Below are positions 1 through 64,000 of a DNA stretch of 64,000 nt, piece by piece. The translations under genes and the position numbers were made by a program. Within the stretch, counting starts at the first letter, position 1. The number at the start of each line of letters is the position of its first letter. The stretch lies in assembly GCA_033816765.1 (NCBI GenBank), contig CM066291.1, forward strand, positions 3,906,001-3,970,000. Direction: 5' to 3'. This DNA is from Nothopassalora personata. Taxonomy: Eukaryota; Ascomycota; Dothideomycetes; Mycosphaerellales; Mycosphaerellaceae. The notes below the pieces were generated by a model, which was not told the origin of the DNA, made no database searches, and saw nothing but the letters and a program-made list of their open reading frames with translations.

Positions 1-277
1 CACTGTCTGCGGCTGGTCAGTAGACGGCCGAATTCCATGGTGGTGGTTAGACTATCTTTCTGACGCGTTACACAGATCCACGCGATACGAGTAGAACCCA
101 CCGTTCGACGGCTTGTCTGTTTGAATCCACAGATACCTGAACCACTGAGGTCCTCTCGACCCTTCCGACTTGATAGCGGCAACTCACTTGAAATAGAACT
201 TAGCGTCGCAAACAAGTTCTCGCGTTGAAACATTCACCGACCGCAGCGATCGAGCGACGAGCACTGGAAAAGATTCC

Positions 278-828
278 GGTGAATTACTCCCATAGGGACA
301 ATTATGTCGTTTATTACTCCTATAGGGACAATTATGCAAAAATTACTCCCATAGGGACTCATAGGGATGCCAAATTACTGCCATAGGGACACATTATAGC
401 AGTCGCTCCTTACGACTTGTTTATGTACTACTATTATTTAATAATATGCTCTACTAGCTTATACGAGCATGTTAAATAACAGTAGTACGTTTTAATCCTA
501 ACGACTCGCAGCTCGTAGCTTGTATAAGTTGCGAGTAGGTAAAGAGTAGCTCGGGGAGCAAGAACGACACAACAAGCAAGATAGGGCTTGTCTAAGACAT
601 ATAATACGGACATATAGTCGAGAGCCGACATTCGGAGCAACCTCGTTACACTGCAGTGTATTTAGCATCTGCAGAAACAATTTATAGGTGCAAAAAATGG
701 CGACTGCCATAATGTGTCCCTATAGCAGTAATTTGGCATCCCTATGAGTCCCTATGGGAGTAATTTTTGCATAATTGTCCCTATGGGAGTAACAAACGAC
801 ATAATTGTCCCTATGGGAGTAATTCACC
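278..828. mobile_element. Foldback/MITE-like element with 129-bp terminal inverted repeats
   Basis: The left arm (278-406) and right arm (700-828) are near-perfect reverse complements. The 12-base sequence ggaaaagattcc stands directly outside both ends (266-277 and 829-840), as expected for a target-site duplication, though 12 bp is long. Each arm itself contains four spaced copies of a short unit resembling attactcccatagggac, so the arms are internally repetitive as in foldback elements. The 293-bp centre (407-699) is AT-rich and I see no credible coding sequence, so this would be a non-autonomous element. It is not RIP-mutated. The superfamily cannot be named from the ends alone. Confidence 0.8.
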
Positions 829-922
829 GGAAAAGATTCCGATCGCCACACCCTGATCTGCACACAAATACATTCTCACCTCTCCGATTCACCACCAACA
901 CCCGCCAACTCTGTCGTCGAGC

Positions 923-924
<2 letters not shown>

Positions 925-1001
<77 letters not shown>
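925..1001. repeat. (CT)n followed by (CA)n microsatellite
   Basis: An uninterrupted run of CT dinucleotides (about 925-955) passes directly into CA dinucleotides (to about 1001). It lies in the non-coding stretch 841-1506 downstream of the acyl-CoA oxidase gene, where I see nothing else. Confidence 0.95.
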
Positions 1002-1003
<2 letters not shown>

Positions 1004-1506
1004 CACACCACGCCCCATACCCCACGGAGTATGACACGTCAAGCAACCACGCGTGTCACGCGAGTCCGATTCTCGGTTCTCAACTTCAAGCATCGAGTTG
1101 CAATCCAATGCACTACCCAGACGGACCATGCAAGAGTCACCCTCTGCATCCAAGCTCACTCACCCTTCCACTCTCACACCGCTCAAGATATATACGGCAT
1201 GACATCTTCACCATCGACGCGAGAGCGCGTAGGATGTAGTAGTGTAGGACCGGTCTGGAACCACTTCGACGATGAAGGTTGACGGCATTTTGCTCGAACG
1301 CTTCTTTCTGCAGCTTTTGCATGCGCTTGGTTGTACTTCCTGATCACAACGAGCTTGAGCGGATTGGACTACTGTAACTTCGAGGTTGGTGTAGTCAAGT
1401 CGAGATAATATCGCAAATATATACATCCCCGCCCAGTGTATGTATATCTAAATACACACTCCGCGGTACGCCCAGCTGTCGAATCACATGCTCTGAAATG
1501 CAGCAC

Positions 1507-3621
1507 TCAAAGCTTCCCCTTCAGCGCTGGATTCTCTCTGCCCTTGAACAGCACTGGGCTATCCGGATAAGGATCCGCAATCACCTTGTTCAATGGGTTC
1601 AGCTCAGAGGCTCGGTGGAACATATCCTCATAAACTTTTCCATCATATCGTCCGAGGGACGAATTGAGCTGCCAATCAGGGAAGTCCCAGCTGTCGACCA
1701 ACCTGATCGCATGAGGCCTAATCTCTTCGAGAAGCTGCATCACAGCCTTTGTCCTTGCCAGACGGATCTGCGCCACAGTGCAGGCGGACGAGGCGAAGAA
1801 CTCGCTGCTCTCAGACTCGAGAGTGTAGAGGGCGTACAGGCGGAAGAGCTTGTGCTGAAGCGCCAGGGTCTCTGGGTCGAGCTCCTGGCTGATATCGTTG
1901 CTGTGGATCGTCTCGTAGAAGTTCTTGACGACGAGGTATTGAGAGTGCGCTCTGCTGAGCTTCCAGAATTGCACCAGCAAGCTGTTCCAGCTCTGCTTGA
2001 GTTCATCTCTCTGCTTGAGCGCCTCGAAGGTGAAGTATGCGGATCTCCAAGCGTAGGCAGCGACAATGTCCTCGTCCTTGCCGAGGATGTCGAAGGCAGC
2101 GCCGACGTCCTGGCGCTTGAGGTAGTATGCCAGGATCTCGGTGGTGTCGTTGTTTGGCTCGTTGCCCTTGAGGACTGTACGCGCGGACTTGAGGAGGTAG
2201 CGTGCGACTTGCTGGGTCAACATGTAGTTGTCACCCTCCCAAGTGGCCGTTGGAGCATAGTCGAGGAACCAGTGGCCGACACCGGAGAAGGCGGAATATC
2301 CGTGACCACCCATGGCACGACGGCACATCTCGAGGCCTTCGACGGCGGTGTGTGAGCAGAGAGACTTGAGACCGCATGATGTGCCGTGGAGATCGGCTAG
2401 CAGGTCGCTACCAGATTGTGTCTCCTCGGGTCCAGCACCACGTATCGTTTGCTCTAGTCCAACACTTCTCTTGCTAGCGGACATCTTCTTCTGGTTGGCC
2501 TCGTAGAGTGCCATCATGCCCTTTCCAGTGTAGTGCAGGGCGAAGCAAGTTGCGAGGAGCGGGAGGAGACGGATCTGGACCATGGTGTAGTTGAGCGTCT
2601 GGTTCTCACCCTTCTGCCATTCAGGTGCATCGCGATCTTGGAATTGTCGGCGAACGGCAAGATATCGAGTCGCAATGGTCACACCACGGGCGAGAACACT
2701 GCCGGACTGGAGAACGATGGTGCTTCGTACCCAGGTGAGAGTACCGTAGACCAGTGTCGGCGAGGATGGCTTGATGTACTTGTTCGTCTTGGGGTCAACT
2801 GCCGAATACCTGGCCAACATGTTGCCGTGTGGGATCTTGACCTTATTGAAGAGGAGGAAACCGTTGTCCATGGTGTTATAACCGAACTTGGGGCCAATGT
2901 CACCAGCGTAGACGTTTGGCAGCAGCTTGTGTGTCTTCAAGTCTCTGATCTGCACAATAAAAGGATGCGGTCCGTACGGCTTGCCGTCGATGATGAGCTG
3001 CGCCATGACTGAAGCATGGTTGGCCATCTTGCCTAATGATCCAATCCACCACTTCGATGATGTGAGGTGAGGAGAGTGGATTGTGAAGGTCTGGTCCTCC
3101 TTGTTCCAGATGGCAAGGGTCTCCAGGCCTCGCACATTGCTGCCGTGACCCAGCTCAGTCTGCGCATAACAACCGATGTGCTGGTAGGCCTCGGCTGGCT
3201 TCAAGAACTTCTCGTGCTGCTCTGGAGTGCCTTGGTCTCGCACCGTTTTCAAGTACATGCCCTCGTGGAGCCCATAGGGAAGAGGCTCGCTGATCAGGTC
3301 ATTGGCGACTCGATACTCGTCTTCTGACCAGTTGTGCTTGACTGTGAGCTGTCGGAGCTTCTTTGCTCGTCCCAGAGCTCCCTCGAACTTCTCGAAGCGG
3401 CCCTCGAAGTAGTCCTGGCCCTTGTCAAAGATTGGCTCTGCCTGCAAGATCTTGAGGACGTGTCGCTTGCGATCCAGTGCCTCCTTGCCGAACAGGAAAG
3501 ATGTCAACTGCTCGACGTTGACGTTGGATGCAGCACGTTCCTGCTTGAGAATCTCCGTGCCCTGTGGTCCGGCTGGCTTGAGGGCGCGAACCCAGTCTGG
3601 TACTTTGCTGTCGTCTGCCAT
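1507..3621 (-). CDS. Peroxisomal acyl-CoA oxidase
   Basis: Intronless gene for a 704-residue protein, the usual length for fungal acyl-CoA oxidases. These FAD enzymes oxidise acyl-CoA to trans-2-enoyl-CoA in the first step of peroxisomal beta-oxidation and pass electrons to oxygen to give hydrogen peroxide. The flavin/acyl-CoA signature CYAQTELGHGSN begins at residue 151. The C-terminal oxidase domain holds TWEGDN (about 460-465), whose Glu462 is the expected catalytic base. The protein ends in Gly-Lys-Leu, a weak variant of the PTS1 peroxisomal signal (normally SKL-like); several yeast acyl-CoA oxidases are imported without a canonical PTS1. The start at 3621 gives a normal N terminus (MADDSKVPDW). 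Family assignment is very sure; substrate chain length is not known. The next gene, at 4465, is divergent. Confidence 0.95.
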   Translation of the reverse strand: MADDSKVPDWVRALKPAGPQGTEILKQERAASNVNVEQLTSFLFGKEALDRKRHVLKILQAEPIFDKGQDYFEGRFEKFEGALGRAKKLRQLTVKHNWSEDEYRVANDLISEPLPYGLHEGMYLKTVRDQGTPEQHEKFLKPAEAYQHIGCYAQTELGHGSNVRGLETLAIWNKEDQTFTIHSPHLTSSKWWIGSLGKMANHASVMAQLIIDGKPYGPHPFIVQIRDLKTHKLLPNVYAGDIGPKFGYNTMDNGFLLFNKVKIPHGNMLARYSAVDPKTNKYIKPSSPTLVYGTLTWVRSTIVLQSGSVLARGVTIATRYLAVRRQFQDRDAPEWQKGENQTLNYTMVQIRLLPLLATCFALHYTGKGMMALYEANQKKMSASKRSVGLEQTIRGAGPEETQSGSDLLADLHGTSCGLKSLCSHTAVEGLEMCRRAMGGHGYSAFSGVGHWFLDYAPTATWEGDNYMLTQQVARYLLKSARTVLKGNEPNNDTTEILAYYLKRQDVGAAFDILGKDEDIVAAYAWRSAYFTFEALKQRDELKQSWNSLLVQFWKLSRAHSQYLVVKNFYETIHSNDISQELDPETLALQHKLFRLYALYTLESESSEFFASSACTVAQIRLARTKAVMQLLEEIRPHAIRLVDSWDFPDWQLNSSLGRYDGKVYEDMFHRASELNPLNKVIADPYPDSPVLFKGRENPALKGKL

Positions 3622-3867
3622 GGTTACGACCTACCGGAAAGAATGCTACTGGTGAATAGTGGACAAGAGAAGCAAAAGAAGATATTAGCCAAAAGAAGAT
3701 ATTCTGCCAATGACGCCTTGACCCTCGGTGTTGGCTGTGAAGAAGACCTCGGCTCGTCTACTTGTAGTAAGGTGGCATGCTGCGGATCTTGCCGCCGATA
3801 ACGCTCTTGAAGTGGTCTGAGGTCGGCGAGAAGCAAGTCGGGAGTGTCGAGCGTGGCTGTTGTGTGG

Positions 3868-3976
3868 ATATATATATATATATACCTCTCTGGTATATAT
3901 ATCCCTCTCTGGTATATATATCCCTCTCTGGTATATATATCCCTCTCTGGTATATATATACCTCTCTCGTATGTAT
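3868..3976. repeat. TA run and 19-bp minisatellite in the upstream region of acyl-CoA oxidase
   Basis: A TA-dinucleotide run is followed by about four head-to-tail copies of the 19-base unit ggtatatatatccctctct (unit starts at 3892, 3911, 3930 and 3949). It lies in the shared intergenic region between acyl-CoA oxidase (start 3621) and the HeLo gene (start 4465), so it may sit within a promoter. Short peptides readable across it are repeats, not genes. Confidence 0.9.
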
Positions 3977-4464
3977 GGAGCATAGCTGGGAATGTCCTTG
4001 ATGGATTGTAGTCATGAGTGCAGACGCGGAATGTCGCCGTGAGTACAAAGACGCAGACAGCTTCTTCCTCTCACTGTTGTTCGCGGGGATCTGCGTCTGA
4101 ATCTCAACCATTGTCTTCGCACGCAAACGATACCGCGGCCAAATTACGCATCGTACCGAACATTATTAACATGACCAGGAGAAATTTCTGCTGTGCTGCC
4201 CTTGCAGTAGTAGACATGGCGAGAACGCCACCGACGAGGGTTTGTGCTTCCCCCTCACCTCTCATGCATCTCGCCCACTGCATATCATATGATGGTAATA
4301 TCGTACATCATCCGCCCTACTGCTTGCTCCTCCTTGACTCTGCCGTGTTTTTACCACCACTACAAGCTTACCAGTTAAGTCACGAGCACTTCTTTCTCTT
4401 TCTTCCTTTCTTCTACCCGCATATGCATCATCACTAACCCCGTACTGCGCACACCACAATTCCA

Positions 4465-5883
4465 ATGACTTCGACCAAGGACGCGGACAGCTCCCACGTC
4501 GAAAACGTCAATGCCCAGCACGAGGCACTCCTCACCGGCGCAGTCGCCTTGGCCTCGCTGTTCAGCTCATGCGTCGAAGCATTTGGCCTGATTCACCCGC
4601 TGCACAAATGGGAGAAGGAGGAACAGCTGTTGTTGACGCGCCTTGGTCTGCAACAAGCACGACTGCTCATATGGGGACAGGTGCTGGGGATATCCTCCCC
4701 GCCGGCAGCTGTTACCGATCGCGCAGTACCCCGACATCCCAATGGCGCATATCCTGATGTCAAAGAGCCCACCTTCTTCGATGCGCGCGATCCGCGACTG
4801 GACGATCCGAATGTGAGGACCACGATAGAGCAGACGCTGAGCGCGATTGTAGATCGCAGCAGCAGCTCGACAAGGGAAGAGATGATGGCCAGGTTTGGCT
4901 TGAAGCCGCCGAAACGCTTCAGCACCATGTACCAGCCGGCGATGGACACGGTGCGACTTGAGACGTTCAGAGAGAAGTGGGAGCTCCTGCGAGAAGTGGC
5001 CGAAACATATGCGCAGATCAACACACGGCGAAACAACAGCATTACCCAACAGAGCTGGATGATTGCCGACATAACCAAGTTCAGCTCCTTCATCGCCCTG
5101 ACGCAGGAGAAGGTGGACTACTTGATCGAGCTCATGGACGTGAAAGAAAAAGTGGATCGCGGACTGCGCATGGATATCAGGATCTTTGGCTGGCATATCG
5201 TTCCAGATCGAGCGCGGACGGCCCAGGATGTGTCGAAACTGAGGTTGCTGCAGGAGATCTGCAAGCAAGACTACCCGGAGTACCTGGTCGCGATCAAGCA
5301 AGCCCTGGAGAACATCGATCGGGAGGCGAAGGAGATGTACCTGGAGTACGCTTCGCCCACCACACAGTACGCGCTGCCCGGCGAGCCGAACCCGAATCCC
5401 ACCGAAGCACACCACAAGAAGCGGCCAGGCCTTCTGAAGCTTTTCCGCTCATTCGGCAAAAAAGGCCACGGTCCAGCCCGTTCAGCAAGTACATCCGCCG
5501 CGATACCCTCACAGGAAGATGCAGGTCCAGCGCGCTCTCAATCCGACGCCGGACCAGACACCAGCATGGCACCCACACCGGGCAGAGTTCGTAGCAAGAG
5601 TGTTGGCTACATGGAGCCTCCACTGGGCGATGCCGATCTGCGAAACAGGTTGGAGCAGATGACCACCCACGAAGATCCAGGCGAGGCGCACTATGAGGTA
5701 ATCGAGCCGCTCAAGGGGCCCGAACGCATCGAGGTAAAGAACCACGAGACGATTGATTCTCCTCTGGAAGATACGGTGGCAGACAAGCTGCCTGGCATCG
5801 TGCGGCATGATCAATACCATGGCATCGCAAGGACGGCCACGAGGGATCTGAATCAGCCGGGAGCGAACTTTTCAAGTGGGTAA
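4465..5883 (+). CDS. HeLo-domain (prion-inhibition and propagation type) protein
   Basis: Single-exon gene for 472 residues. Residues about 25-290 look like a HeLo domain, the helical N-terminal domain of HET-s, HET-S and many fungal NLR-like or lipase-like proteins. The opening pattern fits: a Gly-Ala-rich helix, LFSSCVEAFGLI, a charged turn, then LTRLGLQQARLLIWGQVLG. In the family this domain forms a membrane-targeting, toxic pore when triggered by amyloid signalling in heterokaryon incompatibility. The tail (about 310-472) is Ser/Pro-rich, low complexity and probably disordered. I see no NACHT, lipase or ankyrin region, so this is a stand-alone HeLo protein. I do not recognise a HET-s-like, sigma or PP amyloid motif in the tail. 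The start is the first in-frame ATG. Domain family fairly sure; biological role inferred. Confidence 0.8.
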   Translation: MTSTKDADSSHVENVNAQHEALLTGAVALASLFSSCVEAFGLIHPLHKWEKEEQLLLTRLGLQQARLLIWGQVLGISSPPAAVTDRAVPRHPNGAYPDVKEPTFFDARDPRLDDPNVRTTIEQTLSAIVDRSSSSTREEMMARFGLKPPKRFSTMYQPAMDTVRLETFREKWELLREVAETYAQINTRRNNSITQQSWMIADITKFSSFIALTQEKVDYLIELMDVKEKVDRGLRMDIRIFGWHIVPDRARTAQDVSKLRLLQEICKQDYPEYLVAIKQALENIDREAKEMYLEYASPTTQYALPGEPNPNPTEAHHKKRPGLLKLFRSFGKKGHGPARSASTSAAIPSQEDAGPARSQSDAGPDTSMAPTPGRVRSKSVGYMEPPLGDADLRNRLEQMTTHEDPGEAHYEVIEPLKGPERIEVKNHETIDSPLEDTVADKLPGIVRHDQYHGIARTATRDLNQPGANFSSG

Positions 5884-7761
5884 GGGAAATCGATTGGCTT
5901 GTTGTTGAAGTGCAAAATGACCATGTGAAACGATCTTGACACGAACGAGCCGACGTGATGACGTATTTATTCTTCTCGAGAGCTGGCTATTGGTATACCC
6001 ACAGGCGCGATGCCTTACCATTGCGATATCCCGGCGAGCGCTCGAGCATAGTTGTTAGATAGATGTGGATGTTGCTGGTCATATCTCTTCACCGGCCTTG
6101 TTTGTCCTTGGAAGCAATATCCCCAGTTCCATCCCAGAGACAAAACAATCGTGTCCGTCGAAAAACATGGCGAAAGGCTGAAGTCTGTCAATACGTATAT
6201 CGCGGCGTGTGTGTGTGTGTGTGGCTGCATTCGCAGATCTAGTAGCGTCTGGATCTATCTACCTTTGAGCTGGCAGTATGGCTGAGCCATGTCAGGCCGG
6301 ATGCTCGTGGACCTTTCGAAGCAAAATCACCACCACCACCCTTGACGGAGCGGCGGTCATGGAAGCAAGCAACATGTAAGATTATTCCAAGTCTCGCGGG
6401 TATCGCGACATGATTGTCGCTACTTGAGCCGTGTCACTGAGGGCGATGGTCGAGGGCAGCGGTTTTGAGGTAGAACTGGTTCATGTAATCTGGCCGCTCG
6501 GACGATTTGCATGCTGATTTGCGATGTTGTTAGAACCTACAAGCTGACCCGGTTGCCGGCGTCATTCGTTGGTGCAATCGCCCTCGCCATCGCGAGCAAA
6601 TCTACAGATTACCCCGTAAGAAATTACCTAAACCATTCCACCGCGCACGACCGTCAAAGTTCCAGGCGTAACATCACATATACGAAGCTGAATCCACCAT
6701 GACACCGGGTTGGGGCATGTGAGAAAGCCTCCATCCCTCGCGGCCGACAAACCTCACAAAAAAGTTGCCCGCAAAAGCCAGAGCGAGTACGACGACACAG
6801 CGGCCAAAAGATGATTTCCACGCCGAACATGGGAGGCGTGGCATGGAAGATACGACCTCGAAGCAAAACACTCCTCCTCGCCGGAACAGCAAGCTAGCCG
6901 CGTGCCTCTTCTAGCCAGTCCAACGAAGATGACAGTCGAAAGTACATGTTCGCCAGCACAATGTCCATTGGACCCGTTTCCCCCTTGTTCGCGAGAGGCG
7001 CGTGTGTGATCGCGAGAAATTTTCACTCGTGGTGGTGTCTATCTCCATCCAAGCCGGGGGAGTTTGATATTTTTTGGGTTTGGCCTAAGCCATTCCGATT
7101 AGCACAAGGCGCCCTCTGAGGTGCTTACGAGCAGAAACCCGGGGCAGCAAAATATCAAATCGCCCGTGGGGTGTGATGCGCATGACACTGTTACGGAGAG
7201 CGAGATCAGAATCCGTCACGATCCTCACATCGCGTCCATCGCCACGGGCCTTTTTCACTCTTCTGACTGTACCACCGCGCCAAGAACGATTGTCGTCGAA
7301 AGCGGTTCATGTTCTTGATGGTAAGTATAACTTCCAGTGGATCATCAGCCTGTAGATCTCTTCAGCGCTGTCCGTGCTTCAGCTCTCGCGTCGAAGGTTG
7401 CAGTCTTCAGCTGGAGATCCTGATGAGCGAAAGAGCATCAAAGTCAATGCTGATATTACCATGCCCTTTTGTAGGGCACTATACCTCCTGATAAATCTAT
7501 GAGCCTCCTCCCCTCCCGTTCCTCATACTCCAAGTATTTTACCCCCCCCCCCCCCGGCTTCCCCGGCCCCGGGAACGCCTATTTCTCCCACAAGTACAAT
7601 CAATCAATGAACCACCTCCTCGCCTCGCCCTGGGACACGGAGGCTTCGCAAATACCACAAGCACGCACCAAAAGCAGAGAAGTCAAGCAAGATCTAATGA
7701 ACATGACATTGAAACAAGGGATGCATCTCCGCTGGGCTTTCGGCTTTTACTGCTGTGATCT
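5884..7761. other. Intergenic, no gene recognised
   Basis: I find no convincing coding sequence on either strand. Visible features are a short (GT)n tract near 6209-6222 and a run of 14 C at 7542-7555. It separates the 3' ends of two convergent genes. Confidence 0.5.
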
Positions 7762-9206
<1,445 letters not shown>

Positions 9207-10238
9207 GTTGCTGCCTTTGGGGAGAAGCATCGTGTCTGCAAGTCGGCGTGGTCCAGTCCAGTCCAGGAGGTTATCGGGTGGTGAGCGTTGAGCGACGCCC
9301 AGCGCGGCGCATTCGATGCGCTTGCTTGACCTCGTCTGCGCTGCTCAGACGGGGGGGCGATGGTGTCGGGATGGTTCCAAGGGGAATGTACGCGCAGATG
9401 GCACAACGGGCAGTAACGAGTGAAAGTGGTGGGAGAATGCGCCTGCCGGTGATACAGTGAGACGGAGTCGTGTAATATGGTAGGGCTGGCACTGCTGCCG
9501 CTGCCGCTGCTGCTGCTGCTGCTGCTGCTAGCAGGAGACTGGACGCCAAGGTGCAATCGCAATCGCTCCAGCAGCACATGAGCCGAGCAAACCCTGAAAC
9601 TCTGTTCTCGCCAACCACTAACGATTATCCCTGTCCATATCAACCAGAACACTTCTCAAGAAGTCACGTTGAATCATTAACAACTACCTAACATGTCCTT
9701 TGAAACATGTGTATTGTTGTACAGTCAGTCGACGACGATGAAAACGATCTTGAAGTACCAGATATTCTCTCAATATTATCTCTATCAAACATACACATTA
9801 TCCACCGAGCCTCGCATCATCATTATCATCATCACCGCCACTACCCTACCCATCAACTCTCTGCTGCCACCTGGGTATCCATCGCTATATCGTCAATCAT
9901 TGCTGTCGTCACAAATGTCTCTGTAGATAATACACAAGTCGCCGCTTCATTGTCCTTTTCCATGGCCGTGTTGCTCCGCCAAATAAGAAAAACCCGCCCC
10001 GGAACCGAAAATGCTAAGGGTATACAATGGGTGCCGCCCATCCCCATGCCAAAGAACGCCGTGTTACAAGCCGAGAAGCCGCCAGGAAAGAGTCGCATTT
10101 GCTGCCGTGTGATGCGTTGAGATGTCCCTCCGGTGAGAAGTAGTCGTGCTCGCTCGCTAAACGCTGCAATCAAGAATCTGTTGTCGTTGCCGCCGTAAAG
10201 TCATGATGCGTGTGGAGCCTGTATGCCGTGACGAGTTA
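9207..10238. other. Intergenic with CTG/CCG trinucleotide tract
   Basis: No supported gene. A (ctgccg)/(ctg)n tract lies at about 9493-9529. Low-complexity peptides readable through it (poly-Ala, poly-Ser or poly-Leu depending on frame) are repeat translation, not evidence of a gene. Confidence 0.5.
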
Positions 10239-11276
10239 CTAACGGCCAGAACAGAAATCAGCCCCACGCATTGGCAAAGCTTGTGCGCCCTGCTTGAACT
10301 TCTTCCATCCGCGAATCCACTCATTTTCCTTCGCCCCATGGCGTGCGCGGCGGTGGGATAGTCGACAGTCACGCCAGTCAGGGTGACCATGTAATTTGCA
10401 AGACTTGCCCTTCGCTTCGTGGAAGCAAGTGACTGTCTCGCCAGCGAGGAAGGTGCCAGCAAATGGATCGCGCCCAGGTATACTGCTCTCGTCCAGCAGG
10501 TTTCGCATCTCTGCTTCCCACTCCGCCACTCGGTCTTCCTGGATGGCGAGTAGTCGATCTCGGTGCAAGATATGGTAGAGCGCACCCTCTTGTGCATGAA
10601 GCAATGTAATCTTGTTTGCCTTGACTCCAGCACCGTTGCCATTGCCACCTGACTGCTCTTCGCGAGACCAGCCAGTGTAACAAGCTAGGAAGTCCTCATT
10701 GCGCTGCATGACAGCACTCTGATCGCCGCGGTTGGCCTTTTCTTTGTTCATCTTCTTCGTTCGCTTCGCGACCTCATCAAACTGGCGGTTGCTCGCGTCG
10801 AGGCCGTTGCCAGCAGAGATAGACTTGCGACCACGTCCTTTCTCTGTTCGCATGACGCCAGACTGCCGACGGCTTGTGGGGTAAGGGCAGAGCGAGTGCG
10901 CCCTGCTGAATTCCGGAGTCATGACAACGGGGGAGCCATCACTGTCTCCATCGACTGAAGAGGCAGATGAGTGACTATCGAATTGAGTCTGCAGGCGATA
11001 CGGTTGAGAAAGGAATCGATTCATCTGTGAGGCAGCGAAGGAAGGGTTCTTGTGTGCCATTTGAGGAGAGCCTCGACAGCTGCGCTCGTGCTGAATGAGT
11101 TCCTGTTGGTTCGGGGCGTAGTTGGTACAGCCAGGACTACTGCAAGGAAACAGTTGCTCAGTGATGGCCTGGATTCCGGGCAGGCTTTGTCTGCATGGTG
11201 TGTCAGAATGTGCTTAGCGGACGTGGGGTGAGTCGACTCACCCAGACATCGTGTTGCTGAAGTCTTCCATGATCAT
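10239..11276 (-). CDS. Hypothetical protein with an N-terminal C2HC zinc-finger-like motif
   Basis: Two exons, complement of 10239-11190 and 11242-11276, joined over a 51-bp GTGAGT...CAG intron; 987 nt, 328 residues. The first exon encodes only MIMEDFSNTMSG and the frame continues across the splice. Residues 28-50 hold Cys28, Cys33, His46 and Cys50 (C-x4-C-x12-H-x3-C), the spacing of a classical small zinc finger with a terminal Cys. Next comes a Ser-rich, probably disordered part, a Lys/Arg-rich helix-like stretch (about 140-165), a charged helical segment, and a second Cys/His cluster near the C terminus (CFHEAKGKSCKLHGHPDWRDC is the region). I do not recognise a named family. A nucleic-acid or protein-binding role is inference from the finger only. 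The alternative start at 11270 would remove two residues. Confidence 0.65.
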
Positions 11277-11908
11277 GATCGGGTGAGGCGGTGCTCAAAG
11301 AGAGGAGGTTGTATGAACGGATAGGTGAGACAAGTAACCGCCGATACAATATGAGCGGAGCAAAGACAAAGCAACCACCGAAAGCAAAATACCTCCAAAA
11401 GCAACAGACCAACTAGACGCTCGACGCCAAAGATGAAGTCAAATCGATCGATGGCGAATGACAAGAGAAGCTCCGAACTGCAGGCACAACCACATATTTA
11501 TCGTGTGCAAACCCATGTCCGAAGTCATTCTCGCAAGAATCCTGACCAGCATGGACGCTGCTGTCGAGACCAGAAGACAGTGGATCGACATCTCGCGGCC
11601 CGAACGCTAAAGTTTGAGCAGCAGTATAACATACCGGGATCGTGGAGGCAGGTCTTGCTGGTCATCGACGCTTTCGAAATGAGCCATGTAAGGAGAGGCA
11701 CTCACTCACTGTGGTGCCTCCAGAATAAGTGGGAACCCGTTGGATGTGCAGCGTATTGGCTGGGGCAGTCACCTGGTGAAGCTTGCCCTTGCATATCGCG
11801 CAAGGTAATCAGATGCCACTTCATGCGCGCAAAGCTGTCTCGGAGAATAGTCCCCCACGGCCCACTGCTAGGAAGATCGAGTTGGGGTGACGTTGCGACT
11901 GGCGCCTC

Positions 11909-12247
11909 TCAAACCGATCCATTGAAGGCGGGTCTGCTCGGCATGACTTGGCCGATATCGTAGGGCGACCCTGAGCCCGTTCTTGACACTTCACCTGAGG
12001 TACGACCGTGCGGCTTCACTCACCGCAATTTGGGCAAATCCGTCTTCGCTCTAGGCTTTCCCCAAACTTGCGCGTGCAAGTTGTACAACTGCACGTCAAT
12101 GCAACAGGAACGTCAACAGTTCTTTCTAGACCACCACACTTCTGCTGGATGTGTTAGTGCTGACTCTTGATGTCATTTGGAGTTCCTGCCGCTACCGGAT
12201 CGTGAGCTCACGGCACATTGCATAGACTTGCCGCGGGCTCCTGGCAT
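11909..12247 (-). CDS. Small Cys-rich (zinc-ribbon-like) protein, three exons
   Basis: Not visible as one open frame. Exons, complement of 11909-11970, 12024-12141 and 12212-12247, give 216 nt and 71 residues. The introns (53 and 70 bp) begin GTGAG and end CAG; the first has a ctaac-type branch site (gcactaac). Paired cysteines straddle the splice: C11-x2-C14, C29-x-C31-x2-C34 and C48-x2-C51, which suggests one or two zinc sites. The tail ends in FNGSV. Coding-like sequence continues upstream of the proposed ATG to about 12367 after a possible acceptor (TTTGACAG), so the true protein may be longer with an earlier exon. I do not recognise the family. The assignment rests on frame-restoring splice sites plus ordered cysteines. 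Confidence 0.5.
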
Positions 12248-13474
12248 CCAAGCGGTCCGGAGCGTGTAATTGGAGCTGCTGGCGACATGCTTCTTCTCGC
12301 CCAGCCCTCGAAGAGTGTCAGGTACGGATCGCCGGAACGACGCTATTGTGTGACCAAAGGACCCTGTCAAAAGAGCAGTAGCCTCTGCGTTGTACGGCGA
12401 GTGGAGTCGTATAGGCGCTTGAGTGTCGTGGGCAACTCGGGTCCAGTAAATCGGCCAGGGAATGCGCGCTGTCCATCGATCGAAGTCTTGAAAATCAACC
12501 AGATTTTCGACCTGATCCCGGGTTCATGTAACCAGAGCGCATATTCCGGCCGTTTCTGTACGACTGCAGGCTGTCGTTGACGCTCAATGCAGGTATCCGG
12601 TGACAAGCGCTGCTCGCAGCGATGCATTATATGGGCAGATGAAGAAAATGTGACAGAATACAGAAAGAGCATCGTGTCGTTCAAGGATTTTGCGTAGTCA
12701 TTGCCGCGGCAGACACTTCCGCCCGCCGGCTAGTCAGGATTGTCCGCACGAAAGGGGAGCGCGCAAGCTCGAATCAGGAGACCACGCATGAGCACCTGCT
12801 CGTCTAAACTCGTCGGCAGAAGACTCGCGTCGGTGCTGCTCGGTGGCTACCGTCACGAACGTCAAGAGCAAAGTGGAGGAAGGTGATGTTCGGGCAAGCG
12901 CTGTCAAAGCTCATGCGGGTGCGAAGTCTCACGGCAGCTTGCTTGGCAAGCAGCAAGTCATCGCGCAGGAGGGCAGAACAGGCACAGGGAGAGGGACGCA
13001 CATGAAGGTGAAACAGCAAAGGAAAATGTTCATATTAGTCTACCGTAACTGCAGCGTACACAAGCCACCTGGCCGCAATGTCCATCATTGCCACAATCCA
13101 CGCTGATGCAGTCTGTCAACCAACTGCGAATAGCTAGTACCCGCGACATCTGGTCTCGCACTTTCTCCTCCGCCATTACGTTTCAAATAATCCGTGGCCT
13201 CTGTACCGTCCCAGCCAGCGTCAATTAATGGCCATCCATGCATGAATTGCCCACTTTTCATGTACTTCCGCAAACGATCAGAATGCTCGCTCGAAGAACT
13301 GTCATCGGGTCGTGAAGGAAGGGAAGATAAGGGTATCGGTTGTGCTTTGATGCTTGGGAATGCTACCATTAGTCTATGCAATGCGTGCCGTACTGTTCAA
13401 GTGCCCAAGCCGCAAAGGACCCTCGACGCCGCCGCAGAAAGTAACAAATCTTTTGTCCCACGAATGATGCTCGC
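12248..13474. other. Intergenic; possible upstream exon of the small Cys-rich gene
   Basis: On the minus strand 12367-12636 reads as plausible protein from an ATG (MHRCEQRL start), ending in TGA directly before the possible acceptor at 12368. It could be an earlier exon of the preceding gene with a donor I cannot place, or unrelated. Elsewhere I see nothing supported. Confidence 0.3.
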
Positions 13475-14773
13475 TTAGAGGAGGCCGAAAATGGCAGCAA
13501 GGACACCGAGAACACCTGTGGCGCCAGGAATGAGCATTGGGTTTGCAGCGCCCGATGATGAAGTAGTGCCGCTGGAGCCAGAGCTGGTCGAGGTGCCAAC
13601 ACCGCCTGGAGTCTCGGTCGTAGAGCAGGTGAATGTACCCTTGATGACGTTGTTCTGGCCAGATAGAGGCCTGAAGTGCGAGCAGACGCTGTTAATGTCC
13701 TGTGTAGACTGGAGGTTGAAAGCACCACGGACATCCTTGAGCTTTGGGAGATCGACACTGCAATAATGTTAGCGTGAGACAATTGATTGCGCATGCTTCT
13801 TGGAATCACCTCTTGAATGCACCGTTGAAGTCAAGGGCACCACCGACAGTCTCCATGGCCGGGAAACCGTCAATGTTCTCCAAGGCAGTGTTGTTGGCAA
13901 GCTGGAAGCCACCACCAATAGTGGTGAGCTCAGGCATCGAGATGTTAGTCACTGCATCGCAGCTGACGAAAGACAGAGAACCGCCAACGTCGGTGAGGTT
14001 AGGGGCAGATAGGCTCTCGAAAGCGCCGTTGTAGAAACCCATGGAGCCGTTGATCGATGCAAGGGATGGGATGGAGACTTCGGAGCAGTTCCTGAGGGTG
14101 ACGTTGTTGGCCCACTCGAGGTTTGGCAGCTCGACCTTGAGATCACGTCCATTGGAAGCCAAGAGGAAAGACTTGGTTACGTTGGCGAGTTGCATGGTGA
14201 TGTCGGTAAGGTATGGGTTGTTGGTCACGGAGAGCTCATCCACAACCTCGAGGTTGATACCGTCGAGCGAGTTCAATTGTGTGTTGTCGATGATGAGGGA
14301 GCCAACATCTGCCACGCCCTGGGTGAAGGACAGGCCTTGGAGAGCAGGCAGAGCAGTCCACTTGATAGAATCGACCTTCTTCAAAGATGGGAAGTTGAGG
14401 GTAGAGAGAATGGTAAGTTGCTCGAGCTCGAACATCTCGCCAATCTGCTCGAGGTCGTTGGCGGCCAGGGAGGCCATCTGTGTCACATTGGTTGCAATGA
14501 GGTTGCCGGAGATCTTTTGCACGCCATTCAGCTGGATGTTGTCTGTGGTGCCGGTCGCGATGGCGATGCTGCCGGAGTACGTTTGGCAGTTCGCCAGAGC
14601 AGTCGCATCACCGTTGCTGGCGAGGGTGGTGGTGGCGGAGTCGCCGCCGCCGCATGCTTGCGCTGTTTGCTGTCAGTACTGCTGCCATCGACATGGTGGA
14701 TGATTCCATCGCACTCACCAGCTGCACCTGCTGCCACGGCCAATGCCGGAGCAATGTATCTCAGACCGGCCAT
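13475..14773 (-). CDS. ECM33: ECM33/Sps2-family GPI-anchored cell-wall protein
   Basis: Three exons, complement of 13475-13757, 13811-14662 extended to 13810, and 14719-14773; 1191 nt, 396 residues. Both introns (56 and 52-53 bp) are GT-AG; the first splits the signal peptide from the mature N terminus, as is common in this family. Residues 1-19 form a signal peptide (MAGLRYIAPALAVAAGAA). The body is a series of leucine-rich, receptor-L-domain-like repeats (LPALQGLSF, LSVTNNPYLTDI, LPNLEWANNVTL, MPELTTIGGGF) with many Asn-x-Ser/Thr sites. A Ser/Thr/Gly-rich stalk and a C-terminal hydrophobic tail (MLIPGATGVLGVLAAIFGLL) give the GPI-attachment signal. In fungi Ecm33 is needed for normal wall structure and integrity at the plasma membrane or wall. 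Family assignment is very sure. Confidence 0.93.
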
Positions 14774-16523
14774 TGTATGTGGTCGCTTCCACGGAGTGGA
14801 TAACTGTGTCACGGCTTTGTCAGCGTCGGGTTCAGTGCGTGTCGATGTGTGTCGGTGTTTGTGACGCGTCTCGATGGGACGTGGTTGGCGGTGTCGCCGT
14901 GGGTGAGGAGGGCAGGGCCGAGAGGTGGTGGTCGGGTTGATGGAGCTGGGCGGCTCACCTTGGGCTATTAAGGCTGCTTTGCGGGTGAAACAGTCGTGGA
15001 GTGTAGCAGATAATTCGCGGTGGTTTGGGGGGTGGTGGTGGAGCGCGGTCAATTGATGTTGTTCGGGGGTGAAGCGAGTGTACAAAGAAGAAGAAACGAC
15101 AAGATGCCGTTGCACAGTCCCACGAACGAGTGTGTCGAATGTGGCTTCCCTGGCGGAATCGAAGAAGAGATCGCGTGAGGAGGCAGTCACGACAGGAATC
15201 TTGTGAGAAGAAAGGAGGCAGGCGCTGATGCTGGTGCTGGTGCTGGTGCTGGTGCTGGTGCGCTTCGCTGCATGGGCCACGCAATCCTAACCAACACCGT
15301 TCGCGCCAACGCTGCGACAGGGAAAGCGCTGGGAGCAGAACGTTTCATTGGCCCGCACTGCGACTTCCACGAGCTTCCCGTGACCACAATGGCTAGCTTT
15401 TGCTGTGTTTGCTACGCTTGCTTCATTGCCGTAACTTATTATCTCGTACTGCCCCAAGCACAAGCCGTGACCTGAGCTTGCTGTTTGCCAGCGCGACACA
15501 AGTAGTGGCGGCCTGCATGAACGATGCCTTGCCGCCTCTCACAGACCCAACCTCGGCGCCGTAGCCTACTTGCCACTGCTTCTCGAATCGACACTTGGAC
15601 AGTAAATTTGATAGCCATGGCACGCCGTTTCGCCAGAAGTGGGACGAATGTCCGTGACCTAACCCTTGTCGCACACACGAGCCACTCATCTCGGGTGGCG
15701 TCCACCTTGCATGGAGACATCTCTTGTACTGTACAGTATACATGACACTTCTCTGTCCGTTGTTGATCGTTATTGTGAAGTACATGAGTAAATCAATAAA
15801 CCTTCGCATGCCATCCCGGCGCTCATCAAAGTTTCTCTCTACCGTCGCCGTGGTCATTCGTAGCTTCATCGGACTCTGCGCCACGCAATTCGAGCTGCGC
15901 TATTTATCGGACATTTGAATGTCATCCGGGATCGCGAAGCACGCCGCACGCAAGTCCGTCGCTACATCTCCACTATTCATCGAGCAGCTATGCCGTTTGA
16001 AGCTGTAGTACAGCGGAAGCACCAAACGGCAAGCCAGCGTCCATGAAAGTGGCAGACGCCCTCGTGGTCGAGCTTGATGAGACTTTGATGCACTTTGATG
16101 GAGGCCTTGTCTGCCACAACCAAAATCCGCCGAGATTGAGCATCTATCCATGGCCATGGTTGCATCATACATCCTGAAGCTCCCAATATCGCTTGGGCGA
16201 TCCCTTGCTCAACTTCTAACGACGCTGCTTGCTGCTGTGTTTGTCAGCATGCGCGCGGCCGATTGAGAGACTCGCAGTTCAACGATCCTTCTGACACCCG
16301 TCTCTGCATCATCGACCGCGCGGAGGTGCGCCTGGAACCAGCAACTGGGTTGAATTTCTGCCATCATGATGGTATGGTGCTCACTACAACGAATAAGGTC
16401 TGAATAGCCTCGTAACATCACGCGACAGCGCGAAACGCCACCGGTCTTGCTAGCAATGTGCAAAGTTTTGCAAGACACACGAACCCTCGGCCGACGGCTA
16501 CGCGCATACTGCCAGCCACTTGA
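14774..16523. other. Intergenic with GCTGGT microsatellite
   Basis: A hexanucleotide gctggt repeat lies at about 15224-15261, upstream of ECM33. No convincing gene is seen in the rest of the stretch. Confidence 0.5.
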
Positions 16524-17192
16524 TCATCTACCATCGCTGAGTGCGCACGCTGTGGAACTTGATGTGGGTGGCACGCGCATGCATATGTCGACCACCTTTA
16601 CTGCTTCGGTGTCGTACGGCTGAAGACAACGGCACTTTTCCGAAAGATCCGCATCGTCTTCAACATGGGCAAGAAGAACAAAAGACTCGCTCCTCTTTGC
16701 ATGCGATAGCATAAGAGAAGACAGAATTTCATGGAGCTCCCCCAATCGCAAAGATGGAATCTTTCCTAGCTCCCCGCTCAAGGCCCCATTGCACCGCAAC
16801 CAGTCCATTGCCACCTGTAGCGAGCGACGCTCCAGGACGAGTCTGGAAGCGGGCATCCTCTATCTTCTCGTTTGCCTATCTACGTGCTTCTTGATGGCCA
16901 CCCAGCGGCGCTCGAGACTAACTTTGTAGATTGGCAGCGCTTCTTGTTAGATGAGCTTGCAAGTGTGCCGAAGTGGTGGCTGGAAGTTGGTGGTGGTGGA
17001 CTCCCCATAGCGGTCAAGATCGAGCTCCAAGGTGGCGAAGCAGTGCTCGTGGATCTCGAGGCGGAGCTCGGGAGATATGGTGGAGCGACTGGCTGTGGTG
17101 TTGGCGTGGTTGCCAGTTATAGGTGCAAGAGCCGCTAGATGTTGAGCCCTGGTTGAAGGTGCCATTTTGATTCTGCTGGACATGCTGTGCAA
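16524..17192 (-). pseudogene. Broken F-box-like/2EXR-like family gene, copy 1
   Basis: One continuous minus-strand frame shows the family hallmark SPELRLEIHEHCFATLELDLD followed by PLRHTCKLI, QEALPIYKVSLERR and an Arg/Leu-rich C-terminal part, but it is interrupted by TAA directly after CKLI and by TAG about 28 codons later. The intact-family order is LPxELRxxIYxxYF, then PLLNTCQLV, then EALxxYK. It is related to the copies at 17620-18144, 18248-18635 and 19088-19510. The hallmark resembles the N-terminal motif of fungal F-box-like/2EXR proteins; function unknown. Confidence 0.6.
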
Positions 17193-17619
17193 AATGTGCT
17201 GGTGGAGCTTATGGTATGCTTGAGGAGGCTGTAATCGAGTTCTGCTTCGCGGTGGCTCGGACGATTGATGTGTCTGAGGAAGAGGTGTAAACGACCAGAA
17301 AGCAAGGCGAGTGGGTAGAGTACGCGCGTGGTCGCGTCGATGATTGTGGTCGGGGTAAATGTGCTAGAGAACTGTGTTGGATGTGGTTGTGACGGACTGT
17401 AGGGTGGTCGTCGAGTTCTGTGTTGTTGTACCTGGGACTTCCGCTTCAGGGGGAGATGTTATAAACAATGGGAGCGAAGCATTTGGATGGCTGGGACGGC
17501 TGCTCAAAGTTCTATGCACAGACCAGTCGTTCACATGCCACATCCACAAGCAATACAGCGCGACTCTAACGTTCTGCTTCGTGTTTCTCGCCCTAAGTCC
17601 CAATGGGTATCAATCTATC
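17193..17619. other. Intergenic between two F-box-like copies
   Basis: I see no gene or recognisable element here. Confidence 0.4.
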
Positions 17620-18144
17620 CTATGCTCTCATCGCCAGAGCGACCTTCCTCAACTCCTCAGCATAAGCCCCGTCATAGTAGTCCCAGACAGCACACGCATC
17701 ATCCCGCCCGCACATCAGCCGCACCATATTCACATCGTTTGCGAACCCTCCCCAACTCTGCATCTGGTCCTCCTCGACACTGATCTGTGCTGCAACTTGC
17801 TGATAACTATCTTCAATAGCACGTCGAATTACGCCGAGGCGATCCTTGTAGACGGCAAGAGCCTCGCTGCGTACATGTTGGCAGGTATTCAGGAGAGGAG
17901 GTTGTAATCCTATGTCCTTCTTGCGGGCGAGGTCGTGGTTGAGGTTGAAGGTGGAGAAGGAGTAGTAGTTGTAGACAATAAGGTGGAGCTCGGACGGGAT
18001 CTTGAGGAGATGAGCTAAAGTCGTGTCGACAGCCTGTGGGTCAGGCGTGGTGCACCTTTCGCACGTGCAAGAAGCATCCACTGAGGTCCTCACTTTCCTT
18101 TGTGGACCGGCCCTCTCGTCACGACCTCGTACATGTACTTCCAC
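17620..18144 (-). CDS. F-box-like/2EXR-like family protein, copy 2 (start uncertain)
   Basis: The longest uninterrupted member of the local family, about 140-174 codons. It contains LLKIPSELHLIVYNYYSFSTF, then PPLLNTCQHVRSEALAVYKDRL, a helical middle part, and GAYAEELRKVALAMRA at the C terminus. There is no in-frame ATG before the hallmark: the frame opens at a GTG (18144) just after an in-frame TGA, so the start lies in an unseen 5' exon (an acceptor-like CACAG precedes the GCTGTCGAC coding sequence) or has been lost. The family is reminiscent of fungal proteins that start with LPxELRxxIY; no enzymatic motif is visible. Confidence 0.45.
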   Translation of the reverse strand: MEVHVRGRDERAGPQRKVRTSVDASCTCERCTTPDPQAVDTTLAHLLKIPSELHLIVYNYYSFSTFNLNHDLARKKDIGLQPPLLNTCQHVRSEALAVYKDRLGVIRRAIEDSYQQVAAQISVEEDQMQSWGGFANDVNMVRLMCGRDDACAVWDYYDGAYAEELRKVALAMRA

Positions 18145-18247
18145 GGCACCTCAACAGCACTCCTCTGCGGTTGCCACCCACCATGCGCTCTACAACAGCA
18201 CGTTAACGGACGTCGTCCAACACGCACGGCTCAGCACGACAAGCACA

Positions 18248-18635
18248 ATGCCAAACAAGTTCGCCAAAGACACTACCTCCTCTCGCCTGCTCGCTCTTCC
18301 GCCGGAGCTTCGCCTCATGATATACGACCACTACTTCTCCACCTTCAAGATCGGCAGCTCACAGTCTGCCAGGCATCGCGAGAATCTTCACGTGCCTCTT
18401 CTCAACACATGCCCACTAGGTCCGTCATAAGGCTCTAAAGACTTATCAGAGTACAATCGGGGACTTCTACGATCAGATTCGCCCGGATGGATAGGACTTC
18501 GAACAAGGCTTTCGGGAAATCGATGCGTCCCGCGCCTCAGAGGAGAAGTGGCGCAAGTTCTTCATCAGCTGCGATAGAAGTGCCAGAGCTTGCTGGGACG
18601 AGATGAGGAGGATTGAGGAAGTGCAGAAAAGGTGA
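18248..18635 (+). pseudogene. Broken F-box-like/2EXR-like family gene, copy 3
   Basis: It starts cleanly (MPNKFAKDTTSSR) with LLALPPELRLMIYDHYFSTF and HVPLLNTC. A one-base insertion near 18420 then shifts the frame; the expected continuation (VRHKALKTYQ) resumes in the next frame and is cut by TAG about 15 codons later, with the remaining C-terminal part (EEKWRKFF, EMRRIEEVQKR) still readable to the TGA at 18633-18635. It is divergent from copy 2, with about 100 bp between them. Confidence 0.65.
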
Positions 18636-19087
18636 ATCGCCAATGGGTACAGAAGGTGTGGCATATCAGTGGGCGAAAAGGTGAGGTGTCTCACTCCGCG
18701 ATGTCATGAACAGGCACGTGAATGTCTAAGAAAAGCCTGGTCTGTGCAGAAAGCGGGTTCATCACTCGGCTGCAATACCGAGCACCACATCGACCAATCC
18801 AATACTCCCCTCCGCCCACCGCGATTATGGACGCGACACTCCCCAGAGCTGCGGGCGAGGTCACCGGCGACGGCGACGAGATGGTGCACGTACCTGCAGC
18901 AACATCGGCAATTAAGCCTCCCGAGCCTCTGGCCAACCTCGACACAAGGGTTCCTTGTCTTGCTGAAAAATGAGCCGAACGTGCCTGACGGCACCTCCAT
19001 GAGCAGTGCCTGGGTTAGGGAACGATCTGGACAACCGAGCGTTGTTCTTTCAGCGGAAGGCAACAGTTTCGCCATCACACTTGCTTC

Positions 19088-19510
19088 TTCATGACACTCG
19101 TTGCTCAAGACCTCCTCAATCTTCCCCAACTCCGAAGCATAAGCCTGACTAACTCTTATTCAATCTTGCTGCTCCTGGTAATGCAAGGTCATAGAATCAT
19201 GACGCGTCACCACAATCTCAAAGCTCCTTCCTGTGATACTGGCCATCCTACGATGGTGCTCCAGACGAGCTTGTGATTCTCCCTCAGCCACGGCGCTGGC
19301 ATCTTCAAGGCGTAGTTTGTAGAGTGGAAGAGCTTCGAGGTGAACGAGCTGGCAGGTGTTGAGGAGAGGGGCTTGCAGATCATCCTGGTCGAGGCAGGCG
19401 GGGCAGGTGTCGAGAATGAACATGGCGAGGTAGCGGGAGTAGATGTTGAGGCGAAGCTCGGCTGGTATGCCCAACAGGCAGGCTTGGTTGGCAGTGTGCT
19501 GGCTCGCCAT
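19088..19510 (-). pseudogene. Broken F-box-like/2EXR-like family gene, copy 4
   Basis: It begins with ATG (MASQHTANQACLLGIPAELRL) and shows NIYSRYLAMF, APLLNTCQLVHLEALPLYKLRL and a helical segment. TGA at 19160-19162 stops it, yet the same frame continues with AYASELGKIEEVLS, which aligns with the C-terminal GAYAEELRKVALAMRA of copy 2. This indicates a recent premature stop rather than a natural end. A short functional form of 116 residues cannot be excluded. Confidence 0.55.
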
Positions 19511-19821
19511 ATTGTCGAATGCGTCCGATAAGTCTTGCGTTCAGAAGACCTTCGGGGAGGTGGGTAAGCTGTCACTTTCAAGGCGGCGAGCGGCGGTTGT
19601 GGTAGCACACTGTGGTCCCGTCTGAGCAAAGCGACTGCCGCGTGTTTGATTCTCAGGCCACTACACAGTGTACACCATACAGTGTAACGGCTGGTGGTCG
19701 AGCAAAGTGGTCTTCCATGATTTTGCGCACCGTCATTAGGACGCTGTGAATGATGTGAGCCATCGAACGGAGACACTGATGCCGTCATGCACTGTATGTC
19801 ATTACCGCTTGACGCGTTCCT

Positions 19822-21048
19822 CTACCCAACGATATCTATAGGCTGAGAGTGCTTCGCTGTAGCATCGGATCCAGCTCCGACCTTGCGGCCACCCTCCTTG
19901 CGCTTCACTCTGCACCACAAGCCCACCTCTTCATCAATAATGAATTGCCAGATGACACCACTCCAACTGTAGTGGCACGGCAGGTCGCTGTAGAACTCGT
20001 TGGCGATCTCGTTGAGCTTCCACAATCGGGTCCACGGGATGGCCGGGAAATCATGGTGCTCATTGTGGAGGCCAACGTTGTACGTGACCAGGTTCAAGAT
20101 GCCATAGTACGAGTATGTCTCGGCGGGTGGTGGAGCGAGCTTGGCAGATGCCGCAGACGCTGCCTCTTTCGATCGCTGATGCTGTGAGAAGACGTAGTGC
20201 TCAGCGATGAAGTGTCCAGCACAGGGGTGAAGTGAGCCTGCAAGGAAGGAACTCATGATTAAGTATCCGAGAGCTTTGCCTCCGAAAGCTGACACAATCG
20301 CGTAGTCGAACAGGACTTGTGCTGCAATGTTGATAGCGTGGAGACCCGTCAACGGCACCTGGTATATCATCATCGGTCGGAGGGCGTAGAACAGAATCTG
20401 GAAGGTTGCGAAGAAGGCTTTGCCCGCAACCGAGTCCAGGAACCACGCCTCGAAAGCTGTTGGCAGATCTGTGTCCAGGCCATCAACACCGAGCGACTTG
20501 TGATGCGTAAGATGGTATGGCCGGAACGAAGCTGAGTACGGGATACCAATCGGCAAGTTTGCCACCACAGCGAACAGTCTGTTGGCTAAGGGTGACTTGA
20601 AGGCCAAGTTGTGCGAGATCTCGTGGTTGGCCATGAACAGGTTCTGGTTGGCTGTAGCTCCGACGATGTACGCTGTGAGCATGAACTGCCATGACAAGAC
20701 TGGAGCATTGCGCACCGCATAGGCACAAAAGACCTGCAGTGCGACAACTGCCAGCACAAGTGGGACGGTCAATGGTTCAGGCCCGCAAAGCTTGAGAACC
20801 TGCTTCTAGTCAGCAGTGTTTCAGGCATTGTCCCAGCACATCCCACTTTCACCCACCTCTGGGTGTGCCTTTATGATCGCCTGTCTCCTCGTTCTGTGCG
20901 GCTCTTCCGTGTATGTCCAAAAGAAAACGTCGTGCGGTGTCTCGTGGCCGGAGGAGACCGGCTCCTTCTCTGCTCTTTCGGTTGATTGGCTGCAGCGCTT
21001 CGTCGTCTGTGTGGGTGCGACGGTGGCGGTAGTGACTGACGCCGGCAT
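19822..21048 (-). CDS. DES1: Sphingolipid delta-4 desaturase (dihydroceramide desaturase)
   Basis: Two exons, complement of 19822-20799 and 20857-21048, joined over a 57-bp GTGGGT...CAG intron; 1170 nt, 389 residues. The N-terminal lipid-desaturase domain is split by the intron (DVFFWTYTEEPHRTRRQ and VLKLCGPEPLTV). The three di-iron histidine boxes are HEISH (123-127), HLTHH (160-164) and HNEHH (309-313). Several hydrophobic membrane segments lie between them, as expected for an ER membrane desaturase. The enzyme introduces the trans-4 double bond of the sphingoid base of dihydroceramide, leading to fungal glucosylceramide. The first ATG gives a Thr/Ser-rich 35-residue leader before the conserved domain. 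Assignment is very sure. Confidence 0.94.
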
Positions 21049-22337
21049 CTTGGGTGAAGATGTCGGGAGAGATATGGCGACGAGAGCAGAACGAGCGTGT
21101 TTTTGTGTATGTGTCTATGTGTGTGTGTGTGTGTGCTCGGATCTGGCCATTCCATTGGATAGTGACTTTCTTGGTGCAAGGGCGGCTTGTCCCTGCGTTC
21201 TACCGGACGGACGCCCGACCCTGACCCCGCCCACTTCGCCACAATTGCGGAGCTCCTCGCGAGCAGACTTCACTCCCTCATCAACACAACACTATCACCA
21301 CAACTCATATCAGCCTCGCCACAGTCTACCGTCTTCCTTGCTACATCGAATGGGAGATCACTGGGCATGATCCCGCCATGCATTATGCTCAGCAGAGCAT
21401 GCCATGCCAAGGTCTTTTTCGGCGGAAGCATCTGGCGCTGTGCCAAACCATCCTTGGGCACTTGGGTTGTGGAGTCTCCCACCATTCAGCTCGTGGTCCT
21501 CGCTGCACAGCGGCTGCTACACTCGCAAGATCACACGTTGTTGCAACTACCTTCAGATTCAATACTACGACTGTCTCTGCAACGCGAGACATTTGCCACA
21601 ACAGCCACAACAGCCACAACAGCCACAACAGCCACAACAGCCACAAAAGCCACAACAGCCACAACAGCCACAACAGCCACAACAGCCATGACCATGCAAG
21701 CTAACTCAACCCATGTTCACTTCGATGTATCTACGCAAGACTACACATCGCTCAACAGCCGTCGGCAGTCATGCCACGACCGCACATGAAGGCTATACAG
21801 ACAAGGTCGATACGCCATTCCAGAAGGGTACGAAAAGGAGGAAACTGGCTTTTGGAATCGCGGTCCTGGCACTCAAGAAGGTGCAGATGTGTACGACGAC
21901 GGAACCAAGATCATTGACACGTGAATTGCGCAACCCCGAGCCAGTGAGTGGGCTATGTGGCTCACCGATGTCGTGTATAATGAGGCCTTCGAGAATCTGT
22001 AGGTTCGCGATCAGTACCATCTGCAGCCCAGGAAGAAGTCCATGATGCCGAGGCACAAATCAAGCCGAGCAGGTCCTGACTGCTGCAATCTCGCCTGGCG
22101 CAAGGCTGGACCTGAACACTCGCGCCTCGACTGCGTGTACCCACTTTTCATGACTAAAATGACTAACGCAATGGCGTGCTCGATCGACGTTGCAGATTTT
22201 CCATGAGACACTCCACTCGTCTCTAGTTCTACTACAGAACGAAATTTCAGTGTAGTATGATATACTCTCGTAGGCCGCCATGTAAGTGTTCTTGCTCTTC
22301 CGAAATCTCTCCTTGTCACCATTTTCATCTCGACATC
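21049..22337. other. Intergenic between divergent desaturase and transporter genes
   Basis: It contains a (GT)n tract near 21117-21135 and a 9-bp minisatellite (separate entry). No gene is supported. Probable promoter space for both flanking genes. Confidence 0.5.
21596..21688. repeat. 9-bp minisatellite, unit ccacaacag
   Basis: About ten head-to-tail copies of ccacaacag with one variant (ccacaaaag). Because the unit is a multiple of three it stays open in most frames (Thr/Ala, Pro/Gln or Ser/His/Asn repeats), which creates misleading short ORFs. Confidence 0.95.
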
Positions 22338-23738
22338 ATGGCAATACATCCTCCGAACGAAGTATCGATGGCTTCGGAAACAACACCGCAAAAGCGCTCA
22401 ATTCTCCGATCCGTTCCCTTCAACATCCTTATAGCGTGTGGCGTCTCCTTCACAGCGCCAGGAATGTGGGATGCTCTCGGCGGGTTGGGAGCAGGTGGCG
22501 CAGCAAAACCATTCGCCGTCTCAGCAGCTAATGCGCTGCTCTACGGCCTGTTCTCTGTCATTTGCGTTGCAGCTGGTGCGATCAACAACAGGATCGGTCT
22601 GAAGTATGGCCTCGCCCTTGGAGCCATCGGATACCCTCTCTATGGCGCCGGACTGTATATGAACAACGTTAACGCAAACACTTGGTTTATGCTCTTTGGC
22701 AGCGCCTTATGCGGTATCAGCGCAGGCTTCTTCTGGTCGGCGGAGGCTGCAATCATAATCGGCTATCCGACTCCTGGCGATAGAGCATTCTACCTTGCTG
22801 TCTGGCAAACTGCGAAAGCGGCAGGTCCGATCGTGGGCGGCGCGATCAACTTGGGCCTAAATGCGAATCGCGAGACCGCTGGATCCGTCTCCTCAACGAC
22901 GTACATCGTCTTCATCACAATCATGTGCCTAGGCCTGCCCATCGCATTGTGTCTCTCCCCGGCTGACAAAATCTGGCGTAAAGACGGAACCAAAATACAC
23001 ACACAAAAAGCCCCCACCTGGGCCGCCGAGTTCAAAGCCGTAGGACGCCTTCTTGCAAGTCGAAGAACCCTGCTCCTATTGCCTGCGTTCTTCATAAGCT
23101 ACTTCTTCAACGGCTTCATGAGCACCTGGCTCACCACTTACTTCACCGTCCGCTCCCGAGCCTTCTCCTCCTTCTTAACCAACTTCGCTGGAATTTTCAG
23201 CTCCTTTATCATCGCGACTCTCCTGGATAACCAGAAAATCCACATCAAGACCCGAGCCAAAATCGCTTTCATCGCAATCGTCACCATCCTCGTCGGGACC
23301 TGGATCTGGGCTACGATATTGCAGAAGCGATTCTACGATGCTGCCGAAGCACCACTGTGGGATTGGTTCAAAGGTGGGTTTGGAAAGAGCTATGCCCTAG
23401 TCTTCTTTTGGCAGTTCGGTGGGCAGGCGTTTCAACAGTTTTTGTACTGGTTGGTGGGGCAGTATGCTACAGATCTCAGTGACTTGAGCCATCATACTGG
23501 AATCTTGAGGGGCACGGAGGCGTTGGGGCAGACTGTGGCGTGGGCGATGCAAAGTCAGGGTAACGCGAACCATTTCGTGAGCATCGGGTTGAATTTTGGG
23601 GTTACCGTGCTTTGTGTGGCGCCGACGTGGATTGTGTTGAGCGAGCTGGATGGTAGTCATGAGGTTCAGGAGGTGGGGAGGGCCGATCATGAGTCTGAGT
23701 CTGAGGATCTTGATGTGGCTAAGGCTGGCGTACAGTAG
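22338..23738 (+). CDS. UNC93-like major facilitator superfamily membrane protein
   Basis: Single-exon gene, 466 residues from the ATG at 22338 (an upstream in-frame ATG at 22257 would add a Cys-rich, unlikely leader). About 12 hydrophobic segments are visible, among them VPFNILIACGVSF, ALLYGLFSVICVAAGAI, YGLALGAIGYPLYGAGLYM, LFGSALCGISAGFFWSAEAAI, TYIVFITIMCLGLPIALCL, LLLLPAFFISYFFNGFM and FVSIGLNFGVTVLCVAP. The set matches the fungal UNC93/DUF895-like branch of the MFS: an N-terminal half with GFFWSAEAAI-type sequence, and a TYF region after the central cytosolic loop. The C-terminal tail is acidic and cytosolic. Substrate and membrane are unknown; homologues are mostly uncharacterised. Confidence 0.85.
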   Translation: MAIHPPNEVSMASETTPQKRSILRSVPFNILIACGVSFTAPGMWDALGGLGAGGAAKPFAVSAANALLYGLFSVICVAAGAINNRIGLKYGLALGAIGYPLYGAGLYMNNVNANTWFMLFGSALCGISAGFFWSAEAAIIIGYPTPGDRAFYLAVWQTAKAAGPIVGGAINLGLNANRETAGSVSSTTYIVFITIMCLGLPIALCLSPADKIWRKDGTKIHTQKAPTWAAEFKAVGRLLASRRTLLLLPAFFISYFFNGFMSTWLTTYFTVRSRAFSSFLTNFAGIFSSFIIATLLDNQKIHIKTRAKIAFIAIVTILVGTWIWATILQKRFYDAAEAPLWDWFKGGFGKSYALVFFWQFGGQAFQQFLYWLVGQYATDLSDLSHHTGILRGTEALGQTVAWAMQSQGNANHFVSIGLNFGVTVLCVAPTWIVLSELDGSHEVQEVGRADHESESEDLDVAKAGVQ

Positions 23739-25108
23739 TCCGCATGTCAATCGAAAGCTTGCGTATTCAATCGTCCCCTCGCGCGCAAACGATCAACCCG
23801 ACTCAACGACCCCACAAGCCACCTCACAATCCTCCCAGACCAGGCGGGAAATCCCAATGCATCCATTGCCCATCGCGCACTGCCCACGTGCCTTAGACTC
23901 ATCGCCCCGTCCACCATAGCGACCATTCCCGTCGTAAAGAGCGCATATGCCAGCATCGTACGGTCGCCATTACACCACGCAACGCTCGTCATCAATCAGA
24001 TGAAAACGTCTCTCGAAGCCCAGTAGATAGAGGAAGAACGTCTCGCCGACGTTTTACGAGTGTGCTTGAAACGATCGAGAGGAGGTTGTATGCGATGAGA
24101 AATAAGAAGGTCTTTTGTACTTAGATTCAATCCACGAGGATCGTGTCAATGATGTGAAGCACATCAGCTGGAATCCTTGGGAGAATCAGCGCTGAAGTCG
24201 TTGCCATTTGGCTCTTTCGGCTCGTCTACATCTTGCAACAACAGCCGTCGTCCACGACACGGCAACAGTCCTGCCTGTCCTCCATTTTAGCTTGGTCCTT
24301 TCCATTCGACGAATAGTTGTCTACTTGCATGCATTCACAGCAGAAGAAGCAAGCACAAAGATCCACTTGAAACTCAATACTACATCTTCCTCACTTCGAA
24401 CTGGGGTCGCACAGATGATGCCACCATCTCTCATGCCCAACAACGTACGCTTCGCCTTCTGTTCAGTCTTATTCGGGGAACACCTGATGTTCGTCAGCAA
24501 GGGAAGAACAACCTCCTGTTTCAAACTGGAACCGGAGACTTGGCTTGGTTGCTGACTCATTTGCTCAGATGCTTGGCATTGAATCTCTACGTCGTTCTGT
24601 AATGCCATCGCGACTGCGAAAGAGCTCTACGTGATGGGAGTATCAAAGAGTGTATGCGCTTCGTTTTTGATGTGCGAGGAGTTGGTGTGGCGGCCAGAAG
24701 GTGTTCAATATGCCCACACGGAAGCGAAATCAAGCTTCCAGAGAGAAAGCTTGGGCAAGGCTTGTTTCTTCGTTTGGTAGCTTGCGTGGGCTTTTGTCTC
24801 CTTCCAATCGTTTCCTTCAATCACGAAACAGTCCCTCGAACACGTCCCTGCGGCCGCGTCATCCCAGCTCAGGCACGCAGTGGCTGACTTTACGAGAAGG
24901 CGCGCAGCAGGGAAAGAATTGACCGCCCTATCGACGGTGCAACCGTGCATACGATCTCAGGCGCAGCGTCAGATCGCCTGGTTCCGAAACGATGGCTGAC
25001 ACGGCAGCTCATCGGTGGGAAGAGAGAGGGGGGGGGGGGGTGTCGGGAAGTGCAGCAAATGATCAAACGTCGATCACGAGGTACTGATGTGATAGCAGAA
25101 ACGCGAGC
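23739..25108. other. Intergenic, no gene recognised
   Basis: No supported coding sequence. A G-run of about 12 lies near 25028-25040. It is followed by decayed genes. Confidence 0.5.
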
Positions 25109-25840
25109 TTGGTCGCTATGCCTTCGAGAACCGCACGCCCTCAACCTCGCCAGCAGCTTGCACACCCGTGCAACGATGCTATAATAGATCACATCTCGAA
25201 GCTTTCCTACGACGAAGGCGCTCACTTCTGTGGTTATCGCAACATCCAGATGTTGTGGTCTGCGCTGCAGACAACTGACTCCAAGGGTGCGACATTGAAG
25301 CCATTGAAACCAACAGTCCTAGACGTCCAGGATATGATCGAGCAGGCATGAGACGCAGGCTTCAATGAGAGTTGCATAGCCGCCATTGGTGGTATTCGTG
25401 GCACCATTAAACACATTGGCACGTCTGAAGCCGAAGCACTCATGTTGAGCTTGGACATATCATGCACGGGTAGAGTGTTCAATGGCAAGGAGGCTTTGAA
25501 AGAACTACTCAACTACATCGAGGCTTACTTCTCTTCTGCTGAGCAGAAGTCGGACCATGGTAAAGTTAGACAGACCGAATGTCTACCGGTGTTTCTGCAG
25601 CGTCCGAAGCACTAGGTCACGATTGTTGGGCTAGAACGATCACGATCTGGAATACGAGGTCTCTTGACATTCAATCCAGCTTGGATTCCTCCGAAGGAGA
25701 TCATGGAGCAGTCGGTGATATCGAAACTGACTGGCTGGAAATTGGCCTTCATGCTGTGAATCTATCGGAAGGACCAGCGGTATTTGGAGCGCTTTCGTGC
25801 TTTCGAAACGCTGGAAGTACGGCTGTCTAGTGCGATGTGA
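25109..25840 (+). pseudogene. Decayed C78-family (UFM1-specific/ZUFSP-like) peptidase
   Basis: A single + frame carries the peptidase C78 core: HFCGYRNIQML with the presumed catalytic Cys, then a helical middle (DAGFNES, GTIKHIGTSEAEAL), LPVFLQ, VTIVGLE, LLTFNPAW and a C-terminal YRKDQRYLERFRAFETLEVRL. Three in-frame stops interrupt it: TGA 25349-25351 (where the family has Trp), TAG 25613-25615 (at the end of the GHS-like active-site His motif) and TGA 25757-25759. The frame itself is otherwise unshifted, so decay is recent. An N-terminal zinc-finger part, if it existed, is not visible. Confidence 0.72.
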
Positions 25841-26009
25841 TTCGATTATACACAATTGCTGTACGGCCGCTGCTTCGTTTGCCATTATAAGGCTGATCAT
25901 CAGCCAAGAGCCTTCTTTGGTGCGCCGTACCGGACTCTATCGGAATCCTTCAACGACTGCACCTGTTTTCGCAGACATTGGCGGTCTATTCCATGTTAAC
26001 CACGCCGCA

Positions 26010-26806
26010 ATGCCGGCAGGATCGCAAAACATGGAGACTATCATGCCGGTAGGTGAGCACTGTGGCTTACCGCACGACTCCATCAACGAAGGCAATGAAC
26101 AGACTGTACTCCTCATACACGGCGCGTTTGGCTCCCGAGAAGTCTGGCACCTTGTGGCACCTCACTTGACCACATACCATCTTATACCTTACATGCCGTC
26201 ACGTGGTGTAGTATGTTGCTGATCTGCTCGCCACGCTAATAGCGACCAGAGCGCATGGGTCCAACCGGACATCGTCGGCTGGAGCCTAGGCGCAAGTATC
26301 GCAGTCTCATTGGCATCGTGACATCCGACAGTCGTTCCATCCATGATGATAACAGGAGATGGGAGACTCCCTCGAACTTGCTTCACGCCCTATCTGCCAT
26401 ACGCTCTGTGGACGGAACAGCGCATCGAGAACTAATGCCACGATCCTTGGTACGCTGGCTAACAGACGGCGCCAACCTCAAGTCTGCTGACAGCAAGCTC
26501 ATGACCATCGACCTGGACAGACAGATTTTCGTCGATGGTATGTCGGACCAGGACTGGCCTTCGCCATGGCCTGCAAAGACCTTGCTTATTGCAGCCACGA
26601 AGCGAGGGATCATGGCGAATGACGACAACGCTGATATGGACAAAATGCTGGAAGCCACCGCGTCGCAGTCGAACAAGGATACCTGCGCGGGGGCGCATGC
26701 GGGCATGAGACATCCATGGCCAACGCAGTCGCCTGTTCCGTTCGCTGAAACAGTGAAGTTGTTCCTGGCTGGACAGAATCTACCAGATTCGTTCGGACGG
26801 CCGTAA
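26010..26806 (+). pseudogene. Decayed alpha/beta-hydrolase gene
   Basis: Alpha/beta-hydrolase pieces stand in order: TVLLIHGAFGSREVWHLVAPHL (oxyanion region), then a nucleophile elbow GWSLGAS, LPYALWTEQRIEN, LVRWL, a beta-strand PAKTLLIAATKRG and a His motif near GMRHPWP. In the first frame TGA at 26220-26222 lies before the elbow (a 42-bp GT-AG segment could remove it, but it would also delete the coding-like DLLATLIATRA), TGA at 26319-26321 follows the elbow, and the frame shifts at about 26430. I call it a pseudogene; a multi-intron gene is the alternative. Confidence 0.6.
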
Positions 26807-27151
26807 TACGATCATCTCACGATACCAAGAATACTTCCCTAAAGAGCAGGAACCAAAATTAGCGATCGTGATTCGTGTCGGCGGTCCGCGGCTGGATCTC
26901 GCTAGCAAACTCAATGCTCGTCAATGGCTTGTGCAGCAACGTCATCTCGTGCCGCGTTTACTGGGGTCATGAGCCCAGATTCTGAAGGTTGATCGTTAGT
27001 CCTTTGGTCTGGATATCATATGCTGACGTGCCCGGTTCATTCCTGCTTCGTTCCCAGGTTCCTGTTCAGCAACTTCTTCTCCAAGTTGAATCTCTCCAAC
27101 CACCATCGCAAGGAACATTCGCAGGACTAGTCTTCACATATTCCACCAACC
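26807..27151. other. Short intergenic stretch
   Basis: No gene recognised; probable 5' region of the next gene. Confidence 0.4.
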
Positions 27152-27700
27152 ATGTCAGTCCGGACCGTTGAACCAGCAGTTGTGCGCGCCAAATCTGTCT
27201 CATCGCGTGGTCGTCCCGCTTTCCTGGACAGGATCGATGACGATCGGTCCTCTCGACACAGATCCCACTCTCGGTCTTTGGTTCTTGTCGATCAAAATCG
27301 TCGTTCACTCCGAGACATCGATGAAGAAATCCGTGCACTCGAAGCACAGCGCGAACGCGAACGCGAAGCTGAGATGTACGAGCGCAAAGCATTCCGTGAC
27401 GAACAGAGAGCCGCTGAAGAGTATCGCCTAGCTTCCAGGTTGCGAGAGCCTCCGCGAAGAGATGCCTACGAGTTCATTGAGCGAAGCAGGAGCAGGGGCA
27501 GATTCCGTGCGAACGATGTGGAAGTGTTTGATAACTCTATAACCAGAAGGAGTGAGAGTCGACGGAGAGATGAGCTGGTAGTCTATGATCAATATGGACA
27601 TTCGACGTATTACAGGAAAGAGAAGAGCCCGCCGAGGAATGTGGTGAGAGTGGAGAAAGATCGCAAGGGGAGGATGTCGTTGGTCAGATCTGCACGATGA
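27152..27700 (+). CDS. Hypothetical Arg-rich coiled-coil protein
   Basis: Single-exon gene for 182 residues. The first 45 residues are basic and Ser-rich. Residues about 50-100 form a highly charged helix with heptad-like spacing (DIDEEIRALEAQREREREAEM), likely a coiled coil. The tail is rich in Arg-Ser pairs (RSRSRGRFR, RRSESRRRD) followed by VVYDQYGHSTYYRKEKSP. The composition recalls RS-domain proteins and short fungal proteins of unknown function. No transmembrane or catalytic motif is visible. It is the last normal gene before the transposon island. Function not assigned. Confidence 0.7.
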   Translation: MSVRTVEPAVVRAKSVSSRGRPAFLDRIDDDRSSRHRSHSRSLVLVDQNRRSLRDIDEEIRALEAQREREREAEMYERKAFRDEQRAAEEYRLASRLREPPRRDAYEFIERSRSRGRFRANDVEVFDNSITRRSESRRRDELVVYDQYGHSTYYRKEKSPPRNVVRVEKDRKGRMSLVRSAR

Positions 27701-28310
27701 GGGTCAAACTGAAGAAGGGGACGATGTCAATACACCGAAGGTCCACCGCCCATCCCCTTGGATACTTATAGGTTTAGATCGTTCCTAAGACATTAGCGTA
27801 CCGTCTTACCTTATGACGCATTTAAGGCCTTAACTAGACTGTATTAAGGTCTAGTTGCTAATCTTACCTAGTAGTAATATATTGGTAGATAAGGTATTAG
27901 TAAGATTTACCGGCTAATATAAAGGAATATTATAAGATATAGTACGCCTACGACCTCGTAGTTATAGATAAACTAATTCTTACCTTCTTCTATAGACGCG
28001 TTACGCGTTATTTTATATACGTATACATATTACGTACGGCTTACTAAGCCGGGCGTAGCCGTATATTATATATAAGGGGTAGCTATAGGCTACTTATAAG
28101 GACTATAAGGGGATATCGTAATATATAGTACGCCTACAATCTTCTAATTGTAGACAAACTAAAGCTTATCTTCTTCTATAGACGCTATACGTATTGCTTA
28201 GTATATGTATACGCGTTAAGTACGGCTTACTAAGCCGGGTATAGCCGTATATTATATATAAGGGTTAGCTATAGGCTACCCTTATAACTACCTCCCCTTC
28301 TAGGACTAGC
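27701..28310. repeat. RIP-like AT-rich sequence with two tandem copies of a 192-bp repeat
   Basis: Near-absence of CA and TG dinucleotides with abundant TA marks RIP. Copy a lies at about 27919-28098 and copy b at 28095-28286. Copy b starts tataaggactataagggg and ends ggctacccttata, so its ends are short inverted repeats. Further copies stand at 45393-45511, 56315-56506, 56519-56700 (inverted) and 56772-56952. Probably a decayed small non-autonomous element. Confidence 0.7.
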
Positions 28311-28356
28311 TATTACGGTCCGTTACGGGTAATGTAGAAGGACCTAGCTAGACGAG

Positions 28357-28765
28357 TGTTACGGTTCTGATCTGGGGCTGAAGGAAGCTAACCAATCAGA
28401 CCTCCACAATTGGTGGGCGCTTCCGCCCGAGAAGTGCTCTCTCACCCGCAGGAATAAAACCAAGGAACCGAGAGAGCAACTGAAGTGATCTCCTTGATCT
28501 CGTTGATCTCGGTGATCTCGAGAGAGCATGGAGAGCATGGAGAGCACGGAGAGCAAACGCTCTATCTCCTTTGTATTTAGGAACGCTAGAAACCCTTATG
28601 GTTCTGATGCGTTCAACTCATGTTACTATCTCACTGATTGGAATACAACTCTTATTCCTATCATTTATCTTCGCTCAGCTTGCTTCAGCCTCTCCAAAGA
28701 ATAATACCGCCACGTGACTTGACTTATCTCTCTTTTGAGACTAGCCCTGGAACGAGACAATAACA
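28357..28765 (+). repeat. E1 5' LTR, 409 bp
   Basis: Begins TGTTACGG and ends AATAACA. It holds two 9-bp tandem arrays at about 28489-28553: four gatctcNNN units and four agagcatgg-like units. A segment GCGTTCAA at 28609-28616 is complementary to the base run just after the LTR (see findings). Confidence 0.95.
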
Positions 28766-28782
28766 CTTTGAACGCCCTCAGG

Positions 28783-30798
28783 ATGAGCGCTACTCAAGCA
28801 GCTGGTAGGGGAACACCCGCCCCCAGCGAAGCAGGAAGCATCCGCCGTGCGCCACCACAACAGACCACTACGAAGGACGATGAGTCTGATGACGATGACG
28901 AGCCTACTCCAAGGAAGAACGACGTTAAGGCTGCTAAGCCAGACCTCTTCTATGGAGACAGGGCCAAGTTCGACGACTGGATCAATCAGATGGATATGTA
29001 TCTCATGTTCAACCCAGTCGATGCCGATAAAAGAACTATCTTCGCCATTACGTACCTTCGCGGAAGTGCGCAGAACTGGATCAAACCTTACCTTAAGGAA
29101 TACCTTGAAGGTATGGGACGATTAGACCCCACTGGAATGTTCAGGAGCTACACCCTTTTCAAAGAGAAGATGAAATCAATCTTTGGAACCTCGAACGAAG
29201 TCCAACAGGCCATACGAATCATTCAACACCTGAAGCAGAAGACGTCTACTTCAGAGTATGCAGCCAAATTCGAAGAATACGGACAAATTACCGGATGGGA
29301 CCAGACGGCGTTGATGACTATGTTCCGACGTGGACTCAAAGACTCCGTTAAGGACGAGTTGATGAGACACGGGGGACGGATCACCAACCTCGAAGAGCTA
29401 ATGAAGGCGTCGATCAATATCGATGACCAGCTCTGGGAACGACACCAGGAGAAGAAATACGACTCCAAAGTAGGAGGAATAGCAGGATACGCTCCGGACC
29501 GCAGACCCTTAGGAGGATACGTTGCGAAGGGAGAATTCTCACGACAAAGCCAGCCCTACTATGGACCACAGCCAATGGAACTAGACGTTACCCAACGAGG
29601 ACGGAAGATCGACAAGAGTAGGGGCCACGGAAAGCCCTTCAAAGGAAAAGGAAAACTCACATGTTATGCCTGTGGTAAGGAAGGCCACATGGCGCGAGAT
29701 TGCCGCGGTAAAAATATGGTGCGCCGCGAGCAATTCAATATGATGCAACCCCGAACTAGTAAATCTGAGAGCAGCGTTGGATCTCGAGGAGATACCGACT
29801 ATACTCGGAGAGTGGAGGAGAGAGCTAGCAACAGAAACACGACGCCTCTCCTGGACCCCTCAGAAGGACGAGGAGGATACCATGGGCAGCAAATGGTGGT
29901 CATTCCATTTGATGCGAAGAACCAACCACGACAGTTCAACATGATGACACGAAGAGTCGACTACGAGACCGAATCCGAGTCTCGAAATGGTCATGGAAGC
30001 CTTCATTGGCGATTCTGTTACCAAGACTCGTGTCAAATCCACTACGCCGCGAAATCAGGCGCAGGGTATTGGCCTCAGCAACCACGAGGAACCCTAGGAG
30101 CGACGCATAGGCAAAACGCCACGCTCAGAGAAGTGGACATCGATGAATCCTACTTCAACGAAGATGGAAGCGATAAAGAAAATCAGGACCCAGGATGGAA
30201 CGGATCATGGTCACCAGAACCACAGGAAGAAAGTCAAGAAACCACCGGGCTAGATACCATCGAGGAAGAACAGGATCCGGAAGAATCCAGCGAAGAAGAT
30301 TCCTCCGAAGGAGAAGAGAGCGACACTGACGGCGACAACGAACAACTTACCTTCACGGTAGATGCACCTAAAAAACTATACGACATGATCATCTACCTAC
30401 AAAGAAGGCACGAGGAATTCCTACCTAAGATAGGTGGACGAAGGAGGCTACATTCCATTGAGTTTGACAAGACACTCGACACCCTACGAGGCATGGCCTG
30501 GGGATACCCACTCATGGAAACAACCGAGAATCTAGCAACCACCGTTACAGAACGACCACCGATAGGAAGCCGAATAACAGGAACCGGATATCTTACACCG
30601 TCAGGAACATTTATATCGAATGAATTACGCAACATAGTGCAGCACGCACGCGCACTCTACTCAGAAACGCAGAAGATCCAGGAACGCAACAGACTACAAG
30701 TGTGGACACAGGGCAACGAGCTACAGGTTCTAGCCGAAGCCTCTAGGCACGAAGCACAGCGAACCACATACCATTCGGGAAAAGGATCAGCTCCCTAG
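28783..30798 (+). CDS. gag: E1 Gag
   Basis: 671 residues from the first ATG after the LTR (MSATQAAGRGTP). The capsid-like part contains LFYGDRAKFDDWINQMDMYL, FAITYLRGSAQNWIKPYL and FRRGLKDSVKDELM. A CCHC zinc knuckle C-x2-C-x4-H-x4-C (CYACGKEGHMARDC) is encoded at about 29662-29703. After it comes a long acidic tail (many Glu/Asp) that is not typical of short fungal Gags. Compared with E2, 297 bp are missing in frame between two copies of atgatgaca. It ends with TAG at 30796-30798, two bases before the ATG of pol. Confidence 0.9.
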   Translation: MSATQAAGRGTPAPSEAGSIRRAPPQQTTTKDDESDDDDEPTPRKNDVKAAKPDLFYGDRAKFDDWINQMDMYLMFNPVDADKRTIFAITYLRGSAQNWIKPYLKEYLEGMGRLDPTGMFRSYTLFKEKMKSIFGTSNEVQQAIRIIQHLKQKTSTSEYAAKFEEYGQITGWDQTALMTMFRRGLKDSVKDELMRHGGRITNLEELMKASINIDDQLWERHQEKKYDSKVGGIAGYAPDRRPLGGYVAKGEFSRQSQPYYGPQPMELDVTQRGRKIDKSRGHGKPFKGKGKLTCYACGKEGHMARDCRGKNMVRREQFNMMQPRTSKSESSVGSRGDTDYTRRVEERASNRNTTPLLDPSEGRGGYHGQQMVVIPFDAKNQPRQFNMMTRRVDYETESESRNGHGSLHWRFCYQDSCQIHYAAKSGAGYWPQQPRGTLGATHRQNATLREVDIDESYFNEDGSDKENQDPGWNGSWSPEPQEESQETTGLDTIEEEQDPEESSEEDSSEGEESDTDGDNEQLTFTVDAPKKLYDMIIYLQRRHEEFLPKIGGRRRLHSIEFDKTLDTLRGMAWGYPLMETTENLATTVTERPPIGSRITGTGYLTPSGTFISNELRNIVQHARALYSETQKIQERNRLQVWTQGNELQVLAEASRHEAQRTTYHSGKGSAP

Positions 30799-30800
30799 GA

Positions 30801-33800
30801 ATGAGCGACCGGAGGGAGTTATGCAATATTCAGGCTCACGCATCGACATCAAACACAGTTTTCCAGACACAAGCAATCGTCAACGGACACAAGACTAGTG
30901 TCATGATCGACTCAGGAGCAGCGGGGAATTTTATCTCCGAGTCTTTCACAAGAAGAAACGGGTTAGCTACCCTAAAGAAGAAATGGGGTTACGAGTTGAT
31001 CGCGGTAAACGGATCATCGTTACCTAGCGTGGAATGGGAGACGATACCATTGCCACTGGCTATCCAACAGCACCACGAGAATATTACCTTGGATGTCACT
31101 GATATGGCCAGTCATGACATAGTATTAGGTATGCCTTGGTTGAGAAAGCACAATCCAGTAATCGACTGGAGAAGAGGAGTACTCACATTTAGGGAATGCG
31201 ATTGCGTTGTCGACATTCAGCCTGCGCAGTGGCAGCGTTCACTGGCAGATGAGGCAAGGAAACAGCTAAACGAGATACAGCTTGCGCCGACTAGAAGGAC
31301 AGAAGAACCACCTTCGACCGGGACAGACACTGGCGTGGGGCCGCCGGGTCACGAAGTCACTGGAAGTGATGGAAGTAACGCACCATCGAAGAATACTAAC
31401 ATCTCAGAGTTGAGTATTCCCAAGGAGTATCGCAAGTGGTCGCGACTCTTTGAAGAGGAAAGAGGCAAAACCGCCTTACCTAAGCACCGCCCATGGGATC
31501 ACAAGATCAACATTCAGCCAGGGAAAGAGCCTCCATGGGGACCCCTATATCAAATGTCTGAGAAAGAGCTACAGACCCTACGAGAATGGCTGAAGGAGAA
31601 GCTAGCCAAAGGATGGATAAGAAGATCCACCTCAAGTGCAGGAACTCCATGCATGTTCGTTCCAAAGGCAAACGGGAAGTTACGACTCGTACAAGACTAC
31701 AGGAAGTTAAACGAGATCACGATCAAGAACCGATACCCGCTACCCAACATCGAAGAAGCACAAGACAGATTAACCGGATCGGACTGGTACACGAAGATTG
31801 ACCTACGAGATGCCTTCTACGCTATACGGATGGCAGAAGGAGAAGAATGGAAAACCGCTTTTAGAACAAGATACGGACTCTACGAATTCTTAGTTATGCC
31901 AATGGGATTAACCAACGCACCCGCATCCTGCCAGGACCTTGTCAACGAAACACTTAGAGACCTACTCGACGTATGCGTTATCGCCTACATGGACGACATA
32001 CTAGTCTACACGAAAGGATCCCTACAGGAACACATAAGACAAGTCCAGGACGTCTTCGAACGACTCACGCAATCAGGATTCAAGACGGCACCCGAGAAAT
32101 GCGAATTCCACAAGAAAGAAGTCAAATTCTTAGGCTTCATTATTAGCACCACAGGGATAACGATCGACCCTGCGAAGACACAGTCAATTAGAGAGTGGCC
32201 AGAACCGAAAACAGTCAAGGACGTACAATCATTCCTTGGACTAGCGAACTACAACCGGAAATTCATTAAGGACTACTCAAAGACAGCAGCACCAATGACG
32301 ATGCTTACAAGAAAGGACGTCACTTGGAAATGGGGAAAAGAACAGATTGAAGCATTCAAGAAACTCAAGGAACAATGCGCTTCAGCCCCTACGCTTCGAT
32401 TATTCGATGGTAGCAAGGAAGTCCACATCGAGACCGATGCGTCTGATATGGCAATAGGCGCGTGTCTAACGCAGACACACGATGGGCAGAGACACCCAGT
32501 AGCCTATTACTCCCGGAAAATGACCACAGCGGAACAGAACTACGACATCCATGATAAAGAGCTTCTAGCCATTGTTGCTGCCATGCAACATTGGAGAGTA
32601 TATGTCGAGGGCCCACCGAAGTTAACGATTCTTTCTGACCACAAGAATCTTACGTACTTCACAACGACGAAAGAACTTACCCGAAGGCAAGCCCGCTGGT
32701 CGGAGCTGCTAGGACAGTATAAGTTCGAAATCAAATATACTCCAGGACGAGAGAATGGCCGCGCCGACGCGCTAAGCCGAAGAAGCGACTACATGGAAGA
32801 AAAAGAACCAGTGCAACATAAGATATTAAAGACGAACCCCGACGGAAGTCTTAGTGCCAACACAAGAGAATTCAACAACATCGTACGGATATTAGGCGAC
32901 AGGAACGAACAATTCCCTATATCGCAAGGAAAATACCAAGTACCTAAGGATCGAGAAGAAGAATGCATACGACAACATCACGACGGACCAACTTATGGAC
33001 ACCCTGGAACTTCAAAAACTATGGACCTAATACAGCGCAGTTTCTCCTTTCCACAGATGAGACTTAAGGTGTCACGCTACATTAAACAATGCGTACACTG
33101 CCAACGAAACAAGGCTGCGAGACATGCAAAATACGGTCACCTACAGTTCAGGACACCACCGACGAAACCATGGGACGAAGTCACAATGGACTTTATTACG
33201 AAACTCCCACCGTCAAGAGATCAAGTTACGAAACAACCATACGACATGATACTAGTCATGGTTGATAGACTTACGAAATACGCACACTTCATTCCTGCAT
33301 CAGAAACGTACAATGCAGAGCAGCTCGGATACCTCGTACTGGATAGACTTATCCGATACCACGGATTCCCTCAAGCGTTTATAACGGACAGAGACAAGCT
33401 ATTCACATCAAACTACTGGAAGACGCTTATGGGAACGATCGGAATTAAACACAAGCTGTCAACAGCATATCATCCGGAGACAGACGGACAAACCGAAAGG
33501 ATGAATCAAACGCTAGAACAATACCTACGACACTACATCAACTATGCACAAGACAACTGGGTTTCATTACTGCCAATAGCGCAGATTGCACTAAACAACC
33601 ACAAATCGGAGACAACTTCAACGACGCCATTTTATGCGAACTTTGGTAAAGATCCTAACCTATTCGGAATACCTGGATCCCATCCACAGGCCGAGAGAGC
33701 AATCGTGACGACGGATACTCTTAAGGAAGTGCACAAAGAAACACGCAAGGCGATCGAAGATGCACAACGAAAACTGTCTCAACAACGGCAGGACACGAGA

Positions 33801-34217
33801 AAAATGGCACCTCTGCTAAAAAAGGGGGATAAGGTCTATCTCCTTACAAAAAATTTGAGAACAAGAAGACAGACCAAGAAACTAGATCACGTCAAGGTCG
33901 GACCATTTTTAATCGACAAAGTCGTAGGACCAGTTAACTATCGACTACGACTACCACCTGACGCAAAAATCCACCCAGTCTTCCATATCTCTAAGCTGGA
34001 ACCCGCAGACGCCAGAACACCTTGCCAAGAGAGCTTCCATTTCGAGCCGGAAGCAGAAAACGAATTTGAAGTCGAAAAAATCCTAGATAAAAAGGGTCAG
34101 CGATACCTTATCAAATGGAAGGGATACGACGAATCAGAAAATACCTGGGAACCAAAAGAAAACCTACGAAACTGTCAGCAGAAGATTCGGGAGTATCAAA
34201 ACGGACGACTGGAGTAG
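30801..34217 (+). CDS. pol: E1 Pol: protease, reverse transcriptase, RNase H, integrase, chromodomain
   Basis: 1138 residues from its own ATG in a different frame from gag. Aspartic protease motif DSGA at 30909. RT with LVQDYRKLNEIT and the catalytic YMDD at 31986. Ty3-type RNase H with ETDASDMAIGACL and the YYSRKM/DKELLAIV region. Integrase with an HHCC zinc domain (GHPGTSKTM...CVHCQRN), catalytic core MDFITKLP, FITDRDKLF and HPETDGQTERMNQ. C-terminal chromodomain ILDKKGQRYLIKWKGYDESENTWEP (34075-34160 region). All catalytic residues expected by eye are present. The last 12 bases overlap the 3' end of the tRNA-like sequence. Confidence 0.95.
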   Translation: MSDRRELCNIQAHASTSNTVFQTQAIVNGHKTSVMIDSGAAGNFISESFTRRNGLATLKKKWGYELIAVNGSSLPSVEWETIPLPLAIQQHHENITLDVTDMASHDIVLGMPWLRKHNPVIDWRRGVLTFRECDCVVDIQPAQWQRSLADEARKQLNEIQLAPTRRTEEPPSTGTDTGVGPPGHEVTGSDGSNAPSKNTNISELSIPKEYRKWSRLFEEERGKTALPKHRPWDHKINIQPGKEPPWGPLYQMSEKELQTLREWLKEKLAKGWIRRSTSSAGTPCMFVPKANGKLRLVQDYRKLNEITIKNRYPLPNIEEAQDRLTGSDWYTKIDLRDAFYAIRMAEGEEWKTAFRTRYGLYEFLVMPMGLTNAPASCQDLVNETLRDLLDVCVIAYMDDILVYTKGSLQEHIRQVQDVFERLTQSGFKTAPEKCEFHKKEVKFLGFIISTTGITIDPAKTQSIREWPEPKTVKDVQSFLGLANYNRKFIKDYSKTAAPMTMLTRKDVTWKWGKEQIEAFKKLKEQCASAPTLRLFDGSKEVHIETDASDMAIGACLTQTHDGQRHPVAYYSRKMTTAEQNYDIHDKELLAIVAAMQHWRVYVEGPPKLTILSDHKNLTYFTTTKELTRRQARWSELLGQYKFEIKYTPGRENGRADALSRRSDYMEEKEPVQHKILKTNPDGSLSANTREFNNIVRILGDRNEQFPISQGKYQVPKDREEECIRQHHDGPTYGHPGTSKTMDLIQRSFSFPQMRLKVSRYIKQCVHCQRNKAARHAKYGHLQFRTPPTKPWDEVTMDFITKLPPSRDQVTKQPYDMILVMVDRLTKYAHFIPASETYNAEQLGYLVLDRLIRYHGFPQAFITDRDKLFTSNYWKTLMGTIGIKHKLSTAYHPETDGQTERMNQTLEQYLRHYINYAQDNWVSLLPIAQIALNNHKSETTSTTPFYANFGKDPNLFGIPGSHPQAERAIVTTDTLKEVHKETRKAIEDAQRKLSQQRQDTRKMAPLLKKGDKVYLLTKNLRTRRQTKKLDHVKVGPFLIDKVVGPVNYRLRLPPDAKIHPVFHISKLEPADARTPCQESFHFEPEAENEFEVEKILDKKGQRYLIKWKGYDESENTWEPKENLRNCQQKIREYQNGRLE

Positions 34218-34279
34218 GAATCGAACCCACGACCTCAAGAGTGTAGACAGCTTGCGCTCTACCACTGAGCTACCCAGCC
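34206..34279 (-). tRNA. tRNA or tRNA-derived gene inside E1, anticodon unassigned
   Basis: 74 nt fold as a cloverleaf. The acceptor stem has 7 pairs, with two G-T wobbles (34273-34279 with 34207-34213). Positions 8-9 are TA, the D arm is GCTC-AGTGGTA-GAGC, the T arm GTGGG-TTCGAAT-CCTAC, and the variable loop AGGTC. A box (TAGCTCAGTGG) and B box (GGTTCGAATCC) are near consensus. The anticodon stem is imperfect (CAAGC/TCTTG, last pair mismatched) and its loop is 9 nt (TGTCTACAC) rather than 7, so I cannot assign an amino acid; it may be a tRNA pseudogene. The 3' end overlaps the pol stop. E2 lacks it at the same place. Confidence 0.6.
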
Positions 34280-34319
34280 GATTGATAAGAACAGGGACAC
34301 AACTTACAAATAAATACCC

Positions 34320-34884
34320 TTACGAAGGAGACGGCTGAGCCACCGACGGCACCGTCTCGCCAGAAGGAGAAAGCCAGAAGTCGTCCGGAAGACCTTCGAC
34401 AGCACTCCAGGTCCAAGGAGACAAGGACAGATTGGGAGCACTAGGATCCGCGTCTGCTACAGCGTACTCCTGCGCCCCTGGATCCTCGTCTAGCAACAAC
34501 CGATCTTCCAACGAACGACCCTCCGCAACCTTCTGATCAACCGCATCCAATTGCTTACGAAGGCGCATTTCCTTTGCATGCGCTTCCATTAAGGCATCCT
34601 GCCTTTCACCAAGAATCCTCTTCGCGGTATCCAGTTCCTGCAACAATTTCTTCCGCTGAAGCGATAAGCGCTTCCACTCGCCCTCGGTTACCCTCGCATT
34701 GCAACTCTTCAGATTCCGCTGCCAGCACTCGGAACAGCGACCAGATGAGATGTGCACCTTGCACACACGGCCCTCCTTTTGACAAAGAATCACACGGACG
34801 CATCGCGGTATCACCGTCACGAAAGATCTGCTGGGCTTTCTTCTTGCGGCGAGCGGTAGATTTGGATTGGGAGGAAAAAGACAT
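34320..34884 (-). pseudogene. E1 antisense Zn2Cys6-coiled-coil gene, frameshifted
   Basis: It runs from MSFSSQSKSTARRK (ATG 34884, 77 bp from the 3' LTR) toward pol. One extra base in the A-run 34784-34786 shifts the frame inside the zinc cluster. Allowing for it, six cysteines stand at C-x2-C-x6-C-x8-C-x2-C-x7-C, the spacing of fungal binuclear zinc clusters. A charged helix follows (LQRKKLLQELDTAKRIL...RLRKQLDAVDQK), likely a coiled coil, and then a Pro/Ser-rich tail with DDFWLSPSGE. It is homologous to the intact E2 copy. Known Gal4-type proteins bind CGG triplets; any role here is inference. Confidence 0.75.
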
Positions 34885-34960
34885 CGTTGCGAGACACGAA
34901 AAGGAAGTACAAACATGACTTATGAAGCTCTGGGACAGAGCTAGGCTAAAAGGGGGATGG

Positions 34961-35369
34961 TGTTACGGTTCTGATCTGGGGCTGAAGGAAGCTAACCAAT
35001 CAGACCTCCACAATTGGTGGGCGCTTCCGCCCGAGAAGTGCTCTCTCACCCGCAGGAATAAAACCAAGGAACCGAGAGAGCAACTGAAGTGATCTCCTTG
35101 ATCTCGTTGATCTCGGTGATCTCGAGAGAGCATGGAGAGCATGGAGAGCACGGAGAGCAAACGCTCTATCTCCTTTGTATTTAGGAACGCTAGAAACCCT
35201 TATGGTTCTGATGCGTTCAACTCATGTTACTATCTCACTGATTGGAATACAACTCTTATTCCTATCATTTATCTTCGCTCAGCTTGCTTCAGCCTCTCCA
35301 AAGAATAATACCGCCACGTGACTTGACTTATCTCTCTTTTGAGACTAGCCCTGGAACGAGACAATAACA
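34961..35369 (+). repeat. E1 3' LTR, 409 bp
   Basis: Same sequence as the 5' LTR by eye, preceded by a purine-rich tract and followed by TSD ACGAG. Confidence 0.95.
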
Positions 35370-35374
35370 ACGAG

Positions 35375-35624
35375 TAGTCGAGCGGTCGGCTAGCTAGGTC
35401 GTGCTCGACCGACTAGCTAACTAACTAGGTCGTGCTCGACTAGCTAGTCGCGCTAAGACATAGCATTATATAGACGACGCTCTTTTATAAGTAGATAGAA
35501 GCCTCGTACTTAACTTATTTTAAGTATATACTATATACTATTTAGGACTACTACCTTCTTAACGTTCGAGACATTACTATAAAGAACTAAGCCCGGTTAG
35601 GATAACGTATAGCGGTTCCTAACA
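35375..35624 (+). repeat. E3 5' LTR, right part
   Basis: Continuation of 28311-28356 after E1. It contains palindromic CTAGCTAG/GGTCGTGCTCGACC motifs (about 35375-35455) and ends TCCTAACA. It matches the 3' LTR parts 44769-44958 and 45305-45370. Confidence 0.85.
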
Positions 35625-35689
35625 ACTTTAAGTACTACTACTAGGGCCCTTTATATATATCTAGGAGAGACGCTACCCGGAGTCCGTTA

Positions 35690-36274
35690 CGATAAACGCT
35701 ATAGTTAACTAGTATTACGGAACGAATAAGCGAAATGTCGATTATAGGAAGTAGTAAGAACAACACTCCTATAGGTATGCTAAACCTATTAGACTACTAC
35801 CGTACACCTAAAGTATCTACGCCGGAGACGTTCGACGGGACTAAGGACAAACTAGAGGCTTTTTAACTATAGGTTTAGTTATACCTTTACTTTAACGTAT
35901 ACTAGTTTTAAGGCAAGGCTAGTAAGGTCTCATACGCCGTATCCTTCCTACGAGGAAAAGCAGCTAGAGGATTCTAACTATACCTTAAGGACTAGCTATA
36001 TAACTAGGGCGAGGGAGAAATACCGAAAACGGAAACTCGAAAAATTTTCTACGACTATAACGAGTTTAAGACGAAACTAAATAATCTATACGGGATACCT
36101 AACGAGGAGATATACGCCGACCGATATATCCGATAACTTTGATAGACGTATTTAGTTACCGTCTACGCTTTAGAATTCTAAGGATATACCGCCGACCTAG
36201 AATAGAACGACGTAGTATTACGATCGTAGTTCTACCTCGGGCTAAAGGACAACGTTAAAGCCGAACTATCCCAA
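35690..36274 (+). pseudogene. E3 gag remnant, N-terminal part
   Basis: RIP-decayed but recognisable Gag: a TPETFDGTKDKLEAF-like region, SYAVSFLRGKAARGF, and at the break LGLKDNVKAELS, equivalent to RRGLKDSVKDELM of E1. Stops replace likely Trp and Gln codons. E2 interrupts it at 36274; it continues at 43648. Confidence 0.75.
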
Positions 36275-36800
36275 TGTTACGGATCGGATTGGGCCTGCAA
36301 CCGCAAGCCAATCAGATACCTCACAGTTAAGCGGGCGCAGCCGCTGCAAAGTGTGTTACGGATCGGATTGGGCCTGCAACCGCAAGCCAATCAGATACCT
36401 CACAGTTAAGCGGGCGCAGCCGCTGCAAAGTGCTCTGCTGATCTGCTTGATCTGTCGAACAGATCAACAGATCAGAGCAGAGTACGACGCGAGACGATCT
36501 GCTGCTCTGTTTGATCTGTCGAACAGATCAACGGATCAAACAGATCAAGACTATGAATCTCCTTTGTATTTAGGAGCGCTGAGAATCCCTTATGGCTTCG
36601 AGGCGTTCAACTCACTGTTCAATATCACTGTTTGGAATACACCACAACCCAACCTCTGCCTCATTGTTTCTTGAGCCTTTGTAAGGTCAAGACACTACTG
36701 CTTCATCACTCTCCCTCAAACTTCCCATCGGCCCGAGAACAAACCCGATTGAGCTTGTCTTCTTGACTTGTGATATCATTAGGTTATACCAAACCTAACA
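36275..36800 (+). repeat. E2 5' LTR, 526 bp, with internal 79-bp duplication
   Basis: The first 79 bp (36275-36353) are repeated directly from 36354, so TGTTACGGATCGG occurs twice. It then has inverted repeats built from GATCTG/CAGATC (about 36435-36550). GGCGTTCAA at 36602-36610 is complementary to 36804-36812, just downstream of the LTR. Ends CCTAACA. Confidence 0.95.
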
Positions 36801-36819
36801 GCTTTGAACGCCCTCTACG

Positions 36820-39113
36820 ATGGGAGACCGACAGAGTGAACGGGGAACACCCGCCCCCAGTGAAGCAGGCAGAGCCCGACGACCTCAGACCGCAAACGAT
36901 GCTATCAATGCCTTGGCTACTCATACAGGCAACGACACCCTCAAGGTTGGCAAGCCAGAATTCTATTATGGCGATCGAGACAAGTTCGACACTTGGGTTG
37001 CTCAGATGGATATGTACTTCTTGTTCAACTCCATGGCTGAGAACCTCAAGCCTGTCTTTGCCACTACCTTCCTGAGAGGACGAGCACAGCATTGGGTCAA
37101 ACCCTTCCTTAGGACCTACCTGGACAGCAACGGCAACGACAACGCTAACGGGATCTTTACGTCTTACGGTCATCTCAAGAGCGCGATGAAGAGCGTCTTT
37201 GGCATCTCGAACGAGGTTGCTACTGCTGTACGCGTCATCCAACATCTGACCCAGAAGACATCCACTGCCGACTACGCTGCCAAATTCCAGGAGTACGCCC
37301 AGCTTACTGATTGGGACGACGAAGCACTTCAAGTCATGTACCGGAGAGGATTGAAGGAGCATGTCAAGGATGAGTTAATGAGGGACGGTCGAAGGATCGA
37401 TGACCTGGGATCTCTGGTCAAGGTCACGATCGATCTTGACGACAGACTCTACGAGAGAGCTCTAGAGCGACGATACGACTCCAAAGTATCCGGAAGAGCC
37501 GGATTTACCCCAGGCTACGACAATCGTAACAAGGGCTTTAGCGACAACTACAGTAAGCCCAGAAACAAGCCATACTACGGACCACAGCCAATGGAGCTCG
37601 ACGTCACCGAAAGGGGTCGCAAGATCAGGAACAGCAAGGGGAACAGAAGACCCCCGAGCTCAGGAAAGGAAACACGAACCTGCTATGGATGTGGCAAACC
37701 TGGCCACCTAGCAAGGGACTGTCGCGGTAAGAATATGGTGCGCCGCGAACAGTTCAACACGATGCAACGACGAACTAGTAAACTTGAGAGCAGTGTCGGG
37801 TCTCCAGAAGACACCGACTATACTCAAGGAGTGGAGGAGAGAGCTAGCGAAGGAAGCACAGAGCCTCTCCTGGACCCCTCACAGGGACGAGGAGGATACC
37901 ATGGGCAACAGATGACGGTCATTTCATCTGAATTGCGAAACCAACCACAACAGTTCAACATGATGACACGAGGTCACACCAATTCCCCACGAGGACCTAT
38001 ACGAATGATCTTTCCAGACCACCCGGATGCGCAAGGAACCTGGGAACAACTCACTACAGTAGTGAGGGAACGATTCCCAGAACACGCGCGACAACGACAA
38101 GCGTGGCTCGACATTACACATAAGATCCTACAGGTCATAGAGGACTTCCCCAACGTAACGGAAGAACCCTACAGAAGTCAACGACGCGAACTCCTGACGT
38201 TCTATGAAGGAGCCCGCCAAGAAGTCCTACGACTGGACCGAACAAGGGAATTTGGAATGATGACAAGAAGAGTCGACTACGAGATCGAATCCGAATCTCG
38301 AAATGGTCACGGAAGCCTTCATTGGCGATTCTGTTACCAAGACTCGTGTCAGGTTCACTACTCCGCCAAGTTAGGAGCAGGGTATTGGCCTCAGCAGCCG
38401 CGAGGAACCCTGGGAGCGCAACACAGGCAGGATGCCAAGCTCCAGGAAGTGGACGTCGACGAATCCTGCTTCGACGACGAGGACAAGGAAACCAGGACCC
38501 AGGATGGAACGGATCGTGGTCACCCGAACCACAGGAAGAAAGTCAAGAAACCACCGGGCTGGACAACATCCAAGAAGAACAGGATCCGGAAGAATCAAGC
38601 GACGAAGATTCCTCCGAAGGAGAAGAGAGCGACACCGACGACGACAACGAAGTCCAAACGTTTACTATGGACGCACCAAAAATGATCTTCGAATTACTCG
38701 TACATGTAATTCGGAGAAGCGAAGAAGTCTTCCCAAAGATACAGCGACGACGCTACCTGCACCCAGAACAGTTCGATCTAATGCTCGACACGATGCGAGG
38801 GATGGTCTGGAGACACCCCATCGTGGAACACGACAACGATAGCGCCAAGATCGTACAGGAGCGACCACCCATTGGAAGCAAGATGACCGCATTTGGATAC
38901 ATCACGCCGTCAGGAATAACGATCACGAATGAACTTAGGAAGTCAGTTCAGCACGTGAAAGCACTCTACTCAGAAACGCAGAAGATCCAGGAACGCAACA
39001 ACAGAGAAGCATGGAGACCAGGAGCTTCGCTACAGGTTCAAGCCGAAGCCTTGCGACACGAAATGCAACGTTCTACCCACGCATCGGGAAAAGGATCGAC
39101 TCCCCAGGAATGA
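36820..39113 (+). pseudogene. gag: E2 Gag, one frameshift
   Basis: The first frame runs from MGDRQSERGTP with capsid-like FYYGDRDKFDTWVAQMDMYF, a CCHC knuckle (CYGCGKPGHLARDC, about 37681-37722) and the extra 99 residues that E1 lacks. Near 38490-38492 one base is missing relative to E1, so the acidic tail (NQDPGWNGSWSPEPQ...) is read in the next frame, up to TGA 39111-39113. That TGA overlaps the pol ATG as ATGA. The first frame ends early at 38685. A programmed frameshift is possible but E1 argues for a mutation. Confidence 0.85.
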
Positions 39114-42100
39114 GCGACCAAAGGGAGTTATGCAACACTACACAGGCTCAAGCATCAACAACAGTGTTTCGAACGAAGATTATCGTCAACGGGCAACGGA
39201 CATATGCCATGATAGATTCCGGAGCGAGCGGGAACTTTGCCTCCGAATCATTTGTCAAACGACACGGATTAGCTACCCGAAGAAAGGAAGAGGGGTATGA
39301 ATTGATCGCGGTAGACGGATCATCCTTACCCAGTGTGGAGCGCGAGACGATACCGCTGCCACTTGCAATCCAACAGCACCACGAGGAAATCACCTTGGAT
39401 GTTACTGACATGGCCAGTCATGACATCGTACTTGGGATGCCTTGGTTGAGAAAGCACAACCCAGTAATCGACTGGAGAAGAGGAGTACTCAGGTTTGAAC
39501 AATGCGATTGCGTTATCGACATTGAACCTACGCAGCGGCAGCGTTCGCTGGTAGATGAGGTAAGACAGCTAAATAGGATACAGCTTGCACCGACTAGAAG
39601 GACAGAAGAACCACCTTCGACTGGGATAGACACCGACTTGGGGCAGTTGGGTCATGACATCACCGGAACGGATGGAAGTAACGCACCATCGAAGAATACC
39701 AACATTTCGGAGTTGGATATTCCCAAAGAATATCGCAAGTGGTCGCGACTCTTTGAAGAGGAAAGAGGCAGGGACGCCTTACCTAAACACGCACCATGGG
39801 ATCATAAGATAAACATTCAGCCAGGAAAAGAGCCTCCATGGGGACCCCTATATCAAATGTCCGAAAAAGAGCTCCAGACCTTACGGGAATGGCTGAAGGA
39901 GAAGCTAGCGAAAGGTTGGATACAGCGGTCCACCTCAAGCGCAGGCGCTCCATGCATGTTCGTTCCAAAACCAAACGGGAAACTACGACTCGTACAAGAC
40001 TACCGGAAGTTGAACGAGATCACGATCAAAAACCGATATCCGCTACCGAACATCGAAGAAGCACAGGACAGATTAACCGGATCAGACTGGTACACCAAGA
40101 TCGACCTACGAGATGCCTTCTACGCTATACGAATGGCGGAAGGAGAAGAATGGAAAACCGCTTTCAGAACACGATACGGACTATACGAGTTTAAGGTCAT
40201 GCCAATGGGATTGACCAACGCACCCGCATCCTGCCAGGACCTTGTCAACGAAACACTTAGAGACCTACTCGACGTATGCGTCATCGCATATATGGACGAC
40301 ATACTGGTCTATACCAAAGGATCCCTCCAGGAGCACATCAAGCAAGTCCAGGACGTATTTGAACGGCTCACCGGAGCAGGGTTCAAGACAGCACCAGAGA
40401 AATGCGAGTTCCACAGGAAAGAAGTCAAATTCTTGGGCTTCATCATCAGCACCACGGGGATCGCGATCGACCCTGCAAAGACACAATCGATCAGAGAATG
40501 GCCAGAACCAAAGTCAGTCAAGGACGTACAATCGTTCCTTGGACTAGCCAACTACAACCGGAAATTCATCAAGGACTATTCGAAAACAGCAGCACCAATG
40601 ACGATGCTTACGAGGAAAGACGTCAACTGGAAATGGGGAAAGGAACAATCTGACGCGTTCCAACGACTCAAGGAGCAATGCGTGTCAGCCCCCACGCTTC
40701 GACTATTCGATGGTAGCAAGGAAGTCCACATCGAGACCGACGCGTCCGATATGGCAATAGGCGCATGTCTAACACAGACACACGATGGGAAGCGACACCC
40801 AGTAGCCTATTACTCCCGAAAAATGACCACGGCGGAACAGAACTACGACATCCATGACAAGGAACTTCTAGCCATAGTTGCTGCCATGCAACATTGGAGA
40901 GTATACGTCGAAGGACCACCAAAGTTAACGATTCTATCAGACCACAAGAATCTCACATACTTTACGACAACAAAGGAACTTACCCGAAGGCAAGCCCGCT
41001 GGTCGGAGCTGCTGGGACAGTACAAGTTCGAGATCAAATATACTCCAGGGACAGAGAACGGCCGCGCCGACGCGCTGAGCCGAAGAAGCGACTACATGGA
41101 AGGAAAAGAACCAGTGCAACACAAGATACTCAAGACAAACCCCGACAGAAGTCTTAGTGCCAACACGAAAGAGTTCAACAACATCGTGCGGATACTACGC
41201 GACACAGAAGAACAATTCCCAATATCGCAAGGGAAATACCAAGTGCCAAAGGACCGAGAGGAAGAATGTATACGACAACATCACGACGATCCGCTGTACG
41301 GACACCCTGGAACAACGAAAACAGTGGACCTCATACAACGCAGCTTCTCATTTCCACAGATGAGACAAAAAGTGCTACGCTACGTCAAACGCTGTGTACA
41401 CTGTCAACAGAACAAGGCTGCCCGACATGCAAAATACGGTCACCTTCAATTCAGGACTCCTCCTACGAAACCATGGGACGAAGTCACGATGGATTTCATC
41501 ACCAAACTCCCCATCTCACGGGATCAAGTCACCGAACAACCCTACGACATGATACTGGTCATGGTTGACAGACTTACAAAGTATACACACTTCATCGCAG
41601 CATCAGAGACATACACTGCAGAACAGCTCGGATACTTGATACTGGACAGGTTGATCCGATACCATGGATTCCCAGAAGTTTTCATCACGGACAGAGACAA
41701 GCTGTTCACTTCCAATTACTGGAAAACACTCATGGGAACAATCGGCATCAAACATAAACTGTCAACAGCCTACCATCCGGAGACCGACGGACAAACGGAA
41801 AGAGCAAATCAAACCTTGGAACAATATCTACGGCACTACATCAACCATACACAAGACAATTGGGTTTCACTGCTGCCAATGGCACAGATTGCACTGAACA
41901 ACCACAAATCAGAGACAACTTCTACGACGCCATTCTATGCGAACTTTGGAAAGGATCCTAACCTGTTTGGAGAACCTGGATTCCACCCACAGGCCGAAAG
42001 AGCAATCGTGACGACGGATACTCTTAAGGAAGTGCACAAAGAAGCGCAAAAAGCGATCACGGATGCACAACATAAACTGTCTCACCAACGACAAGATGGC

Positions 42101-42583
42101 AGAAAAATGGCGCCTCTGCTTAAAGAGGGGGATAAGGTCTATCTCCTCACAAAAAACTTGAAAACAAGGAGACAGACCAAGAAGCTGGATCATGTCAAGG
42201 TCGGACCATTTTTCATTGACAGAATCGTCGGACCAGTCAACTACCGCCTACGCCTACCACCCGACGCAAAGATCCACCCAGTCTTCCATGTTTCCAGGCT
42301 GGAACCCGCGGACGCCGAAACACCTTGCCAAGAGAACTTCCATTTCGAGCCGGAAGCAGAGAACGAATTCGAAGTCGAAAAAATCCTGAACAAGAAAGGT
42401 CAGCGATACCTTGTCAAGTGGAAAGGATACGACGAATCAGAAAATACCTGGGAACCGAGAGAGAACCTCAAGAATTGCCGGGTGCTCCTGATGGAGTACC
42501 TCCGACACCAGAAGAAACCCGGAGCGAAGAAGGACCGTACAACCAGAAATCCGACGACACGTCGTATCCCTGATCGACCATGA
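39110..42583 (+). CDS. pol: E2 Pol: protease, RT, RNase H, integrase, chromodomain
   Basis: 1157 residues from ATG 39110, which overlaps the gag stop (ATGA). Protease MIDSGASGNF, RT LVQDYRKLNEIT with YMDD at 40289, Ty3-type RNase H (ETDASDMAIGACL, DKELLAIV), integrase HHCC (GHPGTTKTV...CVHCQQN) and core MDFITKLP, FITDRDKLF, HPETDGQTERANQ, chromodomain ILNKKGQRYLVKWKGYDESENTWEP. The C terminus is about 25 residues longer and more basic than in E1 and overlaps the antisense gene by 116 bp. Apparently intact. Confidence 0.95.
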   Translation: MSDQRELCNTTQAQASTTVFRTKIIVNGQRTYAMIDSGASGNFASESFVKRHGLATRRKEEGYELIAVDGSSLPSVERETIPLPLAIQQHHEEITLDVTDMASHDIVLGMPWLRKHNPVIDWRRGVLRFEQCDCVIDIEPTQRQRSLVDEVRQLNRIQLAPTRRTEEPPSTGIDTDLGQLGHDITGTDGSNAPSKNTNISELDIPKEYRKWSRLFEEERGRDALPKHAPWDHKINIQPGKEPPWGPLYQMSEKELQTLREWLKEKLAKGWIQRSTSSAGAPCMFVPKPNGKLRLVQDYRKLNEITIKNRYPLPNIEEAQDRLTGSDWYTKIDLRDAFYAIRMAEGEEWKTAFRTRYGLYEFKVMPMGLTNAPASCQDLVNETLRDLLDVCVIAYMDDILVYTKGSLQEHIKQVQDVFERLTGAGFKTAPEKCEFHRKEVKFLGFIISTTGIAIDPAKTQSIREWPEPKSVKDVQSFLGLANYNRKFIKDYSKTAAPMTMLTRKDVNWKWGKEQSDAFQRLKEQCVSAPTLRLFDGSKEVHIETDASDMAIGACLTQTHDGKRHPVAYYSRKMTTAEQNYDIHDKELLAIVAAMQHWRVYVEGPPKLTILSDHKNLTYFTTTKELTRRQARWSELLGQYKFEIKYTPGTENGRADALSRRSDYMEGKEPVQHKILKTNPDRSLSANTKEFNNIVRILRDTEEQFPISQGKYQVPKDREEECIRQHHDDPLYGHPGTTKTVDLIQRSFSFPQMRQKVLRYVKRCVHCQQNKAARHAKYGHLQFRTPPTKPWDEVTMDFITKLPISRDQVTEQPYDMILVMVDRLTKYTHFIAASETYTAEQLGYLILDRLIRYHGFPEVFITDRDKLFTSNYWKTLMGTIGIKHKLSTAYHPETDGQTERANQTLEQYLRHYINHTQDNWVSLLPMAQIALNNHKSETTSTTPFYANFGKDPNLFGEPGFHPQAERAIVTTDTLKEVHKEAQKAITDAQHKLSHQRQDGRKMAPLLKEGDKVYLLTKNLKTRRQTKKLDHVKVGPFFIDRIVGPVNYRLRLPPDAKIHPVFHVSRLEPADAETPCQENFHFEPEAENEFEVEKILNKKGQRYLVKWKGYDESENTWEPRENLKNCRVLLMEYLRHQKKPGAKKDRTTRNPTTRRIPDRP

Positions 42584-43028
42584 GCCCCCAGGTGTTAGGA
42601 GACAGGTGAAAGTCCAGCGACTCCTGCTGCTCCAGCTCCGACAAGGCTGCGGACTCCACAGCAATGGCCTCGTCGGCTCTCTGATCCACGAGCTCCATCT
42701 GCTTCCGAAGCCGCTCCTCCTTTGCGTATGCAGTGTTCAGAGTCTCCCGAGCACGCTCTTGAGCCTCGCGGGCCTCCTTAATCTGCCTCTCCAACTTCTT
42801 CTTCTCACCGATCAGACGATCGAACTCGGAACGCGACACCTTCACGTCACAACGAACGTTGCGACGCACACACTCGTTGCACCGCCCCGACGACACGTGT
42901 ACCTTGCACACGCGCGAATGCGCTCGACAGTTGGAACAAGACCGAACCATTATCTCTCCAAAACTTTCGATCGTTTCTGCTAACTTGAGGCGACGAGAGG
43001 TGCTGGATGAAGATGACACCTTTGGCAT
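42468..43028 (-). CDS. E2 antisense Zn2Cys6-coiled-coil protein (intact)
   Basis: 186 residues, start ATG 43028, only 88 bp from the 3' LTR and reading back into pol. Residues about 30-62 contain six cysteines at C-x2-C-x6-C-x8-C-x2-C-x6-C, which satisfies the Gal4-type binuclear zinc cluster rule C-x2-C-x6-C-x5-12-C-x2-C-x6-8-C. A long charged helix follows (FDRLIGEKKKLERQIKEARE... to LRKQMELVDQRADEAI), a probable coiled-coil dimerisation region, again the Gal4 arrangement. The tail is acidic with Leu/Phe/Trp (LEQQESLDFHLSPNTWG, SSDFWLYGPS), similar to activation segments. It is probably transcribed from within the 3' LTR on the antisense strand. Function as a transcriptional regulator is inference. 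Confidence 0.8.
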   Translation of the reverse strand: MPKVSSSSSTSRRLKLAETIESFGEIMVRSCSNCRAHSRVCKVHVSSGRCNECVRRNVRCDVKVSRSEFDRLIGEKKKLERQIKEAREAQERARETLNTAYAKEERLRKQMELVDQRADEAIAVESAALSELEQQESLDFHLSPNTWGLMVDQGYDVSSDFWLYGPSSLRVSSGVGGTPSGAPGNS

Positions 43029-43116
43029 GATGAGAACATGGACAAAGAAACGACGACGGCCGAGGCAACAGAGTTATGACCTCAGCTCGTGGCGAGCTAG
43101 GCTAAGAGGGGGATGG

Positions 43117-43642
43117 TGTTACGGATCGGATTGGGCCTGCAACCGCAAGCCAATCAGATACCTCACAGTTAAGCGGGCGCAGCCGCTGCAAAGTGTGTTA
43201 CGGATCGGATTGGGCCTGCAACCGCAAGCCAATCAGATACCTCACAGTTAAGCGGGCGCAGCCGCTGCAAAGTGCTCTGCTGATCTGCTTGATCTGTCGA
43301 ACAGATCAACAGATCAGAGCAGAGTACGACGCGAGACGATCTGCTGCTCTGTTTGATCTGTCGAACAGATCAACGGATCAAACAGATCAAGACTATGAAT
43401 CTCCTTTGTATTTAGGAGCGCTGAGAATCCCTTATGGCTTCGAGGCGTTCAACTCACTGTTCAATATCACTGTTTGGAATACACCACAACCCAACCTCTG
43501 CCTCATTGTTTCTTGAGCCTTTGTAAGGTCAAGACACTACTGCTTCATCACTCTCCCTCAAACTTCCCATCGGCCCGAGAACAAACCCGATTGAGCTTGT
43601 CTTCTTGACTTGTGATATCATTAGGTTATACCAAACCTAACA
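43117..43642 (+). repeat. E2 3' LTR, 526 bp
   Basis: Same as the 5' LTR including the 79-bp duplication; preceded by the polypurine tract aagagggggatgg and followed by TSD CCCAA. Confidence 0.95.
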
Positions 43643-43647
43643 CCCAA

Positions 43648-44130
43648 AACGCTAGCGTTATTACGCTAGGGGCGATAATTAAGGTAGTAAAGGAGATCGA
43701 CGAAAGGCTCTAGGATTTAAGGTACGACTAATTCGTATAGCCTAGAGACTAGAGACCCGCTATAGGCGGAAGAGGGGGCTTTAAGGCTAGAAGTTAGGAC
43801 CCTAACGGTTACGGAGACCTAATAGAATTAGACGTAACGGAGCGTAGGATAGGAAGGGGGCTAAAGAGTAAAGGCTCTACCTACTACGTATATAGCGAGT
43901 AAGGTTACTATATAAGAAACTATAAGAAAAAGAACATAGTTAGCCGCGAGTTTAACGTAATAATTCGCGAAGAGAAAATATACTAGGAATACGAGAACTT
44001 CTTCTCGAAATCTACCTAGTAGAAACAACCTAATAACGATAAGGCATTAAATAGCGGCTTCTTAATTTAATAGCCTAGGACATAGAAGTTAATACAACGA
44101 CATAGAAACACGACTATTAGATACTACAAC
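43648..44130 (+). pseudogene. E3 gag remnant, C-terminal part
   Basis: Continues the E3 Gag after E2: IIKVVKEIDERL, a degraded zinc knuckle (Cys codons changed to Tyr codons) and SREFNVI, equivalent to RREQFNMM in E1. No pol follows. Confidence 0.7.
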
Positions 44131-44700
44131 TTACGACGGATAGCTATCGGGCTACGAGAAAGGAGAAGCAACGCCGGCTTTGAGAAGGTTATCCTCTAGA
44201 CCGGGGAAGTCCGATAACTTAGGATTGTTAGGGTCGAATTTAGTATTAGCCGCTAGATAGCGTACCTATTCTTCTACCTTCCTATTATTTTCGTTACGGA
44301 CCTTCCGGTTTCGCTCGATATAGTAACGGATTTTATCTACTCGACGAAGTAAGGTAAGAGCCTACGCGGTTATCCTTTCCGCGTCCTTCTCGTCCTTCGC
44401 GATCTTCTCGGATAGCTCGTTAATAACCTGGTCTAACCGGCTAAGGGAGGTCAAGACGTAAGGAGTGCCGTTACGTATACACTTAGCGTAAGACATAATA
44501 TAGAAATCGGCGATAATAATATAGTGAGAGTTAGTTTTAGCACAATTCTCGTAAGGAAGTAGCGGGAAGAAGGGATTCGTAAAGATACGTACGAGACGAC
44601 GGTTATAGGATAAAGTACTCGTAGAGGGTATAGCGAAGTTAGAATTACGGAGGAAATTTAGGTAGACAACGCTCTTTATAACTAATAACACGTAATTGCT
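44130..44700 (-). pseudogene. E3 antisense Zn2Cys6-coiled-coil gene, RIP-decayed
   Basis: The longest open piece is 44362-44691. Reading Tyr codons as former Cys codons, the spacing is C-x2-C-x6-C-x10-C-x2-C-x6-C around YENCAKTNSHY and YAKCIRNGTPY. A charged helix follows (LDQVINELSEKIAKDEKDAERI), as in E2. The start region is about 30-40 bp from the 3' LTR and its ATG is lost. The sequence is diverged from E1/E2 but has the same place, orientation and architecture. Confidence 0.65.
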
Positions 44701-44728
44701 AGGACATCGATCCTAGAGGGGGGGATAG

Positions 44729-45370
44729 TATTACGGTCCGTTACGGGTAACGTAGAAGGACCTAGCTAGACGAGCAGTCGAGCGGTCGGCTAGCTAGGTT
44801 GTACTCGACCGACTAGCTAACTAACTAGGTCGTGCTCGACTAGCTAGTTACGCTAAGACATAGCATTATATAGACGACGCTCTTTTATAAGTAGATAGGA
44901 GCCTCGTACTTAACTTATTTTAAGTATATACTATATACTATTTAGGACTACTACCTTCTGTTACGGTTCGGTTCAGGAAGAACCCACAGCCACTCATTCT
45001 TCGGGAAGGACCGAAACTGAGCAGGTCGACTTCGCTCAGACTGATCAGCTCAGTGATCAGTTCGCTCAGTCTGCTCAGTGATCAGTCTGCTCAGTCTGAT
45101 CAGTTACGCCAAGACATGGCACTATATAGACGACGCTTCTTTACGAGTAGATAGGAGCCTCGTGCTCAACTCAAATCAACACTCTTGTGTTAAGTTGCAA
45201 CCTTGTAGTGAACTCTCGTTCACACTACTTTAGAGACATATCGAGGATCGACACTTCCTAGGCCACCCACGTGACGAGGGACAAGGCCCAACCGCAACAC
45301 CTTCTTAACGTTTAAGACATTACTATAAAGAACTAAGCCCGGTTAGAATAACGTATAGCGGTTCCTAATA
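44729..45370 (+). repeat. E3 3' LTR, interrupted by a solo LTR
   Basis: Parts 44729-44958 and 45305-45370 sum to 296 bp, matching the 5' LTR, with RIP-type C/T and G/A differences. Preceded by a G-rich polypurine tract (agagggggggatag). Confidence 0.85.
44959..45299. repeat. Solo LTR, 341 bp, not RIP-mutated
   Basis: Begins TGTTACGGTTCGG and ends CGCAACA, with TSD CCTTC on both sides (44954-44958 and 45300-45304). It has TGATCAG/CTCAGTCTG repeats in the first third (about 45020-45105). The start matches the E1/E2 LTR starts but the rest differs: another family of the same group, left by LTR-LTR recombination. Confidence 0.92.
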
Positions 45371-45392
45371 CGAGGTACCCTTATATAAGGGC

Positions 45393-45511
45393 CGTAAGGC
45401 TATAAGGGATGTCGTAATATATAGCACGCCTACGATCTTCTAATCGTAGATGAACTAAAGCTTACTTTCTTCTATCAACGCTGTACGCGTCTCCTAGTGT
45501 ACGTATACGCG
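45393..45511. repeat. 192-bp repeat family, truncated copy
   Basis: Matches the first about 120 bp of the 28095-28286 copy (taaggctataaggg... acgtatacgcg) and stops exactly where E4 begins, so E4 inserted into it. Confidence 0.75.
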
Positions 45512-45972
45512 TGTTAGGTTTAGTATAACCTATAATCTTACTAAGTCAACTAACGAGTTAGGTAACCTTCGTTCGATTAAGATTTATTCTCGTCGAGTAG
45601 GAGTAGGAGGGAGAGTAGTATAAAGCAGTAGTAAGGTAGCGGTTAGGTATTAGTGTATTCTAAACAGTAAGATTAAATAGTGAGTTAAACACTTCGAAAG
45701 CTATAAGGGCGTTTCTTCGCATTCCTAAATATAAAGGAGAACTCGTCTCGCCTAGGTAGTGATCGGTATACTCGTTATGCTTAGTAGTACTAAGTATACT
45801 AAGTATACTAAGCATTTCGCATATCTACGTAATATGCGCTTAGTGCGGTTTACGTAACGGTCTAGCCTTAGGCCCCTCGGCACGTGTCCGTAGCTTATAC
45901 TAAGAGATCGCTGTTTAGTATCCTAGTTCGTAATTAGTAGTTTCTCGTCCCTAGGGACATTAAACCGTAACA
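45512..45972 (-). repeat. E4 3' LTR, about 461 bp
   Basis: Homologous to the E2 LTR without the 79-bp duplication; heavily RIP-mutated. Confidence 0.8.
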
Positions 45973-46064
45973 CTATCCCCCTTCTAGCCTAGCTTAGTCC
46001 CTTAAGCTAACTACATATAACGCGTAAATTCCCCTAACCTATCTTTTCGCTATAGCCTCTTACG

Positions 46065-46620
46065 ATGTCTAAATACTAGCGCCCTTCTAGTACCGTCCGT
46101 TGCTATCGGTTATATAAATTTATCGAGTCCGCCGGCAAAATTATAGTAAAGAAATGCTTAACCTACGAAAAGTATAGTTACGTATACAAGGTCTATCTCC
46201 GGTCCGGGAAGTATAGTAAGTGTCTTCGTCGCGGCTAAAGATACGACGTAAAGGTAACTTAGTCGGAGTTTAAGAGGTTATCGGAGGAGAAGGCTCGGCT
46301 ACGCTAAAAGATTTAGGAGTCTCGTTCTACTTAAGAGGAAGCTATACGGGCGTACGAAAAGGCTCTTAAGGATTTAAAAATCGCGAGGGTACGCGAGGAG
46401 CGTCTCCGGCAGTAGATAGATCTAATCGATCGCCGCGCGGAGGAGGCGATCGCTATCGAAGAGAGGAGTATCGAGGAGCAGGAAGCTGAGGAGGCTCTAG
46501 AGCTTCTTACGGAGGGATAGGCCGAGGGTCTTACTCTTAACCTGTCTCCCGGTACTTAGGGTACGCTCGAGGGCTTTAGTAATAACTTCTAGGAAGTCCC
46601 TAACCTATTACCTACTAGTT
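46065..46620 (+). pseudogene. E4 antisense Zn2Cys6-coiled-coil gene, RIP-decayed
   Basis: It reads on the + strand, opposite to E4 pol, and starts ATG at 46065, 92 bp from the LTR. Several TAG/TAA stops replace likely Trp/Gln codons. Cys codons (or Tyr codons derived from them) stand at C-x2-C-x6-C-x8-C-x2-C-x6-C, identical spacing to E2. It then reads KVT.SEFKRLSEEKARLR and a helix (REERLR.IDLIDRRAEEAIAIEE) closely matching the E2 coiled coil. Confidence 0.75.
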
Positions 46621-46639
46621 AAGGTGTATTGTTTCCGAT

Positions 46640-48829
46640 AGTACTCCCGTAACTTCTGCTAATAGTTTTATAGGTTTCCTTCTAGTTCCTAGGTATTTTC
46701 CGAGTCGTAGTATCCTTTCTATTTAATAAGGTATCGCTAACCCTTCTTATCTAGGATTTTCTCGACTTCGAATTCGTCTTCCGCTTCCGGCTCGAAGTAG
46801 AAGGTTTCTTAGTAAGGTGTTTCGGCGTCCGTAGGTTCTAATAGCGAAATATAGAACACTAGGTGGATTTTTACATCTCTTAGTAGCCGTAGTCGGTAGT
46901 TAATAGGTCCTCGTGCTTCTTTAACGAGAAATAGTCCGACTTTTACCTAATCTAGCTTTTTAGTCTTTCTTCTTATCTTAAGATTTTTTATAAGAAGGTA
47001 GACCTTATCCCCCTTCTTAAGCTAAGGCGCTATTTGTCGTCGTTTATTATATAGGATCGCAACCTTATCCTAGTTTTCTTTAATCTTTAATACTAAGTTT
47101 CCGTAGATGATTTTTATTACCCTCGTAGTTACGATTACCTTTTTAGCTTATAGGTATAATCCTTATTTGCTAAACAAATTCGGGTGTTTTCCGTAGTTCG
47201 CGAAGAAAGGTGTCTCGTCCGTTGTTTTAGACTTATAGTTGTTTAGTACTAATTGTACTATAGGTAGGAGTGTTACCTAATTGTCCTATACGTAGTTAAT
47301 ATAGTGTCGTAGATACTATTCTAAGGTCTAATTTGTTCTCTCCGTTTACCCGTCCGTTTACGGGTAGTAGGCTATTAATAGTTTGTGTTTAATTCTAATC
47401 GTAGAAACTAATGTCTTCTAGTAGTTAGATGTAAATAGCTTGTCTCTATCTATAATAAAGACCCTTAGGAATCTATAGTATCGTACGAGTTGATTAAGTA
47501 CGAGGTGTCTAAGTTGCTCTACATTGTACGTTTTAGATATAGGAATAAAGTGTGCGTATTTCGTAAGTCGGTCTACTATAACTAATATTATATTATACTA
47601 TTACCCTATAGTTAGGTCCTAAGATGTTAGTAACTTAGTAATAAAGTCTATCGTAACCTTATCCTATAGGCTTGTTAGTAGTGCCCGGAACTGTATTTTG
47701 CCGTATTTTACATGTCTCGCGGCTTTATTCTTCTAATAGTGTTCGTATCGTTTAATATATCGTAGTACCTTCTAGCGGAGCTATAGGAATACGAAGCTTC
47801 GTTATATTAGTTCTACTGTCTTAGATGTTCTAGGATGCCTATAGATTAGTTCGTCGTAATGTTGTCGTATATATTCTTCTTCTCGGTTCTACGGTACCTA
47901 GTATTTCCCCTATACTATTAGGAATTGTTCTTCCGTGTCCTAGAGAACACGTACTATATTATTAAACTCCTTTATATTAGTACTAAGGCTTCCGTCTACA
48001 TTTGCCTTAAGTACTTGCTATTGCACTAGTTCCTTTCCTTCTATATAGTTACTTCTTCGGCTTAGTACGTCGGCCCTACTATTGTCCTTACCGGGTATAT
48101 AGCGGATTTCGAACTTATACTAACCGAGTAGTTCCGCCTAGCGGGACTGTCTTCTTATTAGTACTTTAGTCGTAGTAAAGGAAGTAAGATTCTTATAATT
48201 AGAAAGAATCGTTAGCTTAGGTACTCCCTCCGCGTATACTCTCTAGTACTGCATTATAGCGATAATAGCGAGAAGTTCCTTATTATAGATATCGTAGTTT
48301 TGTTCCGCGGGTATTATTTTCCTTAAGTAGTAGGCTACTAGGTGTCGTTTCCTATTATACTCTTAGGTTAGATATACTCCGATAGCTATGTCCGATGCGT
48401 CCGTTTCGATTTAGACTTCTTTCGTACCGTCAAATAGTTAAAGCGTAGGCGCTAAGGCGTACTAGTCCTTAAGTGCTTAGAACGCTCGTTATTCTACGTT
48501 ACCCTATATCTATTTAATATCCTTTCTCGTAAGTCTTATTATAGGTACTAATGTCTTTAAGTAGTCCTTAATGAATTTCCGGTTATAGTTAGCTAAACTA
48601 AGGAATAATTATACGTCTTTAACGCATGTTAGTTCTAGCTATTCTCTAATAGACTATGTCTTTATTAGATCGATCTAGATTCCTATCGTACTAATAATAA
48701 ATCCTAAGAACTTAACCTCTTTCTTATAGAACTCGCATTTCTCGGGTACCGTCTTAAATCCTACTCGGCTAAGTCGTTTAAAGACGTCTTAGACTTGTCG
48801 CATGTAATCTTAAAGCGATCCTTTCGTAT
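46640..48829 (-). pseudogene. E4 pol remnant (RT end, RNase H, integrase, chromodomain)
   Basis: On the minus strand, recognisable blocks include VGFKTVPEKCEFYKKEVKFLGFIIS (RT, near 48740), an RNase H/linker region (IRYIPGKDNSRADVLSRRS, near 48100) and downstream integrase-like sequence, with many RIP stops. It begins at the RT segment VYTKGSL, cut by E5. Confidence 0.8.
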
Positions 48830-49013
48830 TGTCACGGGCAGCCCGCGACCCTTCACTGACGATGCGTCGTCCCGGCGGAACCTCGGACCTTCCGCATCGG
48901 GTTAGCGCGGCTTGGCGTTGCTTTATCTATCCGCCGCGCCTCGCGCTCCTCTTTCGTAGCTTCGTAGAACAACAACTATCTCATTCGGACCCTATGGTAC
49001 GCGCGCCCTTACA
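48830..49013 (+). repeat. E5 5' LTR, 184 bp
   Basis: Short GC-rich LTR; identical by eye to 55734-55917. The base run following it (gtttgttctacc) is not a recognised tRNA complement. Confidence 0.95.
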
Positions 49014-49182
49014 GTTTGTTCTACCTCCCTACCCAGATCGCGGATCCAGGTAAGGGACGCGTAACAACAGGAACAGACTCACAGAACCGCGCACGGCGTA
49101 GATACAGAACTCGCGACTCGCAACATCGCAACAGAGGCAAACGGATTCAGAACACGGAACACGGTAAGGCACTAAGCAACAG

Positions 49183-51004
49183 ATGCCCAAGGAAACCAAC
49201 GCACCAAAGGCCTCAGCAACAGGCCGCGTTGAAGGAAACAACATGACTTCCCAGCAGTCACAGACACAAGGCAAGCGCACCTCTCTTTTCCCCGACCTCT
49301 CCAGTTTCGACAGTCAGACACAAGGAGACGACACTCGGCGAGTCACAGTTGACACCGGTGTCGCGCTTCAGCAAGAGCTGGACAAGGCATGGAACAAAGC
49401 ACAAGACAGGGAGCAGAACGGTGAGCTTGATTTCACAGAACTCTTCGAGCCCAGGGTGGGAGAAGAGGAGGACACACCAGTCTTCATTTCACACGACGAA
49501 GCCGAACACATCGCTGCCGCCGACTTCCAGAACATCACCGCCGAAGACCTGGCCACACTGACCAAGGAACACCCGAAGACCGTCCACGATTTCGTGCTAC
49601 GAGGATTCAACACTGCCATCATATCTAGCCAACAACTCGATGTGATGCAACGCGCCAATGCACTTCAGAACAAGCAGTACCGTACGCTGTATGCCGAGTA
49701 CGATCGCATCCACGGGATGCTCAAGACCGAACAGACCGCCCTCGCGAAGATGGCCCAGGACCTTAAGAATAAGAACGCCGACACCCTCAAACTCAAGGCT
49801 GTCGAGAAGAAGTACAAGGATGCGAACGAGCTATGTCAGCAGTTCGCCGATATCACCGACTCGGAGAAGAAGAAGAGCCAGGCATTACAAGCTGAGGTTG
49901 ATGACCTGAAGGTCCGTCTGCAAGCAGCAGAGGACCAGGCACGAGGACGTCGTTCGCGCTCGCGCCCACGCTCACGCCCACGATCACCACCACCCCGCGA
50001 GACCTCACTCGAGGTGCTCCAGCGTCGGTACCGTGAGGCGGCAGCAGGAGGAGGTGGCGGAGGAGACGATGATGACGATGGCAATGGAGACAAGGACAGG
50101 GATCGCCGTGGTCGTGACCATGACCGACCACGTCGTGATGAGCGCCAAGGCACACAAGGCACGCAGCGGTCAGGCGGTGGTCGCAGCAACCGCACGCAGC
50201 AGACACCTCTCGTGGACCTGCCGGAGCGTCTCATCAACATCGACCCCACCCTCGACCGCAGCATGAAGATCGGCAAGGGTGTGCCTGACCCAAAGAAGTT
50301 CAAGAACGATGACGACCCGACTTATGACAGCTGGTACACAAGCATCCTGCTGAAGTTGACAGTCGCGACGTTCCGCACTGAACAGGACGCCCTACGCTTC
50401 CTGTATGGATGGACGGACGGTGAGGTGCAGAAGACTGTGAAGCCTCGCATCCCCATCCCCGGGCACCAGGCTTTCAACGAGTTCATGACTGGCGAAGAAC
50501 TGTTGGACTGGATGACTCGACAGTACGGCGTCCGCAACGAGGCCACCAAGGCTGCAGTGGACATCACTACCTGCAAACAGGCTCAGAAGGAGAACTTCGT
50601 CCCATTCTTCGCACGCTATTCCAAGCTGAGGGCATGGGTTGACTGGAGTGACGAGACCGAATTGATGCTGTTCCGCACACGCCTCAACAAGCGCTACTAC
50701 ATCAAGACCTTCGGAGACCGCGAGGTGGACCGACGTCTGAACAGCATGCAGGAAGAAGAAGGAAGACTTGCCAGCTCACCTTCGGGACCTCCCACCGCTC
50801 AACTATGAGGGTCGCGAGGAATTGAAGAAGCAGGGCAAGTGCTACCGATGCCGCACCGGACCCCACTTATCCAGCAATACCGAGTGCCCGATGTATGGCT
50901 ACGACGGCGACTATCGCCCACCGCGCCCGCGTAACAACAACGGAGGCAACACCAACCTCAGTTCCCTGGCCGCCGGGCAGGGAAATGGCGAGGCCACTGC
51001 CTAA
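49183..51004 (+). pseudogene. gag: E5 Gag, one frameshift before the zinc knuckle
   Basis: The first frame (541 codons, 49183-50808) has an N-terminal disordered part, a coiled-coil middle (YDRIHGMLKTEQTALAKM region), an Arg/Ser-rich stretch (RRSRSRPRSRPRS) and a capsid-like part (DDPTYDSWYTSILLKL, LDWMTRQYGV). Near 50755-50768 the family-like continuation (LPAHLRDLPPL...GKCYRCRTGPHLSSNTECP) lies in the +1 frame and ends at TAA 51002-51004. The knuckle has an unusual spacing, C-x2-C-x4-H-x6-C. A single indel is the simplest explanation. Confidence 0.8.
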
Positions 51005-51006
51005 GC

Positions 51007-54000
51007 GTGGCAGACAGTGGTCAACCGAACAACCAAGGACAGAAAGAGCATGAGATTGAGAGACACAGAGTGCAAGAGCAAGACACGGATACAGACTATG
51101 GTGAGGAGCTGAAGATATCGGCCTGCGCATTGGAGCCGCAGCAACCAGATGTACACCCTCACATAGTACTCCCAGTAATGATACAGCATGGGAAGGCACG
51201 AGGCCTTGTAGACTCTGCTTCCACCTCTCTCTTTCTCGACTGGAAGTTCACACGCAAACACAGAATACCCTTGATACCCCTTGTGCGCAACAAGAACCTG
51301 ACCCTTGGGGATGGTAAGGCTGCTGCACGTCGCATCACGCACGTAGCCCTCGTCGATGTTGATATCGACGGTCATCACGAGCAAATGCTATGCTACATAA
51401 CCGACCTCGAATACGACATCGTCCTGGGCCTGCCGTGGCTGAGCACGCACAACCCAAACATCTTCTGGGAGACCGGTGAAGTGGCACTCAGATCAGACTA
51501 CTGCTTTGGTCACTGTCTTAAGAACAAGACATCGACAACAGTCCAGTCCCTGAACCATCGACACCGACAACGTAAGGAAGCAATGAAATATGGACCAGAG
51601 CCCTTCACCGATGATCGCAGCTTCACGGCAGGAGGGGCAGAAGCAGAACTGAACCTATCCTCGATGGGCCTGTACGACGATGATGAGGAAGTCGAGTGTA
51701 TAGGCGTCACGCAGCGCGCCTTCGAGATGTACGCGCACCGACCTGGCGCTGAATGTTTCTACATACTATCTACCGGCAAAGAGGACGAAGAAGGCGATGG
51801 TGAGATCAAGCTGAGCGCAATGGCAGCTGATGACTTGGATCAGTTCCTGAACAAGGAGTTCAACCATAACCCGAAGGAGAAGCTCCCACCAGAATACCAT
51901 GATCTCGTAGATGCATTCTCAGCGAAAGACCATGAAGGACTTCCTCCTCACAGACCTGGAATCGACCACGAAATTCACATCAAGCCTGATGGGCCCCAAG
52001 AACCGCCATACCGTAAGCCCTACGGACTGGCGCCTCAGGAGAATGAAGCAGTCAAGAAGTGGGTCACCGAACAGGAGCAACAAGGCAAAGTCCGGCCAGC
52101 AGGACAGAAGACGAGCCAATCGCCGGCACCAGTACTGGTAGTCAGAAAGCCAGGCGGTGGACTGCGCGTGTGCATCGACTACCGAGGACTCAATGCGATC
52201 ACTATCAAGAACAGGTACCCTATACCGCTAATCCAAGAGACACTGAACCGCATGCACGGCAAGAGGTACTTCACGAAGCTGGACATCGTCGCAGCCTTCA
52301 ACAAGCTTCGCATTGCAGAAGGGCACGAATGGCTTACAGCATTCGCTACACGATATGGGGTGTACGAATGTCTTGTGTTACCATTCGGCCTATGCAATGG
52401 CCCTGCGTCGTTTCAGTCATACATTAACAGCGTGTTACAAGAACACCTGGATGACTTCGTCTCCGCGTACCTGGACGACGTTTTAATTTTTAGCGACACA
52501 CTGGAGGAGCACATCGAACATGTGCGCAAGGTACTAGCAAAATTGAGGGATGCCGGACTGACGGTCGACATCGACAAGTGCGAGTTCCACCAGCAGCGAG
52601 TTAAGTACCTGGGACTTATTATCACCCCAGATGGCATCGAAATGGACCCAGAGAAGCTTGAATGTATCCAGTCATGGGAAGCACCTTCCAACCTCAAGGA
52701 TGTGCAGGCGTTCCTCGGATTCGCCAACTTTTACAGACGGTTCATCGAGGCCTTCTCACGCCTCGCAGCGCCGCTGACCGAATTGACCAAGTCAAATGGA
52801 CCTAGTAATCACAAGAATCGCAGGGTTGACTGGACACCAGCATGCCAAGCAGCATTTGACGCTCTGAAGGCAGCATTCAGCAAAGCCGGTATGCTCGCAC
52901 ACTATGTGCCCGGTAGGCAAACAGTAGTCGAAACGGACTCATCAGATTTCGTGAACGCCGGAGTGCTTTCTCAGTACGACGAGGAAGGCGTGCTTCACCC
53001 TGTAGCATTCTATTCAAAGAAGCTGAGCCCGCAGGAATGCAACTATGAGATTTATGACAAGGAGCTTCTAGCGATTATTAAGGCCTTCGAGGAATGGCGC
53101 CCGGAGTTGGCCTGCGAGGCGGATGATGACACCATCGAACCCGTGAAGGTGTTCACGGATCACAAGAACTTGGAGTACTTTATGACCACTAAGCAGCTGA
53201 ATCGGCGCCAGGCACGTTGGGCCGAATTCCTGTCCCAGTTCAACTTCCGTATTGTCTATCGACCAGGTGTCCAAGGCACAAAGCCTGACAGCCTCACGAG
53301 ACGCAGCCAGGACCTTCCGCAGGGGGTGGACGATCCGCGAAATCAGCATCAGCATCAGACGTTGCTGCCGCCTGAGCGATTTCTTAAGATCGACTCGATG
53401 CGCGCAACTGTCGAAGATGCGGCTGAGGATGTTGCACCTGTTGAGAACACACCTACCGCACCAATTGAGGAAGCCCTGAACCCGGAGGCCACCGAATTCA
53501 TACCGTCCACGCAGACGCAGACAGCATCCGAGACGGAACAGGAAGCCGAACTCGAGTACAGAATGACAATGGCTTATGCCGCGGATGCAGACCTGAAGTC
53601 AGCTATCAGAGCCCTGCAGAAGGGCGAGACCCCAGCACTCCTTCAGAAAGCGAAGGTGCATCCAGTACACTGCAAGGTCGAAGGGGACCTGCTGTACGTC
53701 CGTAACCAGTATAATGACTGGAGTCTATGGGTACCAGAGGACCAGAAGCTCCGCACTCGGATAGTCAAGATGAACCATGACACCCCAGCGGCCGGTCACC
53801 CAGGCAGAGCCCGCACCTACGAGCTCGTTGCACGTGAATTCTACTGGCCTGGTTTGGCTAGATCTGTGCGCAGATACAACGCGAATTGCCGCAGGTGCCG
53901 CACGACGAAATCTGTGCATACCCAGCCACCTGGATTACTGCACCCACTTTCGGTGCCAGAACGACCTTGGCAACACATCGCAGTTGACTTTGTGGTTGAC

Positions 54001-55809
54001 CTGCCACCAAGCGAACTCGACGGCATGACTTACACCAATGTTATGACAGTCACCGACAGACTCACTAAGGAAGTGGAACTGATACCCATCGGCGCGATGA
54101 CAGCGCAGAACGCGGCGCGACTTTTCTTAAAGCACGTGTTCACCCGGCATGGCCTCCCAGAAACCATCACGTCTGATCGCGGAAAGCAGTTCATCGCCAC
54201 TTTCTGGAAGCGCCTATGCAAGATGCTGCGCATCAGCAGGAAGCTGAGTTCCTCCTACCACCCTGAAACGGATGGGCAATCAGAACGCACTAACCAAGAG
54301 ATGGAACAGTACTTACGCACCTTCACGAATGAGGCACAGAGCGACTGGGCCGACTGGCTGTGCTTAGCGCAGTTCGCTATTAACAACCGAGTGTCGGAGA
54401 CCACTGGAGTGTCACCGTTCTACGCCAATGTTGGATATAACCCAGAGTTCACCGAGCGTATCGATTTGCAAGCAGGCAAGGACCGACACATGACAACCCT
54501 TCAGCGACTCGACAGCAAGTCAGCCGAAGCCTTCGCCAAACGCATCTGTGAGCTACATCGCAATCTTCAAGAGAACATGAGGATGTCACAGGCGCTGCAA
54601 GCCGAAGCAGCAAACAGGCACCGAAGCATCCCACCAGACTACAAGGTTGGCGACTGGGTGTATCTAAGCACGAAGAACATTCGCACCACTCGACCATCCA
54701 AGAAGCTGGACCGCAGATATGCAGGACCGTACCAGATCACGGAGGTGATGCCCGCTAGGCTGTCATACAAGCTGAACCTGTCGGATGCATTGAGCGGACT
54801 CGATAATTGCTTCCACACCTCCCTGTTACAGCGAGCCGACAACCCCGATCTCCCACCGCTCGAGGGACAGCACCTGGCACCGCCGCCGCCAGTGGCCATC
54901 GAACCCGACACAACTGCAGCTGACGCAGTCGCCGATGTCACAGTCACAGCCCCGGCACCAGAATATGAGGTGGACAAGATCTTGGACATGTACACGCGGA
55001 AGCGCGCAGGCAAAGTGAAGAAGGGAAAGAAGCGCAAGGTGGACACTTGGTACAAGGTGCGATGGACTGGCTATCAGGATATGGAGGCCGGAGAGACTTG
55101 GCAACCTGCAGAGGACCTGTTTGTGAGGGCAGCCGCCGCTCTTGCGGACTTTCACCACAGCCGGCCGGATTTGCCCACGCCTCAGGGCTTCGCAACGCCA
55201 TCTGACTGGTCTCCAGTCAATGAGGTGCTCGGACTTAACACGATCAGGGTCGACAGAGACACCGCCACAAATAAGCCTAGCCGAGCCTTGCCTCTGATAG
55301 AATCTGGTCAGCGCATGTTCACTACGCACCGCTACGATGATCAGGTTACAGGAAAGTCCGTCGTCCCAACTGAGGATCACGGTGCAAGCCGCCGCCCTCA
55401 GCTCTACGACAGAACAGACAGTTGTACCGATGTTCTAGCGAACCCTGCAGAGCCTGCATTGATACCCAACCTTGGTCAAAAGGATCAGACGCGAGCGTTC
55501 GCCGAAGAGGGGCTTAGGCCCTGGGCGTGCCAGCAGTATGAGCAAACAGAGTCTGATGCGCAAGCCGCAGCAGTAGTGACAGAGATGGAGGACGACCTTG
55601 AAGACGATTGGACGTTTGCACGATTATGGAGTTCGACAGGCAAGGGTGATAAGTGGCCGCACAAGACGATGGATAGGCGAGTTAATGGACTGAACGCTCA
55701 GAGGACTGAGACGAGTTTTGAGAGGGGGGGTACTGTCACGGGCAGCCCGCGACCCTTCACTGACGATGCGTCGTCCCGGCGGAACCTCGGACCTTCCGCA
55801 TCGGGTTAG
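51007..55809 (+). CDS. pol: E5 Pol: protease, RT, RNase H, integrase, chromodomain, long C-terminal extension
   Basis: About 1600 codons open, no ATG at the beginning (GTG at 51007), so it is presumably made by frameshifting from gag, whose knuckle frame ends at 51004. Protease with LVDSAST in place of the usual DSG/A-T. RT with VCIDYRGLNAIT and YLDD at 52468. RNase H (ETDSSDFVNAGVL, DKELLAII, FTDHKNLEYF). Integrase HHCC (GHPGRARTY...CRRCRTT) and core VDFVVDLP, TSDRGKQF, HPETDGQSERTNQ. Chromodomain EVDKILDMYTRKRAG...WYKVRWTGY (about 54967-55120). About 225 further codons follow, running through the polypurine tract into the 3' LTR. Confidence 0.9.
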   Translation: MADSGQPNNQGQKEHEIERHRVQEQDTDTDYGEELKISACALEPQQPDVHPHIVLPVMIQHGKARGLVDSASTSLFLDWKFTRKHRIPLIPLVRNKNLTLGDGKAAARRITHVALVDVDIDGHHEQMLCYITDLEYDIVLGLPWLSTHNPNIFWETGEVALRSDYCFGHCLKNKTSTTVQSLNHRHRQRKEAMKYGPEPFTDDRSFTAGGAEAELNLSSMGLYDDDEEVECIGVTQRAFEMYAHRPGAECFYILSTGKEDEEGDGEIKLSAMAADDLDQFLNKEFNHNPKEKLPPEYHDLVDAFSAKDHEGLPPHRPGIDHEIHIKPDGPQEPPYRKPYGLAPQENEAVKKWVTEQEQQGKVRPAGQKTSQSPAPVLVVRKPGGGLRVCIDYRGLNAITIKNRYPIPLIQETLNRMHGKRYFTKLDIVAAFNKLRIAEGHEWLTAFATRYGVYECLVLPFGLCNGPASFQSYINSVLQEHLDDFVSAYLDDVLIFSDTLEEHIEHVRKVLAKLRDAGLTVDIDKCEFHQQRVKYLGLIITPDGIEMDPEKLECIQSWEAPSNLKDVQAFLGFANFYRRFIEAFSRLAAPLTELTKSNGPSNHKNRRVDWTPACQAAFDALKAAFSKAGMLAHYVPGRQTVVETDSSDFVNAGVLSQYDEEGVLHPVAFYSKKLSPQECNYEIYDKELLAIIKAFEEWRPELACEADDDTIEPVKVFTDHKNLEYFMTTKQLNRRQARWAEFLSQFNFRIVYRPGVQGTKPDSLTRRSQDLPQGVDDPRNQHQHQTLLPPERFLKIDSMRATVEDAAEDVAPVENTPTAPIEEALNPEATEFIPSTQTQTASETEQEAELEYRMTMAYAADADLKSAIRALQKGETPALLQKAKVHPVHCKVEGDLLYVRNQYNDWSLWVPEDQKLRTRIVKMNHDTPAAGHPGRARTYELVAREFYWPGLARSVRRYNANCRRCRTTKSVHTQPPGLLHPLSVPERPWQHIAVDFVVDLPPSELDGMTYTNVMTVTDRLTKEVELIPIGAMTAQNAARLFLKHVFTRHGLPETITSDRGKQFIATFWKRLCKMLRISRKLSSSYHPETDGQSERTNQEMEQYLRTFTNEAQSDWADWLCLAQFAINNRVSETTGVSPFYANVGYNPEFTERIDLQAGKDRHMTTLQRLDSKSAEAFAKRICELHRNLQENMRMSQALQAEAANRHRSIPPDYKVGDWVYLSTKNIRTTRPSKKLDRRYAGPYQITEVMPARLSYKLNLSDALSGLDNCFHTSLLQRADNPDLPPLEGQHLAPPPPVAIEPDTTAADAVADVTVTAPAPEYEVDKILDMYTRKRAGKVKKGKKRKVDTWYKVRWTGYQDMEAGETWQPAEDLFVRAAAALADFHHSRPDLPTPQGFATPSDWSPVNEVLGLNTIRVDRDTATNKPSRALPLIESGQRMFTTHRYDDQVTGKSVVPTEDHGASRRPQLYDRTDSCTDVLANPAEPALIPNLGQKDQTRAFAEEGLRPWACQQYEQTESDAQAAAVVTEMEDDLEDDWTFARLWSSTGKGDKWPHKTMDRRVNGLNAQRTETSFERGGTVTGSPRPFTDDASSRRNLGPSASG

Positions 55810-55917
55810 CGCGGCTTGGCGTTGCTTTATCTATCCGCCGCGCCTCGCGCTCCTCTTTCGTAGCTTCGTAGAACAACAACTATCTCATTCGGACCCTATG
55901 GTACGCGCGCCCTTACA
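55734..55917 (+). repeat. E5 3' LTR, 184 bp
   Basis: Same as the 5' LTR. Preceded by the polypurine tract gagagggggggtac. The pol frame continues into its first 76 bp. Confidence 0.95.
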
Positions 55918-56280
55918 TTACCTTTCTTATCGAGTTCCCTTTAAAAGGTATTAGCTCTTTTAGGTACGGTTAAGTCGTATACGCGACGGCCGCGCCTCGT
56001 ACTATAATATTATCGTTAGTAGCTATAGAGATAGAGGTAGGGGTTATAGTAGGGAATTAATCTTCTCTCCTCCCTCCTATCTACTCTAGAGGCGGTACGC
56101 TTATAGCGCGTAAGATCTATAGCCGCTTAATCTCCCGCTATATCTCCTACTCTTTAATCTTAGCCCTTTAGACCTCTCTTCTCGTAACTAAGGCTATATA
56201 ACGCGCCTACTACTATACTCTAGAGCTTAGGGGAGCGTAGGCAACTTACCGTTACGCGCGTCGCGATAAGGCTCTATAGC
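55918..56280. repeat. Inverted-repeat arm A (RIP-decayed unknown repeat)
   Basis: Reverse complement of 57451-57753 joined to 63097-63150 (the partner is split by the copia element E6). The match includes aaaagagctaa, then ccttttaa.ggga, across the E6 insertion point. Identity unknown. Confidence 0.75.
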
Positions 56281-56986
56281 GTATATAGATTATAACGAGG
56301 GGAAGCTTTATAACTATAAGGACTATAAGGGGATATCGTAATATATAGTACGCCTACAATCTTCTAATTGTAGATAAACTAAAGCTTACCTTCTTCTATA
56401 AACGCTATACGTGTCGCTTAGTATACGTATACGTATTACGTACGGCTTACTAAGTCGGGTATAGCCGTATATTATATATAAGGATTAGCTATAGGCTACC
56501 CTTATACTACTCTTAAACTAACCCTTATATATAATATACGGCTAGGCCCGGGGCTACCCTTATACTAACTATTATATATAATATACGGCTACGCCCGGCT
56601 TAGTAAGCCGTACGTAATACATATACGTACATAAAGCGATACGTAAGGCGTCTATAGAAGAAGGTAAGATTTAGTTTTTCTACAATAACGAGATTATAGG
56701 CGTACTATATATTATAATATTCTCTTCTAGTTCTAAATCTTCCCCTTATTATAATCTATATATACTATAGATATAAGGACTATAAGGGGATATTGTAATA
56801 TATAGTACGCCCACAATCTTCTAATTATAGATAAACTAAAGCTTACCTTCTTCTACGTATTATATAATATACGTATACGCGTTACGTACGGCTTACTAAG
56901 CCGGGCCTAACCGTATATTATATATAAGGGTTAGCTATAGGCTACCCTTATAATAGAGCCTAATCGTAACGCACGTAATAGTGTAG
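56281..56986. repeat. Three more copies of the 192-bp repeat
   Basis: Direct copies at 56315-56506 (192 bp) and 56772-56952 (181 bp), and an inverted copy at about 56519-56700. All share the hairpin-like acggcttactaagccggg core and TATAAGG-type ends. No coding sequence. Confidence 0.7.
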
Positions 56987-57450
56987 TATTACGGGTTAGA
57001 TTAAGCTAATACTTAGTAACTAATTAGAGCCTCTATAGTTAAGTAGATACAACTACGGCTAAATAAGTATAGCTACTATAGAGTAATCTATTGCTCTATA
57101 TAATCTATAGAATAGATTAATAGATTAGAATAGAGTACGACGCTAACTAATCTATTACTCTATATAATCTATAAAATAGATTAATAGATTAGAATAGATT
57201 AAAAAATAATTTCCTTTGTATTTAGGAATACTAAGAACCCTTATAGTTTTAATACGTTTAACTTACTATTTAATATTACTATTTAGAATATACCGAAATC
57301 TAACCTCTACTATACTATTTCTTAAGTCTTTATAAGACTAAGACACTACTACTACATTACTCTCCCTCGACTTCCTATCGGCCCGAGAATAAATCTAGTT
57401 AAGTTTATCTTCTTAAATTATAATATTATTAGGTTATACTAAATCTAATA
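56987..57450 (+). repeat. RIP-decayed solo LTR of the E2 family
   Basis: Aligns along its length with the E2 LTR (without the 79-bp duplication), for example cctttgtatttagga, ctatcggcccgaga, and the end ggttatactaaatctaata for ggttataccaaacctaaca. Nearly every difference is C to T or G to A at CA/TG. Confidence 0.85.
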
Positions 57451-57753
57451 TAAAGCGCCTACGTACCTCTTAGGCCCTAGGGTATAGTAGTACGTACGCC
57501 GCGTAGCCTTAGTTATAAGAAGAGAGGCCTTACGTACTAAGATTAAAGAGTAGAAGATATAGTAGAAGATTAAGCGGTTAGAAATATTACGCGCTATAAG
57601 TATACTACCTCTAGAGTATATAGGAGGACCGGCTAGAGAAGATTACTTTCCTACTATAACTTCTATCTCTATAGCTATAGCTACTAACGATAATATTATA
57701 GTACGAGGTACGGCGATAGCGTATACGACTCGACCGGGCCTAAAAGAGCTAAC
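57451..57753. repeat. Inverted-repeat arm B (interrupted by E6)
   Basis: Partner of 55918-56280; continues after E6 at 63097. Together with arm A it encloses the 192-bp repeats and the decayed solo LTR. Confidence 0.75.
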
Positions 57754-58019
57754 TGTTAAACAGGTACGAGTTGCGCAGCCACTGGAAGATGGAATCTTGC
57801 CTTAGGACGAAGAAGGACCCAATGGGATAGCGTGTCTCTATGAACAAGTATCGCGGATGTGGATGTAAAGGATAAGAGGCAGACTCATCTGTTCGGATGA
57901 GTCTTATACCCCTGATCCAGCCATGTCACCCAGCCACGTAATCCTGTTGCGGGGCAACCACATGTTGGGGTCCGGTAGACCCCAACCTCTTTAACCCGAT
58001 GACCTGCATATTCTCAACA
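57754..58019 (-). repeat. E6 3' LTR, 266 bp
   Basis: TGTTAAACAGG...CTCAACA on the + strand; identical to 62826-63091. Confidence 0.95.
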
Positions 58020-58053
58020 CTCCCACTCAGGTCAGAAGGTCTCCAACAATCCC

Positions 58054-59772
58054 TTATGCAAGCTGGAGCTGCCTCACAAAGTTTTGAAACTGCTGGCCAC
58101 TAAGGGGTTTGGTTAACCCATCAGCAACCATGTTCTTTGTATGGCAGTACTCCACTGCAATCTTCTTCTGCCACCAGAGATGTCTGACGTAGTTGTATGC
58201 AACATCAATGTGCTTTGACCTCTCGTGCACATGGGCATCTTTGACAAGGGTCAAAGCTGCTTGGTTGTCGCCCATGAGCTTCACTGGTCTCAGCTCGTCA
58301 ACAGTACTCTTGCATGCCTTGACGCTTGGCTGGAAAGAACATTCTCCAACAAGCTCTGGACACCTCATTTCTCGGAGGACTGCAGCAAGGAACTGCGACT
58401 GCTTTGCGGCTGCGTTCATGGCCATGAACTCAGCCTCCATTGTTGATGTTGCAACAGACTTCTGCTTCTTACTCATCCAGGACACAGGGGATCCGCAGAG
58501 GAGCCACACATGCCCAAGGATTGAGACTCTGTCTGCTTTGTCCATAGCATAGTCAGAGTCTGAGTACCCCTGGAGAACACCTCCACCGCGCTTGAACATC
58601 AATCCAAGATCAGGGTATGATCTGAGATAGCGGGAGAGTTTCTTCAAAGCTCTCATGTGTTGCTTTGACGGGTCGGCCACATATGAGCTGATTCTTCCAA
58701 GGGGGAAAGCAAGGTCCGGTCTTGTCATTGTCATTGGCCACATCCAGGTACCATTGTAGCTCTGGTAATCCTGCTTGTTGCACCTCTCATCCATTGTAGC
58801 CGTAGGTTTCAAGTCTTCGTAGCTATCCATGGGTGAGTGGGTTGGTGTAGCCTTCTCTCTAGCCATATTCATCTTGGCAAGGTTGGTTTGAACATAGTGT
58901 CCCTGATCGAGCTTGAGAGTTCCTTGGGACCTATCTCTCGTGATCCTCATTCCGAGGATCTTCTCAGGTTCCCCAAGATCTTTGATCTTGAACACGCGTC
59001 CAAATTCAGCCTTGAACCACTGAATATCTGACAGCTTCGGAGCTGCAATAGGGATGTCATCCACATGGGTGAGAATCATGATGTCTCTCCCTTTGTGAAT
59101 GAGTAGGCATGGATCCACCTGGGACTGGGTGAATCCAATCTGTTCCAGCTTGGCAACACAGAGTTTGTTCCAGTCTCTGGCTGCTTGTTTGAGTCCGTAA
59201 AGGCTGCGTAAGACCTTGAAGACCATGTTCGGGGGAACCTCAACACCTAGGGGTGGGATCATGTAGATGTCTCCAAGAAGACTGCTCTCGGTGAAAGCAT
59301 TGTTCACATCCACCTGGTGCATCTCGAGATCCTTCTCGCACACTACAGCCATGAACACCCTGAGGGTATCATGCCTGACAGTAGGCGCAAAGGTCTCTTC
59401 GAAGTCAACACCATATTTCTGTGAAAATCCTCTTGCAACCAGTCTTGCCTTGAACTTCTCTATGGCTCCACTGATCATCCTTTTCACATCAAAGACCCAC
59501 TTGGATGTAACCAGGTTGGCACCCTTTGGCGGTACAACTGGTTCCAAGGTGTTGTTGCTTTCCAAGGCAATAAGTTCTTTCTGGATTGCCTCTTTCCACA
59601 TATGTCCCCAATTGGGGTCTCCCACTGCCTCCTTATAGGACTTTGGGATTGGCACTTCCTGCTGGTAGGCTATGGCCTGCCCAACAGCAGCAAATGCATA
59701 CTCTTCCACGTCATTCAGGATTTCCTCAACCCAGCTCATGGTTGGTTGGATCAAGATGAAACATCTGGGCAA
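58054..59772 (-). CDS. E6 reverse transcriptase and RNase H
   Basis: Copia-type RT of about 570 codons. Motifs: EAIQKELIALESNNTLE, SKWVFDVKR, KARLVARGFSQKYGVDFEETFAP, HQVDVNNAFTESSL, SLYGLKQAARDWN, then the catalytic box as HVDD (ILTHVDDIPI) instead of YVDD. RNase H shows GYSDSDYAMDK, SWMSKKQKSVATSTMEAEFMA, LMGDNQAALTL and VDVAYNYVRHL-type sequence. The first codons overlap the end of the integrase frame by 47 bp in another frame; the sense continues from the ALIAQMFHLDPTNHE region into SWVEEIL, so a one-base shift has split a single polyprotein. Confidence 0.85.
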   Translation of the reverse strand: MPRCFILIQPTMSWVEEILNDVEEYAFAAVGQAIAYQQEVPIPKSYKEAVGDPNWGHMWKEAIQKELIALESNNTLEPVVPPKGANLVTSKWVFDVKRMISGAIEKFKARLVARGFSQKYGVDFEETFAPTVRHDTLRVFMAVVCEKDLEMHQVDVNNAFTESSLLGDIYMIPPLGVEVPPNMVFKVLRSLYGLKQAARDWNKLCVAKLEQIGFTQSQVDPCLLIHKGRDIMILTHVDDIPIAAPKLSDIQWFKAEFGRVFKIKDLGEPEKILGMRITRDRSQGTLKLDQGHYVQTNLAKMNMAREKATPTHSPMDSYEDLKPTATMDERCNKQDYQSYNGTWMWPMTMTRPDLAFPLGRISSYVADPSKQHMRALKKLSRYLRSYPDLGLMFKRGGGVLQGYSDSDYAMDKADRVSILGHVWLLCGSPVSWMSKKQKSVATSTMEAEFMAMNAAAKQSQFLAAVLREMRCPELVGECSFQPSVKACKSTVDELRPVKLMGDNQAALTLVKDAHVHERSKHIDVAYNYVRHLWWQKKIAVEYCHTKNMVADGLTKPLSGQQFQNFVRQLQLA

Positions 59773-60736
59773 TCAATGCCCTGTGATGCTTGGCTTCATG
59801 CTCAGCAGAGCCATCATCTCCATCCCCCCTTGACCTCTTGTTGCCTGCAAGTTGGGATGGCTGTTGAGGCTGGTCCTCCTGAATGGGATCTTCCTCGTTT
59901 TCTCCTGGAGTCCCCTCGTCTCCAATCTTCTGGTATTCTCCCATGTCTTTTGGAGGTGGGGGAAGTTGTACAAACAGCGGCTTTGCTGGCTGTGGTGGTG
60001 GTTTTGATGAATTGGGGATTCCTGCGGCGCCGGCCCCGGTCGAACTTTGTCCCGGTGAGATGTCACCCGCGGGTGACATCCCAATTGGGCGACCGGGTCG
60101 ACCAGGTCGTCCAACAGGAACACGCTGCGGCGCTTTGTTCGACTGGTTGGTGAAGGTGATGCCAAGATCCATATCACCCCCCTTCTCATTCTCGAACCAG
60201 TCGACCTGGCTGTGGGCCTTGATAGCTCGCATGTCAGGCTCCCAGAACAGCCATTGCTTCGTGGTGTTCTCATTGTAGCCCACGAACACAGCTTCTTTGC
60301 CCCTATTCATCAGCTTGTCTCTTCTCAAGCCTTGAGGATGGGACCTCGGGTCTACATAGACCACTGCTTTGCATCCCCAGACTCTCAAATGGTCAACAGA
60401 TGGTACCTGGCCAGTGAAGGCTTCTTCCGGCGAAAGAGCGATACCATCTACAATGGGTCCATTTGGGAGCCTGTTTCTCACCACAGTTTGAGCAAGGAGG
60501 GCTTCTGGCCAGAATTCGACTGGCATGTTTGAGTCTTCCAGCATTGCTCTCACTGTGTTCTCAGAGGCTTGAATTGATCTCTCCACAGGACCATTCTGAA
60601 GTGAGTTGTAGGCATCGGTCGTGTCCATCTGGATGCCAAACTCCTTCTCCCACTGCTTCAGCAAGGCGAGAATCTCCCTTGCACCGTCACTTCTGATTGC
60701 AGATAGGAAGCATCTTGCGACGTTTTCTACCTGCAT
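59726..60736 (-). pseudogene. E6 integrase, C-terminal part
   Basis: Contains IRSDGAREIL (second catalytic Asp region), AYNSLQNGPVERSIQ (catalytic Glu region), FWPEALLAQTVVRNRLPN and the WGCKAVVYVDPRS/GYNENTTKQW C-terminal blocks, followed by a Pro-rich linker. The zinc-binding remainder and the first catalytic Asp block (roughly 100-130 residues in other copia elements) are absent at the junction with the preceding frame near 60730, together with a frame change. This is an internal deletion. Confidence 0.8.
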
Positions 60737-62310
60737 CTTCCATTCTTGTCAGTAACTCGGTGTAGATTTCTCAGCAACCCCTTGCCAAGGTGTGCACATC
60801 TTCTATGCCATAGCTCCCACTGATCTTCAGATCCAGTAGATGCCATAGCATGTTCCATTTCATCGTCTTGAGCCAGCAAGGCATGTGATATGGGCTCAAG
60901 CTGTTCAGAGATAGTCTGAATGAATGGAACTCCTCCCTTCATCTTTGTCTGGACAACTGGTTTTCCAGAGAGGGACTTGAGGGTAAAACTGGGTGGTTGG
61001 ACAGCAAACTGATGGCTGAACTGGTTCCACGAAACAAGACTAACTCCAAGGCCAGGAACAAGCAAAACGTTTTCCAAGACAATCTGTTTCCCAGAGGGAC
61101 CACCCATCACTGCGCTTCCCACATGCGTGGCATGGAGAAAGCCACCTCCAACCTTGATCCACTTTCTCTTCCCGAGAGGCTTCAGTGTCCTGAAAAGTGA
61201 ATCTTGGTCAGTCATGTGGGACGAGGCACAAGAGTCAAGCAACCACTCTGAGGAGGGGTATTTGCCTTTGGCTTCCACAGTGGAATGGGCAACCTCATCG
61301 ACATCATCATCTTCTAGGGGTGCTTCAGAATCTGATGTGTCTTCTTGGGTTACGTGTGCCCTTGCAGGCTTGGATGAGGAGGCTTTAGGCTTCTTTTGGC
61401 CCTCCTTCATCTGCTTTGTAAGATCACTCACCGCCTTGAGCATATCCCTTAGGTTTGGGGATTGCGAACGTCTTCTCGGCGGTGATGATTGTCTCTTTAC
61501 AACAGAGGTCCTTCCTCTGTTGTGCTTGTCCTTTTTGACAGTCTGCTTGGCGCCGGAGAGGTGTGGGCATTCTTTGATGAGATGATCACCATCACAGAGA
61601 TGGCAGGTGATCTTGCCCTGGTAACCTCTTCCCGCAAACATCGCTGTTTCTTTGGATGCGACCTCCAGTCTGGATTCATGTGACTCAAGCAGTTGCAGAC
61701 AATCTTCGTATGACAGTCCTGGCTGGGCCAGGATGGTGTTCTTCGTCTCAAGATACACCTCAGGCAGAGCCTGAAGCAGATGCTTCAGCTTCCTTGTAGG
61801 CTCTTGGTAGTGAGCCTCTGCTGGGTCGACTTCGGCAATCCTTCGTGCAAGGTTGCCAAGATGGACCCAGGCCTGCCTGATAGTCATGTTCTCTGTCATT
61901 CTGAAGTTGATCAACTCTTGAACAACTGCCATTGCATGTGCAGCATGAACCCTGCTGTACTTCGCTCTCATCTTGAGCCAGATCTCCCCAGCTTCTCTTA
62001 TCTCCAACACCTCGTCTTGGTCATCTTGCGAAAGGCAGATAAAGATCTCATATCTTGCCTTTGCATTAGCCTTTCTGCCGGCTGGACTGTATCTTGATTC
62101 TTGAAGTCCAGATTGGGAGGTAGATGATTCAGATGGTGTTGAGGAGCTTGGGGTGCTAGACAGTGGGTTGCTTCCGTCCACTACCCAGTACACATCTTGG
62201 GCCTCAAGATGGTCTTGCATCAAGGAGAACCATGTTCTCCAGTTGTCCTTGGCGAGGATGGGGGCTGCCCTCCTTCTCCCAAGGCTGCTGTGTCCAGTTT
62301 CGGACTCCAT
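60727..62310 (-). CDS. E6 Gag-protease with truncated integrase start
   Basis: 527 codons from ATG 62310 (MESETGHSSLGRRR). Copia-type Gag (LAKDNWRTWFSLMQDHLEAQDVYWVVDG written in part; LINFRMTENMTIRQAWVHL), a CCHC knuckle C-x2-C-x4-H-x4-C (CHLCDGDHLIKEC), aspartic protease motif LLDSCASSHMT (Cys where most have Gly), and the GAG-pre-integrase block LWHRRCAHLGKGLLRNL. It stops 8 codons later at the deletion point. Confidence 0.85.
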   Translation of the reverse strand: MESETGHSSLGRRRAAPILAKDNWRTWFSLMQDHLEAQDVYWVVDGSNPLSSTPSSSTPSESSTSQSGLQESRYSPAGRKANAKARYEIFICLSQDDQDEVLEIREAGEIWLKMRAKYSRVHAAHAMAVVQELINFRMTENMTIRQAWVHLGNLARRIAEVDPAEAHYQEPTRKLKHLLQALPEVYLETKNTILAQPGLSYEDCLQLLESHESRLEVASKETAMFAGRGYQGKITCHLCDGDHLIKECPHLSGAKQTVKKDKHNRGRTSVVKRQSSPPRRRSQSPNLRDMLKAVSDLTKQMKEGQKKPKASSSKPARAHVTQEDTSDSEAPLEDDDVDEVAHSTVEAKGKYPSSEWLLDSCASSHMTDQDSLFRTLKPLGKRKWIKVGGGFLHATHVGSAVMGGPSGKQIVLENVLLVPGLGVSLVSWNQFSHQFAVQPPSFTLKSLSGKPVVQTKMKGGVPFIQTISEQLEPISHALLAQDDEMEHAMASTGSEDQWELWHRRCAHLGKGLLRNLHRVTDKNGRCR

Positions 62311-62810
62311 GCTTTTGTGTATGTGTGTGTGGGTCAGGATGGCTGCCCACGGAGTCGATAGGTATTCGGTCGTTCGCGGTATCGAGGGGATAAGTCGAAC
62401 GCGTGGTTGATGGCGGACAGGATGGCTGTCGGCCGGAGAGGGGATAATCGGTCGTAGGATCGTGTTCTGAGACGCTGTCTGTAACTCTCTCAGGGGAGGG
62501 TGTTCTGAGACACTGCGACTCTCTCAGACGGAACAGTTAGTCGGTGAGGACGACGCGGTGTCCTGAGAGCGACTCTTCCCAGTAGGCTCGCCCACCTGTC
62601 TGGGGTATTGACACAGGCTTCTCTTCCGACCCTCTGAGTCGGTCAAAGACTGATAGTGTCTCACTAGGCGCTTTCACGACTGATATGCACCTACAGCGAG
62701 CTGTAGCTTCCTGTGCAATGCGGAGGCGGCCTCCAGTCTGCCCTTCCTTTTATCCTGCAGAGGAATAACTGCGTTACGACTTCGAGTAAGACGAGATCCA
62801 AGTAGGCAAA

Positions 62811-62825
62811 CCCGGGCTCATAACC
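62811..62825 (-). other. E6 primer-binding site resembling the initiator tRNA-Met anticodon arm
   Basis: Directly inside the 5' LTR the + strand reads cccgggctcataacc, which corresponds to the anticodon stem-loop of initiator tRNA-Met (GGGCUCAUAACC core). Copia elements are known to prime with a half tRNA-iMet, so this fits. Confidence 0.75.
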
Positions 62826-63091
62826 TGTTAAACAGGTACGAGTTGCGCAGCCACTGGAAGATGGAATCTTGCCTTAGGACGAAGAAGGACCCAATGGGAT
62901 AGCGTGTCTCTATGAACAAGTATCGCGGATGTGGATGTAAAGGATAAGAGGCAGACTCATCTGTTCGGATGAGTCTTATACCCCTGATCCAGCCATGTCA
63001 CCCAGCCACGTAATCCTGTTGCGGGGCAACCACATGTTGGGGTCCGGTAGACCCCAACCTCTTTAACCCGATGACCTGCATATTCTCAACA
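62826..63091 (-). repeat. E6 5' LTR, 266 bp
   Basis: Identical by eye to 57754-58019; TSD CTAAC follows. Confidence 0.95.
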
Positions 63092-63096
63092 CTAAC

Positions 63097-64000
63097 GCCT
63101 TTTAAGGGAGTCTCGTTAAAGAAGGTAAGGATTCCTTAGGAAGCTCGTACTTATCTTTACCCTCTTAGGTACTTTATATAACGAACGAGTTAAAGGTTCT
63201 ATATAGGGTTATATACCTTAGGAGAGAGTTAAGTAAGCGATAGTATACTAACTATAGTATCCTTAATATTATAGGGTATAAAGGAACTAGCGAGGAGATA
63301 TTAACATTTAGTATCTTAATATAAATAATATACCTATAGATAGACTTACTAAGCTACTTACGCTATAAGGGAATTACGTAACGGGCTCGGGTTACGTAAC
63401 ATTAGTAAAGGGTTATATACCCGTACTGTCCTCGGTCGCTAACCGCGGACAATATACCTTTTAGTCGGGTTAGGTAAGGTATAAAGTACGGGACATTACT
63501 CTTATATATGCCTTAGAAGTATAAACGCTTTATATAGCTACTAAATATAGTTAAAGAAGAAGTAGATCTATATACCTTACTATCTATTAATAAGGTATAT
63601 ATTAGTACTATCTATACTACCTATAGTAATAGCGTAATAGACACCTAAGGACTACTATAATAGTAGCACGTTATACTAACGTTAATATAGTAATCTAAGA
63701 TAATATAGACGTATACTAAGGTACTAGTAGCTACTAATGCTAAAGCACCTTCCTTTATTTATTTAGTAGTCTAGTAAACGGTATAGCCTATAGAGAATTA
63801 TACAATTATATAGATATTAGCTTATTTACCTATAAGCTATAAGGGCTAAGGGAGTATATTATAATCTAGTGCAATTAGGCTTACAATAAGGCTTAAAGCT
63901 TAAGATCTATTCACTGCTAAGTAGTTACGTAATTAGATTAGTTATTTACTTACACCTGTTCTTTTTAAGTATATATAGTCTTAGATAGACACATGTATGT
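63097..64000. other. RIP-decayed AT-rich sequence, unidentified
   Basis: Continues inverted-repeat arm B for about 50-100 bp, then strongly CA/TG-depleted sequence with stops in every frame. No protein domain recognised; probably an old transposon. Confidence 0.5.

Follow-up and report, generated by a model that had tools for sequence, protein, structure and literature searches.

An antisense zinc-cluster-like gene exchanged together with the U3 among gypsy elements of Nothopassalora personata

Boty-like gypsy elements reportedly carry an antisense gene, brtn, attributed to Zhao et al. (Virology, 2011), and part of the present finding may already be contained in that paper. brtn is an additional antisense gene located between pol and the 3' LTR of Boty-like elements from Botrytis (PMC7264820), one described copy of which encodes a gag-pol with a chromodomain (PMC4227169). 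The elements presented below resemble them in being fungal gypsy elements with an antisense gene at the same place. An antisense gene at this position is not new in kind, as brtn precedes it. In plants, Grande (gene23), RIRE2, Retand, and PvRetro13 also hold an antisense gene between pol and the 3' LTR, conserved in most copies; beyond one SMC and one transposase domain, no protein similarity is reported for these ORFs, and the antisense accessory genes of LTR retrotransposons are described without a known function (PMC7264820).

crapaud, a fungal LTR element from Podospora, likewise has gag, pol, and a chromodomain; its 14 LTR subfamilies differ mainly in the U3 up to the TATA box, and 7 out of 150 full copies bear unlike LTRs (PMC10787394). 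However, the available description draws two ORFs, makes no mention of antisense, and finds the LTR type little associated with the internal region (PMC10787394), whereas here the U3 type follows the antisense gene. The cause of the crapaud U3 diversification is given as not known; RIP escape was tested by its authors and not supported (PMC10787394). The Tnt1 superfamily shows a similar modular evolution, with a diversifying U3 and a conserved remainder, although the passages on it mention no accessory gene (PMC1838419). VANDAL elements encode VANC, a protein that acts sequence-specifically; the short motifs it targets are tandemly repeated inside its own element and vary among related families (PMC5735166). 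In our case, such arrays are seen in the U3, and binding to them is presumed; unlike the zinc-cluster-like antisense genes of these LTR elements, VANC belongs to a DNA transposon and acts in anti-silencing. Finally, the HTLV-type genes HBZ and APH are antisense genes read from the 3' LTR, the proteins of which regulate LTR transcription (PMC10186651). HBZ, however, is a bZIP protein without a zinc cluster, and the bZIP family is absent from the Pfam matches of the 11 versions analysed here. We know of no cassette exchange among HTLV-type antisense genes.

Elements at the locus

The window (the whole stretch of 64,000 nucleotides that was analysed) contains the following features of four elements, E1 to E4:

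28357..35369, + strand: E1 element, type D (LTR, gag, pol with chromodomain, antisense gene, LTR)
34320..34884, - strand: E1 antisense zinc-cluster-like gene, with a one-base break near the N-terminus; 34320-34793 open
34961..35167, + strand: U3 of the 3' LTR of E1, type D, the cassette partner of the antisense gene
35449..36272, + strand: E3 5' part (LTR, gag) of a decayed gag-only element, 84.6% to positions 139-967 of an H-type gag-only element
36275..43642, + strand: E2 element, type A, inside E3; LTRs 36275-36801 and 43116-43642
42468..43028, - strand: E2 antisense zinc-cluster-like gene, intact ORF of 186 aa
43117..43404, + strand: U3 of the 3' LTR of E2, type A, positioned from the aligned L040 copy
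43643..44959, + strand: E3 3' part (remaining gag, antisense gene, LTR pieces), 81% to positions 965-1579 of the H-type element
44130..44640, - strand: E3 antisense gene, decayed, H-like; 4/6 Cys now Tyr, three TAG
46065..46620, + strand: E4 antisense gene, decayed, B-type; 4/6 Cys now Tyr
46642..48829, - strand: E4 pol relic, ~70% to D and A pol, in a reversed 3' fragment

E1 and E2 hold reverse transcriptase, integrase, and chromodomain (Pfam domains). E1 is flanked by the 5-bp TSD ACGAG and is 98.4% identical to the L039 element (7017 aligned columns), while E2 has the TSD CCCAA and is 99.9% identical to the L040 copy. The first-pass annotation described the position, orientation, and cysteine spacing of the antisense genes correctly, and E2 is intact, with the spacing C-x2-C-x6-C-x8-C-x2-C-x6-C and a 3' end that overlaps the terminus of the pol ORF (39011-42583). 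The distance of 30–90 bp given there between start and 3' LTR holds for the two genes measured, being 87 bp in E2 (LTR from 43116) and 76 bp in E1 (ATG at 34884, LTR from 34961). In E1, however, the frame from ATG 34884 hits stops, and the six cysteines are read across a frame change. Aligned with the intact L039 copy over 564 bases, this gene shows a single substitution and a gap of one base, and open-frame copies of it are found elsewhere in the genome. The end of the E1 U3 was placed where identity with type B returns (35168).

The description of the locus as four gypsy elements needs correction, and four complete elements are rejected. The E3 pieces, including an LTR piece at 44851-44959, match a gag-only element of ~2.4 kb and are interrupted by E2, and E4 is the 3' fragment of a B/D-like element. 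The E3 antisense gene was also recovered by a genome search (G000:C5:3950134-3950625). As previously noted, the missing cysteines of E3 and E4 are now tyrosines. E3 differs from H, taken as reference though not its closest relative, at 210 positions, among them 74 C>T/G>A and 34 T>C/A>G; for E4 versus B, these are 85 and 30 among 164 differences. This bias runs in the direction expected of RIP.

A family of zinc-cluster-like antisense genes

The antisense gene is real and widespread in this genome. The 186-aa frame of E2 has 15 identical intact copies, and other intact types are abundant (e.g., 26 copies of H and 32 of C). Eleven divergent versions were compared, the ten others being 22–54% identical to E2, while types H2, P, Q, R, S, T, and V are known from search matches alone. 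In the full elements of types A, B, and D, the gene lies opposite to gag-pol, between pol and the 3' LTR. The E2 protein has no relative among GTDB or IMG/VR contigs, collections that do not hold fungi as such. Ten columns are invariant over the 11 versions, and six of them are the cluster cysteines. The dN/dS of the antisense frame ranges from 0.16 to 0.43 in the eight computable pairs out of ten; hence, this frame is under purifying selection. Moreover, it lacks stops in the 11 intact versions, whereas each of the five other frames has at least one in every version, which is more than chance would give and leads us to reject a chance ORF. A recent capture of a host gene is rejected as well, because the versions constitute a separate and varied family, with no more than weak similarity to one host Zn_clus gene.

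Gal4-type Zn2Cys6 clusters follow the rule C-x2-C-x6-C-x5-12-C-x2-C-x6-8-C, which describes 9 of the 11 versions; in N and N2, 13 residues separate the second and third cysteines. A profile of the N-terminus compared with solved structures finds LAC9 best (E 0.003, the sole match below 0.05), and four zinc-cluster regulators take the top ranks. Among the ten matches at E ≤ 10, seven are zinc-cluster regulators and three are Mdm4; further matches include GAL4 four times (E 0.1 to 9.5), an ethanol regulon factor (0.57), and LEU3 (0.7). When the profile is compared with 12 host Zn_clus domains, the six cysteines line up (probability 76, pairwise E 2.2e-5), and the type H protein matches a host gene over C1:3132060-3132308, the position of a Zn_clus domain (E 3.6e-4). 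These comparisons point to a Zn2Cys6 fold. However, by Pfam score, the proteins are not formal members of Zn_clus (PF00172): none reaches the gathering cut-off of 21 bits, the best being K (20.4) and H3 (13.4), and the other nine have no Zn_clus match at E 0.5–1. The proline before the fourth cysteine, present in 12/12 host domains, is missing in 11/11 versions. The Gal4-type identity proposed by the first-pass annotation is thus backed by spacing and profile matches, and not by the Pfam cut-off or this proline.

Both the zinc cluster and the coiled coil are predictions. A model built from two window sequences (mean pLDDT 71, pTM 0.40) places a high-confidence helix at residues 66-138. A fold search with this model returned nothing at E 0.001 or better, with the zinc-cluster dimer Put3 on top (E 2.9, not significant). 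The 50 C-terminal residues are net negative in 10 of the 11 versions, the F tail being net +1. Of the three outcomes that the first-pass annotation had set against its own reading (no homologues outside this locus, neutral dN/dS with cysteines not preferentially kept, or six cysteines not forming a zinc-cluster fold), none was found outright, and that reading is partly supported.

The antisense gene and U3 as one cassette

Elements that are otherwise 89–100% identical differ in the antisense gene and the U3 as a single block, as seen on the near-identical bodies of B/D and of C/F/H. Among 121 gag-only elements that share a near-identical gag, 115 have, by position, one of twelve versions of the gene (the other six have no cassette assigned), and the gene is retained in pol-less elements with 5-bp TSDs. 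In a set of 87 near-identical copies of B, C, D, and H, with decayed copies and other types excluded, 86 antisense genes adjoin their own U3 type and none adjoins another of the four. The antisense gene is therefore one half of an exchangeable cassette, and the U3 is the other half. Gene and U3 are neighbours, so that the pairing may be mere linkage.

Most U3s examined contain arrays of short sites. Type D holds repeated TGATCTCG / GAGAGCA sites, as read from the U3 string and site counts, and type A repeated GATCTG/CAGATC sites, TTGATCTGTCGAACAGATCAA among them. In 9 of 12 U3s, the core site GAKCA/TGMTC, picked after inspecting the U3s, is more frequent than in dinucleotide shuffles; those of K, F, and H show no such enrichment. 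The arrays are confined to the U3, with 0–2 core sites in the downstream stretch. In five of the 12 U3s (A, B, C, F, and M), no more than 5 of 200 shuffles equal the best inverted repeat; in the other seven it is unremarkable. Zinc-cluster factors usually target CGG triplets, from which these sites differ.

Proposed action on the own U3 and alternatives

The most likely role of the antisense protein is that of a transcription factor through which the element acts on its own LTR, a suggestion already made by the first-pass annotation that gains circumstantial support from the joint exchange of gene and U3 and from the arrays in most U3s. As the best explanation, we favour with modest confidence a zinc-cluster-like factor that binds and activates the own-type U3 and is exchanged with it as a cassette. 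In this view, each element joins two modules: an engine made of R-U5 and gag, to which pol may be added, and a control cassette, open to exchange, that comprises the antisense gene and the U3. Transcription of the gene would probably run leftward out of the 3' LTR and yield a small transcription-factor-like protein. This has a basic N-terminus, a Zn2Cys6-like cluster, a long coiled coil through which it would dimerise, and a tail that is usually acidic and aromatic. Its dimer would probably bind the short repeated sites of the own-type U3 and most likely activate the sense promoter of all copies with the same U3, including gag-only ones, which must borrow pol. Cassettes would pass between engines as a single block. 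A plausible route is template switching in the course of reverse transcription, at R and close to where the last sense ORF ends; an engine could in this way acquire a new regulator-promoter specificity. That the factor is expressed, binds DNA, acts on its own U3, activates it, and follows this exchange route is what we infer. Against this explanation count the adjacency of gene and U3, the non-significant correlation of their divergence, the U3s with neither enriched core sites nor unusual inverted repeats, the difference of the sites from CGG triplets, the departures of the proteins from the Zn_clus pattern, the lack of a significant fold match, and the charge of the F tail.

If true, a regulator exchanged with its own promoter would answer both the function of the antisense genes and the diversification of the U3, explaining U3 subfamilies in fungal elements such as crapaud as well as gene retention in pol-less elements. 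The question would reduce to whether each protein acts on its own U3 alone, and one genome would offer small natural regulators, each paired with an array of candidate target sites.

In phage immunity regions, a regulator and a promoter are exchanged on a constant body. With about even chances, the system may be their retrotransposon counterpart: a single fungal element family would maintain at least 12 regulator-operator cassettes that move among bodies with pol and gag-only bodies. Each cassette would combine an antisense zinc-cluster factor, acting as a dimer, with a U3 that bears a particular array of sites, and each lineage would control only its own promoter. The same resemblance speaks for a rather unlikely alternative, in which the protein represses the own-type U3, be it for copy-number control, for latency, or as immunity against copies of the same type; new cassettes would then spread by escaping recognition by the repressors already resident. 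HTLV-type antisense proteins, likewise, mostly inhibit LTR activity or promote latency (PMC10186651). However, the acidic aromatic tails of 10/11 versions better suit an activator, repression gives gag-only elements little reason to keep a gene that 115/121 have, and the high numbers of intact types, such as H (26) and C (32), also argue against it.

Less probable still is that the protein serves the nucleus in some way unrelated to U3 regulation, for instance by bringing the pre-integration complex into it, choosing targets, controlling host genes, or countering silencing, with the U3 co-travelling only through adjacency. The two are indeed adjacent, protein distance and U3 k-mer distance show no significant correlation (Mantel r 0.16, p 0.09), the U3s of K, F, and H are without site enrichment, and the Grande antisense protein is nuclear, with a function given as not known (PMC7264820). 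Nevertheless, a general helper need not come in twelve versions on one gag body, and the dense arrays in most U3s are limited to the U3, both of which speak against this alternative.

Finally, that the antisense RNA alone matters and the ORF is incidental, as retroelement antisense RNAs may work without protein (discussed in PMC7264820), is very improbable and already disfavoured by a dN/dS below 0.45 in 8/8 computable pairs, by an antisense frame open in 11/11 versions against stops in all five others, and by six invariant cysteines.

Antisense genes of the window and their versions

An antisense gene is present in all four of the elements or element pieces concerned (E1–E4):

34320–34884, minus strand, gene of E1 (version D)
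42468–43028, minus strand, gene of E2 (version A)
44130–44640, minus strand, gene of E3
46065–46620, plus strand, gene of E4

The first-pass annotation had assigned these genes to four gypsy elements; E3, however, is part of a gag-only element, into which E2 is inserted, and E4 is an element fragment. The E2 gene is an intact ORF of 186 aa opposite to gag/pol, and that of E1 aligns to an intact copy with one substitution and one single-base gap. The E3 and E4 genes are decayed, with C>T/G>A in excess relative to intact versions and, as had been noted for the lost cysteines, Tyr in place of Cys at four of the six positions in each. Cysteine spacing and gene position also agree with that annotation. 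Elsewhere in the window, another gypsy element (49183–55809) has RT, integrase and chromodomain in its pol ORF, behind which no cysteine-cluster ORF was seen among ORFs of at least 100 aa. A relic LTR (57103–57448) has 74% identity to the type A LTR, and no matching internal part was found beside it. Overlapping minus-strand ORFs at 3624–4111, encoding repeated YIPERDIYTREG-like peptides, are probably a minisatellite.

Searches of the genome (54.5 Mb, 40 contigs), whose genes and elements read as fungal, gave at least 150 protein matches each for E2, E1 (query 34320–34793) and type N, and at least 111 for type H, in overlapping lists; the E2 protein thus has homologues beyond this locus. Among the matches listed, 15 copies, including the window's own, are 100% identical to E2. 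Intact near-identical copies exist, and many other listed matches are interrupted by several stops (TAG or TAA), as expected after RIP. Decayed N-like genes, all at 58% and with identical stops, lie on small contigs (C20, C21, C30, C31, C33, C34, C39, C40) and near the start of C9 (5400 and 20204), perhaps as a chromosome-end repeat.

Eleven intact versions were read: A, B and D, carried by full-length elements, and C, F, H, H3, K, M, N and N2, which adjoin one gag-only body; H2, P, Q, R, S, T and V are search matches only. All eleven hold an N-terminus, a cysteine cluster, a predicted coiled coil and a tail, in this order, and ten columns are invariant (M1, six Cys, L72, R106 and P166, E2 numbering). 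The N-terminus before the first Cys is net-positive in 10 of 11 (N2 is neutral), and the last 50 residues are net negative in 10 of 11 (F is +1). Only the antisense frame is stop-free in all versions. Its Nei–Gojobori dN/dS, a check proposed earlier, does not appear neutral: N–N2 0.16, H–H3 0.22, F–C 0.36, D–C 0.40, H–K 0.43, and, at high dS, A–B 0.23 (dS 2.1), A–D 0.23 (dS 3.0) and B–D 0.28 (dS 2.6). D–F and A–C were saturated and gave no ratio; every computed value is well below 1, though rough at such high dS.

Fold of the antisense protein

The claim of a Gal4-type zinc cluster holds in part. In its favour, the six Cys are in register with host Zn_clus domains (profile comparison, E 2.2e-5, probability 76), and an N-terminal profile searched against solved structures placed LAC9, GAL4, the ethanol regulon factor (presumably AlcR) and LEU3 as the top four of ten rows, with Mdm4 as three of the remainder. 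The full-length profile matched the Tom20 coiled coil best (E 0.002) and LAC9 next (E 0.007), with LEU3 (E 0.1) and GAL4 (E 0.7) further down amid many coiled coils. On the other hand, in a Pfam scan of the 11 versions, K scored 20.4 bits against a 21-bit cut-off, H3 was weak, and Zn_clus was not listed for the other nine. An AF2 model from two input sequences (mean pLDDT 71, pTM 0.40) has a confident helix at 66–138 and blocks with pLDDT 72–88 across residues 21–60; Foldseek found no significant match to it. The N-terminal part is concluded to be a divergent Zn2Cys6-like domain, not filed as a formal family member.

Exchange of the cassette between element bodies

Elements of types B (L031) and D (L039) align with 91–100% identity in each 200-bp window from 201 to 5800, 34–46% over 5801–6600, 71% in 6601–6800, where the U3 boundary lies, and 98% in the final part; over the initial 200 bp they reach 40%. 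Three comparisons among gag-only C, F and H elements gave 89–100% over 201–1400 and 32–69% over 1401–2200. LTR identity returns at the TATA-like box or shortly before, and outside the identical LTR part only the terminal TGTTACGG is common (in B/D also TTC). The exchanged block therefore comprises the end of the last sense ORF, the antisense gene and U3. Insertions are genuine, since 5-bp target duplications flank every one of the 14 elements looked at, namely E1, E2, 6 other full-length and 6 gag-only elements.

Of 121 listed gag copies, 98–100% identical to the query, 115 could be paired by position with an antisense version lying no more than 1.5 kb away on the other strand. Twelve versions are represented (H 26, C 25, M 14, F 12, N2 12, H3 7, N 6, H2 5, K 4, Q 2, R 1 and S 1), and 6 copies were left unassigned. 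A few C copies contain one TAG. Locus L036 holds two gag-only elements, C-type (1319–3721, minus) and H (6238–8614, plus), which point in opposite directions with about 2.5 kb between them. At G000:C12:1356314-1367583, six gag-330 copies, each with an H-type antisense gene, lie in tandem with a 2056-bp period; this array is head-to-tail elements with common LTRs.

Across the genome, U3s of C, H, B and D were mapped by exact pattern (for C, 100 of 103 sites listed). Among 87 near-identical antisense-gene copies of the four types, the matching U3 lies on the 5' side of 86, a wrong type at none and none of the four types at one; a gene parted from its adjacent U3 was not observed in this set. The distant LTR is of the same type in 80, another type in one and none of the four in 6. 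The mismatched case, L043, combines a 5' LTR whose U3 is type D with a 3' LTR whose U3 is type B, and the 5' U3 of L037 resembles neither A, B nor D; LTR exchange therefore occurs. Both are full-length elements with unlike U3s, like 7 of 150 crapaud copies in PMC10787394, where template switching and gene conversion are discussed for LTRs. Cassettes may have been exchanged by template switching between co-packaged RNAs. Pairing alone does not prove co-selection, because gene and U3 are neighbours.

Repeated U3 sites and a possible self-specific factor

Most U3s hold short repeated sites: GATCTG-TCGA-ACAGATC (A, F), TGCTCTCTCGAGAGAGCA (C), CTGATCA (B) and, in H3, CGAGCA 18 times. For the core GAKCA/TGMTC, picked after looking at the U3s, no more than 2 in 500 dinucleotide shuffles reach the observed count in 9 of 12 U3s; K, F and H are not enriched by this measure, and CAGATC/GATCTG in the F U3 exceeds 500 of 500. 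Core density is 3.8–8.8 per 100 bp in the nine enriched U3s versus 0.45–0.58 in six element bodies, with 0–2 sites in the stretch after U3. At most 5 of 200 shuffles reach the best inverted repeat in five U3s (A, B, C, F, M); it is ordinary in the other seven. Protein distance and U3 distance were not significantly correlated.

Judged from sequence, the reading that explains most is that the antisense protein would be a self-specific transcription factor acting on candidate sites in its own-type U3, because it combines a DNA-binding-like domain, a putative dimer helix and an acidic tail, because the site arrays sit in the promoter that moves with the gene, and because the gene is kept where pol is absent. 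Activation of that promoter, which we consider fairly probable, is favoured over repression, a rather unlikely role, since the acidic tail and retention in gag-only elements both speak for an activator. Such a self-specific factor would resemble VANC proteins, which are encoded by transposons that carry arrays of the matching motifs (PMC5735166), and the antisense LTR regulators HBZ and APH (PMC10186651), and U3-limited diversification is known from crapaud (PMC10787394) and Tnt1 (PMC1838419). A zinc-cluster-like antisense factor exchanged with U3 across bodies and kept in gag-only elements was not met in the open-licence literature searched; part of the cassette finding may already be in print in the study of brtn, the antisense gene of Botrytis Boty-like elements, outside the reach of that search.

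In types A, C, D, F and H, a CCAAT box lies about 30–70 bp inside the LTR and may serve the sense or the antisense promoter as a site for a host factor. Type A LTRs (36275–36801 and 43116–43642 in E2; L040) start with a repeated unit of about 79 bp beginning TGTTACGGATCGG, the number of which seems to differ between them.
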